Positions 1 through 64,000 of a stretch of 64,000 nt of DNA are shown here, piece after piece (positions within the stretch are counted from its first letter, which is position 1; each line of letters opens with the position of its first letter). The stretch is from Terrimonas ginsenosidimutans (GTDB taxonomy: Bacteria > Bacteroidota > Bacteroidia > Chitinophagales > Chitinophagaceae): the NCBI RefSeq assembly GCF_022012415.1, contig NZ_JAKLTR010000006.1, positions 124,001 through 188,000 of the forward strand, given 5' to 3'. The notes under the pieces were generated by a model. That model was not told the origin of the DNA. It saw only the letters and a list, made by a program, of their open reading frames with translations, and did no database searches. The position numbers were made by a program, and so were the translations under genes.

Positions 1-564
1 AAAGCTATTCGAGTTAACCGGAACATATTTATCTGAAATTCTTGCAGTATCAGTTGATGCGGCGAGATCGTTCTTTCCTTCGACAATGATAAGGGTTGAC
101 CTGTCTTTGCCTGCTGCTAAAAGAATTGTACCGTCATCTCCCATACCGGTGCCACGGATCACAACACCGTCTGTTTTTATCCGCAGGGAACCTTCTATAT
201 GGTGTATTCCTTTGGCGAGTAGTACAGCTCCTCTGAAGCCATCGGCTCCAACGGGCAGTTTACTTACATGATCAATGGCGAGTTGTATACGGGCTGTGGC
301 ATCACCAGGTTTTGCAGGAACAACGATCTTCACGGCAACAGTAGGGATTGCCTGTTCACCTGCTTTATACCCACAGTAAGAAAAATCCGGAATACGATTT
401 CCGAGGGAATCTGGTGTATAGGCGAGCTTTCCTGACTCGACGTATAAGGGAGGTTTGGGTTTGACAGGTTTTTGTGCCAGCAAGCTGCCCTGAACGGCAA
501 GAAATGCTGTCGAGATGAGAATACTTTTTCTGTTGAGCCTTCTATTTCTGATTGATCTGTTCAC
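1..564 (-). CDS. Secreted parallel beta-helix protein, N-terminal part (runs off the left edge)
   Basis: The reading frame is open from a GTG at 564 to the window edge (188 codons), so the C-terminus is missing. The N-terminus is basic (NRSIRNRRLNRKS), followed by a hydrophobic stretch ending SLLAQ, which reads as a signal peptide. The mature part contains YVESGKLAYTPDSLGNRIPD and later GVVIRGTGMGDDGTILLA, wording I associate with pectate-lyase-like or DUF6298-like right-handed beta-helix proteins of Bacteroidota pectin loci. No ATG is available near this position in frame, so the GTG start is a choice by position relative to the signal peptide. It lies downstream of the PL1 gene but is separated from it by a repeat and a hairpin, so it may be a separate unit. 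A role in pectin or rhamnogalacturonan attack is inferred; the catalytic region is not visible. Confidence 0.6.
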   Translation of the reverse strand, partial: MNRSIRNRRLNRKSILISTAFLAVQGSLLAQKPVKPKPPLYVESGKLAYTPDSLGNRIPDFSYCGYKAGEQAIPTVAVKIVVPAKPGDATARIQLAIDHVSKLPVGADGFRGAVLLAKGIHHIEGSLRIKTDGVVIRGTGMGDDGTILLAAGKDRSTLIIVEGKNDLAASTDTARISDKYVPVNSNSF

Positions 565-633
565 GCCAGTTGAAATTGTTTGGCACAAGTTAAAAAACTA
601 TTTGTAGCCGGTCAGGAAGATCGTAGGGCGTGC

Positions 634-841
634 GTCCCGCAGATTTCGCAGATTTTACCTTTACTACTGTCGAAAAGTTTTTCCACGCAGTGACAGGTTT
701 CTGTTTAGTACGCAGATGACGCAGATCATCTCTGATAACAGCATATTATCTGCGCGATCTGCGCATCGCCTTTTGGAAATATTCATTTTTCCAAAAGGCG
801 ATTTCAACAGAGGAAACAATGAATCTGCGCAATCTGCGGGA
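634..841. repeat. Inverted repeat built from CGCAGATnn words
   Basis: This 318-base gap between the beta-helix gene and the PL1 gene holds an outer inverted repeat (CCCGCAGATTTCGCAGATT near 635-653 against AATCTGCGCAATCTGCGGG near 822-840). Inside it is a second copy of the same 9-bp word (ACGCAGATGACGCAGAT near 711-727 against ATCTGCGCGATCTGCGC near 748-764). The same words recur in the gap at 57.67-57.88 kb. The rest of the gap shows no gene. Confidence 0.75.
765..802 (-). terminator. Stem-loop downstream of the PL1 gene
   Basis: A perfect 15-bp stem (ATCGCCTTTTGGAAA at 765-779 and its complement at 788-802) encloses an 8-nt loop. It lies about 80 nt past the stop codon of the PL1 gene, the last gene of the DUF3826-SusC-SusD-PL1 operon. 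A 3'-end or terminator function is inferred from position; there is no clean U-tract. Confidence 0.5.
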
Positions 842-882
842 ACCCACGCCGGACGATTTAAAAAACCAACGAAGGTCATTCA

Positions 883-2541
883 TCATTTACCTCCAGCAGG
901 CTTCACGTTCTGCACCGGCACCACGCTGTTCAGGTATACTTCTATATTAGTATAGCCGCTTTTATTCTTTGCATAGGCCGCTGCATCGCTTGCATCATTC
1001 GGATTGAGACCATTTTTCTTTTCCCAATCATCCGGAATGCCATCATTGTCGCTATCCTTGTAAGGCGTTCCTTTGTATTCAGGATATCCACCCACCTGGG
1101 AAATCTCCGTGATCACACCTTGTTTATAAGAATCGATCGGAGCGCGGCGATGTTCGAATTGCGTTTCGGGCAATTTTACATTCGGTAGCGGATTGACCTT
1201 TCCTGTTCTTGCCTCTTCGGTAACGCGGATATCTACAGCGTCACGCTTCGGCAGTGTTGCGCCCGCATTTGCCAACACATATGTTCTTGCCTGCTCCGCA
1301 GTAAGGATCGTGAGCGGCGCCATTGGCAATGGCGTGTTCCATTTCATGTCGGCTGTATGCGGCCCAGTATCGGGCAGCTCTTCAACCTGCACGCCACCTT
1401 TCCAGTTGTCTTTCGTGATCTCCGGGAAACCTTCCATGATATTGCCATTTACATACGCGCGGCCATAAACATGGTATTTTAATTTACTGCGGCCAGATTC
1501 AGGTTTCAGGATCCTGTGACCAACGTTGTTATTTTTCGGTGTTGCAGGGCCCGGTTTGAAATAGTTATTGATGATGTTGTATTGCGCACGATAATCACCT
1601 CCATCAATAGAACGGTGTACCCAGTTATATACAACGTTATTAACAAAATTGAAAATGCCATACCATCCGATAGATGGGTTACGCCCGGCATTGTTTGCCC
1701 AAAGATTCCGCATGAAGGTACAGTTCTCCCCACCGAGCGTACTGCCGAAAGCGTGATTCCAGGTATCGAGCGCTTCAGCAAAAATTGAATTCTGGATGGT
1801 TATGTTTACAGTAGGCAATTTATCTTCTGCAGCTTTGCCAGTACTGTCGTTATACATATGCCTGTACATGCTCATGTTCTCATCAAGTCCCCAGCTTGCG
1901 GAAACGTGATCGATCATGATATTGCCGATGGGATTACCACCGATCGCATCATCACGACGGCCGACCCAGGTTTCGCCGCGGCGGAACCGCATAAAGCGAA
2001 CGATCACATCGTGCGTATTGATCCAAACAGATTCACCGGCGATGCAAACGCCATCACCAGGAGCGGTTTGTCCAGCGATTGTAATATAAGGAGCCCGGAT
2101 GATAACAGGCGTTTTTATACGGATGATACCCGCAACATTGAACACGATCGTACGAGCGCCACCCTGTTCACAAGCCCAGCGGAAACTCCCCGGTCCATCG
2201 TCGTTCAGGTTTGTAACAACGATCACGCGACCGCCCCTTCCACCGAAAGCAAATTTACCTCCGCCTTCTGCACCGGGAAATGCCGGGATATCAGCTTGTG
2301 GAAGATCATCCGGCTTTGCAGCCCAGGGAATAAACGGCCTTCCGTTCTTTGCTTCCTGTTTAATGATCGGATGGGCGACCGCCCATGCAGCTTCTGAATG
2401 CGCTTCGGCCGCTTTCATTAGTGAGTCTGCTGACTTCTGGACATCAGACGGGATCTTAGGATATTGTGCATGCACATTCATCATTAAGAAAGAGCCCGCA
2501 ATCGCCGCAGAGATTTTCTTATAGTTTAAATTCATGATCAT
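883..2541 (-). CDS. Secreted pectate lyase, polysaccharide lyase family 1 type
   Basis: Cleaves de-esterified homogalacturonan by beta-elimination, giving 4,5-unsaturated oligogalacturonides. The protein is 552 aa with a signal peptide ending near VHA-Q (residue 26). A lyase beta-helix begins around residue 87 (AFPGAEGGGKFAFGGRGG) and includes the APYITIAGQTAPGDGVCIAG strand, RFMRFRRG, RDDAIGGNP and IDHVSASWGLDEN, the PL1-type region with acidic and basic active-site residues. From about residue 494 there is a calcium-binding thrombospondin-3-like tail (DSDNDGIPDDWEKKNGLNPN). It is the last gene after SusC and SusD, separated from SusD by a strong hairpin that could lower or uncouple its expression. 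A paralogue with the same layout lies at 49.2-50.8 kb. The family is secure; fine specificity (pectate versus methylated pectin) is not readable. Confidence 0.9.
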   Translation of the reverse strand: MIMNLNYKKISAAIAGSFLMMNVHAQYPKIPSDVQKSADSLMKAAEAHSEAAWAVAHPIIKQEAKNGRPFIPWAAKPDDLPQADIPAFPGAEGGGKFAFGGRGGRVIVVTNLNDDGPGSFRWACEQGGARTIVFNVAGIIRIKTPVIIRAPYITIAGQTAPGDGVCIAGESVWINTHDVIVRFMRFRRGETWVGRRDDAIGGNPIGNIMIDHVSASWGLDENMSMYRHMYNDSTGKAAEDKLPTVNITIQNSIFAEALDTWNHAFGSTLGGENCTFMRNLWANNAGRNPSIGWYGIFNFVNNVVYNWVHRSIDGGDYRAQYNIINNYFKPGPATPKNNNVGHRILKPESGRSKLKYHVYGRAYVNGNIMEGFPEITKDNWKGGVQVEELPDTGPHTADMKWNTPLPMAPLTILTAEQARTYVLANAGATLPKRDAVDIRVTEEARTGKVNPLPNVKLPETQFEHRRAPIDSYKQGVITEISQVGGYPEYKGTPYKDSDNDGIPDDWEKKNGLNPNDASDAAAYAKNKSGYTNIEVYLNSVVPVQNVKPAGGK

Positions 2542-2627
2542 AATTGTATAATTCTTTGACGATAGGTTACTCTAAAAAATTGCATGTCCCGATAAAGAAA
2601 TTTTCAAATTAATATCCTTCACTTTCC

Positions 2628-2670
2628 ATAAATAATAAAGAGAAGAATAGATCTTCTCTTTATTATTTAT
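2628..2670 (-). terminator. 19-bp perfect hairpin between susD and the PL1 gene
   Basis: An AU-rich perfect stem of 19 bp (2628-2646 with 2652-2670) has a 5-nt loop and begins about 15 nt after the SusD stop codon. In the transcribed direction the stem ends in UUAUUUAU. It could be a partial terminator or an mRNA-stabilising element that sets SusCD expression apart from the lyase; this function is inferred. Confidence 0.65.
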
Positions 2671-2684
2671 AGATCATTTATCTC

Positions 2685-4706
2685 TTATTGTAAAGGATCA
2701 AATGTCCCCTGCGCACCGTTCAGGTCAGGCCACAGCTTTGTTTGCTGCAGATACGGTGATGCTCCAAGAATAGCCTGGTGAAGCCCGAAGAAATAATATT
2801 GATTATACCAGGTAAACTTCCAGTTCACAGGGTTTGTCGGATCAACATTATCTCTCTCGAGTATTTCAAAATGGTTATCATAGAGATAGTCTACATATTG
2901 CTCCATGTTTGATACTCCCGGAGGGAAAGTTCCCGGCTCGCGCTCTACGATTGGGATAGTACCATTTGTTCTGCGCATCAATGGATCATCATTACCTACG
3001 TATTTTGTACCATTGGTATTTTTAACGTATACCCAGTAACCGGTTCTGCGGGTGCCCTGGATAGGTTTTTGATTCAATCTTGTGCAAGTGCCAAAGTCGT
3101 TATTAAATAACAGCCAGCGTCTCAGATCCCAGAAGCGTTTATTTTCGTAAGCGAATTCCACTTTCCTTTCATTGATCACAGCTTCAAAGAGCCGGTCGCG
3201 ATTACCAGCCGCTGCATTCAGGCCATATGCTCCATCAAGGTTTTCAATTCCCGCTCTTTGTCTTACGAGTCCGATATTGGTCAACCCTTCTCCCAATTTA
3301 TCAGCGCCAATAGCAGACTCTGCGAGGTTAAGAATCACTTCTGCAAAGCGAAGGTCCATATAATCAGTGCCGCTGAAAGCGAAAGTACCTGGAGCATTGC
3401 TGGCATTTGGGTTGGTTGCTTTTCTCAAATAGATACCTGTACCATTTGCCCCTGCAACTTCGGTGCTTTTATTTGGAGTAGCGGCTGTAGCAGTAGTACT
3501 CCAGTAGTATGTCCACTGGCGGAAATTTGCTGCGCCGGAATAAGGCCATAATGAACCATTGTATGCAAATGTTTTATAAAAGCGGGGATCTCTGTTCTTA
3601 TAAAATTTCTTTGCGTCATAAGTATACGCAGAAGTTGGATCACCAGGCAGCTTTCCGTCTTTCATTGGAAATGCATCTACCACTTGTTTGGTTGGAGAGA
3701 TAGAACCAGCACCAAGTATTTGTTTGGAACGGGCTGCTTGCTCATGGCCATTATTTCTTTTAACGTTCTCTGTCTGGATGCTGTTGAAACCGACAATAAA
3801 AACTCCTTCGGGATTGTTAACAGCATGCGTCCACATATTTTCCCATGCCTGAGCATTTGCAGTACCACCGTTGGTATAAAGCCCAAAGCCATTTGCTTCA
3901 AGCCTTGTTTTTGCAGCAAGGTTTGCATCGTACGCTTTCTGCCAGCGGGCGCGTTCATCATTGCGGTTAAAAAGTGGGCTTGCCCATGTTAACAACACAC
4001 GGCCTTTCAATGCTAAGGCTGCACCGCTTGTCAATCTACCCCAGTCAACGTCAGGGCGGCGGCCGGGAAGTAATGAAGCTGCGAGGTCGAGATCAGCTTC
4101 TATCTGCGCAACAGTTGCTGCGGAGCTTGAACGCTGAACCTGGTTGGAATTATCGCCATCGGGAGGGCTTGGGTTCTGAGCTGTGAGGATAAGCGGAACG
4201 CCGCCATACAATTTCAACAGCTCGAAATACTGATAAGCTCTCCAGAAATACATTTCACCTTTCAGCGGTGCAGTAACTTCTGCCGCAAGACCATGTTTAT
4301 CGATCTCATCAAGAAAGAGATTGATCTGCCTCATACGTGTCCATACATTATTGGCAATAGAGCTGGACATTGGTTGACCAAAATACTGCAGCGCATGTGT
4401 TTGGTTTATGGCGATCAAAGGCCACTCACGATTGAGATCTGTTTGTCCGGCCATCTCATCTGTCGTTTTTGTATACAGATCAGAGAAAGCGCCGTTGTTA
4501 TTGGTCTGATAAACGGTCATTGCCGCAGCATTATCAGCGGGCTGGAACAAACCGTAAATGTAACCGGTGTATGCCTTTGCCATCAAAGGATCTTTGTATA
4601 CTTCTTCATTCATGCCCGTCAGATCCCGCTTCTCCTCGAGGAAATCCTTTTTACAGCTTCCGAGAGCTGCGAGTGCTAAAAGAGATATTGCTAATGTTTT
4701 TTTCAT
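2685..4706 (-). CDS. SusD/RagB-family glycan-binding lipoprotein
   Basis: Surface lipoprotein that captures oligosaccharides and lids the SusC transporter. It starts MKKTLAISLLALAALGSCKK with the lipobox cysteine at residue 18. The N-terminal half has the SusD alpha-helical (TPR-like) pattern (MRQINLFLDEID, GEMYFWRAYQYFELLKLYGG), and the C-terminal half carries the typical DLRFAEVILNLAESA and NERKVEFAYENKRFWDLRRW motifs. At 673 aa it is longer than the usual 500-600 aa, with extra sequence near the C-terminus. It directly follows its SusC partner, with a small hairpin in the 53-nt gap. Substrate is inferred to be a pectin fragment from the adjacent PL1 gene. Confidence 0.95.
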   Translation of the reverse strand: MKKTLAISLLALAALGSCKKDFLEEKRDLTGMNEEVYKDPLMAKAYTGYIYGLFQPADNAAAMTVYQTNNNGAFSDLYTKTTDEMAGQTDLNREWPLIAINQTHALQYFGQPMSSSIANNVWTRMRQINLFLDEIDKHGLAAEVTAPLKGEMYFWRAYQYFELLKLYGGVPLILTAQNPSPPDGDNSNQVQRSSSAATVAQIEADLDLAASLLPGRRPDVDWGRLTSGAALALKGRVLLTWASPLFNRNDERARWQKAYDANLAAKTRLEANGFGLYTNGGTANAQAWENMWTHAVNNPEGVFIVGFNSIQTENVKRNNGHEQAARSKQILGAGSISPTKQVVDAFPMKDGKLPGDPTSAYTYDAKKFYKNRDPRFYKTFAYNGSLWPYSGAANFRQWTYYWSTTATAATPNKSTEVAGANGTGIYLRKATNPNASNAPGTFAFSGTDYMDLRFAEVILNLAESAIGADKLGEGLTNIGLVRQRAGIENLDGAYGLNAAAGNRDRLFEAVINERKVEFAYENKRFWDLRRWLLFNNDFGTCTRLNQKPIQGTRRTGYWVYVKNTNGTKYVGNDDPLMRRTNGTIPIVEREPGTFPPGVSNMEQYVDYLYDNHFEILERDNVDPTNPVNWKFTWYNQYYFFGLHQAILGASPYLQQTKLWPDLNGAQGTFDPLQ

Positions 4707-4722
4707 CTGGCTTTATTTAAGC

Positions 4723-4739
4723 CCCGGACATAGTCCGGG
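4723..4739 (-). other. Small hairpin in the susC-susD gap
   Basis: A perfect 7-bp GC stem (CCCGGAC/GTCCGGG) with a 3-nt loop sits about 20 nt after the SusC stop and about 17 nt before the SusD start. It may adjust the SusC/SusD ratio by RNA processing or by ribosome access; this is inferred. Confidence 0.45.
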
Positions 4740-4759
4740 ATAAAATTTAATTATTTCTG

Positions 4760-7700
4760 TTAAAGCGTAACATTTACACCAACTGAGAATGTCCTCAATA
4801 CAGGGTAGATATCCCATGCACCTTCAGAATCCTTATAGTTAAATGGATTGTAAAGGTTAAGAGGGTTCAGGGCGGTAAGAATCACACGGGCACTTGAGAT
4901 CTTCAACCTTTCAGTGATCGTTTTAGGAATAGAATAATTCAGGTTTGCGTTCCTGACCCTGAGGCGGAAAGAGCTGTTTCTCCAGAATGTTGAAGTCGGT
5001 GCGAGACTGATATCACCAAAGAATGGATTAGGCATTGTACCCTCCGGATTAAGCGTTGGGTCATAGATGTTATTCCAGTACTTAGGTCCATTCTGATACA
5101 GGTTGTCTATATTTCTTTCGAGCGCATTACGTGCATCAATTTCGCTCCAACCACCCCATGATCCTACGATCACTGCTTCAAATGAGAGTCCTTTGTAGCC
5201 AGCTCTGAGCGTTGTTCCAAGTCCCCAATGAGCGGAAGCCCTGTTTGCAAGCTTTACCTGGTCATTGACATCAATGATCCCATCTGGTGCTGCAAATGAA
5301 CCGTCAGGCTGAATGGCCCCACGAACATCGCGATAGTACAGCATGCCTGGTCTGAGTTGTGCTGTTGGTGTTCCAAAAACAGAAGTAATATTGTATTTGG
5401 CTACATATGCATCAATATCTCCCTGGTTACGGAACATCCCGATGTAGTCGAAGCCCCATTTGCCGATATCTGTCGATTGATTTGGCTGTGCATTCCATGG
5501 GAACCGTGTATCAAATGCATTGAAGTTTCCCTGCAGCACTTTATTATCATTCCAGGAAAGACGGGCGCTGATGCCATAAGTGAAATCTTTTCCAACATTA
5601 TCTTCCCAGCCTACAGAAAATTCCGTACCGAAGAAGTTAACAGCACCATAGTTCTGAGAAGCGATCGATCCACCAACCGTGATCGGAACAATACCAGTAC
5701 GTTCGATCAGCAGGTTTGTGCCTTTGTTATAAAACAATTCAACAGTAGTAGAAAGTCTGTTTCTGAGGAAACGGGCATCAATACCAATGTTCTGTTTAAG
5801 GTCATCACTCCAGGTAACATCAGGATTTGGAGAAACCTCCATCTTCATGCCGATCTCAGCAGGAGCATTGTCGGCGCCGAACTGTCCGCCTTTACCATTC
5901 TGGAAAGTAAAGCGCTGTCTCCACTGCCATGGTCTTGTATCGTCCTTACCCAACATACCTACTGAGTAACGTATTTTCAGGAAATTGACAGTAGATGATT
6001 TGAACCAGTCTTCCGCAGAGATCACCCAGCCTGCGCTGAGGGAATAAAATTTGCCCCAGTAGTTCTCTGGTGCAAACTTGTTTGAGGCATCTGAGCGGAA
6101 CAAGAATTCAGCCAGGTACTTACCACTGTAGGCGTAGTTTACGCGGCCGATATAACCGAGGTTACCGCTTTCGTAAGCAAACGTGCGGCCATCGATTGCA
6201 CCGAAAGCCGTATTGAACTGACCGTTGGTAAATACAGAAGGGTTTTCCTTGGAGATATCTTCCTGCGTTGATTCTGTTTCAGAACGTTCAACACTGAACA
6301 ATCCACCAACGGTGTGCTTTCCCCAGGTTTTATTATAAGACAGTGTGAAGTTGGTTTGCGTCAGCTTGCTCGATTTATTAAAGAAACGAACAGCATTATC
6401 GTTGGTATAAAAAGCAGAGTCACGTACGGTCGCGCCGTCGTAGATATGCTGATTTTGTCCGGTTTGATTAAAACGATAGAGCATATAACGGGAACCGATC
6501 CGTGCGTCATGACCTGAGCCTGTATTACGTGCATAGGTTACTCTTGCTTTAAGTCCTTTCAGGAATGGAGCTTCATATTCCGCATAAAGATTTACTGTTG
6601 AAACATTATCATCCTTATCCATGTAGTTCTCCAGCCTGTCTAACTCAAAGAAATGGTAGGCAGAAAGATTGCTTGCGCCGCTTCCACCGGGAGGTCTTAC
6701 AGGTCGGCCATTGATATAAGGAGGTACATAACCAGGCGTTCTCAGCAGGTTACGATAGTCGTTCTCCGCATTCTCTCCACCAATCTTGCTGTTCATTTCA
6801 AGGGATGATGTATAGACGCCCGCTACCTGGAGACCTACTTTCAAACCAGTTGCTACGGAAACATCCGATCCTGCGCGGTAGGTCCATTTTGAATAATCAA
6901 GTTTACCCAGGTTACCATTCTGCGCATAATATGACACGTTAGCGAAATAGGTAGCTTTATCTGAGCCTCCACTTACATTCACTGCATGGCGCGTGTTGTA
7001 AGAAGACTGCCATGCTTCATTCAACCAATCATATCCGTTTGAGCTGAAATGAGCGATCTCATCAGGACTAAAAAATCTTGTCCTGTCATTAGGATCAAGC
7101 ACATTCGCGCCATTCGGTCCGTTGATGATATTAATATATTTAGCAAGTTCGGATGGGCTCATCATTTTAGTTCTGTATGCTTCGTTGTTTGTGGCAACAG
7201 AACCGCTATAGCTGATCCGGGGTTTGCCGGAAGAACCTCTTTTAGTAGTTACGATGATCGCACCGTTAGAAGCGCGTGAGCCATAAATCGCGGCAGCACC
7301 GTCTTTCAGAAAAGAAATGCTCTCCACTTCTGAAGGGTCAAGGCTGTTAAAGAGGGTCATATCATTACCACCCTGGGACGTAACCTGGATGACACCATCG
7401 ATCACGATCAATGGAGAATTGTTTCCTCCATCTTTTGCAAGAGATAATGGATTACGGATGGTCAGCGTTGCTGTACTTCCCGGACGGCTTGCGCCACCAC
7501 TCACATTCACACCCAAAACGCGACCTGCGAGGGCAACGCCGAGGTTACCGACTGGCAGATCTTCAATTTCTTTTGCTTTGATGGTTTCGACAGAACCGGT
7601 AAGGTGTGCCTTCTTTTGATTGCCATATCCTACGACGATCACTTCATTCAGATCGGAGGTAAGGCTTTCCATTTGAATGGAGAGCGTACCCGGACCGGCT

Positions 7701-7963
7701 TTGGTTTCAACCACGCCAAATCCTACGTGAGTAAAAGTGATAATAGATTCGTTAGATGGAACGGTGATGGAGAAATTACCATCAGCATCAGTGGTGGCAC
7801 TTTTAGTACCATTCTTCACCTTGATGGAAACACCGGGAAGAGGTGCATTGTTGTTCGATTTGTCTGTTACCTTGCCGGTAAGCGTTCTTTCCTGTGCCCA
7901 GGAAATGAAAGTGCTACACAGCATAAATAACAACAGCAGCAGTTTTGGCAGTCGCAAGTTCAT
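4760..7963 (-). CDS. SusC/RagA-family TonB-linked outer-membrane transporter
   Basis: Imports large oligosaccharides across the outer membrane using TonB energy. The 1067-aa protein has a signal peptide (ending near SWAQ), then a carboxypeptidase-regulatory-like domain (LTGKVTDKSNNNAPLPGVSI ...). This is followed by a TonB-box-like stretch (EVIVVGYGNQKK), a plug with the SusC signature region LKDGAAAIYGSRASNGAII, and a long beta-barrel ending in an aromatic-rich strand and VGVNVTL. No FecR/STN-type N-terminal signalling domain is seen, so regulation by an anti-sigma partner is unlikely. It is second in an operon, 36 nt after the DUF3826 gene and upstream of its SusD partner. Confidence 0.96.
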   Translation of the reverse strand: MNLRLPKLLLLLFMLCSTFISWAQERTLTGKVTDKSNNNAPLPGVSIKVKNGTKSATTDADGNFSITVPSNESIITFTHVGFGVVETKAGPGTLSIQMESLTSDLNEVIVVGYGNQKKAHLTGSVETIKAKEIEDLPVGNLGVALAGRVLGVNVSGGASRPGSTATLTIRNPLSLAKDGGNNSPLIVIDGVIQVTSQGGNDMTLFNSLDPSEVESISFLKDGAAAIYGSRASNGAIIVTTKRGSSGKPRISYSGSVATNNEAYRTKMMSPSELAKYINIINGPNGANVLDPNDRTRFFSPDEIAHFSSNGYDWLNEAWQSSYNTRHAVNVSGGSDKATYFANVSYYAQNGNLGKLDYSKWTYRAGSDVSVATGLKVGLQVAGVYTSSLEMNSKIGGENAENDYRNLLRTPGYVPPYINGRPVRPPGGSGASNLSAYHFFELDRLENYMDKDDNVSTVNLYAEYEAPFLKGLKARVTYARNTGSGHDARIGSRYMLYRFNQTGQNQHIYDGATVRDSAFYTNDNAVRFFNKSSKLTQTNFTLSYNKTWGKHTVGGLFSVERSETESTQEDISKENPSVFTNGQFNTAFGAIDGRTFAYESGNLGYIGRVNYAYSGKYLAEFLFRSDASNKFAPENYWGKFYSLSAGWVISAEDWFKSSTVNFLKIRYSVGMLGKDDTRPWQWRQRFTFQNGKGGQFGADNAPAEIGMKMEVSPNPDVTWSDDLKQNIGIDARFLRNRLSTTVELFYNKGTNLLIERTGIVPITVGGSIASQNYGAVNFFGTEFSVGWEDNVGKDFTYGISARLSWNDNKVLQGNFNAFDTRFPWNAQPNQSTDIGKWGFDYIGMFRNQGDIDAYVAKYNITSVFGTPTAQLRPGMLYYRDVRGAIQPDGSFAAPDGIIDVNDQVKLANRASAHWGLGTTLRAGYKGLSFEAVIVGSWGGWSEIDARNALERNIDNLYQNGPKYWNNIYDPTLNPEGTMPNPFFGDISLAPTSTFWRNSSFRLRVRNANLNYSIPKTITERLKISSARVILTALNPLNLYNPFNYKDSEGAWDIYPVLRTFSVGVNVTL

Positions 7964-7999
7964 ATGGCTTTGTTTTATGTGTACTTAGTTAAGCAATGA

Positions 8000-8755
8000 T
8001 TAGTTATTGGCTTCCGCTTGTTTTTCGCGCTTTTCGCGGATACGTGCCTGCCACGCTTTCTCTTCCTTCTTCATATCATAGCCAGCCTGAGAGAGATAAT
8101 TATTGATCCTTCCTTTGTATTTTCCAAACACAGCGTGCTTTTTATCTGAAGATTCAGCGTCCATTGCAAGCTCCCTTGCTTCGAGTAGCCATGTATAGAT
8201 CTTTTCCTTCTGATCAGTGGTCAGGGAAGGGATCATATCCTGGTATGCGGTGTAGGTCACGTTCAGCACATTATAGGTCATGCCGTTCTTAACCTTCTCC
8301 ACCTGCGCATCGTTAAGGTCTTTCTTTAATTGAGCAATAAACTCATCATGTTGCTGCTTCAGGATCCCACTTTTTATTTCTTCTTCCTTTTTTATTTCTT
8401 CAGCCTGCTTATCACCCTGAACGTCTTTTTTGATCTGGCCTGCTTTCTCTTTGCTTTTCTCATGAATATCATTGAGGGCGAAATACTGAGAGGAGATCGT
8501 TTCCAGTGTGTTATTATATTTTCTGCTATCTGTGATATCGAGAACATCAACGATCTTCTTCACGCGCTCCCTGATCACTTTCTGGTATTCGGCAGTTGGG
8601 GACGCGCTGCTTGTTTGCGCACAAAGGACACTACTGAACAAGCAGGCTATGATAATGGTAGTTACATATAAAGTAATAGGGAAAGATCGTTTAGTAGCTG
8701 AAGAAGATTGCAGCATAAACATGGCAAGCGTTGCTCTTTTCATCGAGAAATGCAT
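8000..8755 (-). CDS. DUF3826-family secreted protein
   Basis: The molecular function of this family is unknown to me. The 251-aa product has a long basic N-terminus followed by a hydrophobic segment (LYVTTIIIACLFSSVLCAQ), which looks like a signal peptide. After that comes a helical, highly charged domain with YTAYQDMIPSLTTDQKEKIY and ARELAMDAESSDKKHAVFGKYKGR regions, ending in a Lys/Glu-rich tail. A second family member lies beside the other PL1 gene at 48.5 kb, which supports a role tied to pectate degradation. It is the first gene of the PL1 operon: the predicted transcription start is near 8805 and the ATG at 8755 lies just below a TAACGATTAA leader motif. An in-frame ATG at 8743 is an alternative start. 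Confidence 0.85.
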   Translation of the reverse strand: MHFSMKRATLAMFMLQSSSATKRSFPITLYVTTIIIACLFSSVLCAQTSSASPTAEYQKVIRERVKKIVDVLDITDSRKYNNTLETISSQYFALNDIHEKSKEKAGQIKKDVQGDKQAEEIKKEEEIKSGILKQQHDEFIAQLKKDLNDAQVEKVKNGMTYNVLNVTYTAYQDMIPSLTTDQKEKIYTWLLEARELAMDAESSDKKHAVFGKYKGRINNYLSQAGYDMKKEEKAWQARIREKREKQAEANN

Positions 8756-8811
8756 TTTAATCGTTAGCAGTGAAATGAAAGGTTACAGGCAATTAATGTC
8801 ATTCACACAAT

Positions 8812-8842
8812 TAAAGGTACTTGTGCAAGCTACGGACAACAA
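8812..8842 (-). promoter_or_regulatory. Promoter of the DUF3826-SusC-SusD-PL1 operon
   Basis: Read on the minus strand, TTG at 8842-8840 is followed by exactly 20 nt and TACCTTTA at 8819-8812. This resembles the Bacteroidota -33 TTTG / -7 TAnnTTTG promoter. The leader contains TAACGATTAA (8766-8757), 46 nt below the -7 element. The same architecture occurs at 32.4 and 51.15 kb. Confidence 0.7.
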
Positions 8843-8879
8843 TGTAAGGTTTGACTAAAAAGATGGAAGATTTTACTAT
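8838..8879 (-). promoter_or_regulatory. Direct-repeat operator box 1
   Basis: The minus strand shows half-sites AGTAAAATCTTCCAT and AGTCAAACCTTACAT, identical at 12 of 15 positions and starting 21 bp apart. The box runs into the -33 TTG. The 42-bp block differs at only two positions from box 2 at 51.17 kb. A 21-bp direct repeat abutting the promoter is typical of AraC-type HTH activators, including hybrid two-component regulators; no such regulator is encoded in the window. Confidence 0.75.
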
Positions 8880-8896
8880 TTTCAGTATTCTCTTAT

Positions 8897-11383
8897 TTAA
8901 AATTTACGTAATACCATTTTTGAATGGTCAGACGTACGGAGGCGCAATACGGCAGGCGTCATTCCGGGAGCTTTAACAGTTAATGTAATATTTCCCTGTT
9001 TTTTGCCTGCGCGGATGATCCCGAGTGCCATGCCCTTCCAGCACTGGCGCGTTTTACTTTGAAAGGAGGTAGTATCTGCCTGGTAACCGTTATCCGTTGC
9101 GGCCAATTGACCTTCCCCGGTTATTTCGAATTCCAGTTGCGTAGATGCCAGTGCTACAAAACGACCGTTTTTATCCAGGATACGAGCCGTTACAAATGCC
9201 AGATCTTTTCCATCGGCATTTAAAATGGAACGGTCGGCGGTCAGCTCGATCTTTGCCGGCTCACCCGCCGTCTCCACTTTTGCTTCTTTCACCAAACGGC
9301 CATTTTTCCGTGATACGGCTTTCAATTCTCCCGGTTGAAAAGGAACGCGCCACATTAAATGCAAATCCTCTCCCCCTTTGCGCTTCGCACCTAAAGACTG
9401 GCCGTTCAGGAATAGCTCTACTTCATCCGCATTATTGTAATACACCCATACGTCAACAGGCTTGTCTGATTTTCTTGCTTCATGATTCCAGTGTGGCAAA
9501 ATATGCAATACATTCTTGTCCGACCATTCGGATTGATACATATAATAAACGTCTTTCGGAAAACCGGCGAGATCAACAATTCCGAAATAAGAACTCCTGG
9601 CCGGCCACGGATATGGTGTTGGTTCACCCAGATAATCAAATCCTGTCCATACAAACAAACCCGACAGGAATTTATGCTTTTTGATCAGCTTCCATGTTTG
9701 CTCATGGGTGCTTCCCCAATAAGCAGCTACCTGGTCATAGGCAGAAACAGTATAATCCGCATTTCCATTTTCCACGTATTTTAACGGCGACTTGGCGGGC
9801 CATAAATAAGTACTATCCGATGGCCATTCTTCATAATGGCCACGTGTGGCAAGTGCCGACATGTTCTCTGCTCCCAGGAATTTTTGTCCCGGATAATGCT
9901 TTTGGAAATCATCATATACTTCGTGATGATAGTTCAATGCTACAAGGTCCAATGCCTTAGATTTATACATGAAATTCTTCTCCGGGTTCCATTCGCTCAA
10001 TGCAGCGATCACGGGTCTTGTTGTATCGATCGCTTTGACGATATCAACAAGCTCTTTCGTAATAGTAATTCCCGTGCTGTCAAACTGCTCACGGATCTCA
10101 TTGCCGACACTCCACATAAATACGGAAGGATGATTTCGGTCACGCAAAACCATATCCTGCAGATCACGTACATGCCAGTCTTCAAAATCTGTGAAATAAT
10201 CAAACTTGTTCTTCTTTTTCTTCCACATGTCAAATGCTTCCACCATTACCAGGAAACCCATTTTATCGCAAAGTTCCAATAACTCCGGTGCAGATGGATT
10301 ATGGGCAGTGCGGATGGCATTACACCCCATCGCTTTGAGGATCTCCAACTGGCGCTCAATAGCACGCGTGTTAACCGCCGCACCTAATGCACCAAGATCA
10401 TGGTGCATGCAAACACCTTTGATCTTCATTGACCTTCCATTCAGGAAAAATCCTTTATCCGCATCAAAATAAAAAGAACGGATACCGAAGGTTGTTTCGA
10501 ACTGATCACTCAGTTTTCCATTTTGTGTGATCGTCGTTACCAGTTTATAAAGAAACGGCTTATCTGTTGACCATAAAACAGGATTATTAACAAGCAATTG
10601 TTCTTTACTGCTGATCTCTTCTCCGGTCAGATCCAATGCTTTTATTTTAGAAGATGAAATGAGTTTGCCAGACTGATCAAGCACCTGATAAGAGATCTGT
10701 GCCTTTCCGGTGATCGCTCCTGTATTCTTCACATTTGTTTCAACATTCACGGTCGCCTGTTTTGCATTGAGGGGAGCTGCGGTAACGAAGCTGCCCCAGT
10801 GCTTTACAGCGAGTTTGCTGGTAGACACTAATCTTACATTTCTGTAAATACCCGAACCAGTGTACCAGCGTGAATTGGGTTGCTGACCATTATCCACTCT
10901 CACCTCTATCAAATTACTTGCGGGAGCGGGTTTGATATAGGGCGTAAGATCATATTGAAAAGAGATATAACCGTAAGGTCGTTTTCCTAAAGACCTCCCA
11001 TTGATCCAAACCTCACTGTTACGGTAAACACCATCAAACTCTATTGACAGATTCTTGTCCTTAAGATCAGCCGGAACAACAAATGTTTTTTTATACCACC
11101 CTATTCCACCAGGTAAGGCGCCTCCCTGCGTTGTTGCGGGATTGTCTTTCCGGAATTCGCCTTCAATACTCCAGTCATGCGGAAGATCAAGCACACGCCA
11201 CGATGCTTCAGGAAGCGATGGCTTAGCAGAGGATGTATCTTTTTGCAAAGCAAACTTCCATCCGCCGTTGAAATCAACAACAGTCCTTGGCTTTTGTGCA
11301 AATAATAGTGGCGACAGCATTAATGCCGCAGCTAAAAGAATTGATCTTCCTGGGAAAAGTATCGTTAAAAAAGAACGCATCAT
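8897..11383 (-). CDS. Secreted glycoside hydrolase family 2, beta-galactosidase-like
   Basis: Probably removes terminal beta-linked galactose or a related sugar from pectin side chains. The 828-aa protein has a signal peptide to about residue 30, a GH2 jelly-roll domain (about 38-190), an immunoglobulin-like domain (about 195-305) and a TIM barrel. The barrel carries the acid/base Glu429 in WSVGNEIRE and the likely nucleophile Glu506 in FLGAEN. The C-terminal portion (WSDKNVLHILPHWNHEA, DVWVYYNNADEVELFLNGQS) matches the DUF4982-type add-on domains of Bacteroidota GH2 enzymes. It is the last gene of the six-gene glycosidase operon; its ATG follows the stop of the GH78 gene with no gap (TAGATG). 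Exact linkage is not readable. Confidence 0.88.
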   Translation of the reverse strand: MMRSFLTILFPGRSILLAAALMLSPLLFAQKPRTVVDFNGGWKFALQKDTSSAKPSLPEASWRVLDLPHDWSIEGEFRKDNPATTQGGALPGGIGWYKKTFVVPADLKDKNLSIEFDGVYRNSEVWINGRSLGKRPYGYISFQYDLTPYIKPAPASNLIEVRVDNGQQPNSRWYTGSGIYRNVRLVSTSKLAVKHWGSFVTAAPLNAKQATVNVETNVKNTGAITGKAQISYQVLDQSGKLISSSKIKALDLTGEEISSKEQLLVNNPVLWSTDKPFLYKLVTTITQNGKLSDQFETTFGIRSFYFDADKGFFLNGRSMKIKGVCMHHDLGALGAAVNTRAIERQLEILKAMGCNAIRTAHNPSAPELLELCDKMGFLVMVEAFDMWKKKKNKFDYFTDFEDWHVRDLQDMVLRDRNHPSVFMWSVGNEIREQFDSTGITITKELVDIVKAIDTTRPVIAALSEWNPEKNFMYKSKALDLVALNYHHEVYDDFQKHYPGQKFLGAENMSALATRGHYEEWPSDSTYLWPAKSPLKYVENGNADYTVSAYDQVAAYWGSTHEQTWKLIKKHKFLSGLFVWTGFDYLGEPTPYPWPARSSYFGIVDLAGFPKDVYYMYQSEWSDKNVLHILPHWNHEARKSDKPVDVWVYYNNADEVELFLNGQSLGAKRKGGEDLHLMWRVPFQPGELKAVSRKNGRLVKEAKVETAGEPAKIELTADRSILNADGKDLAFVTARILDKNGRFVALASTQLEFEITGEGQLAATDNGYQADTTSFQSKTRQCWKGMALGIIRAGKKQGNITLTVKAPGMTPAVLRLRTSDHSKMVLRKF

Positions 11384-14077
11384 CTATTTCAATTGTACAG
11401 TAAAAGTATGTTCACCCGATCCGACACTCAAAGGTGTTGTATAAGTTGTATTCGCTGGGAAAAAGATCTTTGCGGTTGTATTGGCCGGTATACTGGCTTT
11501 CAATTCGAACGTATTGCCATCGCGTTTCCATCCTGCTTTGATCAGCCCGCGGACGGAATGATAGCTCGCTCCGGCAGATTTCATCTTACCGACAGGTTGC
11601 GGATGCAATTCGATCTTATCAAAAGCAACCGCATCATCAGCCATTTTGATCCCAACCAATCCGGCGTAAAGCCATTCCATTAAATGCCCGAGCATAAAAT
11701 GGTTATTGGAAACAGCAGGTAAAGCCTGCCAGGATTCTGTTAATGCAGTAGCTCCATGTGCCAGTTGATATCCATAACCTGGAACATCGCTGCGGTTATT
11801 CATATCAAAGATCACGTCTGAACGGCCAGCGTCTTCAAGGGCGCGCAATACATAACGATAACCAATATCACCAGCAGTCAATGCGTTATTCCGGTCGCGT
11901 ATATCTTTCACCAGATTAGCAACAACCGCTTCCCTATCTGCAGGTTCAACCAATCCCATATGCAATGCCATGGCATTGGCAGCCTGGCTTCCGGTGGCAT
12001 ATTGTTTAGTGGAAGAATTAAAAAATTTGTCATTGAATGCCTTCTTCACTTTCAGACCTAGATCAGCATACATATTCACGTCATCCTTTTTGCCGAGAAG
12101 AGTTGCAATTTCCTTCATAAGAAACAGGTCGTGATAGAACGTCGCTGTTGCAGTTACACCTTTTGGTGTCATTTGGGCAAAGCCAGGTTTATTGGGTCCG
12201 ATATCATACCAATCACCCAATCCCTGCATCAGTATATAATCATCCGATTTCTTTTCGAGATACGTGATGTATCTTCTCATCATGGGGTAAGCTTCTTCCA
12301 GCGCCTGCTTATCGCCATACCATTTATACGTATACCAGGGCAATATGATAGAAGCGCTTCCCCATTCAGGTGAATCGCGGAAGGGATCTTCGAAGTGTAC
12401 GTATTCGGGAGCGATCTCCGGGATCAGGCCATCATCAGTCTGCGACTGGATCATATCCCGGATAACTTTGCGGTTCAGTGCTGCAACATCATAATTGTAT
12501 TGAACAGAACTTCCCATCAGATGAGTTTGTTCAAGCCAGCCCAACTTCTCGCGATGCGGACAATCGGTGAACAGGCTGACCGTGTTACTGCGGATTGCCC
12601 AGTCGATCAATTTATAGATCTTCCCGAACAATGTGTCCGAGGTGTTGAAATCTCCGGCAGTAGCGGCGGCATTACGGATATGAAGACCGTTAATTCGATT
12701 GATCTTTGCTATAGACCCTGTAGCTTTTTCAGGAGCAGCACCCTGCACCTGTAAATAACGGAAGCCATAATAAGTGAATCTTGGCTGCCATTTTTCCACG
12801 CCATTTCCTTTCAATATATAAGTAAAAGTGAATGGCCCGCCGGTTCCTTTTTGATTTGCTGAGCCGTCATCATTCAGTAATTCCGCCGGGGTGATCCTGA
12901 CAGTATCACCTTTCTTTCCGGAAAGCTCAATAGCTATAATACCAGAAAAGTTCTGCCCAAGATCAAAGATCCATTGACCGTTGCTTAATTGGGTTGACTT
13001 CATTGGTGAAAAATCCTGCATTACTTTTACAGGTTCTGCCATTTGCGATTGCAGTAAAGAAGGGCCGCTTGTCATGACGACATTCTTCCACGTCTGATCA
13101 TTAAAACCGGCTTTATCCCATCCCGGCTGCTCTTTTGTTGCATCATAATCCTCCCCACCGTATATACTGGAGAACGTAATGGGAGAAGCTGAAGTTTTCC
13201 AGGTCTTATCGCTGATGATACTATCAGTTGAACCATCAGTGTACTCGATGATCACACGCGCGATCATCTTTGGATAACCGTACGCACCTGTGAGTTTACG
13301 ATAACGTTCCCCGGGAATATAGTAAAATCCATTGCCAAGCATCACACCTAATGCGTTGGCACCTTTCTGAAGATCTTTTGTTATATCAAAAGTTACATAC
13401 AATGCATGTTTTGAATACTGCGTCCATCCGGGATCAAGAAAATGATCCCCAGTTTTCTTTCCGTTGATGGTCAGTTCGAAATGACCAAGTCCTGAGATAA
13501 AAGCGGTGGCGCGTTTGACTGTTTTGCTGACGTTGAATTCCTTACGTAATAAAGGAAGAATGTTCTTTCTGGCGCCCCACTCTTTCTTGCCGCGACCATG
13601 TGCCAAAGGGAGAAAGATGGAAGTATCAGGCAATTCCTCATACCCGATCCATTTTGCATTTGCCCAGTCATCCTGTTTCAATAACCCCATTTGCCAATGG
13701 GAAATAGCACTCCACGCAGCTTTCCCTTTGTTATCCCAAACCATTACTTTCCAGTAATAAAGCTTACCGGGAACAAGTTGCTTTCCTTGATAGATTACCT
13801 GCAGCGTATTACTGGAAGAGATCTTTTTTGAATCCCATACATTTCCTTTATCATTTTTCAGCAGAGCAGAATCATCTGCTACAATAAGGCGATACGCTTT
13901 CTGGGAAATATTTGTTCCGCCAGAACGCAATTCCCAGCTAAGCGATGGAATGAGGTCAACACCTAATGGATTGGTCCGATAATTACACCGGGGATTGTTC
14001 ACATGTAATTCCTGGGCAGTGGAACAGGCTGCAGCAGATAAGAAGAATAAAAAAAACAGCAATCGTTTCATAATCAT
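11384..14077 (-). CDS. Secreted alpha-L-rhamnosidase, glycoside hydrolase family 78
   Basis: Releases terminal alpha-L-rhamnose, here presumably from rhamnogalacturonan I fragments made by the neighbouring enzymes. The 897-aa protein has a lipoprotein-like N-terminus (LSAAACSTAQ, candidate lipid-anchored Cys18). An N-terminal beta-sandwich follows (LHVNNPRCNYRTNPLGVD ... LSWEL), then rhamnosidase domains with NGKKTGDHFLDPGWTQY and WIFDLGQNFSG. The (alpha/alpha)6 barrel carries FTDCPHREKLGWLEQT, the usual acidic active-site region, and GDWYDIG. The C-terminal beta-sandwich has SAGASYHSVRGLIKAGW. The start directly follows the stop of the upstream GH2 gene (TAAATG), so the two are almost certainly co-translated. 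Confidence 0.92.
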   Translation of the reverse strand: MIMKRLLFFLFFLSAAACSTAQELHVNNPRCNYRTNPLGVDLIPSLSWELRSGGTNISQKAYRLIVADDSALLKNDKGNVWDSKKISSSNTLQVIYQGKQLVPGKLYYWKVMVWDNKGKAAWSAISHWQMGLLKQDDWANAKWIGYEELPDTSIFLPLAHGRGKKEWGARKNILPLLRKEFNVSKTVKRATAFISGLGHFELTINGKKTGDHFLDPGWTQYSKHALYVTFDITKDLQKGANALGVMLGNGFYYIPGERYRKLTGAYGYPKMIARVIIEYTDGSTDSIISDKTWKTSASPITFSSIYGGEDYDATKEQPGWDKAGFNDQTWKNVVMTSGPSLLQSQMAEPVKVMQDFSPMKSTQLSNGQWIFDLGQNFSGIIAIELSGKKGDTVRITPAELLNDDGSANQKGTGGPFTFTYILKGNGVEKWQPRFTYYGFRYLQVQGAAPEKATGSIAKINRINGLHIRNAAATAGDFNTSDTLFGKIYKLIDWAIRSNTVSLFTDCPHREKLGWLEQTHLMGSSVQYNYDVAALNRKVIRDMIQSQTDDGLIPEIAPEYVHFEDPFRDSPEWGSASIILPWYTYKWYGDKQALEEAYPMMRRYITYLEKKSDDYILMQGLGDWYDIGPNKPGFAQMTPKGVTATATFYHDLFLMKEIATLLGKKDDVNMYADLGLKVKKAFNDKFFNSSTKQYATGSQAANAMALHMGLVEPADREAVVANLVKDIRDRNNALTAGDIGYRYVLRALEDAGRSDVIFDMNNRSDVPGYGYQLAHGATALTESWQALPAVSNNHFMLGHLMEWLYAGLVGIKMADDAVAFDKIELHPQPVGKMKSAGASYHSVRGLIKAGWKRDGNTFELKASIPANTTAKIFFPANTTYTTPLSVGSGEHTFTVQLK

Positions 14078-17000
14078 TTATTGGACGTCTATCCCCGAGA
14101 TAGCGAGTCCTTTGGCTTTTTCTGTGATCAGTCTTACAATATAATTCCCGGCATTGATCTGACTTCCGGTATTAACAGTGACCTGGTTCCATTTCCCCTG
14201 CCGGGTAAATGTAAGGGTTACGGATTGTGTCATCATCCTGCTGTTACCCGGTCCGATGAGTTCGAGTGTAGCATTCACCGGTTTTTCGCCGGGCCAGTAA
14301 TATTTCAGGGTGATGGAATAGATATCGGCCACGCCGGTCAATACCGGCCATTCTACAATGGCATTATCTTCAGCTTTCACCATTGCCACTTCGCGCTTCT
14401 CGAATTGTTCTTTCGCCACGTTACCGGTCAGCTTTGCCAGGTTTGTTTTATAAGCAGTGACAGGCTTCAGATCGTAAGCCGGTTGCATATCAACAGCGGG
14501 TTTGACAAAAATCAATGGATATTTTTCGGTGTTCACCTGTGCCCTGCCTGCAGGAAAGCGCTTTCTCCAAACGGGATAATTTTTCCCATCAGACAGACGA
14601 AGATACTTACCCGTATTTTCATAGCCATTCATCCAGTCATACTTTACCGAATCGCTGATTGCTGCAAATACGTCGGCTGTATCTGCAAGGTCAAATGAAA
14701 CAGGTCCCGGTTTGTCTTTTTTATAGATCAGTTGCGAACTTCCAAAAAGTCCTGATGGGAGTTCAGCAATGCCGGGTTTGCTGCCGAACGCAGTTTCGTA
14801 ACCTTCATCTACCCAATCCCGCCAGCCCGCAGCACCTACGGTATTACTTGTAAGATTGTAAGATGGGGCTATCTCAAGGTCGGGTTTTAATGATGCGATG
14901 GCAATCCCTGAGATGATCGCCTGTCCAACTTTGCAATTTGGAAAAGACACAATGAGTTTTCCTCCCTGTATCTTTGCCTTTATTATTTTCTTCAACGGCT
15001 TATTCGTACCAGCTTCTTTCCAGATATCAAGATCTTTCAGGACTGTTTTTCCATTGATCGCAACGTCGAACAGACGCATACCTGTTGCATCCATTCCTCC
15101 ACCGATCCCAAGCCAGGGTTCTATGAAATATAGTTCAACAAGATACTCCCCATCGGGAACAGGGAAATGATAAGAAAGCTTGTCGCGCCCATAACGAAAA
15201 CTTTGCATTAAGATCCAATCACCGGTAACAGCAGCTGTTGTTGTGCGCTGGCTTGCAAAGAATGGCGGGATATTTTCAAATTCGTTGGACCATGAACGGG
15301 AACCAAACATTGAATCCTTGACAGTATCAGGTAAGTAGGTATCAGCAGACCAGTAACTGCCGTGACGCTCCGGATAGGCGGGCCCGCCACAGTTGATCCT
15401 GTATAAGTAATGATACTTCGGGGCGGGTTTAAAAATATCGCTGTTATACATGCGATCTTCTATTCGTTCAGCGTACGGTAAATGATGCAGGGTAATAGTG
15501 TCCCGCGCTACAGCTCTCCCGTTTACATAACCAATTGCATACAGAACATTGTATTTAATATCTACGTTCCGCCATTCAAAATGTGTTCCTATTCCTTTGC
15601 GCGTTCGCTTTCCCAATGAATATTTTCCCAGGTCATTGAACAACTCCACTTCATCACAATTGGAATAAACGATCAGGCTGTCTTTCACGCCAGGCTTAGT
15701 CCACCGGCCGGGCCATGTATGTGAAACGATATACACCATCGGCTGCGTTTCCTTCGGTGCATAATTAGAACGGAACATATAGAACGCATCCGTCGGCTCT
15801 TCCCATGGGGTCAATAACCCTTTATAATTAACCGGACCGATCCTATCCAGTTCCCGATATCCTTCCCCACCCTGCACACGGCCGGGATTATCGTGCGATG
15901 TAAGCAGCCAGAAGAACTGTCCTGCACTACTATCTTTTACCGATTCAGCCAGCCGGATCTTCTGTTCCATCAGCAAAGTCATCCTGTCTTCGCTTAAAAC
16001 GCCATTCTGTACAAATGGACCTTCCGTATGCAAACCCAGTGTTCTCCAGGCTCCATATTCCCCGATCAACACCTGCTTCTTCACATCTTCTCCGTATGTA
16101 TTTGGATCGCCGCCATAAGTGCCTGTCCAGTTCTGTGGCACATCCCAATCCGTGCCGGCGCCTCCATTACAGGTGGTGACCAGTCTTTCTGTTGAAGCAG
16201 TCGGATCGAGTTGACGGATCAGTTCCGTACACTCGCGGGCAAAGTCTTCCGGCAATTTACTTTCATTCTGTAAACCCCAGAGAATAACGGAAGGATTGTT
16301 CCTTCGTTCGATCACCCATTCCGTCAGCAGCTTTTTAAAATTTGAGCGAAACTCCGGGGAGTCATACCATACGTGGGCAGACAGTTGCGTCCACCAGAGA
16401 ATTCCTTTCTCATCACATAATTGTCCATATAAAAGATTATGCGGCTGGTGTCCGTCGCGGAACGCATTGAAGCCTGCGTATTGCAGCCACTTCATTCTTG
16501 CAATAATCTGCTCTTTGCTGAATGCATGGCTTTGCCCGATCAGGTGTTCATATTCCGCGACGCCATTGATAAATACCGGTTTACCATTCAGGATAAACTG
16601 ATTGGTCGGATTTCTCCAGTTGACAGTGCGGAATCCGAATGGCGTTACTAATTCATCGATGATGGAATTTCCTTCTTTTACCGTTGTAACGATATTATAC
16701 AGGTATGGATTTTCTACTGACCACAGAACAGGCTGGCTGATCTTTGCGGGATCATTTTTGAAAACAAGTGAATCACCCGCCTTGAGTGTGATCGCTTTCT
16801 GATCATTATAAACAACTTTCCCTTTCGCATCCTTCACAGCAAAGACAAGCTGATAATTTTTTAATGCGGTACTGTAATTCTTCAGGGTTGCAGACAGATT
16901 CAACATCGCCGCATTCTTCTCTACCTTGGCCCAGGCATGAACCCCAAAGGGAACAACGCGCGTTTCATTAGTGATCAGCAAATGAACGGGGCGGAAGATC

Positions 17001-17596
17001 CCCATCGGTTGCGAGCCTTCGGAAAATCCACGTTCATCACTGCATCCGCCACAGACCCAGGGAAGATCTTTGATATTCGATGGATGCCAGGAACGAACGG
17101 CAAGTAAATTGGCAGAGCCATCTGTCCGTATAAAATCTGTAACATCAATGGTAAATGTTGTACGGCCGCCAGCATGTTCTCCTACTCTCTGATCATTCAG
17201 ATAAACAGTAGCATAAGACCCGACACCTTCGAAATACAGGAAGAAACGTTTCCCTGTTTTTGACTTCCGGATCTTTATGGTTTTACGATACCATGCATCA
17301 CCATGCCGATTACCGTGCAGCATTCTCCTGTACCCTTCATATCCATCCCAGTTGTGCGGAACGTCTATCCTTTTCCAGTTCTTTGTATCAAGTTCCTTTT
17401 TGAAATGATCAACAGGAAGAACTTCATCGTTTGAAGTGGCGGTGGTAAGCCAGTCCTCATTCAATGATATGTCCTGCCTGACTGAAGACTGAGCATAAAG
17501 GTTATGATCCAAAAACAAACACAACATTAGCAGCAATGCCAATGCACGCATGCAGGCGCTCACTATTCCGTATGATCTTCTTTTGTAGAACAACAT
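14078..17596 (-). CDS. Secreted GH2-family glycosidase with malectin-like C-terminal module
   Basis: Large (1172 aa) GH2 enzyme. A signal segment ends near residue 35 (LYAQ). The sugar-binding jelly roll spans about 45-210, an Ig-like domain about 215-325, and the TIM barrel follows, with acid/base Glu445 in LWGLQNESK and likely nucleophile Glu513 in LIGEYGAW. After the barrel comes a DUF4982-like region. A malectin-like domain follows (YRINCGGPAYPERHGSYWSA, LVELYFIEPW, FDVAINGKTVLKDLDIW), of the kind that binds glycans. The C-terminal domain (WPVLTGVADIYSITLKYYW) resembles a carbohydrate-binding beta-sandwich. Start and stop overlap by one base with the GH95 gene (TAATG). Likely a galactosidase or related exo-enzyme on a branched pectin side chain; the true substrate is open. 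Confidence 0.85.
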   Translation of the reverse strand: MLFYKRRSYGIVSACMRALALLLMLCLFLDHNLYAQSSVRQDISLNEDWLTTATSNDEVLPVDHFKKELDTKNWKRIDVPHNWDGYEGYRRMLHGNRHGDAWYRKTIKIRKSKTGKRFFLYFEGVGSYATVYLNDQRVGEHAGGRTTFTIDVTDFIRTDGSANLLAVRSWHPSNIKDLPWVCGGCSDERGFSEGSQPMGIFRPVHLLITNETRVVPFGVHAWAKVEKNAAMLNLSATLKNYSTALKNYQLVFAVKDAKGKVVYNDQKAITLKAGDSLVFKNDPAKISQPVLWSVENPYLYNIVTTVKEGNSIIDELVTPFGFRTVNWRNPTNQFILNGKPVFINGVAEYEHLIGQSHAFSKEQIIARMKWLQYAGFNAFRDGHQPHNLLYGQLCDEKGILWWTQLSAHVWYDSPEFRSNFKKLLTEWVIERRNNPSVILWGLQNESKLPEDFARECTELIRQLDPTASTERLVTTCNGGAGTDWDVPQNWTGTYGGDPNTYGEDVKKQVLIGEYGAWRTLGLHTEGPFVQNGVLSEDRMTLLMEQKIRLAESVKDSSAGQFFWLLTSHDNPGRVQGGEGYRELDRIGPVNYKGLLTPWEEPTDAFYMFRSNYAPKETQPMVYIVSHTWPGRWTKPGVKDSLIVYSNCDEVELFNDLGKYSLGKRTRKGIGTHFEWRNVDIKYNVLYAIGYVNGRAVARDTITLHHLPYAERIEDRMYNSDIFKPAPKYHYLYRINCGGPAYPERHGSYWSADTYLPDTVKDSMFGSRSWSNEFENIPPFFASQRTTTAAVTGDWILMQSFRYGRDKLSYHFPVPDGEYLVELYFIEPWLGIGGGMDATGMRLFDVAINGKTVLKDLDIWKEAGTNKPLKKIIKAKIQGGKLIVSFPNCKVGQAIISGIAIASLKPDLEIAPSYNLTSNTVGAAGWRDWVDEGYETAFGSKPGIAELPSGLFGSSQLIYKKDKPGPVSFDLADTADVFAAISDSVKYDWMNGYENTGKYLRLSDGKNYPVWRKRFPAGRAQVNTEKYPLIFVKPAVDMQPAYDLKPVTAYKTNLAKLTGNVAKEQFEKREVAMVKAEDNAIVEWPVLTGVADIYSITLKYYWPGEKPVNATLELIGPGNSRMMTQSVTLTFTRQGKWNQVTVNTGSQINAGNYIVRLITEKAKGLAISGIDVQ

Positions 17597-20409
17597 TATT
17601 TCTTTTCAAGATTTCCGTCAAAACGATAGATACCTCCGGCTTCAGTAGGGAAGGATATTTCTTTACCTCCATAGCGAAGCTTGCAGGTCTTACCTGCAGT
17701 TGATCTCAGTTCGACCTGCTGAAGCTTTCCATTTTTCCACTTCATTTTCAATTCAAATCCCCCACGCGCACGGATCCCATTTACTTCACCATTGAATAAA
17801 GCGAGTGGTAATGCGGGCAGAAGATCGATAAAACCTGTATGACTTTGAAGCAGCATCTCGCCTATTCCCGCTGCGCCACCAAAGTTCCCGTCGATCTGGA
17901 AAGGAGGATGAGCATCAAACAGGTTAAGGTAACTTCCCGCACCGCCTTTCACAGGACTGAGCAGCATTTGCAATAATTTAAATGAATGATCGCCATCTTT
18001 GAATCTTGCCCACAGGTTGATCTTCCAGCCAAGGCTCCAGCCGGTGGCTTCATCACCGCGATAAATGAGCGACTGACGTGCCGCATTCATCAGCTCGGGG
18101 GTTTGCACCCAATTGATCTCCGATCCGGGATGAACGCCCCAAAGATGAGAAACGTGACGATGCTTGTTGGATGTATCATCCTTATCCTGCAACCACTCCT
18201 GCAACTGACCATATTTGCCGATCTTATTCGGAGCGATCTGTGTGTATTTGATCTTTAATGTATCATGAAATGCTTTATCAACATTGAGAATCTCGCTGGC
18301 GGAAATAACATTGCTGAACAGATCACGGATCAACTGGTGATCCATTGTTGGCCCGGCAACCAAACCTCCCTGCTCAGGAGAATTCGATGGCGTACTGATA
18401 AGATAGCCGGAAACAGGATCTTTAATAAGAAAACTATTGAAGAACAATGCTGCTTCCTTCATGATCGGGTAGGCTTTGTTCCGAAGGAAAAATACATCCT
18501 GGCTGAACTGGTAATGTTCCCAAAGATGCTGGCAAAGCCACGCCGCACCGGTTACCCAAATCCCGTGATTGGACGCATTGATCGGTGCAGTGCCTCTCCA
18601 CAGATCCGTATTGTGATGCAATACCCAGCCGGGTGAATTGTAATGCGCTTTTGCAGTTTGCTTGCCGGTTTGCGACAGCTCACCGATCATATCAAACAGA
18701 GGCTGATGCATGGGTGAAAGATTCAGCAGCTCAGCCGGCCAGTAGTTCATTTCCGCATTGATATTCGTTGTGTATTTGCTCCCCCATGGTGGCGCAAGAA
18801 GATCATTCCAGATACCCTGCAGATTTGCGGGACGGGTGCCGGGGCGCGAACTGGAGATCAGCAGGTATCTTCCGTATTGCAGATAAAGCGCAGCGAAAGA
18901 TGGATCGCCGCCTGACGAAAACTTCGCCAACCGTTCGTCCGTCGGAAGATCTTCACGTGAGGAACCTTGAAAAAGGATGCTGAATGTATCGAAATACTTC
19001 TGATATTCTTTTACATGCGCTTCGCGTACCTGTTCAAACTTCTTTGCTTTGATCGCATTGAGTTGTGCGTTTGTACTGGCAACAGGATTTCCGGAAACAT
19101 CCTTAAAGTTCTTATAATTAGTTGCGGCAACCAATGAAAGTACCGCCTCATCTGCATTCTTCACCTCTATCTTATTGTCTTTTATCTGTACTGTTCCGCC
19201 TTTCAATTCTACATAAAGCAATGCCTCTCCCTTTAAAGCGCCATTCTTTACTTTCAGCGAAAGCGATAAAGTGTGGCCGTCTTTCGTTTTTACAGAAGAC
19301 AATTTATGCGGACTTGACAATGATGCGGTAAAATTCAACTGACCAGGAGAATTTGTTTCCAGTTGAATAAACATTGCCTGATCAGGCTGGCTCACCAAAT
19401 ACTTTCTTGTGTAGGCAACGCCATTGGATGTATAGCTCGTTACGGCTTCTGCATTGCTTATGTTAAGACTTCGCCGGTAAGTTCCTTCATCAGGCTTATG
19501 CGAAAACTCGAGCCAGAGATCACCGAATGGCTGGTAGTCGGCCTGATAACGGGGCACCGGGGGCGGATCATCATTCACCACGTAATATTTCCAGTTTCCA
19601 TTGAGAGAAAGCTTTGCCTTCTCTCCTGTCTCTTTTGTGTAGATCCCTATATGTCGTGTAGTATCCTTATAGCCGGCAATGCCGCCTTTATCAAAGAAAT
19701 TCAATACGAGCACAGCTATTGTATTCCTGCCTGCTCTCAGGACATCGGCGGGAATGTTATACTTTCTTGGATCGGTACTGTTCGTTGTTCCGATCAGTTT
19801 TCCATTTACATAGGTATAATCCAGATCGCGGACCCTGTTCAGATCAAGTACCGCTTCTTTATTTTGCCAATCAGCAGGAAGGTTGATGGTTCTTCTCATC
19901 CAGATGGCGCCATCGAGACCTTCGAAGCCAGCAGCTTCCCAACCTTCATAGGAGGGTACCGGCATTGTCTTCCATGATGCATCGTTAAATCCAGGTGCGG
20001 CTGGATCACCTGCCGGTAATTTGGTTGACGTTACCGTTTTGATCCACGCATCACGATTGCCTTCATCGGAACGCATGCCCATGAATTTTTCGCCGGCCAA
20101 TTGTTCCGCTTCCTTTTGTTTACCCGCGAAAATCAGTTGCCGAATGGTGTCAAGATACTTTGCAGCGCCCGGACGTGTATAGTCGCGGGGCTCGCCCGTC
20201 CACAATGTTTCTTCATTGAACTGGATCCTTTCTTTCTCCACTCCTCCAAAAACCATCGCACCCAGGCGTCCGTTTCCTAATGGGAGTGCGTCTGTCCATT
20301 TCTCTGCCGGCTTTGTATACCATAAAGACAATGGCTTGTCCTGCGCGTTTACGGTTAAGACGCTGGCAACAAAAATCAGGGAAAGGAAAAGTTTTATCTT
20401 TCGTAACAT
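17596..20409 (-). CDS. GH95-family alpha-L-fucosidase/galactosidase with an inserted jelly-roll domain
   Basis: GH95 enzymes release alpha-L-fucose or alpha-L-galactose, both found on pectin and xyloglucan side chains. The signal peptide ends near residue 22 (VNA-Q). The N-terminal beta-sandwich starts KPLSLWYTKPAEKWTDALPL with NEETLWTGEP. The catalytic (alpha/alpha)6 region has NINAEMNYWPAELLNL, NASNHGIWVTGAAWL, STPSNSPEQGG and HRHVSHLWGVHPG, covering the usual Asn, Glu and His/Asp positions. The protein is 937 aa, longer than the roughly 780-830 aa norm. A segment of about 175 aa (115-290, with FNDASWKTMPVPSYEGWEAA, WMRRTINLP and YTYVNGKLIGTTN) interrupts the N-terminal domain and looks like a GH2-type sugar-binding jelly roll. 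The stop overlaps the start of the next GH2 gene. Confidence 0.9.
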   Translation of the reverse strand: MLRKIKLFLSLIFVASVLTVNAQDKPLSLWYTKPAEKWTDALPLGNGRLGAMVFGGVEKERIQFNEETLWTGEPRDYTRPGAAKYLDTIRQLIFAGKQKEAEQLAGEKFMGMRSDEGNRDAWIKTVTSTKLPAGDPAAPGFNDASWKTMPVPSYEGWEAAGFEGLDGAIWMRRTINLPADWQNKEAVLDLNRVRDLDYTYVNGKLIGTTNSTDPRKYNIPADVLRAGRNTIAVLVLNFFDKGGIAGYKDTTRHIGIYTKETGEKAKLSLNGNWKYYVVNDDPPPVPRYQADYQPFGDLWLEFSHKPDEGTYRRSLNISNAEAVTSYTSNGVAYTRKYLVSQPDQAMFIQLETNSPGQLNFTASLSSPHKLSSVKTKDGHTLSLSLKVKNGALKGEALLYVELKGGTVQIKDNKIEVKNADEAVLSLVAATNYKNFKDVSGNPVASTNAQLNAIKAKKFEQVREAHVKEYQKYFDTFSILFQGSSREDLPTDERLAKFSSGGDPSFAALYLQYGRYLLISSSRPGTRPANLQGIWNDLLAPPWGSKYTTNINAEMNYWPAELLNLSPMHQPLFDMIGELSQTGKQTAKAHYNSPGWVLHHNTDLWRGTAPINASNHGIWVTGAAWLCQHLWEHYQFSQDVFFLRNKAYPIMKEAALFFNSFLIKDPVSGYLISTPSNSPEQGGLVAGPTMDHQLIRDLFSNVISASEILNVDKAFHDTLKIKYTQIAPNKIGKYGQLQEWLQDKDDTSNKHRHVSHLWGVHPGSEINWVQTPELMNAARQSLIYRGDEATGWSLGWKINLWARFKDGDHSFKLLQMLLSPVKGGAGSYLNLFDAHPPFQIDGNFGGAAGIGEMLLQSHTGFIDLLPALPLALFNGEVNGIRARGGFELKMKWKNGKLQQVELRSTAGKTCKLRYGGKEISFPTEAGGIYRFDGNLEKK

Positions 20410-20410
20410 G

Positions 20411-21973
20411 TCATTGATTGATGATCTGTACAGCCTGTTCGTTTACATCCGCCGTCTTTTTAACAATTTCAGTGATTCCCGTCAATTGATTTCCCTGCAA
20501 AATGATTCCTTTCGAATCTGATCCCTGTAATTGAAGGAAAGTTGATGTGCCGGTAGCCGGACGCGTATTCCTGATCCAGGCATTCTGCACATTCTGTAAA
20601 GAAATAACCGGTGTTCCATTTACCGGCCGGGGATTTCGTAAAGCATTCAATTCAAGACCAGTTGTCTGTTTTGCAGAAACAGCTGGCCCGCGCTGCACCT
20701 GTATGCTTACGTTATCCAGGAAGATATCTTTTGCTTTTTGTATCACGAATCCACTTTGCGCATAAATCACCACATCTGAAAAGCGGATATTCTCAACCGC
20801 CATTTCTTCCAGACCATTTATAAAGCACGCTTCATTAGTGTAGGCTGTGATATTACTGTAGCTGATATTTTTGATCTGTGGCGTTCGTTCAGAAACGGGT
20901 TCCTGCTCTGTTTTCGAATAAGCCATATCCAGTACAAATGCCTGTTCACGGATATTCTTCATGATGATATTGTCCACCCGGATATCTTCAACAGCGCCAC
21001 CACGACCTCTTGTTGTTTTGATCCGGATACCGCGGTCTGTTCCATCAAACACGCAATTCGAGATCACTATATTCTTTACACCGCCGCTCATTTCGCTGCC
21101 GATCACCACACCGCCATGACCGGAAAGCATGGTGCAGTTCGTGATCGTATAATTCTGTGCAGGCGCTGCTTTCGCGCGACCGGGTCCATCCTTTCCCGAT
21201 TTGATCGTGATGCAATCATCACCTACGCTGATATGACAGTCGGAGATATGAACATATTTGCAAGATTCCGGATTGATGCCATCCGTATTTGGTGAAGGAG
21301 GATTATTGATCGTAACTCCCTTCACCGTTACATTCTCACAAAACTCCGGGTTAACGGTCCAGAAAGGAGAATTGATGATAGTGATCCCTTCTACCAGAAC
21401 GTTTTTGCAATACATAGGCTGAATAAATGGCGGGCGGAGAAAACCCCGTTTCATTTGTTTTGGATCATCAGGCAGAAGAATGTTCTTATTCAAACTATCA
21501 AACATGATCTGCCATTTGGATCTTGGCTGGTTCGCTTTGTATCCTTCCACAAAATCCCACCACTTCTTACCATGTCCATTGATCAATCCGCGGCCTTTGA
21601 TGGCAATGTTCTCCGCTTTATATGCATAGAACATCGGAGAAAAACTTGTTACATCTACCCCTTCATACCGGCTTTCCACCATCGGCAGGTAATCATCAAA
21701 GTCGTCACTGAAATGCAACTCAGCACCGGCATCAATATAAACCGTAATGTTACTTTTCAAATGAATAGGACCAGTCAGATACTTTCCCGCAGGAAAATAA
21801 ACCGTACCTCCACCAGCTTTTACCGCAGCTGCAATCGCATTCGAAATAGCAGTCGTTGCTTTCTTGCTACTGTCTTTCTTCGCCCCAAATTTCGTCACAT
21901 CATACCACGACTGCCCATTTACCAGTAAAGTAGAAAATACCAATCCTAAAAAAAATAATTTCTTCATATTCAT
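20411..21973 (-). CDS. Secreted GH28-family polygalacturonase-like hydrolase
   Basis: Hydrolyses alpha-1,4 galacturonic linkages in homogalacturonan, or the GalA-Rha backbone of rhamnogalacturonan. The 520-aa protein has a signal peptide ending LLVNGQ. The right-handed beta-helix carries the full GH28 signature: NTDG (Asp231), GDD (Asp252/253), SGHGG (His286) and RIK (317-319). An opening motif, FGAKKDSSKKATTAISNAI, is the standard pectate-lyase-superfamily N-terminus. Two bases separate its stop from the GH95 start, and a 10-bp tandem array lies upstream after the GH67-like gene. With GH78, GH2 and GH95 beside it, exo-acting or rhamnogalacturonan-directed activity fits best. Confidence 0.92.
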   Translation of the reverse strand: MNMKKLFFLGLVFSTLLVNGQSWYDVTKFGAKKDSSKKATTAISNAIAAAVKAGGGTVYFPAGKYLTGPIHLKSNITVYIDAGAELHFSDDFDDYLPMVESRYEGVDVTSFSPMFYAYKAENIAIKGRGLINGHGKKWWDFVEGYKANQPRSKWQIMFDSLNKNILLPDDPKQMKRGFLRPPFIQPMYCKNVLVEGITIINSPFWTVNPEFCENVTVKGVTINNPPSPNTDGINPESCKYVHISDCHISVGDDCITIKSGKDGPGRAKAAPAQNYTITNCTMLSGHGGVVIGSEMSGGVKNIVISNCVFDGTDRGIRIKTTRGRGGAVEDIRVDNIIMKNIREQAFVLDMAYSKTEQEPVSERTPQIKNISYSNITAYTNEACFINGLEEMAVENIRFSDVVIYAQSGFVIQKAKDIFLDNVSIQVQRGPAVSAKQTTGLELNALRNPRPVNGTPVISLQNVQNAWIRNTRPATGTSTFLQLQGSDSKGIILQGNQLTGITEIVKKTADVNEQAVQIINQ

Positions 21974-22020
21974 ATGCGTTCAATATCCTTTTTAATTCGG
22001 AATATCATATTTCTTCCCGA

Positions 22021-22060
22021 CCATTCGCGCTCATTCGCGGCCATTCGCGCTCATTCGCGT
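22021..22060. repeat. Four-copy 10-bp tandem array (yCATTCGCGn) abutting a stop codon
   Basis: The plus strand reads CCATTCGCGC TCATTCGCGG, then the same 20-bp pair again with one change, so the unit is 10 bp, one helical turn. It begins at the stop codon of the GH67-like gene inside an otherwise compact operon. Confidence 0.85.
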
Positions 22061-24828
22061 TATTCGAATAACCAGTCAATCTCCGTCTTCACTCCATCCG
22101 GTGTGATACCCGCATCATAAGGTTTGATCAACTGATCATCGCTGATGAAGCCGAGTATCAGGCAAGCTCCTTTTTCGAGTTTTAATGTATTGGTTCCGGG
22201 TTTAAAACTGTAACTATGAACATTGACCGGTGGAAAGCCCTTTACCACAAGTGCATTGGTGATCTTCGCTTCCGACTGGCCGTATTCATTTGCGGTTGCA
22301 TTTGTTTCAAGTTCCGGTGCCTTCAAAAATTTCGAACGCCCGGAATAAGCAGCCTGTTTGAATTTGAAATAACCCACAAGAACTTTGACCGGCTTGTTAT
22401 TGGTAAACTGAACAGATGTTCCGTTTTCAAATTGAATAGCAGAAGAAAGCCGGATCGCTTTCAGCCCTTTTAATGCGGGTGCTATATCAATGAGGGAAGA
22501 AGCGGTATCCGGAAAAACCTGTGACAGGCTGTCGATCACGTAAAAGCGTGGCGAGCCAGCGATCTTTACTTCTTCATTCCGCAGCGGCTGCACTTTAACA
22601 GGTGTGAGCGCTGCACTTTTCTTTAATGAATCAATTGACCTGGTGAAATGAGCCAGCTCCTGCTCAAATGGAACCAATACCTCTGCCCATGTTTTAAACG
22701 TACCATTGACGCCACGGATCGGGATCTTTCTTTGTTGCGTCTGCATGCTGTTTGCATACAGGTAAGTTCCTTTTGTAAGTTCAACGAGTTCTTTATAACT
22801 GTTGACACTTTGCTGCAATAGCGGCAGTGATCTATCCAGGTCTGCAATATCATTCGAATACTTATACCTTAATGCATGTAATGCCGCATCGGCTTTTTGT
22901 GCAAAATGTTTGGCCAATGCACGATAGCAGTACATATCATTTTTGAGACGCTGAAACTCTTCTTTGTTCTTTGTAACACCAATGGCTGCAAGATCAATTG
23001 CAGATACTGATTTCTGCCCATGTTCCTGCACTTCGCGAATGATCTGCACAGGTGTTTCGCCGATATGTGGTTGTTTCTTCCATTCTTTCTCGGCATACTG
23101 GATCAGCATTTCTCCTTCGGGGCTTTCTCCTTCGTAAAGCAACGTAAACAATCCATAGCGGAATGGATTGATCAATTGTGTCATCAGCATGCCCAAGGTC
23201 AGTGTTTGCCTGTTTCCGTCAGTGATCCCGAAACGGCGAAGAAGCTTTGGAGCAATTTCCCCGGATTCTTCATAGGCCTGAAGGATCAGTCGTCCCTGCT
23301 CAGGACTGCAACCAAAATGCAGCGCAAGACGATCACTCCAGAAGATGATCTCCTTTTCACGTGAACGATCAGCTTTCCACGCATACCGGCTCCAGGCTGC
23401 ATACCAGATCCAGTCTCTTTCGATCTGCAGGAGACGTTGTCCTTTTACGCTGTCGGCGCTATAGGGCCAATCCCAATAAGAAGCCTGTGGATATAAATGC
23501 AGGCCGTTCCCGCCCATGATCCGATGCATTCCCTGTACAGACCGCTGAATGAAATCGGCCGATCCATAACGGAATGGTTCAAGGTTCGCAAGGATGTGTA
23601 CATTTTCGATCTGCACAGACCCGAGACGGCTGAGGGTTTGATGAAGTTCCGCCCACTGACCACGTGGTTCCGGTGTTGTTAGTGCTTCGCCATTGAACTT
23701 CGCTTCCGTATAGAGGTTCTTATATAAAGGTAATGCCGCCTTCATAACAGAAGGGGCATCCGTATCATGCGCACGTAAAACGATCGGCGGTTCTTCTTTT
23801 TTACCCAATGCTTTTAACCCATCCTGTACGCCGGGGATGATCGTTTTGGTAAACCACTCGATATCGTCAGGACCCGTCCCTTCCATTGCTTCACCGAGGC
23901 AAACCATCAGGCCAACATTTGGATATTTCTCAACGAATGCGGCAATGGATTTGCGGGTGTAATCAGCGATCAACGGGACGATAGGTCTTTCACGCTCCTG
24001 TGTTTTGATATTATGCTTTTCCGCAAAAGGCTTTGATACAATAATATTGTAGAACATCTGGATCACCCAGATGCCTCGCTTATCAGCTTCAGTAGTGAGG
24101 AATCGATAGATCTCTTCGTTCTTTTTAAATGTTGCGTCATCCACTTCCACGGCATACGGATAATCTTTCACCCGAACGAGCGATGCGAACGGGTGACCGT
24201 TCCAGAGATAGAGGGAATTCATCCGGTTTGTTACCATCGAATCCAGGTACTGGATCCAATGTTGCTTATCATAAAACCAGGGAAATGTTTCAGGCGTGTA
24301 AGGATATTCATACACGGTTCTTCCAGGAAGGTAGTAAGGCTTCTGCACACCGATGCATGCGCCACGGAGAACCATTTCGGGCTTGTCCTGAATGGAAAGT
24401 TCAGCAGGGATGTTCCTTTTATCGTTTATACGATCTGTCAGCTCAAGACAGCCGTACAACAAACCTGATGCGTCAGACGCGCCAATAAAGATCGATTTCC
24501 CTGAAGATTGGATCGAGAAACCTTCTTTCCCGGGATCCTGAAGTGAAGTAACTATTTTACCGGACAAGGCTTCTTTGTATAATGGAGACTGAAGACCGGC
24601 GATCGTTATCGTCCAGCCATTTTTAACTTTCTTCAGCTGATGTGAAGATGTTACGGTGAAGCCCGCAGTTTTCAAAGATGATTCAAGCTTTTCTATCCCG
24701 AATTTCGCCCGTGCAGAAATCTCGCTGCTATACACAAGTAAAACAGGTTCACCTCCTGAAGCACGCAGTTCTGCTCCGCAAATAACCAGAAATAAAAACG
24801 CCCAAACCTTTTTCATAGAAAACAACAT
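22060..24828 (-). CDS. Secreted GH67/GH115-like uronidase candidate
   Basis: First gene of the glycosidase operon. The 922-aa product has a signal peptide (MKKVWAFLFLVICGAELRAS), so an ATG at 24816 is an alternative start. The N-terminal alpha/beta domain (about 27-140, VLLVYSSEISARAKFG ... SGLLYGCLELTDRI) resembles the GH67/GH115 N-terminal domain. A TIM-barrel-like centre follows, with TNRMNSLYLWNGHPF, GIWVIQMFYNIIVSKPFAEK, VGLMVCLGEAMEGTG, EAKFNGEALTTPEPRGQW and an acidic cluster fit for catalysis. A long helical region and a C-terminal beta domain complete it. Activity on uronic acid linkages, possibly alpha-D-galacturonidase, is suggested by fold likeness and pectin context; I cannot assign a CAZy family with confidence. 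A terminator-like hairpin lies just upstream of the start. Confidence 0.6.
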   Translation of the reverse strand: MLFSMKKVWAFLFLVICGAELRASGGEPVLLVYSSEISARAKFGIEKLESSLKTAGFTVTSSHQLKKVKNGWTITIAGLQSPLYKEALSGKIVTSLQDPGKEGFSIQSSGKSIFIGASDASGLLYGCLELTDRINDKRNIPAELSIQDKPEMVLRGACIGVQKPYYLPGRTVYEYPYTPETFPWFYDKQHWIQYLDSMVTNRMNSLYLWNGHPFASLVRVKDYPYAVEVDDATFKKNEEIYRFLTTEADKRGIWVIQMFYNIIVSKPFAEKHNIKTQERERPIVPLIADYTRKSIAAFVEKYPNVGLMVCLGEAMEGTGPDDIEWFTKTIIPGVQDGLKALGKKEEPPIVLRAHDTDAPSVMKAALPLYKNLYTEAKFNGEALTTPEPRGQWAELHQTLSRLGSVQIENVHILANLEPFRYGSADFIQRSVQGMHRIMGGNGLHLYPQASYWDWPYSADSVKGQRLLQIERDWIWYAAWSRYAWKADRSREKEIIFWSDRLALHFGCSPEQGRLILQAYEESGEIAPKLLRRFGITDGNRQTLTLGMLMTQLINPFRYGLFTLLYEGESPEGEMLIQYAEKEWKKQPHIGETPVQIIREVQEHGQKSVSAIDLAAIGVTKNKEEFQRLKNDMYCYRALAKHFAQKADAALHALRYKYSNDIADLDRSLPLLQQSVNSYKELVELTKGTYLYANSMQTQQRKIPIRGVNGTFKTWAEVLVPFEQELAHFTRSIDSLKKSAALTPVKVQPLRNEEVKIAGSPRFYVIDSLSQVFPDTASSLIDIAPALKGLKAIRLSSAIQFENGTSVQFTNNKPVKVLVGYFKFKQAAYSGRSKFLKAPELETNATANEYGQSEAKITNALVVKGFPPVNVHSYSFKPGTNTLKLEKGACLILGFISDDQLIKPYDAGITPDGVKTEIDWLFE

Positions 24829-24838
24829 GCTAATCGTT

Positions 24839-24874
24839 TAAAAATAAAAGGGGGGATCGGAGAGCCGTTCCCCC
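24839..24874 (-). terminator. Terminator-like hairpin right before the glycosidase operon
   Basis: On the minus strand, GGGGGAACGG-CTCT-CCGATCCCCC (24874-24851, one internal mismatch) is followed by C and TTTTATTTTTA. This is a textbook intrinsic terminator whose U-tract ends about 10 nt above the ATG at 24828. It may end the upstream Gfo/Idh/MocA operon, or act as a leader attenuator for the glycosidase operon. Confidence 0.7.
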
Positions 24875-24929
24875 GGGATTGCTTGTGAATTTGACTTGCC
24901 TGTCAAACTGCTATATGAATGAAAATTTT

Positions 24930-25041
24930 AAGTAAAAAGTAAAAAGTAAAAAAATCTCTCGTCAAAACAGGAACATTTGAAACTATAGTAAAGCCTATTT
25001 TGACTTTTTACTTTTGAATTTTTACTTTTTACTTTTTACTT
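24930..25041. repeat. Inverted repeat of AAGTAAA words
   Basis: Three 7-bp AAGTAAA-type words near 24930-24952 are mirrored by TTTACTT words at about 25018-25041, with about 65 bp between. The right arm overlaps the stop codon of the Gfo/Idh/MocA gene. Apart from this and the hairpin at 24.85 kb the 207-base gap shows no gene; TTTGAC/GTCAAA near 24890-24907 is a small palindrome that could be an operator. Confidence 0.7.
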
Positions 25042-26097
25042 TATTACCGGCCACTCCCCTCCTTTATCGCTCGACCGGTACGCGGCTTCCACGCAGGCCA
25101 TGGTATGAATAGCGTCTTCTACAGAGTTGTCGGGTTGATTGATCTTACCATTAGCGGCCAGCATCACCTGTTCCATACTTCCTGCAAATGCGTGCGGGAA
25201 CCAACTGCCATTAATGGTTTTGTTCTTCCATTCAGGATCTTTATCCTTAAGCGAAATATATTCGAAACTATCTGGTATGCCGGTTGGATAATTTTGTAAT
25301 ACACCCATCCCAATTCTGATCGCACCGGCAGTTCCTTCCAGTTTTATATAAGAGTGTTGTTTGTTATTTCCAAACTGATGACAATGGTTGGTAAGGATCG
25401 TTGCCCGTTCGTACTGTCCATAGTCCAGGATGATCGCGGAACGCACAGAAGCCAGTTCTTTCATCGCCGGATGGCCAACTGTTTTTGCATAAACAGTTTT
25501 GGGATTACCCAACAGATTTCTTACAAGGTCTATGTAGTGAATGCTGTGATACAAGATCTCCACGCGTGGTGATTGGAAGAGGAAATCCCATAAATGCCAG
25601 GGCGTGTATACGTTCACGTTCACTTCGATATCTACCAGTTCCCCGATCGCTCCTTCAGCGATCATCTTTTTTGCTTCCAGTATATAGGGTGCATAACGAA
25701 GCTGGAAGTTGACCGCGGCATTCATTTTTTTGCGTCGAGTGATCTCAAGGATCTGTTTGGCCATTGCAAGATCGTCACCCATAGGTTTTTGGATCAGCAC
25801 ACTGGCATTATCCGGTAGTTGTTCCAGTATGGCAGGAATTGCGCCTGCCGGAACTGCGACATCAAACACCACCGGTTCCCGTACCGCAACTACCATTTCA
25901 CTGATGCTGGCATACACCGAAGGGATTGCAAACTCCTTTGCTACACTTTCTGTTTTTTTCGGATCGAGGTCGTAGATCCCATTCACTGCATAACCTGCTA
26001 AACCATACGCCGGCAGGTGCGAGGTTGTTACGATCCCGCCCGCGCCGATCACAAGTATCGGTAGTGGTTTATATGATATCGTTTGATTCGTCATCAT
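25036..26097 (-). CDS. Gfo/Idh/MocA-family NAD(P)-dependent oxidoreductase
   Basis: Cytoplasmic sugar or sugar-acid dehydrogenase of unknown substrate, 353 aa. The Rossmann fold starts VIGAGGIVTTSHLPAYG at about residue 16. The usual EKP motif appears as QKPMG (about residue 104), with Gln in place of Glu, as in some family members. The C-terminal substrate domain has VDIEVNVNVYTPWHLWDF and YHSIHYIDLVRNLLG. The gene overlaps the stop of the RhaT-like gene by one base (TAATG). With the amidohydrolase and RhaT-like carrier it forms a three-gene cassette, suggesting oxidation of a deoxy-sugar or its acid released by the glycosidase operon just downstream. Confidence 0.85.
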   Translation of the reverse strand: MMTNQTISYKPLPILVIGAGGIVTTSHLPAYGLAGYAVNGIYDLDPKKTESVAKEFAIPSVYASISEMVVAVREPVVFDVAVPAGAIPAILEQLPDNASVLIQKPMGDDLAMAKQILEITRRKKMNAAVNFQLRYAPYILEAKKMIAEGAIGELVDIEVNVNVYTPWHLWDFLFQSPRVEILYHSIHYIDLVRNLLGNPKTVYAKTVGHPAMKELASVRSAIILDYGQYERATILTNHCHQFGNNKQHSYIKLEGTAGAIRIGMGVLQNYPTGIPDSFEYISLKDKDPEWKNKTINGSWFPHAFAGSMEQVMLAANGKINQPDNSVEDAIHTMACVEAAYRSSDKGGEWPVIK

Positions 26098-27140
26098 TAT
26101 TCTGCTGATCCGATATAATTTGCAATGGTCAATGCCATTACCGCCAGTATCAATACGGCAAGCGCAAGCCCAAGCATTACCATTGTTGGTCTTTTACATT
26201 GTTTCCATTCTTTCATCCACAGACCTGCCAGTGAACTGAACAGTACAAGCATGATCATATGGATGGTCCAACTGGTGAATTTGAAATTTCCCATCCGCAC
26301 ATGTCCCAAACCATAAAAGAAGAATTGTCCATACCACAGTAATCCGGTTAATGATGCCATGAGATAGTTAGCCGGCAGAAAACTGTTCCCTTCTTTTATA
26401 TTACTATACTCACCAAACGTTTTGTTCTTTATATGCAGGTACAAACAATACAAAGCTGTTGTAACGAACGCACCGGTGTTTGAGAAAAGATAGATCACGT
26501 TTCCCTGGAAATGTCCTGCACCATGAGCAGCGGCGACTTCAGCAATTGGTTGTCCCTGATCGATAGAAAACCCATATAGCGCAGAAAGCACACCTGCCAG
26601 CAAACAAAGCGGCAGACCTTTCGCCAGGGAGAACTGTGTTTTTGTTTCGGTGAGCGCTTCCAGATCTTTTTCTTTCTTTCTTCCGGCAACGCCGCATAAG
26701 GCAATGCCGAATGCACCGAGAAAGATGCCGGTTCCCATCAGAAATGCACCAGGACGTTGAAATACTTCACCCAGTGTTCCGTTCATCATCGGAGGAAGCA
26801 AGGTTCCCAAGACGCAGCTGATACCAACGGAGATCGCATAGGTCAGTGAAAAACCGACATATCTGATCGCGATGCCGAACGCTGTGCCGCCTATTCCGTA
26901 AGCCATTCCAAGAAAAAAAGAGCTGCGCATGGAGGCAGAAGGCGCTTCGCGCAATACATCCATCAATTCAGGAATGGTAATGAATGCGACGATCACAGGC
27001 AACAACAACCAGCACACAAATGCCTGCGCCAGCCAATATGTTTGCCAGGCCCATCCCCTCACTTTTTTCTGTGGAGTATAACAAAGAGCTGCACTGGACG
27101 CACCGACAGCATGCAATAAAACGCCATTGATCACTTCCAT
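26097..27140 (-). CDS. RhaT-like L-rhamnose/proton symporter family permease
   Basis: Inner-membrane carrier of 347 aa with about ten hydrophobic segments. It opens MEVINGVLLHAVGASSAALC followed by YTPQKKVRGWAWQTYW, closely matching the layout of enterobacterial RhaT (small N-terminal helix, APFKKV-like loop, paired aromatic Trp residues). AYGIGGTAFGIAIRYVGFSL and ISVGISCVLGTLLPP also follow RhaT. Transport of L-rhamnose or a related 6-deoxy sugar fits the alpha-L-rhamnosidase and GH28 downstream. The start lies inside the end of the amidohydrolase gene (10-nt overlap), so translation is coupled. No rhamnose isomerase, kinase or aldolase is present in the window. Confidence 0.87.
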   Translation of the reverse strand: MEVINGVLLHAVGASSAALCYTPQKKVRGWAWQTYWLAQAFVCWLLLPVIVAFITIPELMDVLREAPSASMRSSFFLGMAYGIGGTAFGIAIRYVGFSLTYAISVGISCVLGTLLPPMMNGTLGEVFQRPGAFLMGTGIFLGAFGIALCGVAGRKKEKDLEALTETKTQFSLAKGLPLCLLAGVLSALYGFSIDQGQPIAEVAAAHGAGHFQGNVIYLFSNTGAFVTTALYCLYLHIKNKTFGEYSNIKEGNSFLPANYLMASLTGLLWYGQFFFYGLGHVRMGNFKFTSWTIHMIMLVLFSSLAGLWMKEWKQCKRPTMVMLGLALAVLILAVMALTIANYIGSAE

Positions 27141-28018
27141 GTATTGCCTGCTTTAACCGGAGTTTTTATTGTATAAAATTTTTTCGCTGAATGATAAAGC
27201 ACCTGCTCCTGTTCTTCCGTTGAAAGTATTTCTTCCAGTACTTCACGATATATTTTCCAGATAGAACTGTATTCGCCTGCCAGTAAAGACACGGGCCAAT
27301 CTCCGCCACAAAAACATCGTTCCACCCCAAAATGCTTTATCGCAAATTCTATATATGGCTGAATCTCCTTCCTGGTTCGTCCTTCAAAATGGCCGGAAGC
27401 CGTTCCCAACCCGGAGATCTTTGCTGAAAATGCTTTGTGTTTTGCAGCTGTTCTCATCAGTTCACCCCATTCCCCAAACCGTTGCTGAGAAGATATGGGT
27501 GGCTGACTTAAATGATCAAACACCATATTCAGGGCGGGTATTCTGTTAACCACTTCCAACGCCGTTTTGATATGTGCTGTTTTTACGGCTACGATATCAA
27601 ACGGAATGGAATAACCCGCCAGTATCTTCAAACTTTCGATCACCTTATCCTGCAATAGCCATTCACTATTTGGTTCATCATGTATCTGATGCCGGACTCC
27701 GCAGAAGTACGGATTGGATAGATGCTTTTCCTCCAGCTGACGTTGCACCGCATCAGGATCAAGTAATGGCAACCAGGCCACCACCCCACTGATCCAGGAA
27801 GTATTTGCCGCAACGTGCAGCATATGATCAGTATCTTCTTCATTACCTGCCGCCTGAACCAATATCCCTTCCGTTACACCCGCAGCAACACGTTCCGTCT
27901 CCAATGCTCCGATCTCCCAGGTTTGATTCAGCAATGAAGTATCGCCTTTCAACCACGGATAATCTGCTTTAGAGAGATCCCAAACGTGAACGTGAGTGTC
28001 TATCGTTTTCAATGGCAT
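27131..28018 (-). CDS. COG3618-type amidohydrolase (sugar lactonase-like)
   Basis: Cytoplasmic TIM-barrel metal hydrolase of 295 aa, likely opening a sugar-acid lactone as in L-fucono- or L-rhamnono-lactonase routes. It starts IDTHVHVWD (His9, His11), with VFDHLSQP (conserved His) and CGGDWPVS (metal Asp) near the C-terminus. These are the usual residues of the family (Amidohydro_2). It is first in the operon with the RhaT-like carrier and an oxidoreductase. With the aldo-keto reductase at 51.4 kb resembling L-fucose dehydrogenases, a non-phosphorylative 6-deoxy-sugar path is possible but not shown. The spacer above it holds two AT-rich inverted repeats. Confidence 0.85.
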   Translation of the reverse strand: MPLKTIDTHVHVWDLSKADYPWLKGDTSLLNQTWEIGALETERVAAGVTEGILVQAAGNEEDTDHMLHVAANTSWISGVVAWLPLLDPDAVQRQLEEKHLSNPYFCGVRHQIHDEPNSEWLLQDKVIESLKILAGYSIPFDIVAVKTAHIKTALEVVNRIPALNMVFDHLSQPPISSQQRFGEWGELMRTAAKHKAFSAKISGLGTASGHFEGRTRKEIQPYIEFAIKHFGVERCFCGGDWPVSLLAGEYSSIWKIYREVLEEILSTEEQEQVLYHSAKKFYTIKTPVKAGNTWK

Positions 28019-28030
28019 GAGAGGAGAAGA

Positions 28031-28257
28031 AAGTTTAAAAGTTTAATAGTTTAAAAGTTTAATAGTTCAAGAGTTTACAGACTCGTAGTAGTTCAACATT
28101 AAACTATTGAACTATTAAACTCCCTACCTATGCCCGACGTGTCTACCTTTTTTGATAGCCTGAGAGCAGAAAAAGGTTTTATGTTTTAATGTTTAAAAGT
28201 TTACAGCATCGTAGTAGTTCAACATTAAACTATTAAACTTTTAAACTTTTAAACTTC
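28031..28257. repeat. Duplicated AT-rich inverted repeat (GTTTAAnA words)
   Basis: Two related modules occupy the 249-base gap. Both contain CGTAGTAGTTCAACATTAAA (28084 and 28210), preceded by AGTTTACAG. Each is flanked by 8-bp words GTTTAAAA/GTTTAATA on one side and their complements on the other, so each module can fold. Between them ACCTTTTT/AAAAAGGT forms a smaller hairpin. The right end lies about 10 nt from the CoA-transferase stop codon. Confidence 0.8.
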
Positions 28258-28267
28258 TACCCCCCGC

Positions 28268-29434
28268 CTATCCCCGCGGCGACATCTCCTTGAGCAATCC
28301 GAATTGTTCTTCAATCTGTTCGTTATGTTCCCCGAGCAAAGGCGCTCCGGTTCCTGATAATAGTATGTCACCATCAACACGGATCGGGCAGCGGGTAGTT
28401 GTAACAGAAATGCCGTTGCCGGTTTTTACTGTTATTTCCATATCCAGGACCTTATATCCCTCTTGCTGGAGCAACTCATCATAGTTCAGTACGGCTGCGC
28501 ACCAGATATCGGCTTTTTCCAGTATCCCGAGCCAGTGTGCAGTTGTGTGATGAACCAGATGATCAGCAAGAATGGCTTTGATCGTATCGCGTTTATTGAA
28601 CCAGTCCTGGCTTTCGGTAAACTGCAATAATGGTTCGCATCCAAGCAGGTTACCCAGCAGCAGGATATTGCCCATTGCCAATGCAATATACCCATCTTTT
28701 GTACGGTAAATACCGTATGGCGCCGCAATATAGGCATGGGCGCTATTTACGGCACTCCTGACCGGTAGTTCGTTACCATCGTTGTAATAACAGGTCAGCA
28801 CTTCAAACTGAAAATCAAGAATACTTTCCATCATGCTCACCTGCACCAGTGCGCCTTCACCGGTAATTCCGCGCTGATAAAGCGTTGCAAGAATTCCCTG
28901 CGCGATATGCGTACCCGCCATAATATCTACAACAGCCACTCCCATTGGAGTCGGGCCTTCATTGTCGTTATTACTCAACCAGCTCAGACCTGAAACAGCC
29001 TGCAATAACAGGTCTTGTCCGGGAAGATCCTTCCAGGGACCTTCGTTGCCATAGCCGCTTACTTCAGCATAAATAATACCGGGGTTGATCTGTTTAACTA
29101 CTTCATAGCTCAAACCGATCCGTTCCATTACGCCGGGTCTGAAATTATGGATCATCACATCGGCCTGCGCCAGTAAATGTTTCACTCTTTCGAGGTCATC
29201 CGGGTTTTTCAGATCCGCCGCATAGCTTTGTTTGTTGCGGTTGATGGCATGAAAGATGGTTGATTCACCTTCCAGCAAAACGTCTGATACATATAGTTGG
29301 CGACAGATATCTCCAGTACCAGGTTTTTCGATTTTAATCACCTGCGCACCAAGATCGGCAAGCCGTAACGCCGCAGACGGGCCAGATAAAAACTGGCTGA
29401 AATCCACTACTACTATATCCTGCAATAAGTTCAT
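28268..29434 (-). CDS. Family III CoA-transferase (CaiB/BaiF), paralogue A
   Basis: Moves CoA between carboxylic acids in the cytoplasm. The 388-aa protein shows FSQFLSGPSAALRLADLGAQ, VIKIEKPGTGD, NRNKQSYAADLKN, HNFRPGVMERIGL and the catalytic Asp170 in AVVDIMAGTH, matching the formyl-CoA-transferase nucleophile position. It sits 6 nt downstream of a clear paralogue, with a MaoC-type hydratase and a solute-binding-protein homologue upstream. Such pairs can form heteromers, as in succinyl-CoA:malate or benzylsuccinate CoA-transferases. The likely job is activation of an organic acid that the MaoC enzyme hydrates or dehydrates. Last gene of its operon. Confidence 0.9.
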   Translation of the reverse strand: MNLLQDIVVVDFSQFLSGPSAALRLADLGAQVIKIEKPGTGDICRQLYVSDVLLEGESTIFHAINRNKQSYAADLKNPDDLERVKHLLAQADVMIHNFRPGVMERIGLSYEVVKQINPGIIYAEVSGYGNEGPWKDLPGQDLLLQAVSGLSWLSNNDNEGPTPMGVAVVDIMAGTHIAQGILATLYQRGITGEGALVQVSMMESILDFQFEVLTCYYNDGNELPVRSAVNSAHAYIAAPYGIYRTKDGYIALAMGNILLLGNLLGCEPLLQFTESQDWFNKRDTIKAILADHLVHHTTAHWLGILEKADIWCAAVLNYDELLQQEGYKVLDMEITVKTGNGISVTTTRCPIRVDGDILLSGTGAPLLGEHNEQIEEQFGLLKEMSPRG

Positions 29435-29440
29435 ACGTGC

Positions 29441-30586
29441 TTAGTGATTTAATAATTCATTCTTCACTTTCTCATTGTGTTCCCCCAACTGAGGTGCAGC
29501 GGCCGATGCAAACAAACGCTGTCCGTTGATCCGGATAGGGCAACGGGTAGTCGTAATGTTTCCATTCGCCGTTTTGATCTGCTGTTCCATCCGAAGGCTT
29601 TTATAGCCTGCATGATCACGCATTTGTTTCCAATCCAGTACTTCCATTGCCCAAAGACCGGCAGTATGCAGACGCTGCAACCAATATGCAGAAGGCTGAG
29701 TAACGAGATGTTTGGCCAGGGTGGCTTTGATCTCATCACGCGAGGAGAAGACAAGATCCTTTGCGTATTGCTCCAATGGTTCACAATTGATCGCTTTTGC
29801 CAGTGCACTAATGTCCATCATTGCAAGTGCGATGTGCCCATCAGCTGTTGCATACAATCCATACGGCGCGCCAAGTAAGGGATGACCATTATTTCGGTCA
29901 CTTCGTGATGGCTGTTGCCCATTGGTATAATAGGTTGTCAGTAATTCAAATTGGAAATCGAGCAACGATTCCATCAGGCTTAGCTCGATCAATGCGCCTT
30001 TGCCTGTCTTCTGGCGGCGGATCAATGCAGCCAGTACTCCCTGCACTAATTGAGCTCCGCAAAGTATATCTGCGATGGCGATACCGAAGGGAACAGGCGC
30101 CTGTTGTCCGTTGCCTGTGGTATGCGTTAATCCGGTGATGGACTGCAATAAGAGATCCTGCCCGGGCTTATTCTTCCATGGCCCCTTCTTTCCATAACCT
30201 GAGATCTCTGCATAAATGAGACGCGGATTAACGGTCTGCAAGGCTTCATACCCAAACCCTTTCTTTTCCATCACGCCGGGCCTGTAGTTGTGTAAAACCA
30301 CATCCGACTTTGCAATGAGTTTCAGCAACAGCGCCCGGTCTTCTTCATTATTGAGATCCGCCGTAATACTTTCTTTATTTCGATTGATGGTATGAAAAAG
30401 CAGAGAGCTATCATCCACCCAAAGATTCTTGATGGCCAGTTTTCTTCCTGCATCACCGGTACCCGGGCGTTCGATCTTTATAACCCGCGCGCCAAGATCC
30501 GCCAGCCTCAACCCTGCTGATGGAGCCGAGAGATACTGGCTGAACTCCAGCACTAATAAACCCTGTAAAGGTAATCCCATCATCAT
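29441..30586 (-). CDS. Family III CoA-transferase (CaiB/BaiF), paralogue B
   Basis: 381 aa, same family as its downstream neighbour: LEFSQYLSAPSAGLRLADLG, VIKIERPGTGD, NRNKESITADLNN, HNYRPGVMEKKGF and the candidate catalytic Asp173 in GIAIADILCGAQ. Both paralogues keep the Asp, so either could be active alone; a heteromer is also plausible. The start overlaps the stop of the solute-binding-like gene by four bases (ATGA). The substrate is unknown. Co-transcription with MaoC and control by the same box as two pectate-lyase operons point to a plant-derived acid or a breakdown product of sugar acids. Confidence 0.9.
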   Translation of the reverse strand: MMMGLPLQGLLVLEFSQYLSAPSAGLRLADLGARVIKIERPGTGDAGRKLAIKNLWVDDSSLLFHTINRNKESITADLNNEEDRALLLKLIAKSDVVLHNYRPGVMEKKGFGYEALQTVNPRLIYAEISGYGKKGPWKNKPGQDLLLQSITGLTHTTGNGQQAPVPFGIAIADILCGAQLVQGVLAALIRRQKTGKGALIELSLMESLLDFQFELLTTYYTNGQQPSRSDRNNGHPLLGAPYGLYATADGHIALAMMDISALAKAINCEPLEQYAKDLVFSSRDEIKATLAKHLVTQPSAYWLQRLHTAGLWAMEVLDWKQMRDHAGYKSLRMEQQIKTANGNITTTRCPIRINGQRLFASAAAPQLGEHNEKVKNELLNH

Positions 30587-31749
30587 GCAATAATTTTTGA
30601 ATCGTTGGTTACAAAGCTCTTTCTGTATATTTCATTTAATTGCTGCAAGGTTTTCTTTGCGGTCAGTTCGCCTAAAAGAAACTGCTGAACCGGGTCACCG
30701 CCATGATCCTGAAAATGCAGATATCCATTGTATCTCGGACGCAGGTAACCATTTTCCATTACCGGCAAACACTGCCTGAAGAAATCGTTGGAAATGCGAT
30801 TTGAATCAGTATTAAGCCAGGCAGCTTTATGGCCCGGCTGACCACCATTCTGTACATACAACGTTTGCTGCCATTCATTCGAAACCGCTTTCGCTGCAAA
30901 ATCCACCGCTATTTCCGGATGTTTGCCCGAAGCAGAAACAGACAAACCTGTTCCTCCGATCGTTGTACGCAAACGTGCATTACCAAATCTTACCACGTCT
31001 GTATATTTCAATAGATACTTTGAATAGCCGATCCTTGAATAATTGGAATAACAATACGCGAACGGACAATACCAGTAATCATTGGTGTTGCTCATCAACT
31101 CCGCCACTGCGATAGGGTTGCATTTGAAGAAACGTTTATCCACAAGGGAATAAAACTCTTTCATAGACTCCAGCGCAGCCAAACCGGTTACTTCGCCGAT
31201 CACTTCTTCCTGTGTTTGAAATGGCTCTTTGCCATGAGCGATACAGAAGGTATAGAAATTCATCAGTAGATCAATGGGAATTGCCGGAACAGCTACCTTT
31301 CCCATTTTTGCTAGTACCAACACTTCCTCCCAGGTCTGCGGAATGCTTTTGTTGTGGTCTGTCAGCAGGTCGCGGCGATAGCTTGCGACGGGTGTTGCAG
31401 CATCAATTGCGAGTGCCCATTGCCCGCCTTCATAGTTATAGCTGAAGTGAGAGTCCCCCACTGAGTTGTCCGCCTGATCCTTCAGGTACTGCGCATCAAG
31501 ATATTTATCAAGAGGCAGTACGCAATTGGTTGCTGCAGCACAACCCACCCAGGGGTGATCTATGATCAGCAGATCATAGTCGAGTGTAAGTTTCTCTATA
31601 GGAAAATCAGCAAATTCCTGGAGCGTTCTTTTCTTCCATTGAATTTCCACTTCAGGATGCAGTTCCATATAACGTTGCGAAACGGCGAGCAGTGGCGTGA
31701 TGCCCCTGCTATGTCCCCAGGTAATACCTTTCAAAATAATTTTCGACAT
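30583..31749 (-). CDS. Solute-binding-protein homologue without a signal peptide
   Basis: A type 2 periplasmic-binding fold related to family 1 ABC solute-binding proteins: YMELHPEVEIQWKKRTLQEF, LTLDYDLLIIDHPWVG, LPLDKYLD, PQTWEEVLVLAKMG, GGTGLSVSASGKHPEIAVDFAA. The N-terminus (MSKIILKGITWGHSRG) goes straight into the fold with no signal peptide or lipobox, so it should stay in the cytoplasm. No ABC permease or ATPase is present in the window. It is packed between a MaoC gene (1-nt gap) and a CoA-transferase (4-nt overlap). It may be a cytosolic ligand sensor, a carrier or an enzyme subunit. 388 aa. Function not known. Confidence 0.75.
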   Translation of the reverse strand: MSKIILKGITWGHSRGITPLLAVSQRYMELHPEVEIQWKKRTLQEFADFPIEKLTLDYDLLIIDHPWVGCAAATNCVLPLDKYLDAQYLKDQADNSVGDSHFSYNYEGGQWALAIDAATPVASYRRDLLTDHNKSIPQTWEEVLVLAKMGKVAVPAIPIDLLMNFYTFCIAHGKEPFQTQEEVIGEVTGLAALESMKEFYSLVDKRFFKCNPIAVAELMSNTNDYWYCPFAYCYSNYSRIGYSKYLLKYTDVVRFGNARLRTTIGGTGLSVSASGKHPEIAVDFAAKAVSNEWQQTLYVQNGGQPGHKAAWLNTDSNRISNDFFRQCLPVMENGYLRPRYNGYLHFQDHGGDPVQQFLLGELTAKKTLQQLNEIYRKSFVTNDSKIIA

Positions 31750-31750
31750 A

Positions 31751-32194
31751 CTATTTTTCTTTCCTGCTTACCAGCAATAAATGTTCACAAACCATTACCA
31801 GCTCCTGCCTCTGATTAAACACTTCCACTTTCTCTGTCACCAAACCGAACTCCGGTTTCTTATGATCAGCTTTCGCTGCAATAGTAACCGTTGCTTTAAT
31901 GGTATCACCAATATAAACGGGACGGGTGAAGCGGAGTTTTTCATAACCATAAGTCATCGCCACTTCATTGACCACTTCAGCTGTCAGGCCAACGCCGATC
32001 GTAAAGATCAGCGTGCCATGAGCAATGCGATGTTTGAATGGTTGCGTTTTGCACCATTCTTCATCCATATGATGGGGAAAAAAATCACCGGACTGACCGG
32101 CATGCAATACGATATCAGTTTCCGTCACAGTTCTTCCCTTGGTGGTACGCGAACTGTTCAGTTCAAATTCTTCGAAATATTGTTTGATAAACAT
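31751..32194 (-). CDS. MaoC-family hot-dog dehydratase/hydratase
   Basis: A 147-aa single hot-dog-domain protein of the (R)-specific enoyl-CoA hydratase type, adding or removing water on an acyl-CoA. The signature [16 protein letters not shown] holds the catalytic pair Asp37 and His41/42, followed by [15 protein letters not shown], as in the family pattern. First large gene of the operon with the solute-binding homologue and both CoA-transferases, which would supply its CoA ester. The transcription start is predicted near 32386, leaving a long leader of about 190 nt that contains a 37-codon ORF. Confidence 0.9.
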
Positions 32195-32211
32195 GGGCAG
32201 TTAATAATGGA

Positions 32212-32325
32212 TTATTGACCGGTTAGGCTGACTGAACTGCTTTTGAATGTCGGAGAAACACACGAATACGGAATGGCTGGGTAGCCAACGTGGAGCGGGC
32301 ATTTCACATGACAAATCTTCTGCAT
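32212..32325 (-). CDS. Possible 37-aa leader ORF upstream of the MaoC gene
   Basis: ATG at 32325 to TAA at 32212, 17 nt before the MaoC start. It lies just below a TAACGATTGA motif (32339-32330). Its ATG is 96 bp below the operator box, close to the 83 and 93 bp of the first ORFs of the other two box-controlled transcripts. The peptide (starts MQKICHVKCPLHVGYP) has no recognisable domain and no signal peptide. It could be a translated leader or a chance frame. Confidence 0.3.
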   Translation of the reverse strand: MQKICHVKCPLHVGYPAIPYSCVSPTFKSSSVSLTGQ

Positions 32326-32392
32326 AAAATCAATCGTTACAATGATTTCCCACCGGGGAAACAGCGCTTAAAAAGCACTTGTAATCAAAGCA

Positions 32393-32423
32393 TTAAATTA
32401 GAATGAAGGCGATCGGGATTCAA
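32393..32423 (-). promoter_or_regulatory. Promoter of the MaoC/SBP/CoA-transferase operon
   Basis: On the minus strand TTG at 32423-32421, a 20-nt spacer and TAATTTAA at 32400-32393 repeat the geometry of the promoters at 8.8 and 51.15 kb. The -7 match is the weakest of the three. Confidence 0.6.
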
Positions 32424-32461
32424 TGTCAGGTTTTACTGAATTGATGGAAGATTTTCCTATT
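32421..32461 (-). promoter_or_regulatory. Direct-repeat operator box 3
   Basis: Half-sites AGGAAAATCTTCCAT and AGTAAAACCTGACAT start 21 bp apart and end at the -33 TTG. Ungapped, it matches box 1 at 35 of 41 positions, although the genes it controls are unrelated to those behind box 1. This makes a shared regulator more likely than a recent duplication of the whole locus. Confidence 0.7.
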
Positions 32462-32541
32462 AACAGGAGGAGAAGGAGGAAAAACGGGGAAAAGAGGCGA
32501 ATGGGGCGCTTTTATTGATTACCGGAGGTGATAAGGAATAA

Positions 32542-32582
32542 TAAAATCGTACAGGGGCGGCGGTCATTCCTGTACGATTTTA
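32542..32582. terminator. Perfect 14-bp hairpin, usable in both directions
   Basis: TAAAATCGTACAGG (32542-32555) pairs perfectly with 32569-32582 around a 13-nt loop. On the minus strand the stem closes with TTTTATTATT, as in an intrinsic terminator. It would shield the MaoC operon promoter from read-through out of the 33-kb gene. Confidence 0.6.
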
Positions 32583-32646
32583 CTATTTAGGGGAGGTGCG
32601 GTGTGCGGGGCGTTTGGGTTCAATCTTATGTTCGATTTGCGAAGAG

Positions 32647-32868
32647 GGAACGCGGCGGCCGCGACGATACGCGGCGAGGCGAAATACAACATGTTCCCAT
32701 GGCTGTTCGCGGCGGCCGCGACGAAACGCGGCAAGCGCGACGAAATACAACATGTTCCCATGGCTGTTCGCGGCGACCGCGACGAAACGCGGCAAGCGCG
32801 ACGAAATACAACATGTTCTCATGGCTGTTCGCGGCGACCGCTGCGTATCGCTGCGGCCGCCGCGTTCC
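32647..32868. repeat. GC-rich element: 61-bp tandem repeats between 26-bp inverted ends
   Basis: The ends GGAACGCGGCGGCCGC... (32647-32672) and its complement (32843-32868) match at 24 of 26 positions. Between them three copies of a 61-bp unit start at 32681, 32742 and 32803 (GAAATACAACATGTTC...ATGGCTGTTCGCGGC). Each unit can fold: GCGAA pairs with TTCGC around CATG/CATG. A related but diverged element is at 51.25-51.36 kb. The 719-base gap between the MaoC and 33-kb genes otherwise contains only the leader ORF, promoter, box 3 and the hairpin. Open frames through the repeats on both strands are by-products of its GC-rich periodicity. Confidence 0.85.
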
Positions 32869-32913
32869 TTCTACGCCTGCTTTCCAGTATGTAAAACAAT
32901 TTACGGATGAAGA

Positions 32914-33684
32914 TCACTTCACCTGGTATGGCAATGAAAGGTCCTTTGATAAAACACTGTATACCTTATAAACACCCAGCATCGGCATCTTGCCATCCCC
33001 GGTGTGTTCACCGCCGCTGCCGGTAGAGATCTGCATATACGCACCCACTGCATCATACTTGAAAGATGTCTTAAAGCGAACACGATAATCAGGAACTACT
33101 ACCCTGATCGCCTTCCCCTCCTGCACTACCTGGAATCCCGGGGAATCCATATACATCGGCATCCCGGGATTGGTTCTCGGAAGCACAATCGTTTTATCTT
33201 TCGGATCAAACTCTTTAACAGAAAGACCGCCGGGCACACGCTTATCCTGCACAAGCACTACCCAATGCGGATGCCAGATGATCTTATCATTGCCATAGTC
33301 CCCATCTCCGTCTTCATCCCATAAGGGCGTGTCATCGAAATCAGGATGCGCTGTCAACGCGAGAGCAACAATGCCTTCGGTTTTACTGAAACCAATATCT
33401 TCCGAAGATAAACTGGTGGGGAATACATAACCGTCAACAGGTGCACCATTCATCTGACCCGCTGGTTTGGAAACGCTTCTTCCTGCTACTCCCTGTACAA
33501 TGATCTCAAACTCCAGTTGTCCCCATTTTTTGTTGTGGGTTACACTGGCAGATACAATCTTATAATCTGCTTCATTGATGTTTGATTTCACTTTAGCTTT
33601 CTGACAGGAATCACAATACTCTCCTGCGAACGCTGTTAGGGCCATTGCAGCAAACAGGCCTGCCAGCATACATACTTTTTTCAT
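32914..33684 (-). CDS. Secreted protein of unknown function with acidic calcium-type loop
   Basis: I do not recognise this 256-aa protein. It has a clean signal peptide (MKKVCMLAGLFAAMALTAFA) and the mature chain opens EYCDSCQKAK with a CxxC pair (Cys24, Cys27). The rest is beta-rich. At about 123-134 lies DEDGDGDYGNDK, an EF-hand-like acidic loop likely to bind calcium, followed by a histidine cluster (WHPHW, 137-141). It is transcribed alone, between a 61-bp repeat element downstream and a gap with a pseudogene upstream. A metal-binding periplasmic or secreted role is inferred only. Confidence 0.75.
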   Translation of the reverse strand: MKKVCMLAGLFAAMALTAFAGEYCDSCQKAKVKSNINEADYKIVSASVTHNKKWGQLEFEIIVQGVAGRSVSKPAGQMNGAPVDGYVFPTSLSSEDIGFSKTEGIVALALTAHPDFDDTPLWDEDGDGDYGNDKIIWHPHWVVLVQDKRVPGGLSVKEFDPKDKTIVLPRTNPGMPMYMDSPGFQVVQEGKAIRVVVPDYRVRFKTSFKYDAVGAYMQISTGSGGEHTGDGKMPMLGVYKVYSVLSKDLSLPYQVK

Positions 33685-33755
33685 ACAAATTTGTTTTTGG
33701 TGTTATTTTGAAATAGAAATAAAAATCCTGAGCCATAAAATAAAATTTATGACGA

Positions 33756-34015
33756 TCAATATTTTCGTGAGAGTAAGAGGCTATTTGTGATCAGCAATAA
33801 AATGATGACCTGGAAATTTTGTCCCAACTGAGCAAGAAATGCGGAATACCAGTCGTCAAGATTTCCGCGAAATCGCTGACACGGATAATCGCGTCGCCTT
33901 TACCAATTGAGCGATAGGCAATATCCCTTCCTTTTATATGGGCGAATCGAGTTCTTGAGTTGATTGCAGCAGTATCCTGCACCAACTCTCCTGTTGAGGT
34001 TGACAATAGTGACAT
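33756..34015 (-). pseudogene. Truncated, frameshifted alpha/beta-hydrolase remnant
   Basis: The frame from ATG 34015 reads ...TRFAHIKGRDIAYRSIGKGDAII, the usual start of a small alpha/beta-hydrolase. It then loses sense. Shifting frame near 33882-33884 restores CQRFRGNLDDWYSAFLAQLG followed by QNFQVI, the expected next segment (oxyanion region and first helix). One lost base explains the break. The restored frame ends at TGA 33758-33756 after about 85 residues, before the nucleophile elbow, so the gene is also truncated relative to a usual 260-280 aa. No other part of it is visible nearby. Confidence 0.75.
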
Positions 34016-34195
34016 AACTCTTTTGATTTGATGACTAACCGGGCTTAAGGGAACAGAGATAGTTATAGCATTCAGTGTGCAGCTGTTTGCTATAAAAAAG
34101 AATTCCCGGCAAAATTCTGCAACATCAGACGGTCAATCAATGCGCAATCACTGCAACGTGTTGTATAATTCCGGCAGAACTGACGAACCGTTACT

Positions 34196-34888
34196 TTATT
34201 TTGAAGACGTACAAAGCTTTCGAAGAATATTCGCCATTAACTCATTAGGCTCATCGAAAGATTGATACTCCGCTATCTCGTTCTCATCCTGTATGAACTG
34301 ATCCCTGATCAATTCTGCTGCACCATACTTCAGCATCTCTGCAACAGAGCTGGAATTTGCCTCCAGATGAAACTGCAACCCGATCATTTTGTCACCAAAC
34401 GTGAATAATTGATGATTACATGCAGCGGAAGAAGCTTGCATCACACCGCCATACGGGTTGTCGAACTTATCGCCGTGCCAGTGAAAAACAGTCAGCTTAC
34501 CTGGCACTGGCGCTCCAAGCCATTCAGCGAATGTTGCATCAAAATCAACAGGAAACCAACCGATCTCCTTTACTTTATTTGTATAAACGGTTGCACCAAG
34601 TACACATGCCAGCAATTGGGCACCCAGGCAAATCCCGATCACCGGCTTCTCATCTTTGATTGAGTCAAAGATGAAATTCTTTTCATCACCCAGCCATTTA
34701 TAAAGATGATCGTCATAAACTCCCATTGGACCACCCAGGACTATAAGCACATCAAAATCGGTCATTGAAGGAAAAGCTTCCTGTGCCCATGTGCGGGTAA
34801 CAGTAATAGTATGCTGATGCTCCTTCAGCCAGGTTTCGATAAAACCTAATCCCTCGAAGGGTACGTGTTGTATATAATGAACTCTCAT
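34196..34888 (-). CDS. Class I glutamine amidotransferase (GATase1) family protein
   Basis: A stand-alone 230-aa GATase1 domain of the GMP-synthase-like COG0518 type. It has LIVLGGPMGVYDD, the nucleophile Cys87 in GICLGAQLLA, and the His174-x-Glu176 pair in LQFHLEA, so the triad is complete and it should hydrolyse glutamine or a gamma-glutamyl substrate. No synthase partner is beside it. Its start overlaps the stop of the YggS-type gene by four bases (ATGA), so both are made together. Physiological substrate unknown. Confidence 0.9.
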   Translation of the reverse strand: MRVHYIQHVPFEGLGFIETWLKEHQHTITVTRTWAQEAFPSMTDFDVLIVLGGPMGVYDDHLYKWLGDEKNFIFDSIKDEKPVIGICLGAQLLACVLGATVYTNKVKEIGWFPVDFDATFAEWLGAPVPGKLTVFHWHGDKFDNPYGGVMQASSAACNHQLFTFGDKMIGLQFHLEANSSSVAEMLKYGAAELIRDQFIQDENEIAEYQSFDEPNELMANILRKLCTSSK

Positions 34889-35655
34889 GCTGACTTTTGT
34901 TCGTTCCAGTAATAACTATCCGGGTGAATCCGTTTTCCAAATATAGCCGTTCCAACCCGTACGATGGTAGCGCCTTCTTCGATAGCCGTTTCCAGGTCAC
35001 CGCTCATACCCATGCTGAGTGCCGAATGATCATTCAGCAATCCGAGATCGACTGCGTTATTACTGATCTGTTGCAGCAGGCGAAATGACGGGCGGACTTT
35101 TTCTGGGTCGGCATCAAAAAGGCCGATGGTCATCAACCCTTTTATATTAAGGGTCTCATACCTGTTTGCCATACGTAGCAGGTCAATTGCATGGTCGGGA
35201 GAAATACCGAATTTACTTTCCTCGAAAGAGGTATTGACCTGGATAAATATGTCCATTTGCCGCCCTTCAAATTGTAAACGGCTATCCAGCTTTTCGATAA
35301 GATCAGGTCTGTCTACTGACTGAATACAGTTTACATATTTCAGAATATCTTTGATCTTGTTACTTTGAAGGTGGCCGATGAAATGTCTTTCAACCGCAAG
35401 TGGAGATAGCAAAGAGTCCTTCTGTTTTAGCTCCTGCACCTTATTCTCCCCTATCAGTGTTTCTCTTGAAGCAACTGCTTCCGCGATCAATTCGGCAGAC
35501 ACAGTTTTTGTTGCAAGGAGAAGCCGGATCTCATTTACATTCCGCCCGGCACTAAGAGCTGCCGCCGCGATCCGGTTTTTGACCGCCGCCAGATTAGCCC
35601 GGACAAAATGACCATTTGATGTAGGAGAGGAAATATTTTTAACTTGCATATTCAT
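34885..35655 (-). CDS. YggS/PROSC-family pyridoxal-phosphate homeostasis protein
   Basis: A PLP-binding alanine-racemase-like TIM barrel protein that buffers pyridoxal phosphate and affects amino-acid pools. The PLP lysine is in LLLATKTVSAE, followed by GENKVQEL, HFIGHLQSNKIKDIL, SVDRPDLIEKL, LMTIGLF and the phosphate-binding LSMGMSGDLETAIEEGATIVRVGTAIFG region. I place the start at ATG 35655 (MNMQVKN) because the 20 extra residues from 35715 (MFSYFWMMSLSQ...) have no counterpart in the family. Couples to the amidotransferase gene by a four-base overlap. Confidence 0.9.
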   Translation of the reverse strand: MNMQVKNISSPTSNGHFVRANLAAVKNRIAAAALSAGRNVNEIRLLLATKTVSAELIAEAVASRETLIGENKVQELKQKDSLLSPLAVERHFIGHLQSNKIKDILKYVNCIQSVDRPDLIEKLDSRLQFEGRQMDIFIQVNTSFEESKFGISPDHAIDLLRMANRYETLNIKGLMTIGLFDADPEKVRPSFRLLQQISNNAVDLGLLNDHSALSMGMSGDLETAIEEGATIVRVGTAIFGKRIHPDSYYWNEQKSA

Positions 35656-35767
35656 AAACACCTGCAAGGTAGAATTTGCCTGGCTTAGTGACATCATCCA
35701 GAAATATGAAAACAAGATGGTCCAGCCGGCAGAATTCCTTTATTATCCCTGTTACCTATAAAGCACT

Positions 35768-35825
35768 CTTCCCGTCATCGCATCTTACCGGCGGAAAAAT
35801 ACCGGCAGGATGAAATAACGGGAAG
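35768..35825 (-). terminator. Bipartite hairpin downstream of the phosphodiesterase gene
   Basis: CTTCCCGT (35768-35775) pairs with ACGGGAAG (35818-35825), with a CATC/GATG and CCGG inner section. It starts 28 nt past the stop of the phosphodiesterase gene. No U-tract; 3'-end role inferred. Confidence 0.4.
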
Positions 35826-35852
35826 AAAATAGACAGAGAAGAAAGAATGGAG

Positions 35853-37193
35853 TTATCTGATCAAAATGTCCTGATTCAATTCCTGATTTCCCTGCTTAAA
35901 CGAAACACCCAACATTTTCGCCACCGCAGGTGCGATATCAATAAGCTTCATGTGATCAACAACTTTATTGTTCGTGAATCCTGCGCCAAATCCAATAAAG
36001 CCGGTTTGTATCTCCCGGAAATCAGGGAAGTATCCATGCGCACCGCCTTTTCCTGGCGAAACAAGCGCGCCTTCTGTTTTTGTGTTGATAGACACGCCCT
36101 GGATTGCAGCCAATGCCAGTGCGGCATTGGGGTCTGCACCGGCTTTGCGCAATGCCTGCTGGTCTACGATACGAAATAATCTTTTGATCGAATCCGGCTG
36201 CGTTTTCAGCATGTTGACGATCTTATCAAGCGTCTGTTTATCTGAAGGATCTTTTAATTGAAGAAAAACAGAACCGCCACCGGAATTGAACTGCGCTTTC
36301 CAGTTCCTGTCGGGACCATCTTTTGCGTCCAGCAAACCTGCCTGCACCAGAAGGATATTCGGTGAGAATGATCTGCTGACATTCACAAATCCATGATCAC
36401 CGGTGATGATGATCGCTGTGCTGTCGGCCATACCGGAAAGTGTAACCGTCTCCCAGATACTACCGATCACACGGTCAGCATTGGCGATCGCGGCTTTAAC
36501 CAACTGACCACTCCTTCCCTGAGTATGTTCGGCATGATCAACACCCGGCAGATGAATGGTCAGCAAAGAGGGCTTATATGTTCTGAAGAGATAAGCTCCG
36601 ATCCTTCCAATATTCTCATCGATCTTTGAGTGATTGATATTGAGATCAACCGCTTCCATCTGTCCGGTAGCTTTCAGCTGTATTTCTTCGAAAAGACCTT
36701 TTGGCGTTGCATGCAAGCTGGTTGGCCCTCTTCGGTCGAGCGGATTTTTGATAGTGAATGCTTCAGGGATATTATAATCCACGTCAGCCCCAACAGATAC
36801 CGGCCAGGATACTGATGCCGTTTTCAATCCTGCTTCTTTAAAAGCAGTCCACAATGTTTTCGTTTTGATCAATTCCGTTTCACTGTTCCAGATCCCGGTT
36901 GCACCCAATGGCTGAAACGGGGTGTTGTAGTAGATACCATGTTCTGCGGGGTAAGCTCCTGTAAGAATACTTGTGTGTGAGGGATAGGTAACAGAAGGGA
37001 ATATGCCGTCTACACCCCTGGCCGATACACCCAGCTTTGCCAGGTATTGCATGTTTGGGGCTGGCCAGGTTGAATCAAGATAGAAATCAGGACGGAACCC
37101 GTCGACACTGATCAATATTACGTGCTTTGTTTTCTGCGCAGAAAGCTGTACTGAACCTGTCAATAATCCTATCGCTATAAAAAGATACTTCAT
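35853..37193 (-). CDS. Secreted type I phosphodiesterase/nucleotide pyrophosphatase (alkaline phosphatase superfamily)
   Basis: Periplasmic or secreted two-metal phosphoesterase of 446 aa. Signal peptide to about residue 20 (LSAQ). Metal and catalytic residues: Asp31 in SVDGFRPDFY, the nucleophile Thr69 in FPSVTYPSHTS, HLPGVDHAEH and ITGDHGFVNVS. These match ectonucleotide pyrophosphatase/phosphodiesterase (NPP)-type enzymes that hydrolyse nucleotides or phosphodiesters. It ends a run of codirectional genes after the exported HD-domain gene (23-nt gap). Its place near two PULs may mean phosphate recovery; substrate not determinable. Confidence 0.9.
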   Translation of the reverse strand: MKYLFIAIGLLTGSVQLSAQKTKHVILISVDGFRPDFYLDSTWPAPNMQYLAKLGVSARGVDGIFPSVTYPSHTSILTGAYPAEHGIYYNTPFQPLGATGIWNSETELIKTKTLWTAFKEAGLKTASVSWPVSVGADVDYNIPEAFTIKNPLDRRGPTSLHATPKGLFEEIQLKATGQMEAVDLNINHSKIDENIGRIGAYLFRTYKPSLLTIHLPGVDHAEHTQGRSGQLVKAAIANADRVIGSIWETVTLSGMADSTAIIITGDHGFVNVSRSFSPNILLVQAGLLDAKDGPDRNWKAQFNSGGGSVFLQLKDPSDKQTLDKIVNMLKTQPDSIKRLFRIVDQQALRKAGADPNAALALAAIQGVSINTKTEGALVSPGKGGAHGYFPDFREIQTGFIGFGAGFTNNKVVDHMKLIDIAPAVAKMLGVSFKQGNQELNQDILIR

Positions 37194-37216
37194 GAATTAC
37201 TATTGAAAATTTACAT

Positions 37217-37927
37217 CTACTGCAATGTACTTATCTCCCACTTGATATTCTCTCTCGCGGATGATTCGTAGAGTTTATTAAAGAAATCTGTTTGGAAAAT
37301 TCTCGGCATATTCAGAAAATATTGCATCACGCGTTTTCGCCCCGCATCAAAGTTGGGCGAATTGGAAAATTCCTTCCGGACATTCCCAACATATCTTTTG
37401 TAATATTCCCTGTCGAGTCCGACGATAGACATGTCCGCATCATTAAAAAGATTGGTGTCATTATCTTCCGACAAGGCATGTGCTTTTGTAGCGAGAACAA
37501 GCGCTTCTACCTTTTTTATAAACGCGACCGGAAATCCAGCAGCAGTCAGTCGTTGAACTGCCAGCTCAGCGCTTCGCTCTTCATCACGACGGTCTTCTGA
37601 ACCGTAAATGATATCATGATAAACAGCGGCGATCACCAATGCATTCCAGTCGCTGACCTGATCTTTACATTTAGTAAGCTGATCGTAAAAATTGGAGATA
37701 TGTTCCAGGTTATGATAAAATCTTGTCGGCCCCGTATATAAACGTTGCGCTTCAGCCCACAATGAATCTGCAACCTTTTTATCTTTTATCTCCAATACAA
37801 CAATTCTTTTGAATTCCTTGCCCGCCGCAACAGCAAGACTATCCAATGGTTTCCCATTTGCCAGTATAGTAGAGGAAACGCCCAGTAGCAGAAAAATATA
37901 AACAAAACGAACAAAACGATTTTTCAT
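37217..37927 (-). CDS. Exported HD-domain phosphohydrolase-like protein (COG4339 type)
   Basis: A 236-aa protein with a signal peptide (MKNRFVRFVYIFLLLGVSSTILANG) followed by an HD domain: RFYHNLEHISNFYDQL (His72, His76), AAVYHDIIYGS (His104-Asp105) and DEERSAELAVQRL. Related predicted HD hydrolases are usually cytoplasmic and about 200 aa, so the export signal is unusual. All metal ligands appear kept, so it may act as a periplasmic phosphohydrolase. It lies between SusD (100 nt upstream, with a strong hairpin) and the phosphodiesterase gene. Confidence 0.8.
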   Translation of the reverse strand: MKNRFVRFVYIFLLLGVSSTILANGKPLDSLAVAAGKEFKRIVVLEIKDKKVADSLWAEAQRLYTGPTRFYHNLEHISNFYDQLTKCKDQVSDWNALVIAAVYHDIIYGSEDRRDEERSAELAVQRLTAAGFPVAFIKKVEALVLATKAHALSEDNDTNLFNDADMSIVGLDREYYKRYVGNVRKEFSNSPNFDAGRKRVMQYFLNMPRIFQTDFFNKLYESSARENIKWEISTLQ

Positions 37928-37953
37928 GTCAGATCAATTTATTTTTATTAACA

Positions 37954-38007
37954 CCATTGACCACTGCTGCCGGAGGTCTTATATATCCGGCATACAATGG
38001 TCAATGG
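37954..38007 (-). terminator. Two-stem hairpin downstream of the second susD
   Basis: Outer stem CCATTGACCA/TGGTCAATGG (10 bp, perfect) encloses GCCGGA/TCCGGC (6 bp). It starts about 20 nt past the SusD stop and probably ends or trims the SusCD transcript. Confidence 0.55.
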
Positions 38008-38026
38008 CCTTTTATTCTGGTTGAAG

Positions 38027-39457
38027 TTATTTCAGCATTGGCAATACGCCTGCCGCTTTCTTATTCTGTACAAGAACTCTATTCATATCGAAATTCATCG
38101 TCACGATGCCCGCGGTGCGGTCGTAGCCAAAATTATCCATGCCGAGATTTCCCGGGATATAGGAAGGAATAACCGCTTGCGTTTGCTCTGCTTTCACGTT
38201 CGGGTTATTCTGCATTTCCACCTGGGAGATGGGGAAACGGATCCCAAGATCTGTCATGCGACGCCCTTCGGACATGAAGATCTCCTGGCGCATCAGGCAG
38301 AGCTGATATAATAATGCATCTTCTGTAGTGGCAGCATCCAGGTCAGCAGCCATGACTGATGTTCCGGAAACTCTTCGCACGGTTATATTTCCAGCCTGCC
38401 GGCCAAGAATAAAACCAGGCCGGGCGGGAGAATTCGCATCAAACTTTACCTGTACAGATGCCAGCAGCGGATAATCGCTCCTGTTACCTTTTCGCTGAGC
38501 CTGGCTTCCGTTTATCGAAGCGGTAGGACGATTATTCACGACCGTGCTGATCAATTGCTTTAATGTTGTACGTGCATTGTCGAGTTGCCCGCTGCCGATC
38601 ATTGCCTCGGCAGCGATCAGGTAAGCTTCTTCACCCTTAAGGATAGCGATGGATTTCTGGTCTGCATTCGCTGTTCCTACGTGATAATACTTCGGGTCAA
38701 GAAAATCAAGACGTGGCAGCGGTGCGTAAGTATTGGTGGAGCTGCTGAAGGTATAGGTCTGCATGGTATTCGAAACGCCATTAATGCCGTCAAACTTTGC
38801 TTCAACTAAAAGCATCGGCGCATTGGCGATGATCGTCTGAGCCGCCTGCAAAGCGTTTGTACGATTTGCCATACCATAATAGGCGCGCGCCAATGCCAGT
38901 GTATAACCATTCTTTTTCGCCGCATCAGTTTGCAGTGCGATCGCCGCGTTGAAATAAGCTACCGCTTTTTGAAAACATTCATTGGCGGATGCCACCTGTC
39001 CGGCAGCCGTTAATGGCAATGCATTATAAAGCTCTCCGCTCAGCAGGCATGCATATCCACCGAGAAAATTGATCTCAGCATTTATATCTTTTGTTGTGGT
39101 TACATCAGCAGGTACGATCCTGGTCAAACCATAATCCGCCATTTGCGTAAGACGGCCGATCGCACGCTGCATGTTATCAACATCCAGATCAGAATACAGG
39201 ATAGTCGGAAAGTCAAATACCTTATTGGAAAGAGAACTGTTGTTGTAATAATTATCCGAAGTGATCTCTGTAAAAGAAACAACCTCGTTCAACGTTAGCG
39301 CTAACTGGCGATACATACCGTTCAGCCAGATGGACGATGATTGCGTTGTTCCAACAAATGATTCGTCCGTGATATTCGGATTGTCAACATCTTTCAACTG
39401 GCAGGAGGCTAATACGGCCAGGCCTGCAGCGCAAAGAATCTTTGAAATATTTTTCAT
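38027..39457 (-). CDS. SusD/RagB-family lipoprotein (second PUL)
   Basis: Partner of the SusC at 39.5-42.4 kb. Lipobox LAVLASC with Cys19, then DVDNPNITDESFVGT. The helical N-terminal half has LNGMYRQLALTLNEVVSFTEI and INAEINFLGGYACLLSGEL; the C-terminal half has EEAYLIAAEAMIGSGQLDNA and LYQLCLMRQEIFMSEGRRMTDLGIRFPIS. At 476 aa it is short for the family and resembles the sub-group paired with SusC proteins opening VVVTGQG. It is the last transport gene of the PL1/acid-sugar operon. Glycan specificity is unknown. Confidence 0.93.
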   Translation of the reverse strand: MKNISKILCAAGLAVLASCQLKDVDNPNITDESFVGTTQSSSIWLNGMYRQLALTLNEVVSFTEITSDNYYNNSSLSNKVFDFPTILYSDLDVDNMQRAIGRLTQMADYGLTRIVPADVTTTKDINAEINFLGGYACLLSGELYNALPLTAAGQVASANECFQKAVAYFNAAIALQTDAAKKNGYTLALARAYYGMANRTNALQAAQTIIANAPMLLVEAKFDGINGVSNTMQTYTFSSSTNTYAPLPRLDFLDPKYYHVGTANADQKSIAILKGEEAYLIAAEAMIGSGQLDNARTTLKQLISTVVNNRPTASINGSQAQRKGNRSDYPLLASVQVKFDANSPARPGFILGRQAGNITVRRVSGTSVMAADLDAATTEDALLYQLCLMRQEIFMSEGRRMTDLGIRFPISQVEMQNNPNVKAEQTQAVIPSYIPGNLGMDNFGYDRTAGIVTMNFDMNRVLVQNKKAAGVLPMLK

Positions 39458-39475
39458 ACCTGTTATTTGGAGTGG

Positions 39476-42361
39476 TTAGAAGTTAATTTTAAGTGTGCCG
39501 ATAAATTGACGTGGCATAGAGAAAGCCGCATAATTCAGACCGCCGGTTGTAGCAGAACCCTGCCCCTGTGCACCACCCGCCATCACTGCTTCCGGATCAG
39601 ATGAAGAAGCGGTAAAGTTCAGCGGATTTACCGCAGTGATACCAACAGACATTTGCTTGATATGTTTTCCGATGATCTTCTTGTCGAAATTATACACCAG
39701 GCCAACCGTTCTGATCTTGATGAAATCACTTTTCTCCACAAAAAGCTGTGAATAGTTCAGCCAGTTTGTGGCGCCATTCTTTGCGATCTCTGCTGCCGGC
39801 ACTCCATCTGTTGAAGCACCGTAGTTGATCCGGAATTGTTTATCCCAGTTATGCAGGTAGCCACCTTGCTGGTAATCTGCATTTGCAAACATGGACAGAT
39901 TCTTATAACGAACATTCAGACCGGCGCTACCTGTAAGTGTAGGAATGGTTGAACCGAGAAACTGCTGCGGAGTATAACTTTCCAGTACACCATCTTTAAA
40001 TACACCATAGTTGCCGCTGATATAACCTACAGGGAACCCTTCTTTCACTACAGTTTGTACCGTACGGGAAGTCATGCCGTTCAGGTTGAATGAAGGAGCG
40101 CCTCCTGTACTTACGACGAGGTTATCTACTGTATTTGCAGAAGCACGTACACGCACATCCCAATCTTTGTTCTCCAGCACAGATACTACTGCAGAAAATT
40201 CCCATCCTTTATTGGTGATCAAACCGATATTCTTTAGTGTGTTCGTCTGACCAGTCGATGCCGCAGGAGGAACAACAAACAAAGCGTCGCGTGTTTCATT
40301 ATCGAAATAGTTCACAGTAAGGGATACACGGCTGTTCCAGAGGCCAAGATCAAGACCGATCTCTTTTGAGTAAGACTTTTCCGGTTTTAGCTCTTCATTA
40401 CCCGGCTGACCAAACGTCGCAGATTGTCCGCCATTGAAACCCGTGAAGGCAATCGTTCTTTCATTGGCGAACGGGGTCGGGAAGATCCCTGCCACACCAT
40501 AGTTAGCACGAACCTTCACCGTTTTGATAAAGTTCTGCTGCCATTTCTGAAAGAATGGTTCAGCGCTAAGAATGTAAGACACCCCAAATTTTGGGTAGTA
40601 TTGTGTGCCGATCAGTTTACCAAAGGCCGAGTTATTATCACCTCTCACACCCAGATCAAGATAATAACGGTTCTTATAACCAACATTCTCCTGCAGGAAC
40701 AAACCTGAATTCACTACTTCTGCGAGATACTCATTGCTTGTACGGGTAGCCGCCTGGTTTACGGTGAGGGCTCCATCGCGGATATCCTGCCCGATATAAG
40801 CGATCTGATGGTCCTGGTTGCGGAACAGCTGCGCCCCACCGGTGGTGAGGAAAGAGAAGTCACCCACGGTCGCATCATACTGACCGGTAAGTTCAAGCGT
40901 CAGGCCGAGATAGTTACGGTCGTACTTGCTTAAAGAACCGGTAGTATTGGAGCGGATGTGACGGTTGAAAGCATTCGATACAACAGATACTTCCGTTTGC
41001 GTACGATAGTCCACACCAAACGTTCCTTTGAATACGAGGTTCTTCAATGGCTGCAGCTTCAGCACCTGTGAAGTCTGAAAACGATTGACCTTTGAAGTGT
41101 TATTCATCAGCATTTCCGCAGAATCAACGAATGCTTTTACTTTCGCGAAATCGGCGTCAGATAATGAGTCGAGCTTAGGATTAAAGCCGGGCCCTGTGAT
41201 CTTTGAAGCACCGTCTTCGGCAAACCACAGACCGGAATAACCGCCGGAGTTGCCATTTCTTGTTCTGCGAAGATTTTGGTTGTTATAGGTAAAGGAAGAT
41301 TCGTAAGTGAGTTGATCCAGCAGTTTTGCATGAAAGCCGGTCCGGAAATCGATCTTCTCCACCTGGTTTTGATTATGGATCAGTACGCCGTCAGACTTGC
41401 TATAAGCAGCCGCCATGCTGAAACCGAAATCATTGTTTCCGCCATCGGCACCGATGCTGTATTTGCGATATCCTCCGTTCTCAAATAAAAGATCTTTTGT
41501 TCTGTTGAAATAAAGGAAATCATTGGTCGGCGTTTCAAGACCGAGATCAACGCCAGCGCGGAAGTTAGCTTTACCCGAACCTCTTTTCTTTGTGAAGATC
41601 TGCAATACGCCGTTTGCCGCATCTGATCCATATAATGTGGTAGCGGCACCACCATTGATAAATTCGATCTTTTCAATATTCTCAACAGGTATATCAGAAA
41701 GGGCGCTGGTAGAAGCTCCCTGTGAAATGCCGCCTGAAAGCGTCATGCCCAATGCCGGCGCAGTGTTCAGGTTATCCACCCGAACCCCATCAACGTATAC
41801 GATCGGAGTCGAATTGGAAAAAGCAGAGTTAAACCCTCTTGTTTGTACGATAGACGTTGCTCCTGCCTGCCCTGCTGACATTTTGAATTGTGCATTCGGG
41901 ATCTGTGATTGCAATAGCTGATCGATCCTGTTTGCCGGAAGATCTCTTAGTTGGGCTTCAGAAATAGACGTTACATTGGTAGAAAGGCGTCTTTTGCTTA
42001 CACTCATCCCCTGCCCGGTAACTACTACCTCATCCAGTTTCACCAGGTCTTCTTCCAATATAATATCGAGTGAGGCTGACTGTTGTGATGGCTCTATCTT
42101 TCTTTCCTGTGGCTGATATCCGACGGCTGTGAAAACAATAGTCAGTGTTTTCGATGCAGCAGCAGTTGGTACATTAAAAGAAAATCGGCCGTTGATATCT
42201 GTAACGGTTCCGGCTTGTGTCCCGCTGATTTGTACTGAAACACCGGAAAGGCCTTTTTGCCGGACCTGGTCAGTAACAGTTCCCTGTAGTTTTTGCTGCG
42301 CGAATGCCTGACTGGCGACGAGCAGCAGGAGAAAGATTGTTACGGTATTTGCTATCCTCAT
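39476..42361 (-). CDS. SusC-family TonB-dependent outer-membrane receptor (second PUL)
   Basis: 961 aa: signal peptide ending AFAQ, a carboxypeptidase-regulatory-like domain (LQGTVTDQVRQKGLSGVSVQ ...), EVVVTGQGMSVSKRR as the junction to the plug, plug with FINGGAATTLYGSDAANGVL, then a beta-barrel ending IGTLKINF. It lies 175 nt after the symporter gene; that gap holds a 16-bp palindrome and may contain a further promoter. Pairing outer-membrane import here with an inner-membrane sodium symporter gives a full import route for one substrate. Confidence 0.95.
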   Translation of the reverse strand: MRIANTVTIFLLLLVASQAFAQQKLQGTVTDQVRQKGLSGVSVQISGTQAGTVTDINGRFSFNVPTAAASKTLTIVFTAVGYQPQERKIEPSQQSASLDIILEEDLVKLDEVVVTGQGMSVSKRRLSTNVTSISEAQLRDLPANRIDQLLQSQIPNAQFKMSAGQAGATSIVQTRGFNSAFSNSTPIVYVDGVRVDNLNTAPALGMTLSGGISQGASTSALSDIPVENIEKIEFINGGAATTLYGSDAANGVLQIFTKKRGSGKANFRAGVDLGLETPTNDFLYFNRTKDLLFENGGYRKYSIGADGGNNDFGFSMAAAYSKSDGVLIHNQNQVEKIDFRTGFHAKLLDQLTYESSFTYNNQNLRRTRNGNSGGYSGLWFAEDGASKITGPGFNPKLDSLSDADFAKVKAFVDSAEMLMNNTSKVNRFQTSQVLKLQPLKNLVFKGTFGVDYRTQTEVSVVSNAFNRHIRSNTTGSLSKYDRNYLGLTLELTGQYDATVGDFSFLTTGGAQLFRNQDHQIAYIGQDIRDGALTVNQAATRTSNEYLAEVVNSGLFLQENVGYKNRYYLDLGVRGDNNSAFGKLIGTQYYPKFGVSYILSAEPFFQKWQQNFIKTVKVRANYGVAGIFPTPFANERTIAFTGFNGGQSATFGQPGNEELKPEKSYSKEIGLDLGLWNSRVSLTVNYFDNETRDALFVVPPAASTGQTNTLKNIGLITNKGWEFSAVVSVLENKDWDVRVRASANTVDNLVVSTGGAPSFNLNGMTSRTVQTVVKEGFPVGYISGNYGVFKDGVLESYTPQQFLGSTIPTLTGSAGLNVRYKNLSMFANADYQQGGYLHNWDKQFRINYGASTDGVPAAEIAKNGATNWLNYSQLFVEKSDFIKIRTVGLVYNFDKKIIGKHIKQMSVGITAVNPLNFTASSSDPEAVMAGGAQGQGSATTGGLNYAAFSMPRQFIGTLKINF

Positions 42362-42508
42362 AACCTCGTTAGTTTAAGTTGTTATTAAGGCGCAAATGTC
42401 AAAGGTGATTGTTAAGTAATCATAAACGGTCGATTAAGGAATGATGAACGCAATATTAAAAGTATGATTATCCAATCCGTTACTTTGAGGAGGAGCAAAA
42501 CAAACCGC

Positions 42509-42524
42509 ATTGTTATATAACAAT
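42509..42524. promoter_or_regulatory. 16-bp perfect palindrome in the symporter-susC gap
   Basis: ATTGTTATATAACAAT is self-complementary throughout. It lies 12 nt past the symporter stop and about 150 nt before the SusC start. It could be an operator for a dimeric repressor; no family is identifiable. Confidence 0.35.
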
Positions 42525-42535
42525 ACCTGCCAGAG

Positions 42536-44095
42536 TCAGCCAGTAATATTCCCATTCGAATGCGATGCCTTTTTCCACCTGCTATACACCAGGTTCTCCG
42601 CTATCGCCGGCGGCGGAAAAAACAAACTCGCAAGATATCCAATCACCAGTACGATCAAATGACTGTAAACTCCCAGCATCAGCTTATGATGCGTGAAATT
42701 AAACCTCCCAAGATCCAGGATCAGTTTTTTATCATTTACCCCGACCGGCGTAGACGTCAGAAATGCATATGCAGTAAAAAGAATGCAGACAACAATGCCG
42801 ATATTCACTCCCTGCCTGTTGGCGCGTTTACTCAAAAAACCCAGCATGAAAATACCAACGATACCACCAGAGAAGATCGCATAGATCGTGAAGATCACAC
42901 CTAACACGCCTTCATTCCCCACACTCAGGTAGATCGCTCCGATACAGGCCGAAAGAATTCCGGCGAATACGACCATCGCCTTACCGGCAAAAAGATATTC
43001 CTTGTCCGCCCGGTTCTTCCTGATCTTCTTATAATAATCCTCCACCCCAACCGCGGCAAGCGAATTAATGTCCGCACTCAAACTGCAGATCGCCGCAGAG
43101 ATCAATGCCGCCAGTATGAATCCGATGATCCCAACCGGTAACTGCGTTACCATAAAATGCGGGAACACCTCCTCAGGGCGCATTCCCTCCGGCAGCCCTT
43201 TTTGCTTATACAACACAAACAATGCAGTTCCAATGAACATAAACATTGCCCAGACAGGTACCGCCAGAAATATTCCCATTAAGGATGCTTTGATCGCAGA
43301 CTTATCCGTTTTCGCAGTCAGATATCGTTGGACTACTGTTTGATCTGTTGCATATTTCTGCACAGCATAAAAAGCCCCGTTGATCACCATGACAAATAAA
43401 GTCAATTGTGTAAGTTCGAAACTATACGGGCCGAAGCCTGCCCGATCATTTGCTGAGGCAATTTTGATTGTTTCAGTCCAGCCTCCATCAATTGTAGACA
43501 ACAGGATCACAACGCAAATTATTCCGCTGGCAAACAGCATGAATCCCTGGAAAACATCGAGCCAGATCACGGCCTGTATGCCACCCTTCAGATTCACTAT
43601 TATCAAGATCAGGCTAACGACCGCTAATACTACAAACGGATTCAACGATGTGATGCTGCCTATCGCAGCAGACAATAGAAACAAGACTGTTCCCATGCCC
43701 GCAAACTGGCGCAGTACAAATGAAGACGAACTGTAGTACCGGGCAAAAAGGCCGAAGCGCTTCTCAAAATATTCGTATGTGCTAAGACCGATGACCCGGC
43801 GATAAAGCGGTACAATAAACCAGACAACAAACACCAGCACAACAGGCACCATTAGCCCCTGCACCAGCAGGATCCAGTTGCTCGTAAATCCCTGCGCAGG
43901 ATATCCGAGAAATGTTACGCTGCTGATCAATGTCGCGAGCAAAGACAGTCCAAGTGCCCAGGAAGGAAAATGACCTTTTGAAAGAAAAAAGCTCTCCGTG
44001 CTTTTCTGCCGTTTTGCAAATCGAAAGCCCAAAAACAGCGTAATCCCCAACACCAATGAAATGATCGTGTAATCAATAAAATGTAGTTGCTTCAT
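42536..44095 (-). CDS. Sodium:solute symporter family permease
   Basis: Inner-membrane SSS-family transporter (519 aa, about 13 hydrophobic segments) that takes up a sugar, sugar acid or related solute with sodium. It starts IDYTIISLVLGITLFLGFRFAKRQKSTESFFLSKG, the standard family opening, followed by LSLLATLISSVTFLGYPAQGF and later KYATDQTVVQRYLTAK, a signature region of the family. The start overlaps the stop of the DUF1537 kinase by four bases (ATGA), so the carrier and the kinase are made together. This strongly suggests that it imports the four-carbon acid sugar or its precursor. Confidence 0.92.
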   Translation of the reverse strand: MKQLHFIDYTIISLVLGITLFLGFRFAKRQKSTESFFLSKGHFPSWALGLSLLATLISSVTFLGYPAQGFTSNWILLVQGLMVPVVLVFVVWFIVPLYRRVIGLSTYEYFEKRFGLFARYYSSSSFVLRQFAGMGTVLFLLSAAIGSITSLNPFVVLAVVSLILIIVNLKGGIQAVIWLDVFQGFMLFASGIICVVILLSTIDGGWTETIKIASANDRAGFGPYSFELTQLTLFVMVINGAFYAVQKYATDQTVVQRYLTAKTDKSAIKASLMGIFLAVPVWAMFMFIGTALFVLYKQKGLPEGMRPEEVFPHFMVTQLPVGIIGFILAALISAAICSLSADINSLAAVGVEDYYKKIRKNRADKEYLFAGKAMVVFAGILSACIGAIYLSVGNEGVLGVIFTIYAIFSGGIVGIFMLGFLSKRANRQGVNIGIVVCILFTAYAFLTSTPVGVNDKKLILDLGRFNFTHHKLMLGVYSHLIVLVIGYLASLFFPPPAIAENLVYSRWKKASHSNGNITG

Positions 44096-45240
44096 GATTG
44101 CTGGTTATATGGCTTCGTTAAATAAAGATCTTTGATGCTCTGAGGGACCGCATAGCTGCCCGGTTTTACGGTAATGTACAGATCACCTGCTTTCATTCTT
44201 ACAACACCTCGCTGCGATTCATTGGCTATATCAAATGATGAAAGTTGTAACCGCTTCAAGATCGCAGCAGCCGTGCTGCCGCCTTCAATAAAAATCTCAC
44301 GGAAATGCAACTGCTGCTGCAAATGCTGAACAACACCTGCCATTGATTCGCGTATATATTGCGGGGTAAGATCGGCAGTATGGCCAACTGCGAGAAGAAG
44401 TTTGCCGCCCGAATAAACAATATCCTGTATTTTGGCAAATTGAGCATCTGTAAAAGAGAAAGGATCCCTCGCAAGATCCGTATGGTGCAGATAGATAACA
44501 TTGCCGGATCCCTGATCAATTTGTTCAACTAACCTCTGGCTCGTTTGAGCAGTCGTTCCACATACATACAAATGCGGTAACAAGATTGCCGGATCATCAC
44601 TGAAACGTTCCGCGAAGCTGGCTGCCAGCAATCTCTCAAAAAAATCACCGGCGCCGGCAAGAAGCCATGCTGACTCAATAAGGCCTACCCAATGATCCAT
44701 ATCTTCAATCGTAGATGCTTCAGCGATTGAAATAATTTGCTTCCATTTATCCTGACCTCTCGATAAAACATCTACACCTTTACCGTCCTTACTGATCATT
44801 TCTTTGACCAATGCCGACTTCACCGGAAACTCCGGGTCATCTGCAAAAGCTGTATCCGTGATTAATTGTTCGTTAATGTAATATTGTCCGGAAATGATCT
44901 TCCGGCCCAAAGAAGGATTAGCCGGAAGGATGATTGCCCGCTGCTTACCCGTAAGCTGCATCTGTACACTGATCTCATCAAACACATAGCCTCTTAATAC
45001 AGAATCTATCTTTTTATAAATAAATGAGGGATTCAGTTCCTGTAAGGCAACAACGATGTTACGGGTAACTTCCAGCGCGTCAGCCCTGCTCATCGATCGG
45101 CTGTCACTTGACACAATGCAAACATCACACGCTTCGTAGGAAGCAATACCAGTATAAAGCTTTACCTGCAGACCATAGCGCAAGCTGATACCTGCGAGCT
45201 CGGCAGCACCCGTAAAATCATCGGCAATAACGGCAATCAT
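44092..45240 (-). CDS. DUF1537 four-carbon acid-sugar kinase
   Basis: Phosphorylates a four-carbon aldonate such as D-threonate or an erythronate. The 382-aa protein has the N-terminal domain opening IAVIADDFTGAAELAG, with KIDSVLRGYVFDEI, ILPANPSLGRKIISGQYYIN, and in the nucleotide-binding C-terminal domain FIEGGSTAAAILKRL and MKAGDLYITVKPGSYAVPQSI. Followed in the same operon by a PdxA2-like dehydrogenase, the established D-threonate kinase / 4-phosphate dehydrogenase pairing. Threonate versus erythronate cannot be settled from sequence alone. Confidence 0.9.
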   Translation of the reverse strand: MIAVIADDFTGAAELAGISLRYGLQVKLYTGIASYEACDVCIVSSDSRSMSRADALEVTRNIVVALQELNPSFIYKKIDSVLRGYVFDEISVQMQLTGKQRAIILPANPSLGRKIISGQYYINEQLITDTAFADDPEFPVKSALVKEMISKDGKGVDVLSRGQDKWKQIISIAEASTIEDMDHWVGLIESAWLLAGAGDFFERLLAASFAERFSDDPAILLPHLYVCGTTAQTSQRLVEQIDQGSGNVIYLHHTDLARDPFSFTDAQFAKIQDIVYSGGKLLLAVGHTADLTPQYIRESMAGVVQHLQQQLHFREIFIEGGSTAAAILKRLQLSSFDIANESQRGVVRMKAGDLYITVKPGSYAVPQSIKDLYLTKPYNQQS

Positions 45241-45282
45241 TTTTATTTTCTTGAATAGCGGTCAGCTATTATTGGCAAGAGT

Positions 45283-46323
45283 TCAGCCACGGTTATGACT
45301 AAGCTGCACAGCGCTTTCTATTGCTAGCACCATTGCATCAGGACTTGCAATACCTTTCCCTGCGATCTCGAAAGCCGTACCATGATCTACAGACGTCCGG
45401 ATGATTGGCAGCCCCAGCGTAATGTTCACTCCTTTCACACTATCCATTTGCTGTTTTTCTGCGTTCCATTTGAAACCGGCAAGTTTGAAAGGAATATGCC
45501 CCTGGTCGTGATACATGGCCACTACTCCACCATAAGCCCCCATTGCCGCTTTAGCAAACATCGTATCTGGCGGAATGGGGCCTTCAACATCATATCCCAT
45601 TCGCTTCGCCTCTTCAACAGCCGGAAGTATTTCCTCATCGTCCTCCGTACCAAATAAACCACTATCCCCTGCATGCGGGTTCAGGCCAGCAACACCGATC
45701 TTTAGGTTTGTTTTTCCGAGGCGTTTCAAACCATCCGTTAGCAATTCAATCACCTGAATGATCCTGTCCTTTTTTACCAGATCGCAGGCCTGGCGCAGTG
45801 ATACGTGTGTACTTACATGGATAACATTGATGTTGTCCTCCACCAGTAACATTGCGTATTTCTTTGTATTGGTAAAATGTGCATAGATCTCAGTGTGTCC
45901 GGCGAAATGATGACCGGCTTCGTTGATCGATTTCTTATTGATCGGGCCAGTCACGGTTGCATCAACTTCCTTCGCTATCGCCAGTTCGATCGCTTTTGCA
46001 ACAGCCTGGTAAGATGCTTCTCCCGCCATGGCGTCGATTTTACCAAAGGAGACTTTGCTGATATCCGTGATACCAAGATCAAATACATTTATAATACCCG
46101 GACTAAAATCAGCTTCACCCACTTTACTGATTGCATTTACTTTGAGTGGAAATTTCAGTAACTCTATGATCTGCTGAAAAACGACTGCATCACCGGTTAT
46201 AATTGGTCTACAAATATCGAGTACTTCTTTTTTCAGGATCGCTTTTGCGGCAATTTCGGGGCCGATACTCGCCGGGTCTCCCATAGTAATTGCAACGATC
46301 GGTTTTTTATTCATTTGATTCAA
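45283..46323 (-). CDS. pdxA2: PdxA-family (PdxA2-like) 4-phospho-acid-sugar dehydrogenase
   Basis: NAD-dependent oxidative decarboxylase. PdxA itself acts on 4-phosphohydroxy-threonine; PdxA2 next to DUF1537 kinases converts 4-phospho-threonate or erythronate to dihydroxyacetone phosphate. The 346-aa protein shows AITMGDPASIGPEIAAKA, GPINKKSI, AGHTEIYAHFT (metal His), LNPHAGDSGLFGTED and MYHDQGHIPFKL, so the metal-binding histidines are present. Placement between the kinase and an aldolase supports the catabolic version rather than vitamin B6 synthesis. In-frame ATG four codons in is a minor alternative. Confidence 0.88.
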   Translation of the reverse strand: MNQMNKKPIVAITMGDPASIGPEIAAKAILKKEVLDICRPIITGDAVVFQQIIELLKFPLKVNAISKVGEADFSPGIINVFDLGITDISKVSFGKIDAMAGEASYQAVAKAIELAIAKEVDATVTGPINKKSINEAGHHFAGHTEIYAHFTNTKKYAMLLVEDNINVIHVSTHVSLRQACDLVKKDRIIQVIELLTDGLKRLGKTNLKIGVAGLNPHAGDSGLFGTEDDEEILPAVEEAKRMGYDVEGPIPPDTMFAKAAMGAYGGVVAMYHDQGHIPFKLAGFKWNAEKQQMDSVKGVNITLGLPIIRTSVDHGTAFEIAGKGIASPDAMVLAIESAVQLSHNRG

Positions 46324-46416
46324 CTTATCTGGTTCTTTGTTATCCTACTGCAAAGGCAATCGATACATGAAAAACCTTCTTCCGGTCTCGCGTAGGATTC
46401 CCGCAGGATCTGGTTT

Positions 46417-47331
46417 TTATGTTACCGAGACTGATTGAAGGGCTTTCAGATTTCCGATAATCCTGTTGGCTTCCTGCTTATCCAGACTTGTGAGCGGAGG
46501 CATTACGACAGGCTCACCGATTCCTTTTTCCTGTAATAAAACTTTCAACGCCCAAATACTTTCACCCAGCGTTTTATCTTTTTGATATAACGCGCCATAG
46601 TCATCGCTTAGTTGCTGCATTTGTTTTACGACAGACTCTTCCCCTTTTTTCGCCGCTTTAAGCATTCGACTATAAATTTCCGGAGCAAAGTTTCCTGTGC
46701 TTGGGATAAGACCATCTCCACCATTCAGTAATGCTTTGTCTGAACGAGCCGCCCAGCCAAGCAGGTAACTGAAATCGGATCTGTTCTTCCAAAGAGATAG
46801 TGAATGCTCCAGTCGTTCGTCATTGCGTTCCGAATCTTTTACGGCAACAATATGCGGATGATGACTCAATTCGTCTATGATCTCAACTGGTATGCTCATG
46901 TGCGTGGTTGCCGGAATATTATATACGATCAAGGGGGCTTTGATGGCATCAGCCAGTTGCAGAAAATAATCTTTCATCTGCAAAGCAGATAATTGATAAT
47001 ACGATGGCAATGTTGCGGCCACCGCATCTGCACCTTGATCAAAACTGTACGTTGCCAGGTCGACACTTTCTGAAAAAACGGTTGCAGAAATTCCTGTGTA
47101 CAGTTTCGAATCCTTCTTTTTTATCTCAGCTGCCTTCCTGATGTAATTTTTCTTTATTGCAAGTGGCAACGATGCTGACTCCCCGGTAGTTCCCAGAATA
47201 AATGGATCGATGCTATTCGCATACATCAGTTCAAACAGTTTTTCGACAGCCGCTTCATCCAGCTTATTGTCAGCTGTAAGCGGAGTAACCATTGGAACTA
47301 TAATGCCGCTGTATTCTTTAGCTGGTTTCAT
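46417..47331 (-). CDS. DapA/NanA-family class I aldolase or dehydratase
   Basis: A 304-aa (beta/alpha)8 barrel forming a Schiff base with a 2-oxo acid. GTTGESASLP binds the carboxylate, Tyr137 is in YNIPATT, and the Schiff-base Lys165 is in AVKDSERND. The substrate is not lysine-pathway-like from context: it is co-operonic with an Fe-alcohol dehydrogenase, a DUF1537 kinase and PdxA2. It more probably cleaves or dehydrates a 2-keto-3-deoxy sugar acid, for instance one from pectin, giving pyruvate plus an aldehyde that the neighbouring dehydrogenase could handle. Its start overlaps the dehydrogenase stop by four bases (ATGA). Confidence 0.88.
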   Translation of the reverse strand: MKPAKEYSGIIVPMVTPLTADNKLDEAAVEKLFELMYANSIDPFILGTTGESASLPLAIKKNYIRKAAEIKKKDSKLYTGISATVFSESVDLATYSFDQGADAVAATLPSYYQLSALQMKDYFLQLADAIKAPLIVYNIPATTHMSIPVEIIDELSHHPHIVAVKDSERNDERLEHSLSLWKNRSDFSYLLGWAARSDKALLNGGDGLIPSTGNFAPEIYSRMLKAAKKGEESVVKQMQQLSDDYGALYQKDKTLGESIWALKVLLQEKGIGEPVVMPPLTSLDKQEANRIIGNLKALQSVSVT

Positions 47332-48476
47332 TGAAATGCAGATTTATAAATAGTAATGGCATCCTTCTCTTCGATAAGCCGCGGATTATTCTTTAACAAC
47401 CGTTGTATCTTCATCGCATCAGCAGCCATTACTGCAATAGCGTCTTCAGGAATATTCACTTCTTTCAATGTGGCGGGCAACCCACATGCTCTGATCAGTT
47501 CTCGGATCCGCGTCACGCCAGCCAAAGCCGTTGCTTCATCTTCCTGCTGCCGTTCACACCCGATCGCGACCGCAACATCTGCATATCTTTTTGCTGCTGC
47601 GGGAATATTATATTCCATGACGTAAGGCAGCAGCAATGCATTGGAAAGCCCGTGCGGTAAATGAAACATACTTCCCAACGGATAAGACAAGGCATGTACA
47701 CCGGCCGTATTCACAGGTCCAAGACAAAAGCCACCGAGCAAGCTTCCCATCGCCACATGCTTGCGTGCTTCGGTATCTTTTCCATTATTCACTGCCGTCA
47801 CAATATTTGCAGCGATCAGCCGCATTCCTTCAAAAGCATACACATCGATCAGCGGTTGAGCGAATTTATTTGTATAGGCTTCCAGGCAATGGGTAAGTGC
47901 ATCAATTCCTGTTGCTGCCGTAATGGAAGCTGGCACACTCACCGTAAGCAGTGGGTCAACGTAAACAGAATCGGGAACCAGGTAAGGACTGATGATGCCT
48001 TTTTTCTGATTATCCTGGTCCACGAGGATCGCGTTGGGAGACACTTCGCTACCTGTTCCCGCAGTTGCCGGCGCACAGATCAATCTGCGTGAACGTCCTC
48101 TAAGCAAACCGATGCCCACGTAGTCATTCAATTGCTGATCATTTCCCAGTTGCGCCGCCACCAACTTTGCTACATCCAGTACACTTCCTCCTCCCAGTCC
48201 GATCACCGTATCCGGATCAAGCTGCTCCGCTGTTCTCATCAATGATCCAAAATCTGCAAATGATGGTTCCTGCTTGATAGAATAGTTAGCTTGTATTTGG
48301 ACAGATGATCCTACACGCGATTTCAGTTCTTCCACTACATGCGTCAATGGCTCTATCGTTACAATAAATATTTTCCGGGCATTTATGGCCAATAGTTCAT
48401 CTGCCAGCTGGGAAATACATCCATTTCCAAAAACCAGTTTACCCGGGAAGATTATCTTTAAAATACTTTCCTGCAT
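47328..48476 (-). CDS. Iron-containing (group III) alcohol dehydrogenase
   Basis: 382-aa cytoplasmic NAD(P)-dependent dehydrogenase. FGNGCISQLADELL and VIGLGGGSVLDVAKLVA bind the nucleotide; ATAGTGSEVSP follows. Metal ligands are in ATGIDALTHCLEAYTN, GVHALSYPLG and HLPHGLSNALLLPY. It interconverts an alcohol or hydroxy acid with an aldehyde or keto acid. Its gene is translationally coupled to the DapA/NanA-like aldolase, so the two probably act in sequence, reducing the aldehyde product or supplying the keto acid. Substrate inferred to be a short sugar acid. Confidence 0.9.
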   Translation of the reverse strand: MQESILKIIFPGKLVFGNGCISQLADELLAINARKIFIVTIEPLTHVVEELKSRVGSSVQIQANYSIKQEPSFADFGSLMRTAEQLDPDTVIGLGGGSVLDVAKLVAAQLGNDQQLNDYVGIGLLRGRSRRLICAPATAGTGSEVSPNAILVDQDNQKKGIISPYLVPDSVYVDPLLTVSVPASITAATGIDALTHCLEAYTNKFAQPLIDVYAFEGMRLIAANIVTAVNNGKDTEARKHVAMGSLLGGFCLGPVNTAGVHALSYPLGSMFHLPHGLSNALLLPYVMEYNIPAAAKRYADVAVAIGCERQQEDEATALAGVTRIRELIRACGLPATLKEVNIPEDAIAVMAADAMKIQRLLKNNPRLIEEKDAITIYKSAFQ

Positions 48477-48507
48477 TATTTCTTAAAAAATTATCGATCC
48501 ATTTATT

Positions 48508-49176
48508 CTAACCTTTCTGTTGTTTATCTTTTGCTGCCTTCTCGGCTTTTATCTTATCTGTATACGTTTTGTAAAGTTGCCGCCAGTTACGCCCATTGTT
48601 ATTCAGATACTGTTCGCATTTCGTTTTATAAATTTCAAAAACAGCAGAGATCTCTTTCATGTTCTTATAATCAATCGCCTGTTCACGTGCCTGTTTCAGG
48701 TTTTTCAGGATCTCCGTTCTTTCCTTCTCTGTCAGATCAGGCACAATTGCTTCATATCCTTTTAAGGTGAAAGCAACTTTTCCGATGGTGTATTTATCCA
48801 GCAATAATTCTGTTTGCTCTGGATCAAGGGTTGATCTTAACACAGCCATCAGGTCATCATGAACCGACTTTGGTTTACTTGAACAAACAATCATTTGCCT
48901 GTCGAGATCCGAAAGCGTATTTCCTGTTGCAGGATTAATTCCCGCAGGCACCATTGTGTGCGGATGCGAATTATGCCAGTCACGCACAGCGATCAAATGT
49001 GTAGTAACTGCCTGCTTCACCGCTGTCGTCTTGCCTTCATCTGACAAACTCAATTCACTTACCCACTCTGATGCTTTTCTTTTCAGTTCAGCATTGCCGG
49101 TTGTGTCTTGTGCTTGCGCCAATGAAAACCTGAGGAAAAAAACAATACCCAGGCTGAATATTTTTATGATGTGCAT
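48508..49176 (-). CDS. DUF3826-family secreted protein, second copy
   Basis: 222 aa from ATG 49176 (MHIIKIFSLGIVFFLRF, signal peptide ending AQAQ). An upstream TTG at 49194 would add six residues and is less likely. The domain has AVKQAVTTHLIAVRDWHNSH, LRSTLDPEQTELLLDKYTIG and LTEKERTEILKNLKQAREQA, similar in pattern to the DUF3826 protein at 8.0-8.8 kb, and also ends in a Lys/Gln-rich tail. It directly follows the PL1 gene (22-nt gap). The repeated PL1-DUF3826 partnership hints at a helper role in pectate handling. Confidence 0.83.
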   Translation of the reverse strand: MHIIKIFSLGIVFFLRFSLAQAQDTTGNAELKRKASEWVSELSLSDEGKTTAVKQAVTTHLIAVRDWHNSHPHTMVPAGINPATGNTLSDLDRQMIVCSSKPKSVHDDLMAVLRSTLDPEQTELLLDKYTIGKVAFTLKGYEAIVPDLTEKERTEILKNLKQAREQAIDYKNMKEISAVFEIYKTKCEQYLNNNGRNWRQLYKTYTDKIKAEKAAKDKQQKG

Positions 49177-49198
49177 ATGATATTTTTTAACCAATGGG

Positions 49199-50836
49199 TT
49201 ATTTGACCGTGATAGTAATTTGAGATGCAGGCACCAGGCTATTCAGGAATTCTTCGATATTAGTGTAGCCGCTTTTGCTTTTTGCATATTTGCCGGAATC
49301 AGTTGGGTCATTAGGATTCAAACCATTCTTCTTCTCCCAATCATCCGGAATACCATCTTTATCGCTGTCTTGATAGGCTGTGCCTTTGTATTCCGGATAA
49401 CCACCTACCTGGTCTGGGTGAATGATCACTCCCTGCTTATACGAATCAGCCGGCAGTCTTCTTTTTACAAATTTTGAGCTGGGCAATTCTTCCGCTTTGG
49501 GATTGTACTGGATCACACCCGTTTTAACCTGCTCAACAATTCTTTTATCCACCGCATCACGTTTTGGCAATGTAGCGCCGGCATTTTCCAGGACATAAGC
49601 ATAAGCACTTTTGGCGTCAGTGATCGGGAAAGGCGTTACGATCATTGATTCATTTGCTTTGATCTTTTCAAGCAAGCCAGGTGCTACTTTTTCATCATCA
49701 CCCGGCTGAACCCCACCTGCCCAGTTGTCAGCAGACACGCGTTCGTTGCCCTCAATAAAGTTTCCGTTTACATACGCTTTTCCATAGTTGTTGCGGTTGG
49801 CAGAATCGCGCCCCGTCTCTGGCTTAAGAATTCTGTAAGCGATCGGTTTATCCTTTGGAGTGATCGGCCCCGGTTTGTAATAGTTGTTGATGAATGTATA
49901 CAGGGAACGATGATCGCCACCATCCGCAGTACGGTTCCACCAGTTGAACACCACATTGTTTGCAAAACCAAAATCACCATACATACCTACAGATGGACTG
50001 CGGCTGATATTGCTCGACCACAAATTGCGCAGGAAAGTGCTGTTCAATCCACCGATCGTACTTCCAAACGCATGATTATACCTGTCGAGCGCTTCTGAAA
50101 AGATCGAGTTTTGAATAGTAACATTTACTGTTGGCAGTTTTTCATCTTTACCGTTGCCCTTATATACGTGGCGATAGATACTCAGATTTTCATCAAGACC
50201 CCATGAAGCGCTTACGTGATCGATGATCACATTACCAACGGGGTTTCCACCCAATGCATCATCGCGGCGGGTCACATCCGTTGATCCGCGTCGGAAACGC
50301 ATATAACGGATCACGATATCGTGTGTGTCCATCCAAACAGATTCACCAGCAATACACACACCGTCACCGGGAGCTGATTGTCCGGCAATCGTGATATACG
50401 GTGCGCGAATGATCACGGGAGATTTCAATTGTATAATTCCTGATACGTTGAACACAACGGTCCGCGCGCCACCCTGTTCGCATGCCCAGCGAAAACTACC
50501 GGCACCATCATCATTCAGATTAATTACAACCAGCACTTTTCCGCCACGGCCGCCAAAGCTGAACTTACCACCACCTTCCGCACCGGGGAACGCAGGAATG
50601 GTTGCCTGCGGCAGATCAGATGGTTTCTGCGCCCACGGAATAAATGGCTTCCCGTTCTTTTCTTCCGCTTCCATATCTATACGAGCCAACTTCCAGCTCT
50701 CCTCTGATCGTTTCTTCCAAAGCCCTTCCGCCTTACTCGCTGAATCTTCCACTTCCTTTGGAACTACAGGATATTGCGCTTTGCTGTAAAATTGAATGGC
50801 CAGCAGAAGAGCGGTTGATAAGAATACTCGCTTCAT
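49199..50836 (-). CDS. Secreted pectate lyase, PL1 type, second copy
   Basis: 545 aa, close paralogue of the PL1 protein at 0.9-2.5 kb. Signal peptide ends SKA-Q (residue 20). The beta-helix starts at about residue 82 (AFPGAEGGGKFSFGGRGG) with APYITIAGQSAPGDGVCIAG, RYMRFRRGSTDVTRRDDALG and IDHVSASWGLDEN. C-terminal calcium-binding repeat DSDKDGIPDDWEKKNGLNPN. First large gene of the acid-sugar PUL, preceded by an 82-aa ORF whose stop overlaps its ATG by four bases. Sequence drift from the first copy is mainly in the N-terminal linker and the region after residue 330, so the two may differ in product size or methylation preference. Confidence 0.9.
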   Translation of the reverse strand: MKRVFLSTALLLAIQFYSKAQYPVVPKEVEDSASKAEGLWKKRSEESWKLARIDMEAEEKNGKPFIPWAQKPSDLPQATIPAFPGAEGGGKFSFGGRGGKVLVVINLNDDGAGSFRWACEQGGARTVVFNVSGIIQLKSPVIIRAPYITIAGQSAPGDGVCIAGESVWMDTHDIVIRYMRFRRGSTDVTRRDDALGGNPVGNVIIDHVSASWGLDENLSIYRHVYKGNGKDEKLPTVNVTIQNSIFSEALDRYNHAFGSTIGGLNSTFLRNLWSSNISRSPSVGMYGDFGFANNVVFNWWNRTADGGDHRSLYTFINNYYKPGPITPKDKPIAYRILKPETGRDSANRNNYGKAYVNGNFIEGNERVSADNWAGGVQPGDDEKVAPGLLEKIKANESMIVTPFPITDAKSAYAYVLENAGATLPKRDAVDKRIVEQVKTGVIQYNPKAEELPSSKFVKRRLPADSYKQGVIIHPDQVGGYPEYKGTAYQDSDKDGIPDDWEKKNGLNPNDPTDSGKYAKSKSGYTNIEEFLNSLVPASQITITVK

Positions 50837-51081
50837 GATACTATTTTATTAGATAATGGTGATTCATTTTTGCAAATGAGTGATTGCTTATTCCAGGGCA
50901 TGCCGGGATAAGAAGTACTATGCTCTCTTTTGTAAGTATTGATTGAAATAATTTCTACTGTTGGATTTTTCATGGAGAACGCCAGGCTTGCATTAGCGGC
51001 AGACAGGATATCTGCACTGGCAGGATCAGGAAGCAACGCGGTCATCAATCCGGTTTGCGGGGCAGGCATCAACCGCTTCAT
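50833..51081 (-). CDS. 82-aa ORF coupled to the PL1 gene, unknown function
   Basis: ATG 51081 to TGA 50833; the TGA overlaps the PL1 ATG as ATGA, typical of translational coupling. It starts 60 nt below the predicted transcription start and just below a TAACGATTAA motif. The peptide (MKRLMPAPQTGLMTALLPDP...) has no signal peptide or known domain and is moderately polar. It may be a leader ORF that meters PL1 translation, or a decayed gene. The alternative is a coincidental frame in a 300-nt leader. Confidence 0.4.
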   Translation of the reverse strand: MKRLMPAPQTGLMTALLPDPASADILSAANASLAFSMKNPTVEIISINTYKREHSTSYPGMPWNKQSLICKNESPLSNKIVS

Positions 51082-51147
51082 AGCAGTAATTATTAATCGT
51101 TAGAAAAGCATACCGGATGACAGATAACAGACCCGGTACATTTATGC

Positions 51148-51178
51148 TAAAATTAAAAGCCTGTTGTATAGGGAACAA
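51148..51178 (-). promoter_or_regulatory. Promoter of the PL1/acid-sugar operon
   Basis: TTG at 51178-51176, 20-nt spacer, TAATTTTA at 51155-51148. TAACGATTAA in the leader (51102-51093) lies 46 nt below the -7 element, the same distance as at 8.8 kb. Confidence 0.7.
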
Positions 51179-51215
51179 TGTAAGGTTTGGCTATAAAGAT
51201 GGAAGATTTTACTAT
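51174..51215 (-). promoter_or_regulatory. Direct-repeat operator box 2
   Basis: Half-sites AGTAAAATCTTCCAT and AGCCAAACCTTACAT are 21 bp apart. The 42-bp block matches box 1 at 40 of 42 positions, although the bases between the box and the first gene have diverged, so selection is a better explanation than very recent copying. Confidence 0.75.
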
Positions 51216-51244
51216 CTCATCGTATCATGCTGAAATTCCGGGGG

Positions 51245-51365
51245 GCGTAGAGGAGCGCGGCGAACGCGACGAGACGCAGAGGGCGCGGCGAAATACAGTG
51301 TTTTCTGTCACTGTCTTCGCCCCGTCCGCGGCGCGTCGTTTCGTCCCCGTGTTCCCTCTATGTCG
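51245..51365. repeat. GC-rich imperfect inverted repeat related to the 32.7-kb element
   Basis: The outer parts (GCGTAGAGGAGCGCGGCG... and ...CGTGTTCCCTCTATG) are imperfectly complementary. The core folds as GGCGAA and ACAGTG paired with CACTGT and TTCGCC around TTTTCTGT (51287-51320). The ends and the GGCGAAATACA core match the 61-bp element at 32.65-32.87 kb. It ends 3 nt from the aldo-keto reductase stop. The 531-base gap above the PL1 gene otherwise holds the 82-aa ORF, promoter and box 2. Confidence 0.75.
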
Positions 51366-51367
51366 GT

Positions 51368-52489
51368 TTACCTAGGCACGGGTGCATTAGCCGCGATCAG
51401 TTCTTCTTTTTTGAGTTCACTCCAAAAGTCCGCCGGGATCTTTGCTTTAAAAGATGCCGCATTCTCCGTTGCCTGCTGTACGGTATGTGCCCCGGGAATA
51501 ACGGCAGACACTACATCAGGTGCAGCAGCGAACTGCAAAGCAGCGGTACGAAGATCAACACTATGACGCGCTGCTACTTTCTTCAACGCAGCCAGTTTTT
51601 CTTTAACGCCTTCAGGAAACTTTCCTTCATAGAGATAACGGTCTTTCCCGGACAAAAACCCTGCGCATAATGGAGCCCCCACAACTATTGAAATGTCCTT
51701 TTCAGCTGCTTTCGGAAATACTTTATTAAGATCATCTTCATGTTTGATCAATGAATACTGGCAAGCTGAAAGAAAAATATCAGGATCAGAAACTTCCATT
51801 GCCTTAAGGATAGGCTCAATTGTATTTACGCCGAAACCCCAGGCTTTGATCAATCCTTCTTCCCTCATCTTTATCAGTTCAGGCATCGCTCCTTTGGCCG
51901 CTTCATCAAAATATTTGACCCAGTTCTCTTTCATATCACCATTATCCGGTGAAAGATCATGGATAAAAACAATGTCTATAGATGACAAGCCAAGACGTTG
52001 CAGACTTTCTTCCACACTTCTCCGTGCACCTGCCGCGGAGTAGTCATATTTATATCCGAAATTCATTTTTCCTTTCCATAACAATTCGCCCGGCCTGAAA
52101 TTCTCCTGCGGCTCCAATAGCCTGCCGATCTTTGTGGAAAGCGTGAATTCGTTTCGCGGTTTATCTTTAAGAAAAAGTCCCATGCGGCGCTCACTCATTC
52201 CAAGGCCATACCAGGGAGATGTATCATAATAACGGATGCCGGCATTCCAGGCTGCGTCCATCGACTGTAAACACTCAATATCCGGGTTTGCCTGGAAACC
52301 GTTTCCCAAAGCCACGCCGCCAAAACCTGGTTTGTTCTTCGGACGAAATCGCTTGAAGCTGCCGGTGTTTTCAAATGCTGTCATAGTATTACTGGTTTCA
52401 TTTACTGATGTTGCAGATAAAAGATTTGACCCAAAAGCCATTCCTGCAGACGCCAGCATAGTTTGTGTTAAAAATGTTCTTCGTTCCAT
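51368..52489 (-). CDS. Aldo-keto reductase with a Tat-type signal
   Basis: 373 aa. The N-terminus (MERRTFLTQTMLASAGMAFG) looks like a twin-arginine signal, so it may be exported folded with its cofactor. The AKR barrel has FGGVALGNGF, the catalytic Tyr in YYDTSPWYGLGMSE, Lys in LSTKIGRLL and His in FIHDLSPD. Pattern and length resemble D-threo-aldose/L-fucose 1-dehydrogenase or pyridoxal dehydrogenase types. Last gene of a trio with a cupin and an amidohydrolase, all apparently exported. NAD(P) supply in the periplasm is a puzzle; the signal may instead be a membrane anchor or be non-functional. Confidence 0.85.
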   Translation of the reverse strand: MERRTFLTQTMLASAGMAFGSNLLSATSVNETSNTMTAFENTGSFKRFRPKNKPGFGGVALGNGFQANPDIECLQSMDAAWNAGIRYYDTSPWYGLGMSERRMGLFLKDKPRNEFTLSTKIGRLLEPQENFRPGELLWKGKMNFGYKYDYSAAGARRSVEESLQRLGLSSIDIVFIHDLSPDNGDMKENWVKYFDEAAKGAMPELIKMREEGLIKAWGFGVNTIEPILKAMEVSDPDIFLSACQYSLIKHEDDLNKVFPKAAEKDISIVVGAPLCAGFLSGKDRYLYEGKFPEGVKEKLAALKKVAARHSVDLRTAALQFAAAPDVVSAVIPGAHTVQQATENAASFKAKIPADFWSELKKEELIAANAPVPR

Positions 52490-52502
52490 AGTTGATAAGC
52501 GT

Positions 52503-53093
52503 TTATTCCTTCTTCCATAGTTTGATCAATCCTTCCTGCTTACCGGAAAAAGGATCAGCGGAAGGTTTAAGTGTTGCTGCAATATTTTTATCCGCATCCG
52601 GGCGTTCGTGCTTCCCGCCTTTCATCAGGTCGGGATCAAGTCCACCAGGATAAGCACCGAGCACAGTAAAGTCATCACTGTGTGAAATGCATTTGTGTCC
52701 AACACCAGCAGGTATGACAATAATATCGCCGGCTTTAACTGTCAGCTTCTCTCCTTTCTCACCTCCCATATGCAGGAGCGCTTCACCACTGAAACACCCC
52801 AGTACCTCATGCGTGTTGCTGTGGTAATGATGAAAAGGATACACGCCCCAGCGCCAGGTATTGGTCCAGCCATTGGCAGCAAAGCGTTCTTCCAGCCAGT
52901 CGCCGCCCTTGTCTCCACGTTGAGAAAACACCTGCTGGTATATCAGTAACGGATAGCGACTGTTTGGGATCGTGCCATCATCTTTGAAATAATATGTTTC
53001 AGGTGCAACTGCCGGCATGACAAATATTTTTTCAAGCAGTAACAAAGCCGCAAAACTTTGTGCGCTTGTTTTGATGAATATTCTTCTTTTCAT
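52503..53093 (-). CDS. Exported cupin-domain protein
   Basis: 196 aa. N-terminus MKRRIFIKTSAQSFAALLLL resembles a Tat or Sec signal. The single cupin domain (about 60-150) has FHHYHSNTHEVLGCFSGEA with metal-binding His residues and Glu, and AGDIIVIPAGVGHKC as the second motif, matching the YjlB-like cupin pattern. Substrate unknown; may be a sugar isomerase, dioxygenase or binding protein. Located between the amidohydrolase and the aldo-keto reductase with short gaps (33 and 13 nt), so probably co-transcribed. Confidence 0.82.
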   Translation of the reverse strand: MKRRIFIKTSAQSFAALLLLEKIFVMPAVAPETYYFKDDGTIPNSRYPLLIYQQVFSQRGDKGGDWLEERFAANGWTNTWRWGVYPFHHYHSNTHEVLGCFSGEALLHMGGEKGEKLTVKAGDIIVIPAGVGHKCISHSDDFTVLGAYPGGLDPDLMKGGKHERPDADKNIAATLKPSADPFSGKQEGLIKLWKKE

Positions 53094-53126
53094 GATCTCC
53101 TGTTTTTCCCGAAGAAGTTTTTCCTA

Positions 53127-54494
53127 TCATTTACTCAACGGTCCTTTGCTTACTTCCTTGCCTGCTTTATAAACAGCAAAGATCTGACGCGTCTGGCGGA
53201 TATCTTTCAAAGGGTCACCATCAATGATCAGCAGATCGGCGATCTTTCCTTTTTCAATCGTTCCGAACGCACCATCTATCTTCATCGCCTTTGCCGCATT
53301 ACCGGTAGCAGCCGTGATCGCCTGCAGGGGAGAAAGCCCGGCCTGTACCATTAATTCGAGCTCCAAATGTTCGCTGAACCCCTGTGCACGCAAGGGCATA
53401 GCTCCACTATCCGTTCCCAGCGCGACCAGTACACCGGCATCATGTAACTTTTTCAGATTCTTTAAAGCAATATCAAAGCCTTTCATATTTCTTGCATATG
53501 CCGGTGATTTTTTAAGATCGCTTTGGTATTTCTCATCGGTGATCATTTCGTACACACCGGGCTCAAGAGAGGTTTTGAAGAAAGGATCATCGATCCATTC
53601 TGGCTTTCCGGCATAGATAAAGGAAAATTCATCCAGCGAAAGAGTAGGAATGTAAATGATCCCTTTTGATTTCATCCGGCTTACAAGCGCATCATCCGTC
53701 ACACTGTCACGAATACTATGCGCAATAATATCGACGCCTTCATTGACAAGCTGACGTGCATCTGATACATAATAAGCATGAGAGGCCACGCGGAGCTGAT
53801 GCTTATGCGCTTCGTCGATCACTGCTTTATAAACGGCAGGATCCATCTTTCTGAATTTCCCGCCAAAGTCATCCAACCATAATTTAACTACCTCTGGTTT
53901 TAACGCTGCAAGGCTATCCATTTGAGCGGATACTTGTGCAGGTGTTTCCGGACGGAAGACACGATCCATCGCAAACTCGAGCGGCGGCGCACCTCCTGGC
54001 ACACCAAAACCATAACCAGCAGAGTGTATCCTGGCTCCCGGAAAATTACCTGCCAGAGACGAATCACGAATGCCAGTCTCGAAAAGCAGCGGACGATCTG
54101 TACCCATTACCAGTATATTCAAAATTCCATAATCCTGGTATTTGTTTAACTGTGAAATGATATTCCCCCGCGTATAGAACTCAGGTTTGGTGGCAGTACC
54201 CTTAAGCGCTCCAATGTGGACGTGCGCACTGATCAGCGAAGGCATGACAGTCTTCCCTCCCAACCGGATCACTGTAGCGCCGTTGGTATCAAGAGATCTT
54301 CCAACATCAACTATGGAGTCATTGATCATCCTGATATCGATATGTTCTTGCGGAGCCGTTCCTTTTCCATCAATAAGGGTTACATCATGTAAAATGATAG
54401 ACTTGTCTGCGGTATTTTTTGCTGGATTATTACAGGCACTCATTACTGTAAATAGTGCCGCAATAGCGATAACGGGTCGAAATAGCATTTTCAT
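53127..54494 (-). CDS. Amidohydrolase-family lipoprotein
   Basis: 455 aa. Lipobox VMSAC with Cys21, so it is predicted membrane-anchored in the periplasm or on the surface. The imidazolonepropionase-like TIM barrel has the metal pair His91-x-His93 in ISAHVHIG, followed by VKLWLDDFGG (possible bridging Lys), VASHAYYVSD, IIAHSIRD and ALGTDSGAMPL (Asp). All ligand positions look intact. Likely hydrolyses a cyclic amide, dipeptide or similar small molecule. First gene of the trio with cupin and aldo-keto reductase; the downstream partners suggest turnover of one small metabolite. Confidence 0.87.
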   Translation of the reverse strand: MKMLFRPVIAIAALFTVMSACNNPAKNTADKSIILHDVTLIDGKGTAPQEHIDIRMINDSIVDVGRSLDTNGATVIRLGGKTVMPSLISAHVHIGALKGTATKPEFYTRGNIISQLNKYQDYGILNILVMGTDRPLLFETGIRDSSLAGNFPGARIHSAGYGFGVPGGAPPLEFAMDRVFRPETPAQVSAQMDSLAALKPEVVKLWLDDFGGKFRKMDPAVYKAVIDEAHKHQLRVASHAYYVSDARQLVNEGVDIIAHSIRDSVTDDALVSRMKSKGIIYIPTLSLDEFSFIYAGKPEWIDDPFFKTSLEPGVYEMITDEKYQSDLKKSPAYARNMKGFDIALKNLKKLHDAGVLVALGTDSGAMPLRAQGFSEHLELELMVQAGLSPLQAITAATGNAAKAMKIDGAFGTIEKGKIADLLIIDGDPLKDIRQTRQIFAVYKAGKEVSKGPLSK

Positions 54495-54631
54495 ACTGAA
54501 TTATTTGTCCTATTGGGAACGATCTAAAACCGCCCTGGCAGTTGGGATCAATCCACAACAACCGAACCAGTTATAAAATTGGGTATGGCGGGATACTTGT
54601 TTTTTTATAAGCCTCACCTGAGTCTCCTGCG

Positions 54632-54728
54632 TAGGGGTATCGCAAAGAACGCAAAGATCCGCAGAGGGCGCTAAGAAATTTAATCTCAGCGCCCTCTGCG
54701 GATCTTTGCGTTCTTTGCGATACCCCTA
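54632..54728. repeat. 41-bp perfect palindromic hairpin (CGCAAAGAA words)
   Basis: 54632-54672 is exactly complementary to 54688-54728 with a 15-nt loop. The arms are made of 9-bp words (CGCAAAGAA CGCAAAGAT CCGCAGAGG). The right arm ends 6 nt from the stop codon of the glycerophosphodiesterase gene. A stem this long would be a strong 3'-end structure. Nothing else is seen in the 240-base gap. Confidence 0.9.
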
Positions 54729-54734
54729 TTCCAA

Positions 54735-55601
54735 TTACAATTTGATGGCTTCCCCAACCTCGATTGGATAGTCCGATTCGAGGATATCTGCGCCTTTGGC
54801 AAAAATATCCCGGTAAGCCGCCGCGCGTTCCTCTTTTGTAGCGAGCTTATCATACACCGGTGCGGCGGAGATCATGCACATCACACCGCGTGCGTGCAGA
54901 AGATCAAGCATGACTTTGTTCTCCGGTTTATTCTCTGAGCCGATATAAGCGATCATATTCTTCCAGGGCACGCCTGCTGCTTCGTAAGACTTTAGCGCTT
55001 CTTCTGTTTTTACAAATGCAGACATCATGATCAGAGGATTATTCTGATAAAAAAATTTTGCCTGGTCTGCAGTATGCACGGTCACCATCACAAATGCCGC
55101 CGCATTATTTTTACGGATGATCTCTGCGGTCATTTGCGGAGGAACATCTTTTCTATCAAGATTCAGTATCGTTTTGCCTTTTGCCCAGTTGATCGCCTCC
55201 TGCAAGGTAGGTATGCGGTATGGAGTAATGTTTCCATCTTTATCTTTTAAGCGGAATTGTTTCACTTCTTCCCAGGTATGATCAGACAGTTTGCCCTTAC
55301 CTGTGGTAGTTCTGTCGAGCGTAGCGTCATGCAATAACACGATCACGCTGTCTTTTGTAAGACGCGGATCGATCTCAAAAAATGCTGGTGTATGTTTTAA
55401 TACATGCTCAAATGTCTCAATAGCATTTTCAGGATACCCGGCAATATGGCTTCCTCTATGTCCGCTGACAACGGTCTTACTCATTTCATATTTAAAAAAG
55501 GAATAAGTATCGGCGCTTGTCTTTATTCCCAGCGTTTTCAGTTGCGCGGATACTATTGTTGCGAGGGTCAGGCCTGTAAACAGCAAGAAAGCTTTTTTCA
55601 T
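54735..55601 (-). CDS. Secreted glycerophosphodiester phosphodiesterase family protein
   Basis: 288 aa, signal peptide ending VSAQ (residue 20). The GDPD TIM barrel shows VSGHRGSHIAGYPENAIETF (His48), FFEIDPRLTKDS (Glu76, Asp78) and LLHDATLDRTTTG (His91), so catalytic and metal residues are kept. It hydrolyses glycerophosphodiesters to glycerol-3-phosphate, or a related phosphodiester, outside the cytoplasm. Four bases downstream of the histidine phosphatase and at the end of the FGGY kinase run. Confidence 0.92.
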   Translation of the reverse strand: MKKAFLLFTGLTLATIVSAQLKTLGIKTSADTYSFFKYEMSKTVVSGHRGSHIAGYPENAIETFEHVLKHTPAFFEIDPRLTKDSVIVLLHDATLDRTTTGKGKLSDHTWEEVKQFRLKDKDGNITPYRIPTLQEAINWAKGKTILNLDRKDVPPQMTAEIIRKNNAAAFVMVTVHTADQAKFFYQNNPLIMMSAFVKTEEALKSYEAAGVPWKNMIAYIGSENKPENKVMLDLLHARGVMCMISAAPVYDKLATKEERAAAYRDIFAKGADILESDYPIEVGEAIKL

Positions 55602-55604
55602 AAT

Positions 55605-56210
55605 CTACCTGAGTTTAGCATTCAGTAATTCGAGTGTAAGGATCCCCTGCTGATCCAGGGTAAAACTGGTGATAGCGGAATTCTGCTGTACCAGTTGCCT
55701 GTAGTTCTTCAGCGGCATTCCCAATTTATGTGCGAGATAGAGGCGATTGATACCGTTATGCGCCACTACCATGATATTTCCGCTTGTATACTTTTGCTGT
55801 AGCGAATGAAAGAAATCATCTACACGGGCAACGATCTCCCCTCCCGTTTCTCCTGTACCGCCGGCACGATGAATAGCTGGATCGCTCATCCAATCGAGCC
55901 AAAGCGACTCATTCTCTGCGATGAATTCCTCTTTCGTTTTTGTTTCCCAATTCCCGAAGTCAGCTTCGATCAGTCGTTCATCTTTGATCGCTTCCCTGCC
56001 CGATGCGATACAAGCAGTCGTATAGGCCCGTTGCAGCGGCGACGAATAAACCGCTGTCAATTCAATGCTTTCCATCTGGCGTTTTACTTCTTCTGCCTGA
56101 CTAATGCCTTTATCCGTAAGCGGTATATCCGTTCGCCCGCAATAGCGGTTGTTATCTGCGTTCCAGGAAGTTTGTCCGTGCCTGAGTAAAAAAATATTCA
56201 GCATATTCAA
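55605..56210 (-). CDS. Histidine phosphatase (phosphoglycerate-mutase-like) family protein
   Basis: 201 aa cytoplasmic phosphatase. The catalytic motif LLRHGQTSWN (Arg10, His11) is followed by CGRTDIPLTDKG, YSSPLQRAYTTACIA, the acid residue in EADFGNWETKTKEEF, and the second His in VVAHNGINR. These fit the CobC/sugar-phosphatase sub-group. Starts inside the stop of the FGGY kinase (4-nt overlap ATGA), so it likely dephosphorylates a product or side product of the same pathway. Confidence 0.9.
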   Translation of the reverse strand: MNMLNIFLLRHGQTSWNADNNRYCGRTDIPLTDKGISQAEEVKRQMESIELTAVYSSPLQRAYTTACIASGREAIKDERLIEADFGNWETKTKEEFIAENESLWLDWMSDPAIHRAGGTGETGGEIVARVDDFFHSLQQKYTSGNIMVVAHNGINRLYLAHKLGMPLKNYRQLVQQNSAITSFTLDQQGILTLELLNAKLR

Positions 56211-57649
56211 TTCAGAATTTTTCTGGCTTTTAATTCTTCAATAAATAATTTGTATTTCTGATCGTACGCTTCTGCAAGACGAAGATCAGGCTCTATTGTT
56301 AATTCAGGATTAACCATTGCCGCGGCGGCTTCTTCAAGCGAACCATAGAGGCTTTGGGAAGCGGCGAGAATCGCGGCACCTGCCGCCCCTGACACGTTCT
56401 TCATTTTACATACCGGCACATTGCTGATGCTGCTGCGGATCTTCAACCATGTATCACTGTTGCTGCCGCCACCTGCCGAAAAGATACGTTCAATTTTCTC
56501 GCCGGACAATTGTGAGATCTTTTCAAATGCATATCGCTCAATAAAAGCAACGCCTTCCATACAGGCTGTGAATCTCTCCACCGTATTTCCATCCGGCCAG
56601 ATCCCGGCTGCCTGTGGCGCAACAAATGGAAAACGCTCGCCGGTTTGTAGTAAAGGCCAGGCAATAGAAGTGGCGGGCAAATGCATGGCTGCCTGCTCAC
56701 CCAATTTCTCCAGGTCTTCTCCTGCAAACAACTTGCTCACCCAATCTGCACCGGTATTGCTTGCGCCACCCGGCATCCAGTAACCCGAAGGATGGCGATG
56801 ATTGTAGATTGCGCCGGAAGGATCAGTGATCTCCTTTTGAGTAACCCCTTTTATGACTAAGGTGGTACCGATGGTCGTATTCCACTGTCCCGGTTTAACC
56901 GCTCCTGCAGCGATCTGCGAAGCACAGCCATCGGTCAGGCCTGTGGTAACGATCACTGCTGTAGTGAGCCCCCACTCTTTCATCAACGCAGGTTTGATCG
57001 TACCGATCTGCGTACCTGATGGCTTCACCTCCTGCAGCCATTCCTTACCGATCCCGATCTGATCAGTGATATATGCAGGCCAATTGAATTGATGGATATC
57101 ATAACCGGACTTCATCGCATTGGAATGATCGGTAATATTATACTCTCCACTCAATCTTCCCGTGATGAAATCTGCTGCATGAATAAATTTGTACAGCTTT
57201 GAAGAGCGTTCAGGAAAATGATCCAGGAACCATTTCATCTTTGGCAAACCACTGGAGGCGTTAAAAGCGGTATAGCCATGCTTCATCTCCGTTTCTGCGA
57301 TCTTCTTACAGAAAGACGCTTGTTCAGCAGAGCGCGGATCGCTGTACATGATCGCCGGATGAAGTGGATCGAAGTTATGATCGATCGGGATGATCGTTCC
57401 GGAGGTAGAGGTAACTGAAATGGCTTTGATCTGATCGAGTGGGATGTTTTGCTTTACCTCTTCAATCAATTGAGGGATTAATCTTGTGCAGGCTTGCCAC
57501 CAGGTATCGGGTGATTGTTCCTGCCGCGAGTTTTCGTTTAAGGGAAATACTTCTTCTTTTGCGGAGATCTGGACACCGGTATTGTCAAGCATTACCACGC
57601 GTGCGCCTTGTGTGCCGATATCGATTCCTATAAAGTATGCGTTGTTCAT
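56207..57649 (-). CDS. FGGY-family carbohydrate kinase, ribulokinase/xylulokinase-like
   Basis: 480 aa ATP-dependent sugar kinase. N-terminal domain IGIDIGTQGARVVMLD, AISVTSTSGTIIPID, then AADFITGRLSGEYNITDHSNA, TTGLTDGCASQIAAGA, GQWNTTIGTTLVIKG and GASNTGADWVSKLF; FSAGGGSNSDTWLKI is the C-terminal ATP region. TSTSGT in place of the usual SGQMHG in xylulokinase resembles D-ribulose kinases of the YDR109C/FGGY type. Stop and start overlap with the histidine phosphatase. With the kinase at 57.9-59.4 kb it gives two different FGGY kinases in one cluster. Exact sugar unknown. Confidence 0.87.
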   Translation of the reverse strand: MNNAYFIGIDIGTQGARVVMLDNTGVQISAKEEVFPLNENSRQEQSPDTWWQACTRLIPQLIEEVKQNIPLDQIKAISVTSTSGTIIPIDHNFDPLHPAIMYSDPRSAEQASFCKKIAETEMKHGYTAFNASSGLPKMKWFLDHFPERSSKLYKFIHAADFITGRLSGEYNITDHSNAMKSGYDIHQFNWPAYITDQIGIGKEWLQEVKPSGTQIGTIKPALMKEWGLTTAVIVTTGLTDGCASQIAAGAVKPGQWNTTIGTTLVIKGVTQKEITDPSGAIYNHRHPSGYWMPGGASNTGADWVSKLFAGEDLEKLGEQAAMHLPATSIAWPLLQTGERFPFVAPQAAGIWPDGNTVERFTACMEGVAFIERYAFEKISQLSGEKIERIFSAGGGSNSDTWLKIRSSISNVPVCKMKNVSGAAGAAILAASQSLYGSLEEAAAAMVNPELTIEPDLRLAEAYDQKYKLFIEELKARKILN

Positions 57650-57673
57650 TTTAATATTGCTTTGCGTAGGGTC

Positions 57674-57878
57674 CCCGCAGATGACGCAGATTGATCAGGG
57701 TTTTGAGATGGGAAAATCTGGCACGATCGTATATTCCTATTTGGATGTTCGCAGATTGCGCAGATAGCTGTCAACATAAAGGGACCCATCCGCGTCATCT
57801 GCGTGACCAATTATCGGGTTAGTTAGATCCGCCGATGAGTTCTTTCTTTTTGAGTTTAAAATCTGCGAGATCTGCGGG
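57674..57878. repeat. Inverted repeat of CGCAGATnn words, second copy
   Basis: CCCGCAGATGACGCAGAT (from 57674) faces ATCTGCGAGATCTGCGGG (57861-57878), with TTCGCAGATTGCGCAGAT and CCGCGTCATCTGCGTG in between. It is built of the same words as the element at 634-841, nested in the same way. Fills the 255-base gap between two FGGY kinase genes, which may therefore be separate transcripts. Confidence 0.75.
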
Positions 57879-57904
57879 ACATTACGCCAGCCTGATCATA
57901 CTAA

Positions 57905-59359
57905 TTAACTGATAGAGCGGAACTGTTCACGTGTCTGTTTCCAATCCTTGTAATAAGATCTGTATTGAGCGCCATCTTCTGAAGAAGCTACTGATGTTTC
58001 TATCGCACTCTCGCTTTGCTGAATATCCAGTCCTGTCGCTTCATTACATAACATTGCCGCACCAACCACCGAAGCCTGCTCAAAACCTGACCTCACCCGA
58101 ACTTCATTACCTGTAATAGCCGCGATCATATTCCGCAGTGTTTTACTTTGCAATCCACCACCGCAGGCCCAGATATATCCTGCATCGTGCCCGGAAACTT
58201 CTGCCAGCACTTTATAATTCTCCGCTATGGAAAAAGCGATATCCATCAATGTAGACCATACAAAACTACCGCGCGTCAGCTCGTGCGATACCGGAACAGG
58301 AAATATGAATCCACCACGGATCACCGGCTTCTTTTCACCGGCTATCAATGAACCAAGCGATGCGGAACAATGCCTGTATGCATTTTCATTCAATTCCTTT
58401 TCGATCACATCATATCCTTCATTGGGATAAAACACTTCCTTCAGCCGCTGATAATTCAAACCGGTGACGCCCGCGTTGGCTTCAAATACAAAACGGTTGA
58501 GGGCTATATCACGGCTTGTCCAGGTACGTTCATCCTCATCAGTAACATAGTTTCCCTCCAGTTTCACCACCGGTGTTGTTGTTCCGGAAACGATCACGAC
58601 ATCACCAACAGATGGACAAGTGCTCTTGATCGCCATCTGCGTATCACCGCCTCCCGTTACTATTACCGCAGAGCCGTCGATATTCCAGGCATCAGCAATT
58701 GCTGATTTGATCTTGCCAACGACACTACCCGATTGGGAAAGCGAAGGCAAGAGGTCAGAAGACAGATCGAACAGTTTACACAGTTCATCGCTCCATTCCC
58801 CCTTCTCCACATCATACAGCAGAGTCTCCGAGGCTTGAGAATGTTCATATACAGGAACACCGCTCAGCTCCCAGGTAGCCCAATCGCTGATACTAAGAAA
58901 GAAGGACAATTCATTCCAGCTTTCTTTTCTGCGTTCACGAATGCCGACGAGTTTATATGCAGAAAACAATGAAGTGGGATAACGGCCGGTCAATTGGTAG
59001 ATCCTGCTTTTATCAGCAAATGAATTCTCCCATTCACGACCGCGATGATCGATATTAGGAAGACCGATCATTGCTTTACCGGATTTATTGACCAATACAA
59101 TTCCTTCCCGCTGACTTGTTGTTGTGGCAGCGTTGATCTTAACATCTCCAGCCTGCAACAATGCCTCAGCGGTGAGTTGTTTCAATTGTGCCCAAAGCTC
59201 TTCCGGTTTGAAATAAATTGATTCCGGATACAGTTCATCACGATAATAACGGATATCCGCTCTTGCAACGCCCAGGATATTTCCGGAAGGAGCAACAATT
59301 GCCGACCGGACATTTCCCGTTCCTATATCAAGCACCAGGTATGCATCCTGTTGTTTCAT
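57905..59359 (-). CDS. FGGY-family kinase, YoaC/LsrK-like
   Basis: 484 aa sugar kinase: YLVLDIGTGNVRSAIVAPSG, AATTTSQREGIVLVN, GLPNIDHRGREWENS, SDWATWELSGVPVYEHSQAS, VTGGGDTQMAIKSTCPS, VIVSGTTTPVVKL and WACGGGLQSKTLRNMIAA. The overall pattern matches the FGGY kinase YoaC of Bacillus yoaDCB and the autoinducer-2 kinase group. It is encoded 10 nt after a 2-hydroxyacid dehydrogenase of the YoaD type and below a YoaB-like carrier. Substrate unknown; the Bacillus set is not characterised to my knowledge. Confidence 0.85.
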   Translation of the reverse strand: MKQQDAYLVLDIGTGNVRSAIVAPSGNILGVARADIRYYRDELYPESIYFKPEELWAQLKQLTAEALLQAGDVKINAATTTSQREGIVLVNKSGKAMIGLPNIDHRGREWENSFADKSRIYQLTGRYPTSLFSAYKLVGIRERRKESWNELSFFLSISDWATWELSGVPVYEHSQASETLLYDVEKGEWSDELCKLFDLSSDLLPSLSQSGSVVGKIKSAIADAWNIDGSAVIVTGGGDTQMAIKSTCPSVGDVVIVSGTTTPVVKLEGNYVTDEDERTWTSRDIALNRFVFEANAGVTGLNYQRLKEVFYPNEGYDVIEKELNENAYRHCSASLGSLIAGEKKPVIRGGFIFPVPVSHELTRGSFVWSTLMDIAFSIAENYKVLAEVSGHDAGYIWACGGGLQSKTLRNMIAAITGNEVRVRSGFEQASVVGAAMLCNEATGLDIQQSESAIETSVASSEDGAQYRSYYKDWKQTREQFRSIS

Positions 59360-59369
59360 TTACTATAAT

Positions 59370-60380
59370 TTATCGCTGAATATACGATGATAAGATCTCT
59401 TTGTTGGCTAAACGATCTGCACTGTGATTGCCGTGAACGAACCATTCGGTCAGTACCTCATTCAAAATCCGGACGTGATGATCTTCCACCTCATACGTTG
59501 CACCGGCAATATGCGGTGTTGGCAGTACACTAGGATGATCAATTATTTTATAATCGAGCTCATCCGGAGGTTCATTGTCGAATACGTCGAGGATAGCGCC
59601 CTTGATCTTGTTTTGAGAAAGAGCATTGTAAAGATCTTGCCTGTCCACAACTACGGCCCTTGCCGTATTTACAAAGATCGAATCAGCGCGCATCAGGTCA
59701 AAATACTTCTTGTTGATCATTCCCTTTGTATCAGCAGTAACCGGCAGATGAATGGATACCACATCACAGGTTGCAAAAAGTTCTTCCAGGCTTAACCGCT
59801 GATAAGAAGGAAATGCAGATGCGGGTACATAAGGATCATAATAAGCAATGGAACAGGGATAGTTCTCCGTTAGCTTTGCGATCAACTGTCCGATCGCACC
59901 AAAACCAACAAGTCCGATCTTCTTTCCCGCCAGTTCATTTCCTTTGAATTCAAGATAGGATGTGTGTGCACCTTCATCCCATTTACGGCTGCGCAGCCAA
60001 CTGATCGCCGGCAGCGTTTGCCTCATGAAGGTGATCACATTCGCAATAAACATTTCTGCTACTGCCTGTGCATTACGTGCCGGTGTATAAAATACAGGAA
60101 TACCATGCTTTGTTGCCGTTGCAAGTGCCACATTGGAAGGTGTACCTCTGCAAACTCCGATGAACTGAAGATGTGCATTAGCATTGATCACTTTCTCTGT
60201 TACATGATCATGTTCTGTGATAAGCGCCTCCGCTTCTGTTTCATACAATAGCGCCATCAATTCATCTTCGTTGTACGCGCGCCCGTTCTGCTTCCATGGA
60301 CGGTAGATCACTTCTCCAAGGTCCTGCTTTACCTCAAACAATCCTTTCTCGTGATACGGCGCTGTTACTAATACTCTCAT
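59370..60380 (-). CDS. D-isomer 2-hydroxyacid dehydrogenase, YoaD-like
   Basis: 336 aa NAD-dependent dehydrogenase. The cofactor domain has IGLVGFGAIGQLIAKL, and catalytic residues are Arg in FVNTARAVVVD, Glu in DVFDNEPPDELDY and His in TPHIAGATYEV. IGVCRGTPSNVALATATKHG is the substrate-side loop. Likely oxidises or reduces a 2-hydroxy/2-keto sugar acid made from the carrier's substrate. Sits between the MFS carrier (37-nt gap) and the kinase (10-nt gap); carrier-dehydrogenase-kinase matches Bacillus YoaB, YoaD and YoaC in content. Confidence 0.88.
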   Translation of the reverse strand: MRVLVTAPYHEKGLFEVKQDLGEVIYRPWKQNGRAYNEDELMALLYETEAEALITEHDHVTEKVINANAHLQFIGVCRGTPSNVALATATKHGIPVFYTPARNAQAVAEMFIANVITFMRQTLPAISWLRSRKWDEGAHTSYLEFKGNELAGKKIGLVGFGAIGQLIAKLTENYPCSIAYYDPYVPASAFPSYQRLSLEELFATCDVVSIHLPVTADTKGMINKKYFDLMRADSIFVNTARAVVVDRQDLYNALSQNKIKGAILDVFDNEPPDELDYKIIDHPSVLPTPHIAGATYEVEDHHVRILNEVLTEWFVHGNHSADRLANKEILSSYIQR

Positions 60381-60417
60381 ATATGGGATTAATGGTTAAG
60401 AAAAATCATTTTTGTTT

Positions 60418-61692
60418 TCAAGATGGCAACACGGTTGTCTCTGACACCGAAAACTCGTTCTTATTATTTAGCTCTGTTGGCAATATGATAAAACGTGTAA
60501 GGATGGCGCTCAAAAAATACAATCCAGCCAGGATCCACGCTACGCCTTCTGCACCCGTTTTACCGATGAAAATACCAACGATCGCAGGGCCTGCAAATAC
60601 CGCAAGTCCGGCGCCCAGGTTCAGGATAGACATGGCTGCGCCCTTATCTTTCGTGACTAATGAGGGTACGAGTGCAGACAATGGCACATAACCGGCAAGG
60701 CAGGCTCCCCAGGCGATACCGGCAAGCATCACCAATGTGTAATTCCCGTTGCTGTATTGAGGTGCATAGTAAAGAAGTAATGTGGTAAGGCCGCAACCCA
60801 CTCCGCCAAACCAGGTGATAGTAGTACGCCATCCCAGGCGATCACCTACAAACCCAAATATCAGGTTGAATGCAATATTGCTGGTGAAGATCGTTCCCCA
60901 TATATACAACCATTGTGTTGTATTAAAGCCGTGAGCAGCCATATATGTAGGCAGAAAAACCGGAAAAGCAAATTGTGCTGTGGTATTGATCACGCGTACA
61001 ATGCCTCCGATCGCTACTTTAGGTTCGGCTTTGACGATGGTCAGTCCCTTCATTAGTTCCTTCCATTTCCCACCTCTTCCCTCACTGCGATCCTTAAATG
61101 GTGCTTTGTTGAGCACTAATGCAAACAATGCACCTAATAGCACCCAGAATACAGCACTCCACAAAGCAGGAATATGACCCAGTTCGCGTATCGCCCAGCT
61201 CGAATAAAATGCACCAAGCACATTTAATCCGCCGGTGAACACAAACCAGAACCAACCCACAGCGCGACCAAGCCCATTAACAGGTGTTACATAAGAGATC
61301 CAGACAAGGAATGAATATGCAAAAAGAGGATACCCAAAACCACGCAATGCGTAGGTAATAACCATAGTAGAAAAATCCAATTTCTCCATGCCAATACCGA
61401 TGAAACCAGCTGTACCTGCGAGATAGATCAGCAATCCGATCAGCATTGTTTTCCTGGGAGAAAAAGACTCTGCCATCACTCCTGAAAACCAGGATGCAAT
61501 GGCGATGGTAATGCCATAAGCAGTAAAGAGCGTTGCAGTTTGTTGTATTGTCATTCCTTTTTCGATCAGGTATGGACTCAGCCATCCCTGTTCCATACCA
61601 TCACCCATCATAAACAGTAATATGCCGAGATATCCTGCTAAGAGAGATGAGGGTATTCCCATTTTTTTGGTTAGAAAGTCGTTAGTATTCAT
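60418..61692 (-). CDS. MFS transporter of the RbtT/DalT/CsbX (YoaB) type
   Basis: 424 aa, 12 predicted membrane segments. I start it at ATG 61692 (MNTNDFLTKKMGIP). A frame extending to 61821 would translate 43 residues of an inverted repeat that have no transporter character. LGILLFMMGDGMEQGWLSPY, LIEKGMTIQQTATLFTAYG and ITIAIASWFSGVMAE match the polyol/ketoglutarate-permease-like group that includes ribitol and arabitol carriers. It brings a polyol or sugar acid to the dehydrogenase and kinase encoded next. A GATGGCC hairpin lies 16-145 nt upstream of the start. Confidence 0.9.
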   Translation of the reverse strand: MNTNDFLTKKMGIPSSLLAGYLGILLFMMGDGMEQGWLSPYLIEKGMTIQQTATLFTAYGITIAIASWFSGVMAESFSPRKTMLIGLLIYLAGTAGFIGIGMEKLDFSTMVITYALRGFGYPLFAYSFLVWISYVTPVNGLGRAVGWFWFVFTGGLNVLGAFYSSWAIRELGHIPALWSAVFWVLLGALFALVLNKAPFKDRSEGRGGKWKELMKGLTIVKAEPKVAIGGIVRVINTTAQFAFPVFLPTYMAAHGFNTTQWLYIWGTIFTSNIAFNLIFGFVGDRLGWRTTITWFGGVGCGLTTLLLYYAPQYSNGNYTLVMLAGIAWGACLAGYVPLSALVPSLVTKDKGAAMSILNLGAGLAVFAGPAIVGIFIGKTGAEGVAWILAGLYFLSAILTRFIILPTELNNKNEFSVSETTVLPS

Positions 61693-61707
61693 ATGCAGCA
61701 AAAGTTT

Positions 61708-61837
61708 CGATGGCCAATGACCGATGGCCGATGGCCGAATCGTGATATCAGAAAACCTATAATTATCCTGACGCATTTTGGTTATTGCCAGCATGCGGAT
61801 ACTCAGTCGGCCAACGGCCATCGGTCATCGGCCATCG
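61708..61837. repeat. Inverted repeat of CGATGGC words
   Basis: 31-bp arms (61708-61738, 61807-61837) match at 29 of 31 positions and consist of 7-bp words (CGATGGC CAATGAC CGATGGC CGATGGC). The 68-nt centre has no gene. The right arm ends 6 nt from the stop codon of the metallophosphoesterase gene, the left arm is 15 nt from the MFS start. Confidence 0.85.
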
Positions 61838-61843
61838 CCTCTC

Positions 61844-62953
61844 TCATTCAAACTTCACCACATACTCATTCCTGGCGTCCTTTTTCCAGGCGAATTGACG
61901 GGTGGTTGGAGATATGCCGAATAAAGGAGAAAATGTTTTCACCTTTACAGTTTTGTTGTCAGGGAAAAACTCAAGGATGCGGATCCAGCCATCACCTCCG
62001 TTGCCATCACGATGCCCGCCACCCATTGATTGGGAATCGAACAGGATCTGGTGAACAGTTTTGCCAGCTTTGTTCTTATCTGCACGATAACCTTCACCGG
62101 AAATATGTCCACACAAAACCATTTCGATATTGGGTGATGGCTGCACAAGCTTTTCAAACATCTGCTTACCATTATTCGCTCCCGGTATTTTCATACGCGG
62201 AGATTTCTGGATCTCATTGTTGATATTATAGGGCTCCCAATAGATCCAGGTCACATCACCACTTGTATGCGCATCTTTTGCATTCAGGTATTCATGCGTA
62301 CCGAGGATCACGCGGTGATCTTTGTATTGCGGAAGGGCGGCAACATTTTTCGCCCATGTGAGAACGGTATCACGCGGACCGTTTTCAACGGTCATAAAGA
62401 GATAGTCTTTTCCATTCAGACCTTTTAATTCGTAGGCAGAATTTTCGAGCGTGGGCTGGCCCTGCTCATTCCGTGAATTCTGTACGAGTAGTTTCTGATT
62501 GAGATGATTCTTATCCGTGAAAAAATATTCGCTGAAATGCGAAGTGCGATTTCCCTGCCTGTCGATACTGTAATCATGATTACCGGTGGCAGCGATATAA
62601 GGCAGCTTGCCATCCAGTTTTCCAAATGCCCTGGCAACCATTTCCCACTGTGCTTTCGTTGTCTGATCGCCATCATAATCATTCGTGATCTTCTCATTAT
62701 TCTCCACGAGATCTCCTACACCCATGACCATTTTGATATTGAGTGTATCGATATTATCAACGATCCATGACATCATCAGGTCCACGATCGGCTGATTACG
62801 TCCCCACTTGGCATAATTCTGAAGATCCGGTACCATAATAAGCGACCATGATCCTTTCTGCTCTAATGCAGGCTTCTGATATTTTTCCTGTGAAAATGAA
62901 ATGTTCGCGATCAACAGGAATAAGGCCAACCAACTAAGCGTCCGCTTTTTCAT
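61844..62953 (-). CDS. Secreted metallophosphoesterase (calcineurin-like)
   Basis: 369 aa, signal peptide ending NISFSQ (residue 22). Two-metal motifs run in order: VPDLQNYA, GVGDLVENNE, ATGNHDYSID, LGTHEYLN and LCGHISGEGYR, so the site is complete apart from Leu-Gln after the first Asp where Xaa-His is common (D-x-H reads D-L-Q). Likely a secreted phosphodiesterase or phosphatase. Eleven nucleotides downstream of the endonuclease/phosphatase-fold gene; both exported, so they may act on one extracellular phosphorylated substrate. Confidence 0.88.
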   Translation of the reverse strand: MKKRTLSWLALFLLIANISFSQEKYQKPALEQKGSWSLIMVPDLQNYAKWGRNQPIVDLMMSWIVDNIDTLNIKMVMGVGDLVENNEKITNDYDGDQTTKAQWEMVARAFGKLDGKLPYIAATGNHDYSIDRQGNRTSHFSEYFFTDKNHLNQKLLVQNSRNEQGQPTLENSAYELKGLNGKDYLFMTVENGPRDTVLTWAKNVAALPQYKDHRVILGTHEYLNAKDAHTSGDVTWIYWEPYNINNEIQKSPRMKIPGANNGKQMFEKLVQPSPNIEMVLCGHISGEGYRADKNKAGKTVHQILFDSQSMGGGHRDGNGGDGWIRILEFFPDNKTVKVKTFSPLFGISPTTRQFAWKKDARNEYVVKFE

Positions 62954-62963
62954 GCTATTTTTT

Positions 62964-63881
62964 TTATTCTATAACGAGATCTGCCTGCAAAAAGAAATGA
63001 TCACTTGGATATTTACCACTCACATCATCTTTGATGATCAGTGCGCCGACAGGCTTTACTTTCCCGCGATACCAGATATAATCGATGCGTCCTTTCGAAG
63101 AAGCTTTGTCGTATTTAACACCCTGGAATTCGTGCCCGGTATGTCCTGCTTCTTTTTTTCCATGAATGGTTTCATAGCTTTCATTCCAGCCACCATCACG
63201 TACAGAACTAAATACGTTGCTATCGAAACGTGAATTGAAATCTCCTGTGAGGATCTGTGTATAGTCAGGAAGATATTGTGCGCTTTCATCCACCACCATT
63301 TTCGCCTGCTGAATTTTCGCTTCAGCAGAAATATGATCAAGATGAAGATTCACTACACGAAACTCTTTACCGGTTTTCTTTTCACGAATGCGGACCCAGT
63401 TTGCGTGTCGCGCTCTTGCTGTATCCCATGATTTGCTACCTGCAACAAGTGGCGTTTCAGAAAGCCAGTAAGTTCCTGCAGTCAGTAATTCATACCTGTC
63501 TTTTGAAAACAGGATCGGGTTCTTTGCGATACCATGATAACCGGTGGTATGTGCATCCATTTCGGGGCCATCAAAGCCGATCAGCTGATATGACGAAAAG
63601 AATTTGCGGCAATCATCCGCCTGAATCTTTAATACTTCCTGCAAACAGATGACATCAGGTTTATGATTTTTGATCACTTTAAGACAGATATCTTTTCTTG
63701 ATGACCAACCAAGACCTTTTGCTTCATCCTCATCCAATGCTACGCGGATATTGCAACTGAGTATGCGATGTGATCCTGCAGTTGCATGATCAGCTACAAG
63801 TTCTTTACCGAACCCGGGCAGGGCAGGCAGCAATGCGGCTGCTCCAAGACCCTTGAGAAAATTTCTTCTGCTGGCAGACAT
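62964..63881 (-). CDS. Exported endonuclease/exonuclease/phosphatase-fold hydrolase
   Basis: 305 aa. Tat-type signal MSASRRNFLKGLGAAALLPA. The EEP fold has SCNIRVALDED, VICLQEVLKIQAD (metal Glu), TGYHGIA, LHLDHISAEAKIQQA, LTGDFNSRFDSNVF (Asp, Asn) and PSDHFFLQADL (catalytic Asp-His). Such exported enzymes in Bacteroidota act as sphingomyelinase/DNase-like phosphodiesterases. Start is 27 nt after the next gene's stop; with the metallophosphoesterase and, further on, GDPD it makes a cluster of phosphodiester-cleaving exoenzymes. Confidence 0.9.
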   Translation of the reverse strand: MSASRRNFLKGLGAAALLPALPGFGKELVADHATAGSHRILSCNIRVALDEDEAKGLGWSSRKDICLKVIKNHKPDVICLQEVLKIQADDCRKFFSSYQLIGFDGPEMDAHTTGYHGIAKNPILFSKDRYELLTAGTYWLSETPLVAGSKSWDTARARHANWVRIREKKTGKEFRVVNLHLDHISAEAKIQQAKMVVDESAQYLPDYTQILTGDFNSRFDSNVFSSVRDGGWNESYETIHGKKEAGHTGHEFQGVKYDKASSKGRIDYIWYRGKVKPVGALIIKDDVSGKYPSDHFFLQADLVIE

Positions 63882-63907
63882 ATCTTATGCTGTTTAGAAT
63901 TCTTTTA

Positions 63908-64000
63908 TTATACCAATTCCTCTTTTCCGATACGGAGGTATGCCCCTTTCTCCAGCAGTTCCTGCTGCAGTTTTTTTACATCGATATCCGCAGGCTGTAT
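63908..64000 (-). CDS. C-terminal 30 residues of a protein cut by the right edge
   Basis: The open frame from the edge reads IQPADIDVKKLQEELLEKGA then YLRIGKEELV and ends in tandem TAA codons. Such a helix-then-strand tail is seen at the end of FAD-dependent oxidoreductases of the PF12831 type, but 30 residues are too few for a call. Confidence 0.5.
   Translation of the reverse strand: MQPADIDVKKLQQELLEKGAYLRIGKEELV

Follow-up and report, generated by a model that had tools for sequence, protein, structure and literature searches.

A conserved direct-repeat box points to a likely shared AraC-type regulator for probable rhamnogalacturonan-II operons, a CoA-transferase operon among them, in Terrimonas ginsenosidimutans

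The 64-kb stretch of T. ginsenosidimutans DNA analysed here (the window) carries three direct-repeat boxes, each followed by a set of genes (Table 1). Their content is as the initial annotation had read it: DUF3826 and a pectate-lyase-like protein occur twice, and MaoC, an SBP-like protein and two class III CoA-transferases are found at box 2. The two pectate-lyase-like proteins match NCBIfam PelZ at E 4.4e-38 and 7.9e-37, in each case well short of the curated cut-off, and neither has a Pfam pectate-lyase match; the one at 883-2541 also matches the PDB pectate lyase 9buj (E 3.4e-38). The box-2 amidohydrolase is fuconolactonase-like. The SBP-like protein, very conserved and encoded between MaoC and the CoA-transferases, has a maltose-binding-protein fold and no signal peptide that could be seen by eye; it is probably a cytosolic sugar-binding fold. 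A new enzyme fold for this protein was considered and set aside, since its confidently predicted structure (pLDDT 92.9) finds its best matches among maltose/trehalose-type binding proteins.

Table 1. Boxes, promoter elements and genes of the window (model R1 is described in the text).
Feature	Coordinates	Strand	Sequence or genes	Remarks
Box 1	8838..8879	-	direct repeat AGTAAAATCTTCCAT-N6-AGTCAAACCTTACAT, then TTG	model R1 E 3.7e-16
Box 2	32421..32461	-	AGGAAAATCTTCCAT-N6-AGTAAAACCTGACAT, then TTG	model R1 E 5.1e-15
Box 3	51174..51215	-	AGTAAAATCTTCCAT-N6-AGCCAAACCTTACAT, then TTG	model R1 E 7.6e-15
-7 element of box 1	8811..8819	-	TACCTTTAA	20 nt past box-1 TTG
-7 element of box 2	32392..32400	-	TAATTTAAT	20 nt past box-2 TTG
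-7 element of box 3	51147..51155	-	TAATTTTAG	20 nt past box-3 TTG
Operon behind box 1	883..8755	-	DUF3826 8000-8755, SusC 4760-7963, SusD 2685-4706, pectate-lyase-like 883-2541	
Genes behind box 2	25036..32194	-	MaoC 31751-32194, SBP-like 30583-31749, CoA-transferase III x2	
Box-2 CoA-transferases III	29441-30586, 28268-29434	-		
Box-2 genes past 249-bp gap		-	Amidohydro_2 lactonase-like 27131-28018, RhaT 26097-27140, Gfo/Idh 25036-26097	
Genes behind box 3	42536..50836	-	pectate-lyase-like 49199-50836, DUF3826 48508-49194	
Remaining box-3 genes		-	Fe-ADH, DHDPS-type aldolase, PdxA, DUF1537 kinase, SSF transporter	
RG-II glycosidases between boxes 2 and 1	8897..24828	-	GH138 homologue 22060-24828	codirectional
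Other glycosidases in 8897..24828		-	GH28, GH95, GH2 + malectin, GH78, GH2	

All three boxes were recovered at the positions first given for them, on the minus strand, and all have the same architecture: a pair of 15-bp half-sites at 21-bp spacing that adjoins TTG-N20-TAnnTT. The half-site pair, its spacing and the -7 element 20 nt beyond the TTG had each been described correctly, CATTG being followed after 20 nt by TACCTTTA, TAATTTAA or TAATTTTA. Boxes 1 and 3 are identical at 40/42 positions, as reported, and boxes 1 and 2 at 34/42 in the common register, which agrees with the earlier count of 35/41 once one upstream base is added and the last two are dropped. When up to 3 mismatches are allowed, the pattern AGTNAAANCTTNCAT-N6-AGTNAAANCTTNCAT recovers only these three boxes in the window (0, 2 and 1 mismatches) and only these three promoters in the whole genome (7,144,125 bases); it has 0 matches in 100 dinucleotide shuffles of the window, and a reversed control pattern has 0 over the whole genome. 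The promoter consensus of Bacteroidota is -33/-7. Direct repeats whose 15-17-bp half-sites are spaced by about 21 bp, with the proximal half-site beside the promoter -35/-33, are found here as in the operators of the AraC/XylS family, among them E. coli araI1-I2 and the Pseudomonas XylS Pm sites.

The leaders behind boxes 3 (50837-51175, minus strand) and 2 (32195-32420, minus strand) are long, with small ORFs of about 82 and about 37 codons, and a TAACGATTRA stretch stands ahead of an ATG in the leaders of all three boxes. Judged by eye, there are similar G+C-rich stretches near box 3 (51240-51340) and box 2 (32630-32690), perhaps copies of a dispersed repeat.

We ran the pattern, including its TTG, over 119 genomes, that of T. 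ginsenosidimutans and those of 118 relatives. It matched 15 sites in 7/119 genomes, and the control pattern matched in none of the 119. In four other genera (G066, G023, G028 and G026) the orthologous MaoC-SBP-CoA-transferase operon has a site immediately ahead of it. The orthologous DUF3826-SusC-SusD operon is preceded by one in the same four and in G004, the lyase gene following in G066, G023, G028 and G004 and the contig of G026 ending at SusD. A weight matrix built from the 15 sites added others before the MaoC operon of G049 (score 51.7) and G004 (47.2), weaker ones before that of G065 (26.7) and G016 (15.1), and one (24.4) before the SusC-SusD-SBP genes of G005. In G031, G019 and G046 nothing ahead of the operon scored 8 or more, reversed sequence of the loci then scanned reaching 9.9; these three genomes have the SBP gene (in G046 a 36% homologue), no box ahead of it, and no orthologue of the AraC-type protein introduced below.

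For a wider view, a scan with an SBP alignment covered 238 relatives, and the best 80 loci were named. When reversed, the best 80 loci (1.42 Mb) yield 2 scores of at least 14, and because the higher of them is 15.4, the 15.1 of G016 is not secure. Upstream of the SBP gene in the best 80 of 238 loci, the 45 sites with a score of at least 25 show a sharp footprint: the half-sites hold 1.60 and 1.50 bits per position, partly through selection on score, the upstream 40 nt 0.08, the 20-nt spacer 0.19 and the -7 region 1.06. TAnnTT, absent from the matrix, occurs at +20 in 43/45 sites and at +19 in 2/45, and the box ends in TTG in 35/45 and in TTT in 10/45. Of the loci with these sites, L162, L193 and L195 come from the first-set genomes G049, G026 and G004. 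Gene order behind box 2 is mostly preserved in the orthologous loci. Among the best 80 of 238, MaoC, SBP and two CoA-transferases are present in 68/80, with lactonase and Gfo/Idh genes too in 60/80. From its presence before orthologous operons in other genera, with 0 control matches, the predicted operator is real and conserved. On this comparative evidence the proposals of the initial annotation that the repeats are AraC-type sites at -33, and that a single regulator serves both the PL/DUF3826 operons and the CoA-transferase operon, are supported.

The regulon appears wider than the three operons first proposed. Model R1, a sequence-only model made from the 15 sites with their -7 elements and scanned over the 119 genomes, gives five sites in this genome at E<=0.05: boxes 1-3, C56:105827-105895 and C63:31602-31669. 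The predicted regulon thus takes in at least five promoters, two of them outside the window. The site at C56:105827-105895 heads a run of codirectional genes extending as far as an AraC-type gene (C56:84805-85728) 21 kb away; we infer that the whole run is transcribed together, in which case the regulator would control itself. Orthologues of the first gene of this run have a site immediately ahead of them in G004, G008, G028, G049 and G065, with weak scores (E 0.0013 to 0.0024) in G028, G049 and G065. The C63 site stands ahead of SusC, SusD and two proteins that in NCBIfam match OiaK (NF042436) and OiaX (NF042437) best, at E 3.6e-111 and 2.8e-155 and with scores of 372 and 517 against a cut-off of 700. 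The Oia pathway is that of apiose catabolism; the C63 operon resembles it in having both proteins as best matches, but differs in scoring below the curated cut-offs and in its association with SusC/SusD and an AraC box. G004 likewise carries a site at its orthologous SusC/SusD pair (63% and 68%), and its OiaX homologue is found downstream of the other boxed promoter.

Which protein might read the box? A Pfam scan of 42 genes of the window found no regulator. The AraC-type gene that the run reaches, G000:C56:84805-85728, lies about 70 kb from the boxes, and its product combines a cupin sensor with a double helix-turn-helix (PF00165/PF12833/PF02311). Orthologues of at least 61% identity (the next best proteins having 41-42%) are present in 11/119 genomes, and model R1 at E<=3.1e-4 picks out the same 11 and 0/108 others, the best match outside being 7.3e-4. 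This fit is partly built in, because the 15 training boxes came from 7/11 of these genomes; G005, G016, G049 and G065 gave no training box, and of these G016, G049 and G065 are clear independent cases and G005 a borderline one. The SBP gene is found in 14/119 genomes, including all 11 with the AraC orthologue, and in 4/11 the two genes are 3.3-4.6 kb apart. In the first recognition helix, whose place we assume to be that in MarA, Arg (SRFS) is present in 11/11 orthologues and His in 19/19 aligned paralogues. A candidate regulator with an AraC helix-turn-helix and a ligand domain is thus linked to the sites, by association only; the box co-occurs, more or less closely, with all genes of the RG-II locus, and the genome has 82 AraC-type helix-turn-helix matches, this candidate being the one that was followed against the box.

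Co-occurrence was then counted in 74 further SBP genomes, which are the 80 named loci less the duplicates of G049, G026, G004 and G031 and less L159 and L225. With a box score of at least 18, both box and AraC are present in 42, the box only in 2, AraC only in 3 and neither in 27 (Fisher p 1.2e-14, a value that ignores descent); at 25 or above the counts are 40, 1, 5 and 28. Two of the genomes with neither (L160 and L201) are contigs ending near the operon; those with a box and no orthologue (L161 and L186) are both metagenome assemblies; and those with AraC and no box of at least 18 before the operon are L172 (16.6), L192 and L199. On the SBP tree the box changes 6 times and AraC 8 times, and well-supported branches offer only 2 independent pairs, mostly agreeing, with which a sign test cannot reach significance; the co-occurrence rests mostly on shared descent, which inflates it. 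A class-wide scan of 395 genomes found the AraC orthologue in 3, all in the window's family, one of which (G485) repeats the match coordinates of G127 and therefore adds no case. Model matches below 1e-4 occur in 2/3 genomes with the orthologue and 0/392 others; since isolated matches with E 2.1e-4 to 9.7e-4 occur in 5/392 genomes without it, low-scoring sites, including the two in G005 (3.1e-4 and 1.1e-3), are not secure by score.

Two other regulators were considered and rejected. A DeoR gene at C56:196189-196956 does not track the box, being found at E<=1e-40 in 5/11 and in 15/108 genomes, and the AraC gene beside one G004 site (L035:17031-17906) encodes, judged by eye, a different protein.

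We consider it likely that a single AraC-family activator uses the boxes as its operators and controls a regulon for RG-II (rhamnogalacturonan-II, a highly complex pectin of plants), with the product of G000:C56:84805-85728 as the likely activator. The operator reading draws on sequence, conservation, gene content and co-occurrence, and from these we infer binding, activation, ligand, reactions and self-control. A cytosolic RG-II sugar would fill the cupin domain; two AraC monomers would then occupy the two 15-bp half-sites, which lie on one helix face with two turns between them and of which the proximal one touches the -33 TTG, and would recruit RNA polymerase to the -33/-7 promoter. Targets in the window would be the DUF3826/SusC/SusD/lyase (box 1), MaoC/SBP/CoA-transferase (box 2) and lyase/aldolase/Fe-ADH/PdxA/DUF1537 (box 3) genes and, outside it, the promoter of the run reaching araC itself and the SusC/SusD-OiaX-OiaK operon on C63. 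With the regulators of the AraC/XylS systems the candidate shares the two-helix-turn-helix domain and cupin sensor; unlike their operators, the present putative one is set at a Bacteroidota -33/-7 promoter, and both its target set and the sequence of its half-sites are new. As far as our searches show, the predicted mechanism is an ordinary AraC-type one and the target set is new among the literature matches listed: none of these describes an AraC regulon for RG-II, most subscription journals being outside the search.

The initial annotation had left the regulator as either AraC-type or HTCS; the former is favoured, with the free-standing, cupin-bearing AraC as best candidate. That the boxes are sites of an HTCS (hybrid two-component) regulator encoded elsewhere, as in Bacteroides rhamnogalacturonan loci, while the nearby AraC controls something else, is in our view unlikely. 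The genome does encode AraC-HTH proteins of HTCS size, about 1,300-1,500 aa. We take BT0977-1030 to be the RG-II locus of B. thetaiotaomicron. According to one article, this locus has an HTCS, BT0981, for which no motif could be predicted; the motifs that were predicted for HTCS regulators take the form of direct repeats, 21 bp on average, that of the Bacteroides Rgu-2 HTCS consisting of two 14-bp sites with a 6-bp spacer (PMC3878776). As described there, the HTCS_Rgu-1/2 regulons resemble the present one in their direct-repeat motif, sites over the HTCS set being 21 bp apart on average, and in having SusC/SusD, lyases and glycosidases as targets, whereas our candidate is a one-piece AraC without periplasmic sensor, with cytosolic sugar-acid and CoA enzymes among its predicted targets. 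Nor is an HTCS gene found in the locus: the annotated ORFs of C56 84-228 kb include no HTCS-sized regulator, a search that left out a 1,056-aa ORF at 121418-124588 and most ORFs past 188 kb, which are too short for an HTCS. The free-standing AraC tracks the box across genomes and adjoins the operon in four. Another Bacteroides regulator, RhaR, is likewise of the AraC family and serves sugar catabolism, but has, in the same article, a single target operon (PMC3878776); as described there it differs from the present regulon, with its at least five promoters and RG-II enzymes.

It is very improbable that the three boxes are recent promoter copies carried along with duplicated PL/DUF3826 operons, which would make a shared regulon needless: the near-identical boxes 1 and 3 (40/42) do both stand ahead of PL/DUF3826 genes, but flanking sequences have no evident match by eye, and in other genera the box precedes three different operon types with unconserved flanks. 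We give as little credence to a conserved element that is no protein operator, for instance an RNA or initiation element, which would suit its place at a promoter, but not a direct repeat at two helical turns whose core is upstream of -33/-7 and hence outside the expected transcript.

If AraC is the activator, what does it respond to? The initial annotation had proposed pectate breakdown, and here the evidence leads elsewhere: RG-II enzymes fill the locus, making RG-II, rather than pectate generally, the predicted substrate. The GH138 homologue matches BPa0997 / 6HZF at E=0, an enzyme that we take to be the GH138 acting on RG-II chain A; the window and its left flank also encode GH28, GH95, GH78 and GH2 as well as GH106, GH127, GH43-like, apiosidase-like and BT_1020-like proteins. 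RG-II-specific glycosidases are thus present as in an RG-II utilisation locus, and by its gene content this is an RG-II locus. Among the best 80 of 238 loci, a GH138-like gene is found in 35/80 within the stretch examined, and some homologue of the RG-II locus in 54/80, the 26 with none including some short contigs. DUF3826 is, according to one study, also the C-terminal domain of BT1017, a methylesterase essential to RG-II use by B. thetaiotaomicron, and BT1022 resembles it, neither BT1022 nor the BT1017 DUF3826 domain binding RG-II (PMC7939467).

Very probably, the CoA-transferase operon takes part in the use of RG-II. More tentatively, and with doubt prevailing, the box-2 MaoC/cytosolic-SBP/two-CoA-transferase/lactonase/RhaT/Gfo-Idh operon might serve aceric acid catabolism, so that one AraC would switch the apiose, Dha and aceric acid pathways. 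Oxidation of a sugar, opening of its lactone and coupling to CoA fit a branched sugar acid, and aceric acid, which is a branched deoxy sugar acid, is proposed because it is a signature RG-II sugar without another visible route in this regulon, Kdo and the methylated sugars having been left out of the weighing; it would be imported, oxidised at C1 and, once its lactone had been opened, enter CoA-thioester chemistry. Against this proposal, the scheme leaves MaoC without an assigned step, and in five loci (L194, L197, L198, L200 and L205) the SBP gene occurs without MaoC or CoA-transferase homologues. None of the literature matches listed, from a search that most subscription journals lay outside, concerns CoA-transferases in aceric acid use.

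A DUF1537 kinase and PdxA2 make up the D-threonate route, which we propose for Dha on stereochemical reasoning of our own. The aldolase, Fe-ADH, DUF1537 kinase and PdxA behind box 3 may form a Dha pathway, the enzyme matches being too unspecific for proof: the DUF1537 protein matches DtnK at E 1e-35 and the PdxA protein D-threonate-4-phosphate dehydrogenase at E 5.2e-98, both below cut-off, and a generic PdxA model outscores the latter (7.3e-111). In Gramella jeungdoensis (L211) the MaoC operon, which has no box ahead of it, adjoins Fe-ADH, DHDPS, PdxA, DUF1537 and a GH138 homologue.

Were all this true, one AraC would switch dedicated pathways for three signature sugars of RG-II: apiose (OiaX/OiaK on C63), Dha (box 3) and aceric acid (box 2). 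A 2025 review gives the plant biosynthetic enzymes for Dha and aceric acid as unidentified and standards as lacking (PMC12168206). We offer a candidate regulator and operator for the use of RG-II in the family to which the window belongs, G004 included; as a tool, the operator ties the CoA-transferase operon to RG-II and leads blindly to the apiose-type operon on C63, which narrows the search for enzymes degrading the rare sugars of RG-II.

Two further arrangements were seen among the named loci. In Niastella and Longitalea (L166, L168-L171, L175, L176 and L181) a second box, scoring 23 to 44, is found near 19.7-20.1 kb, close to a SusC homologue that lies downstream of the MaoC operon at a distance of about 10 kb. 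The boxless loci L213, L214, L217, L220, L222, L224 and L225 have the order CoAT1-CoAT2-DUF5703-MaoC-MaoC-SBP-lactonase-RhaT-Gfo/Idh, perhaps under another regulator.
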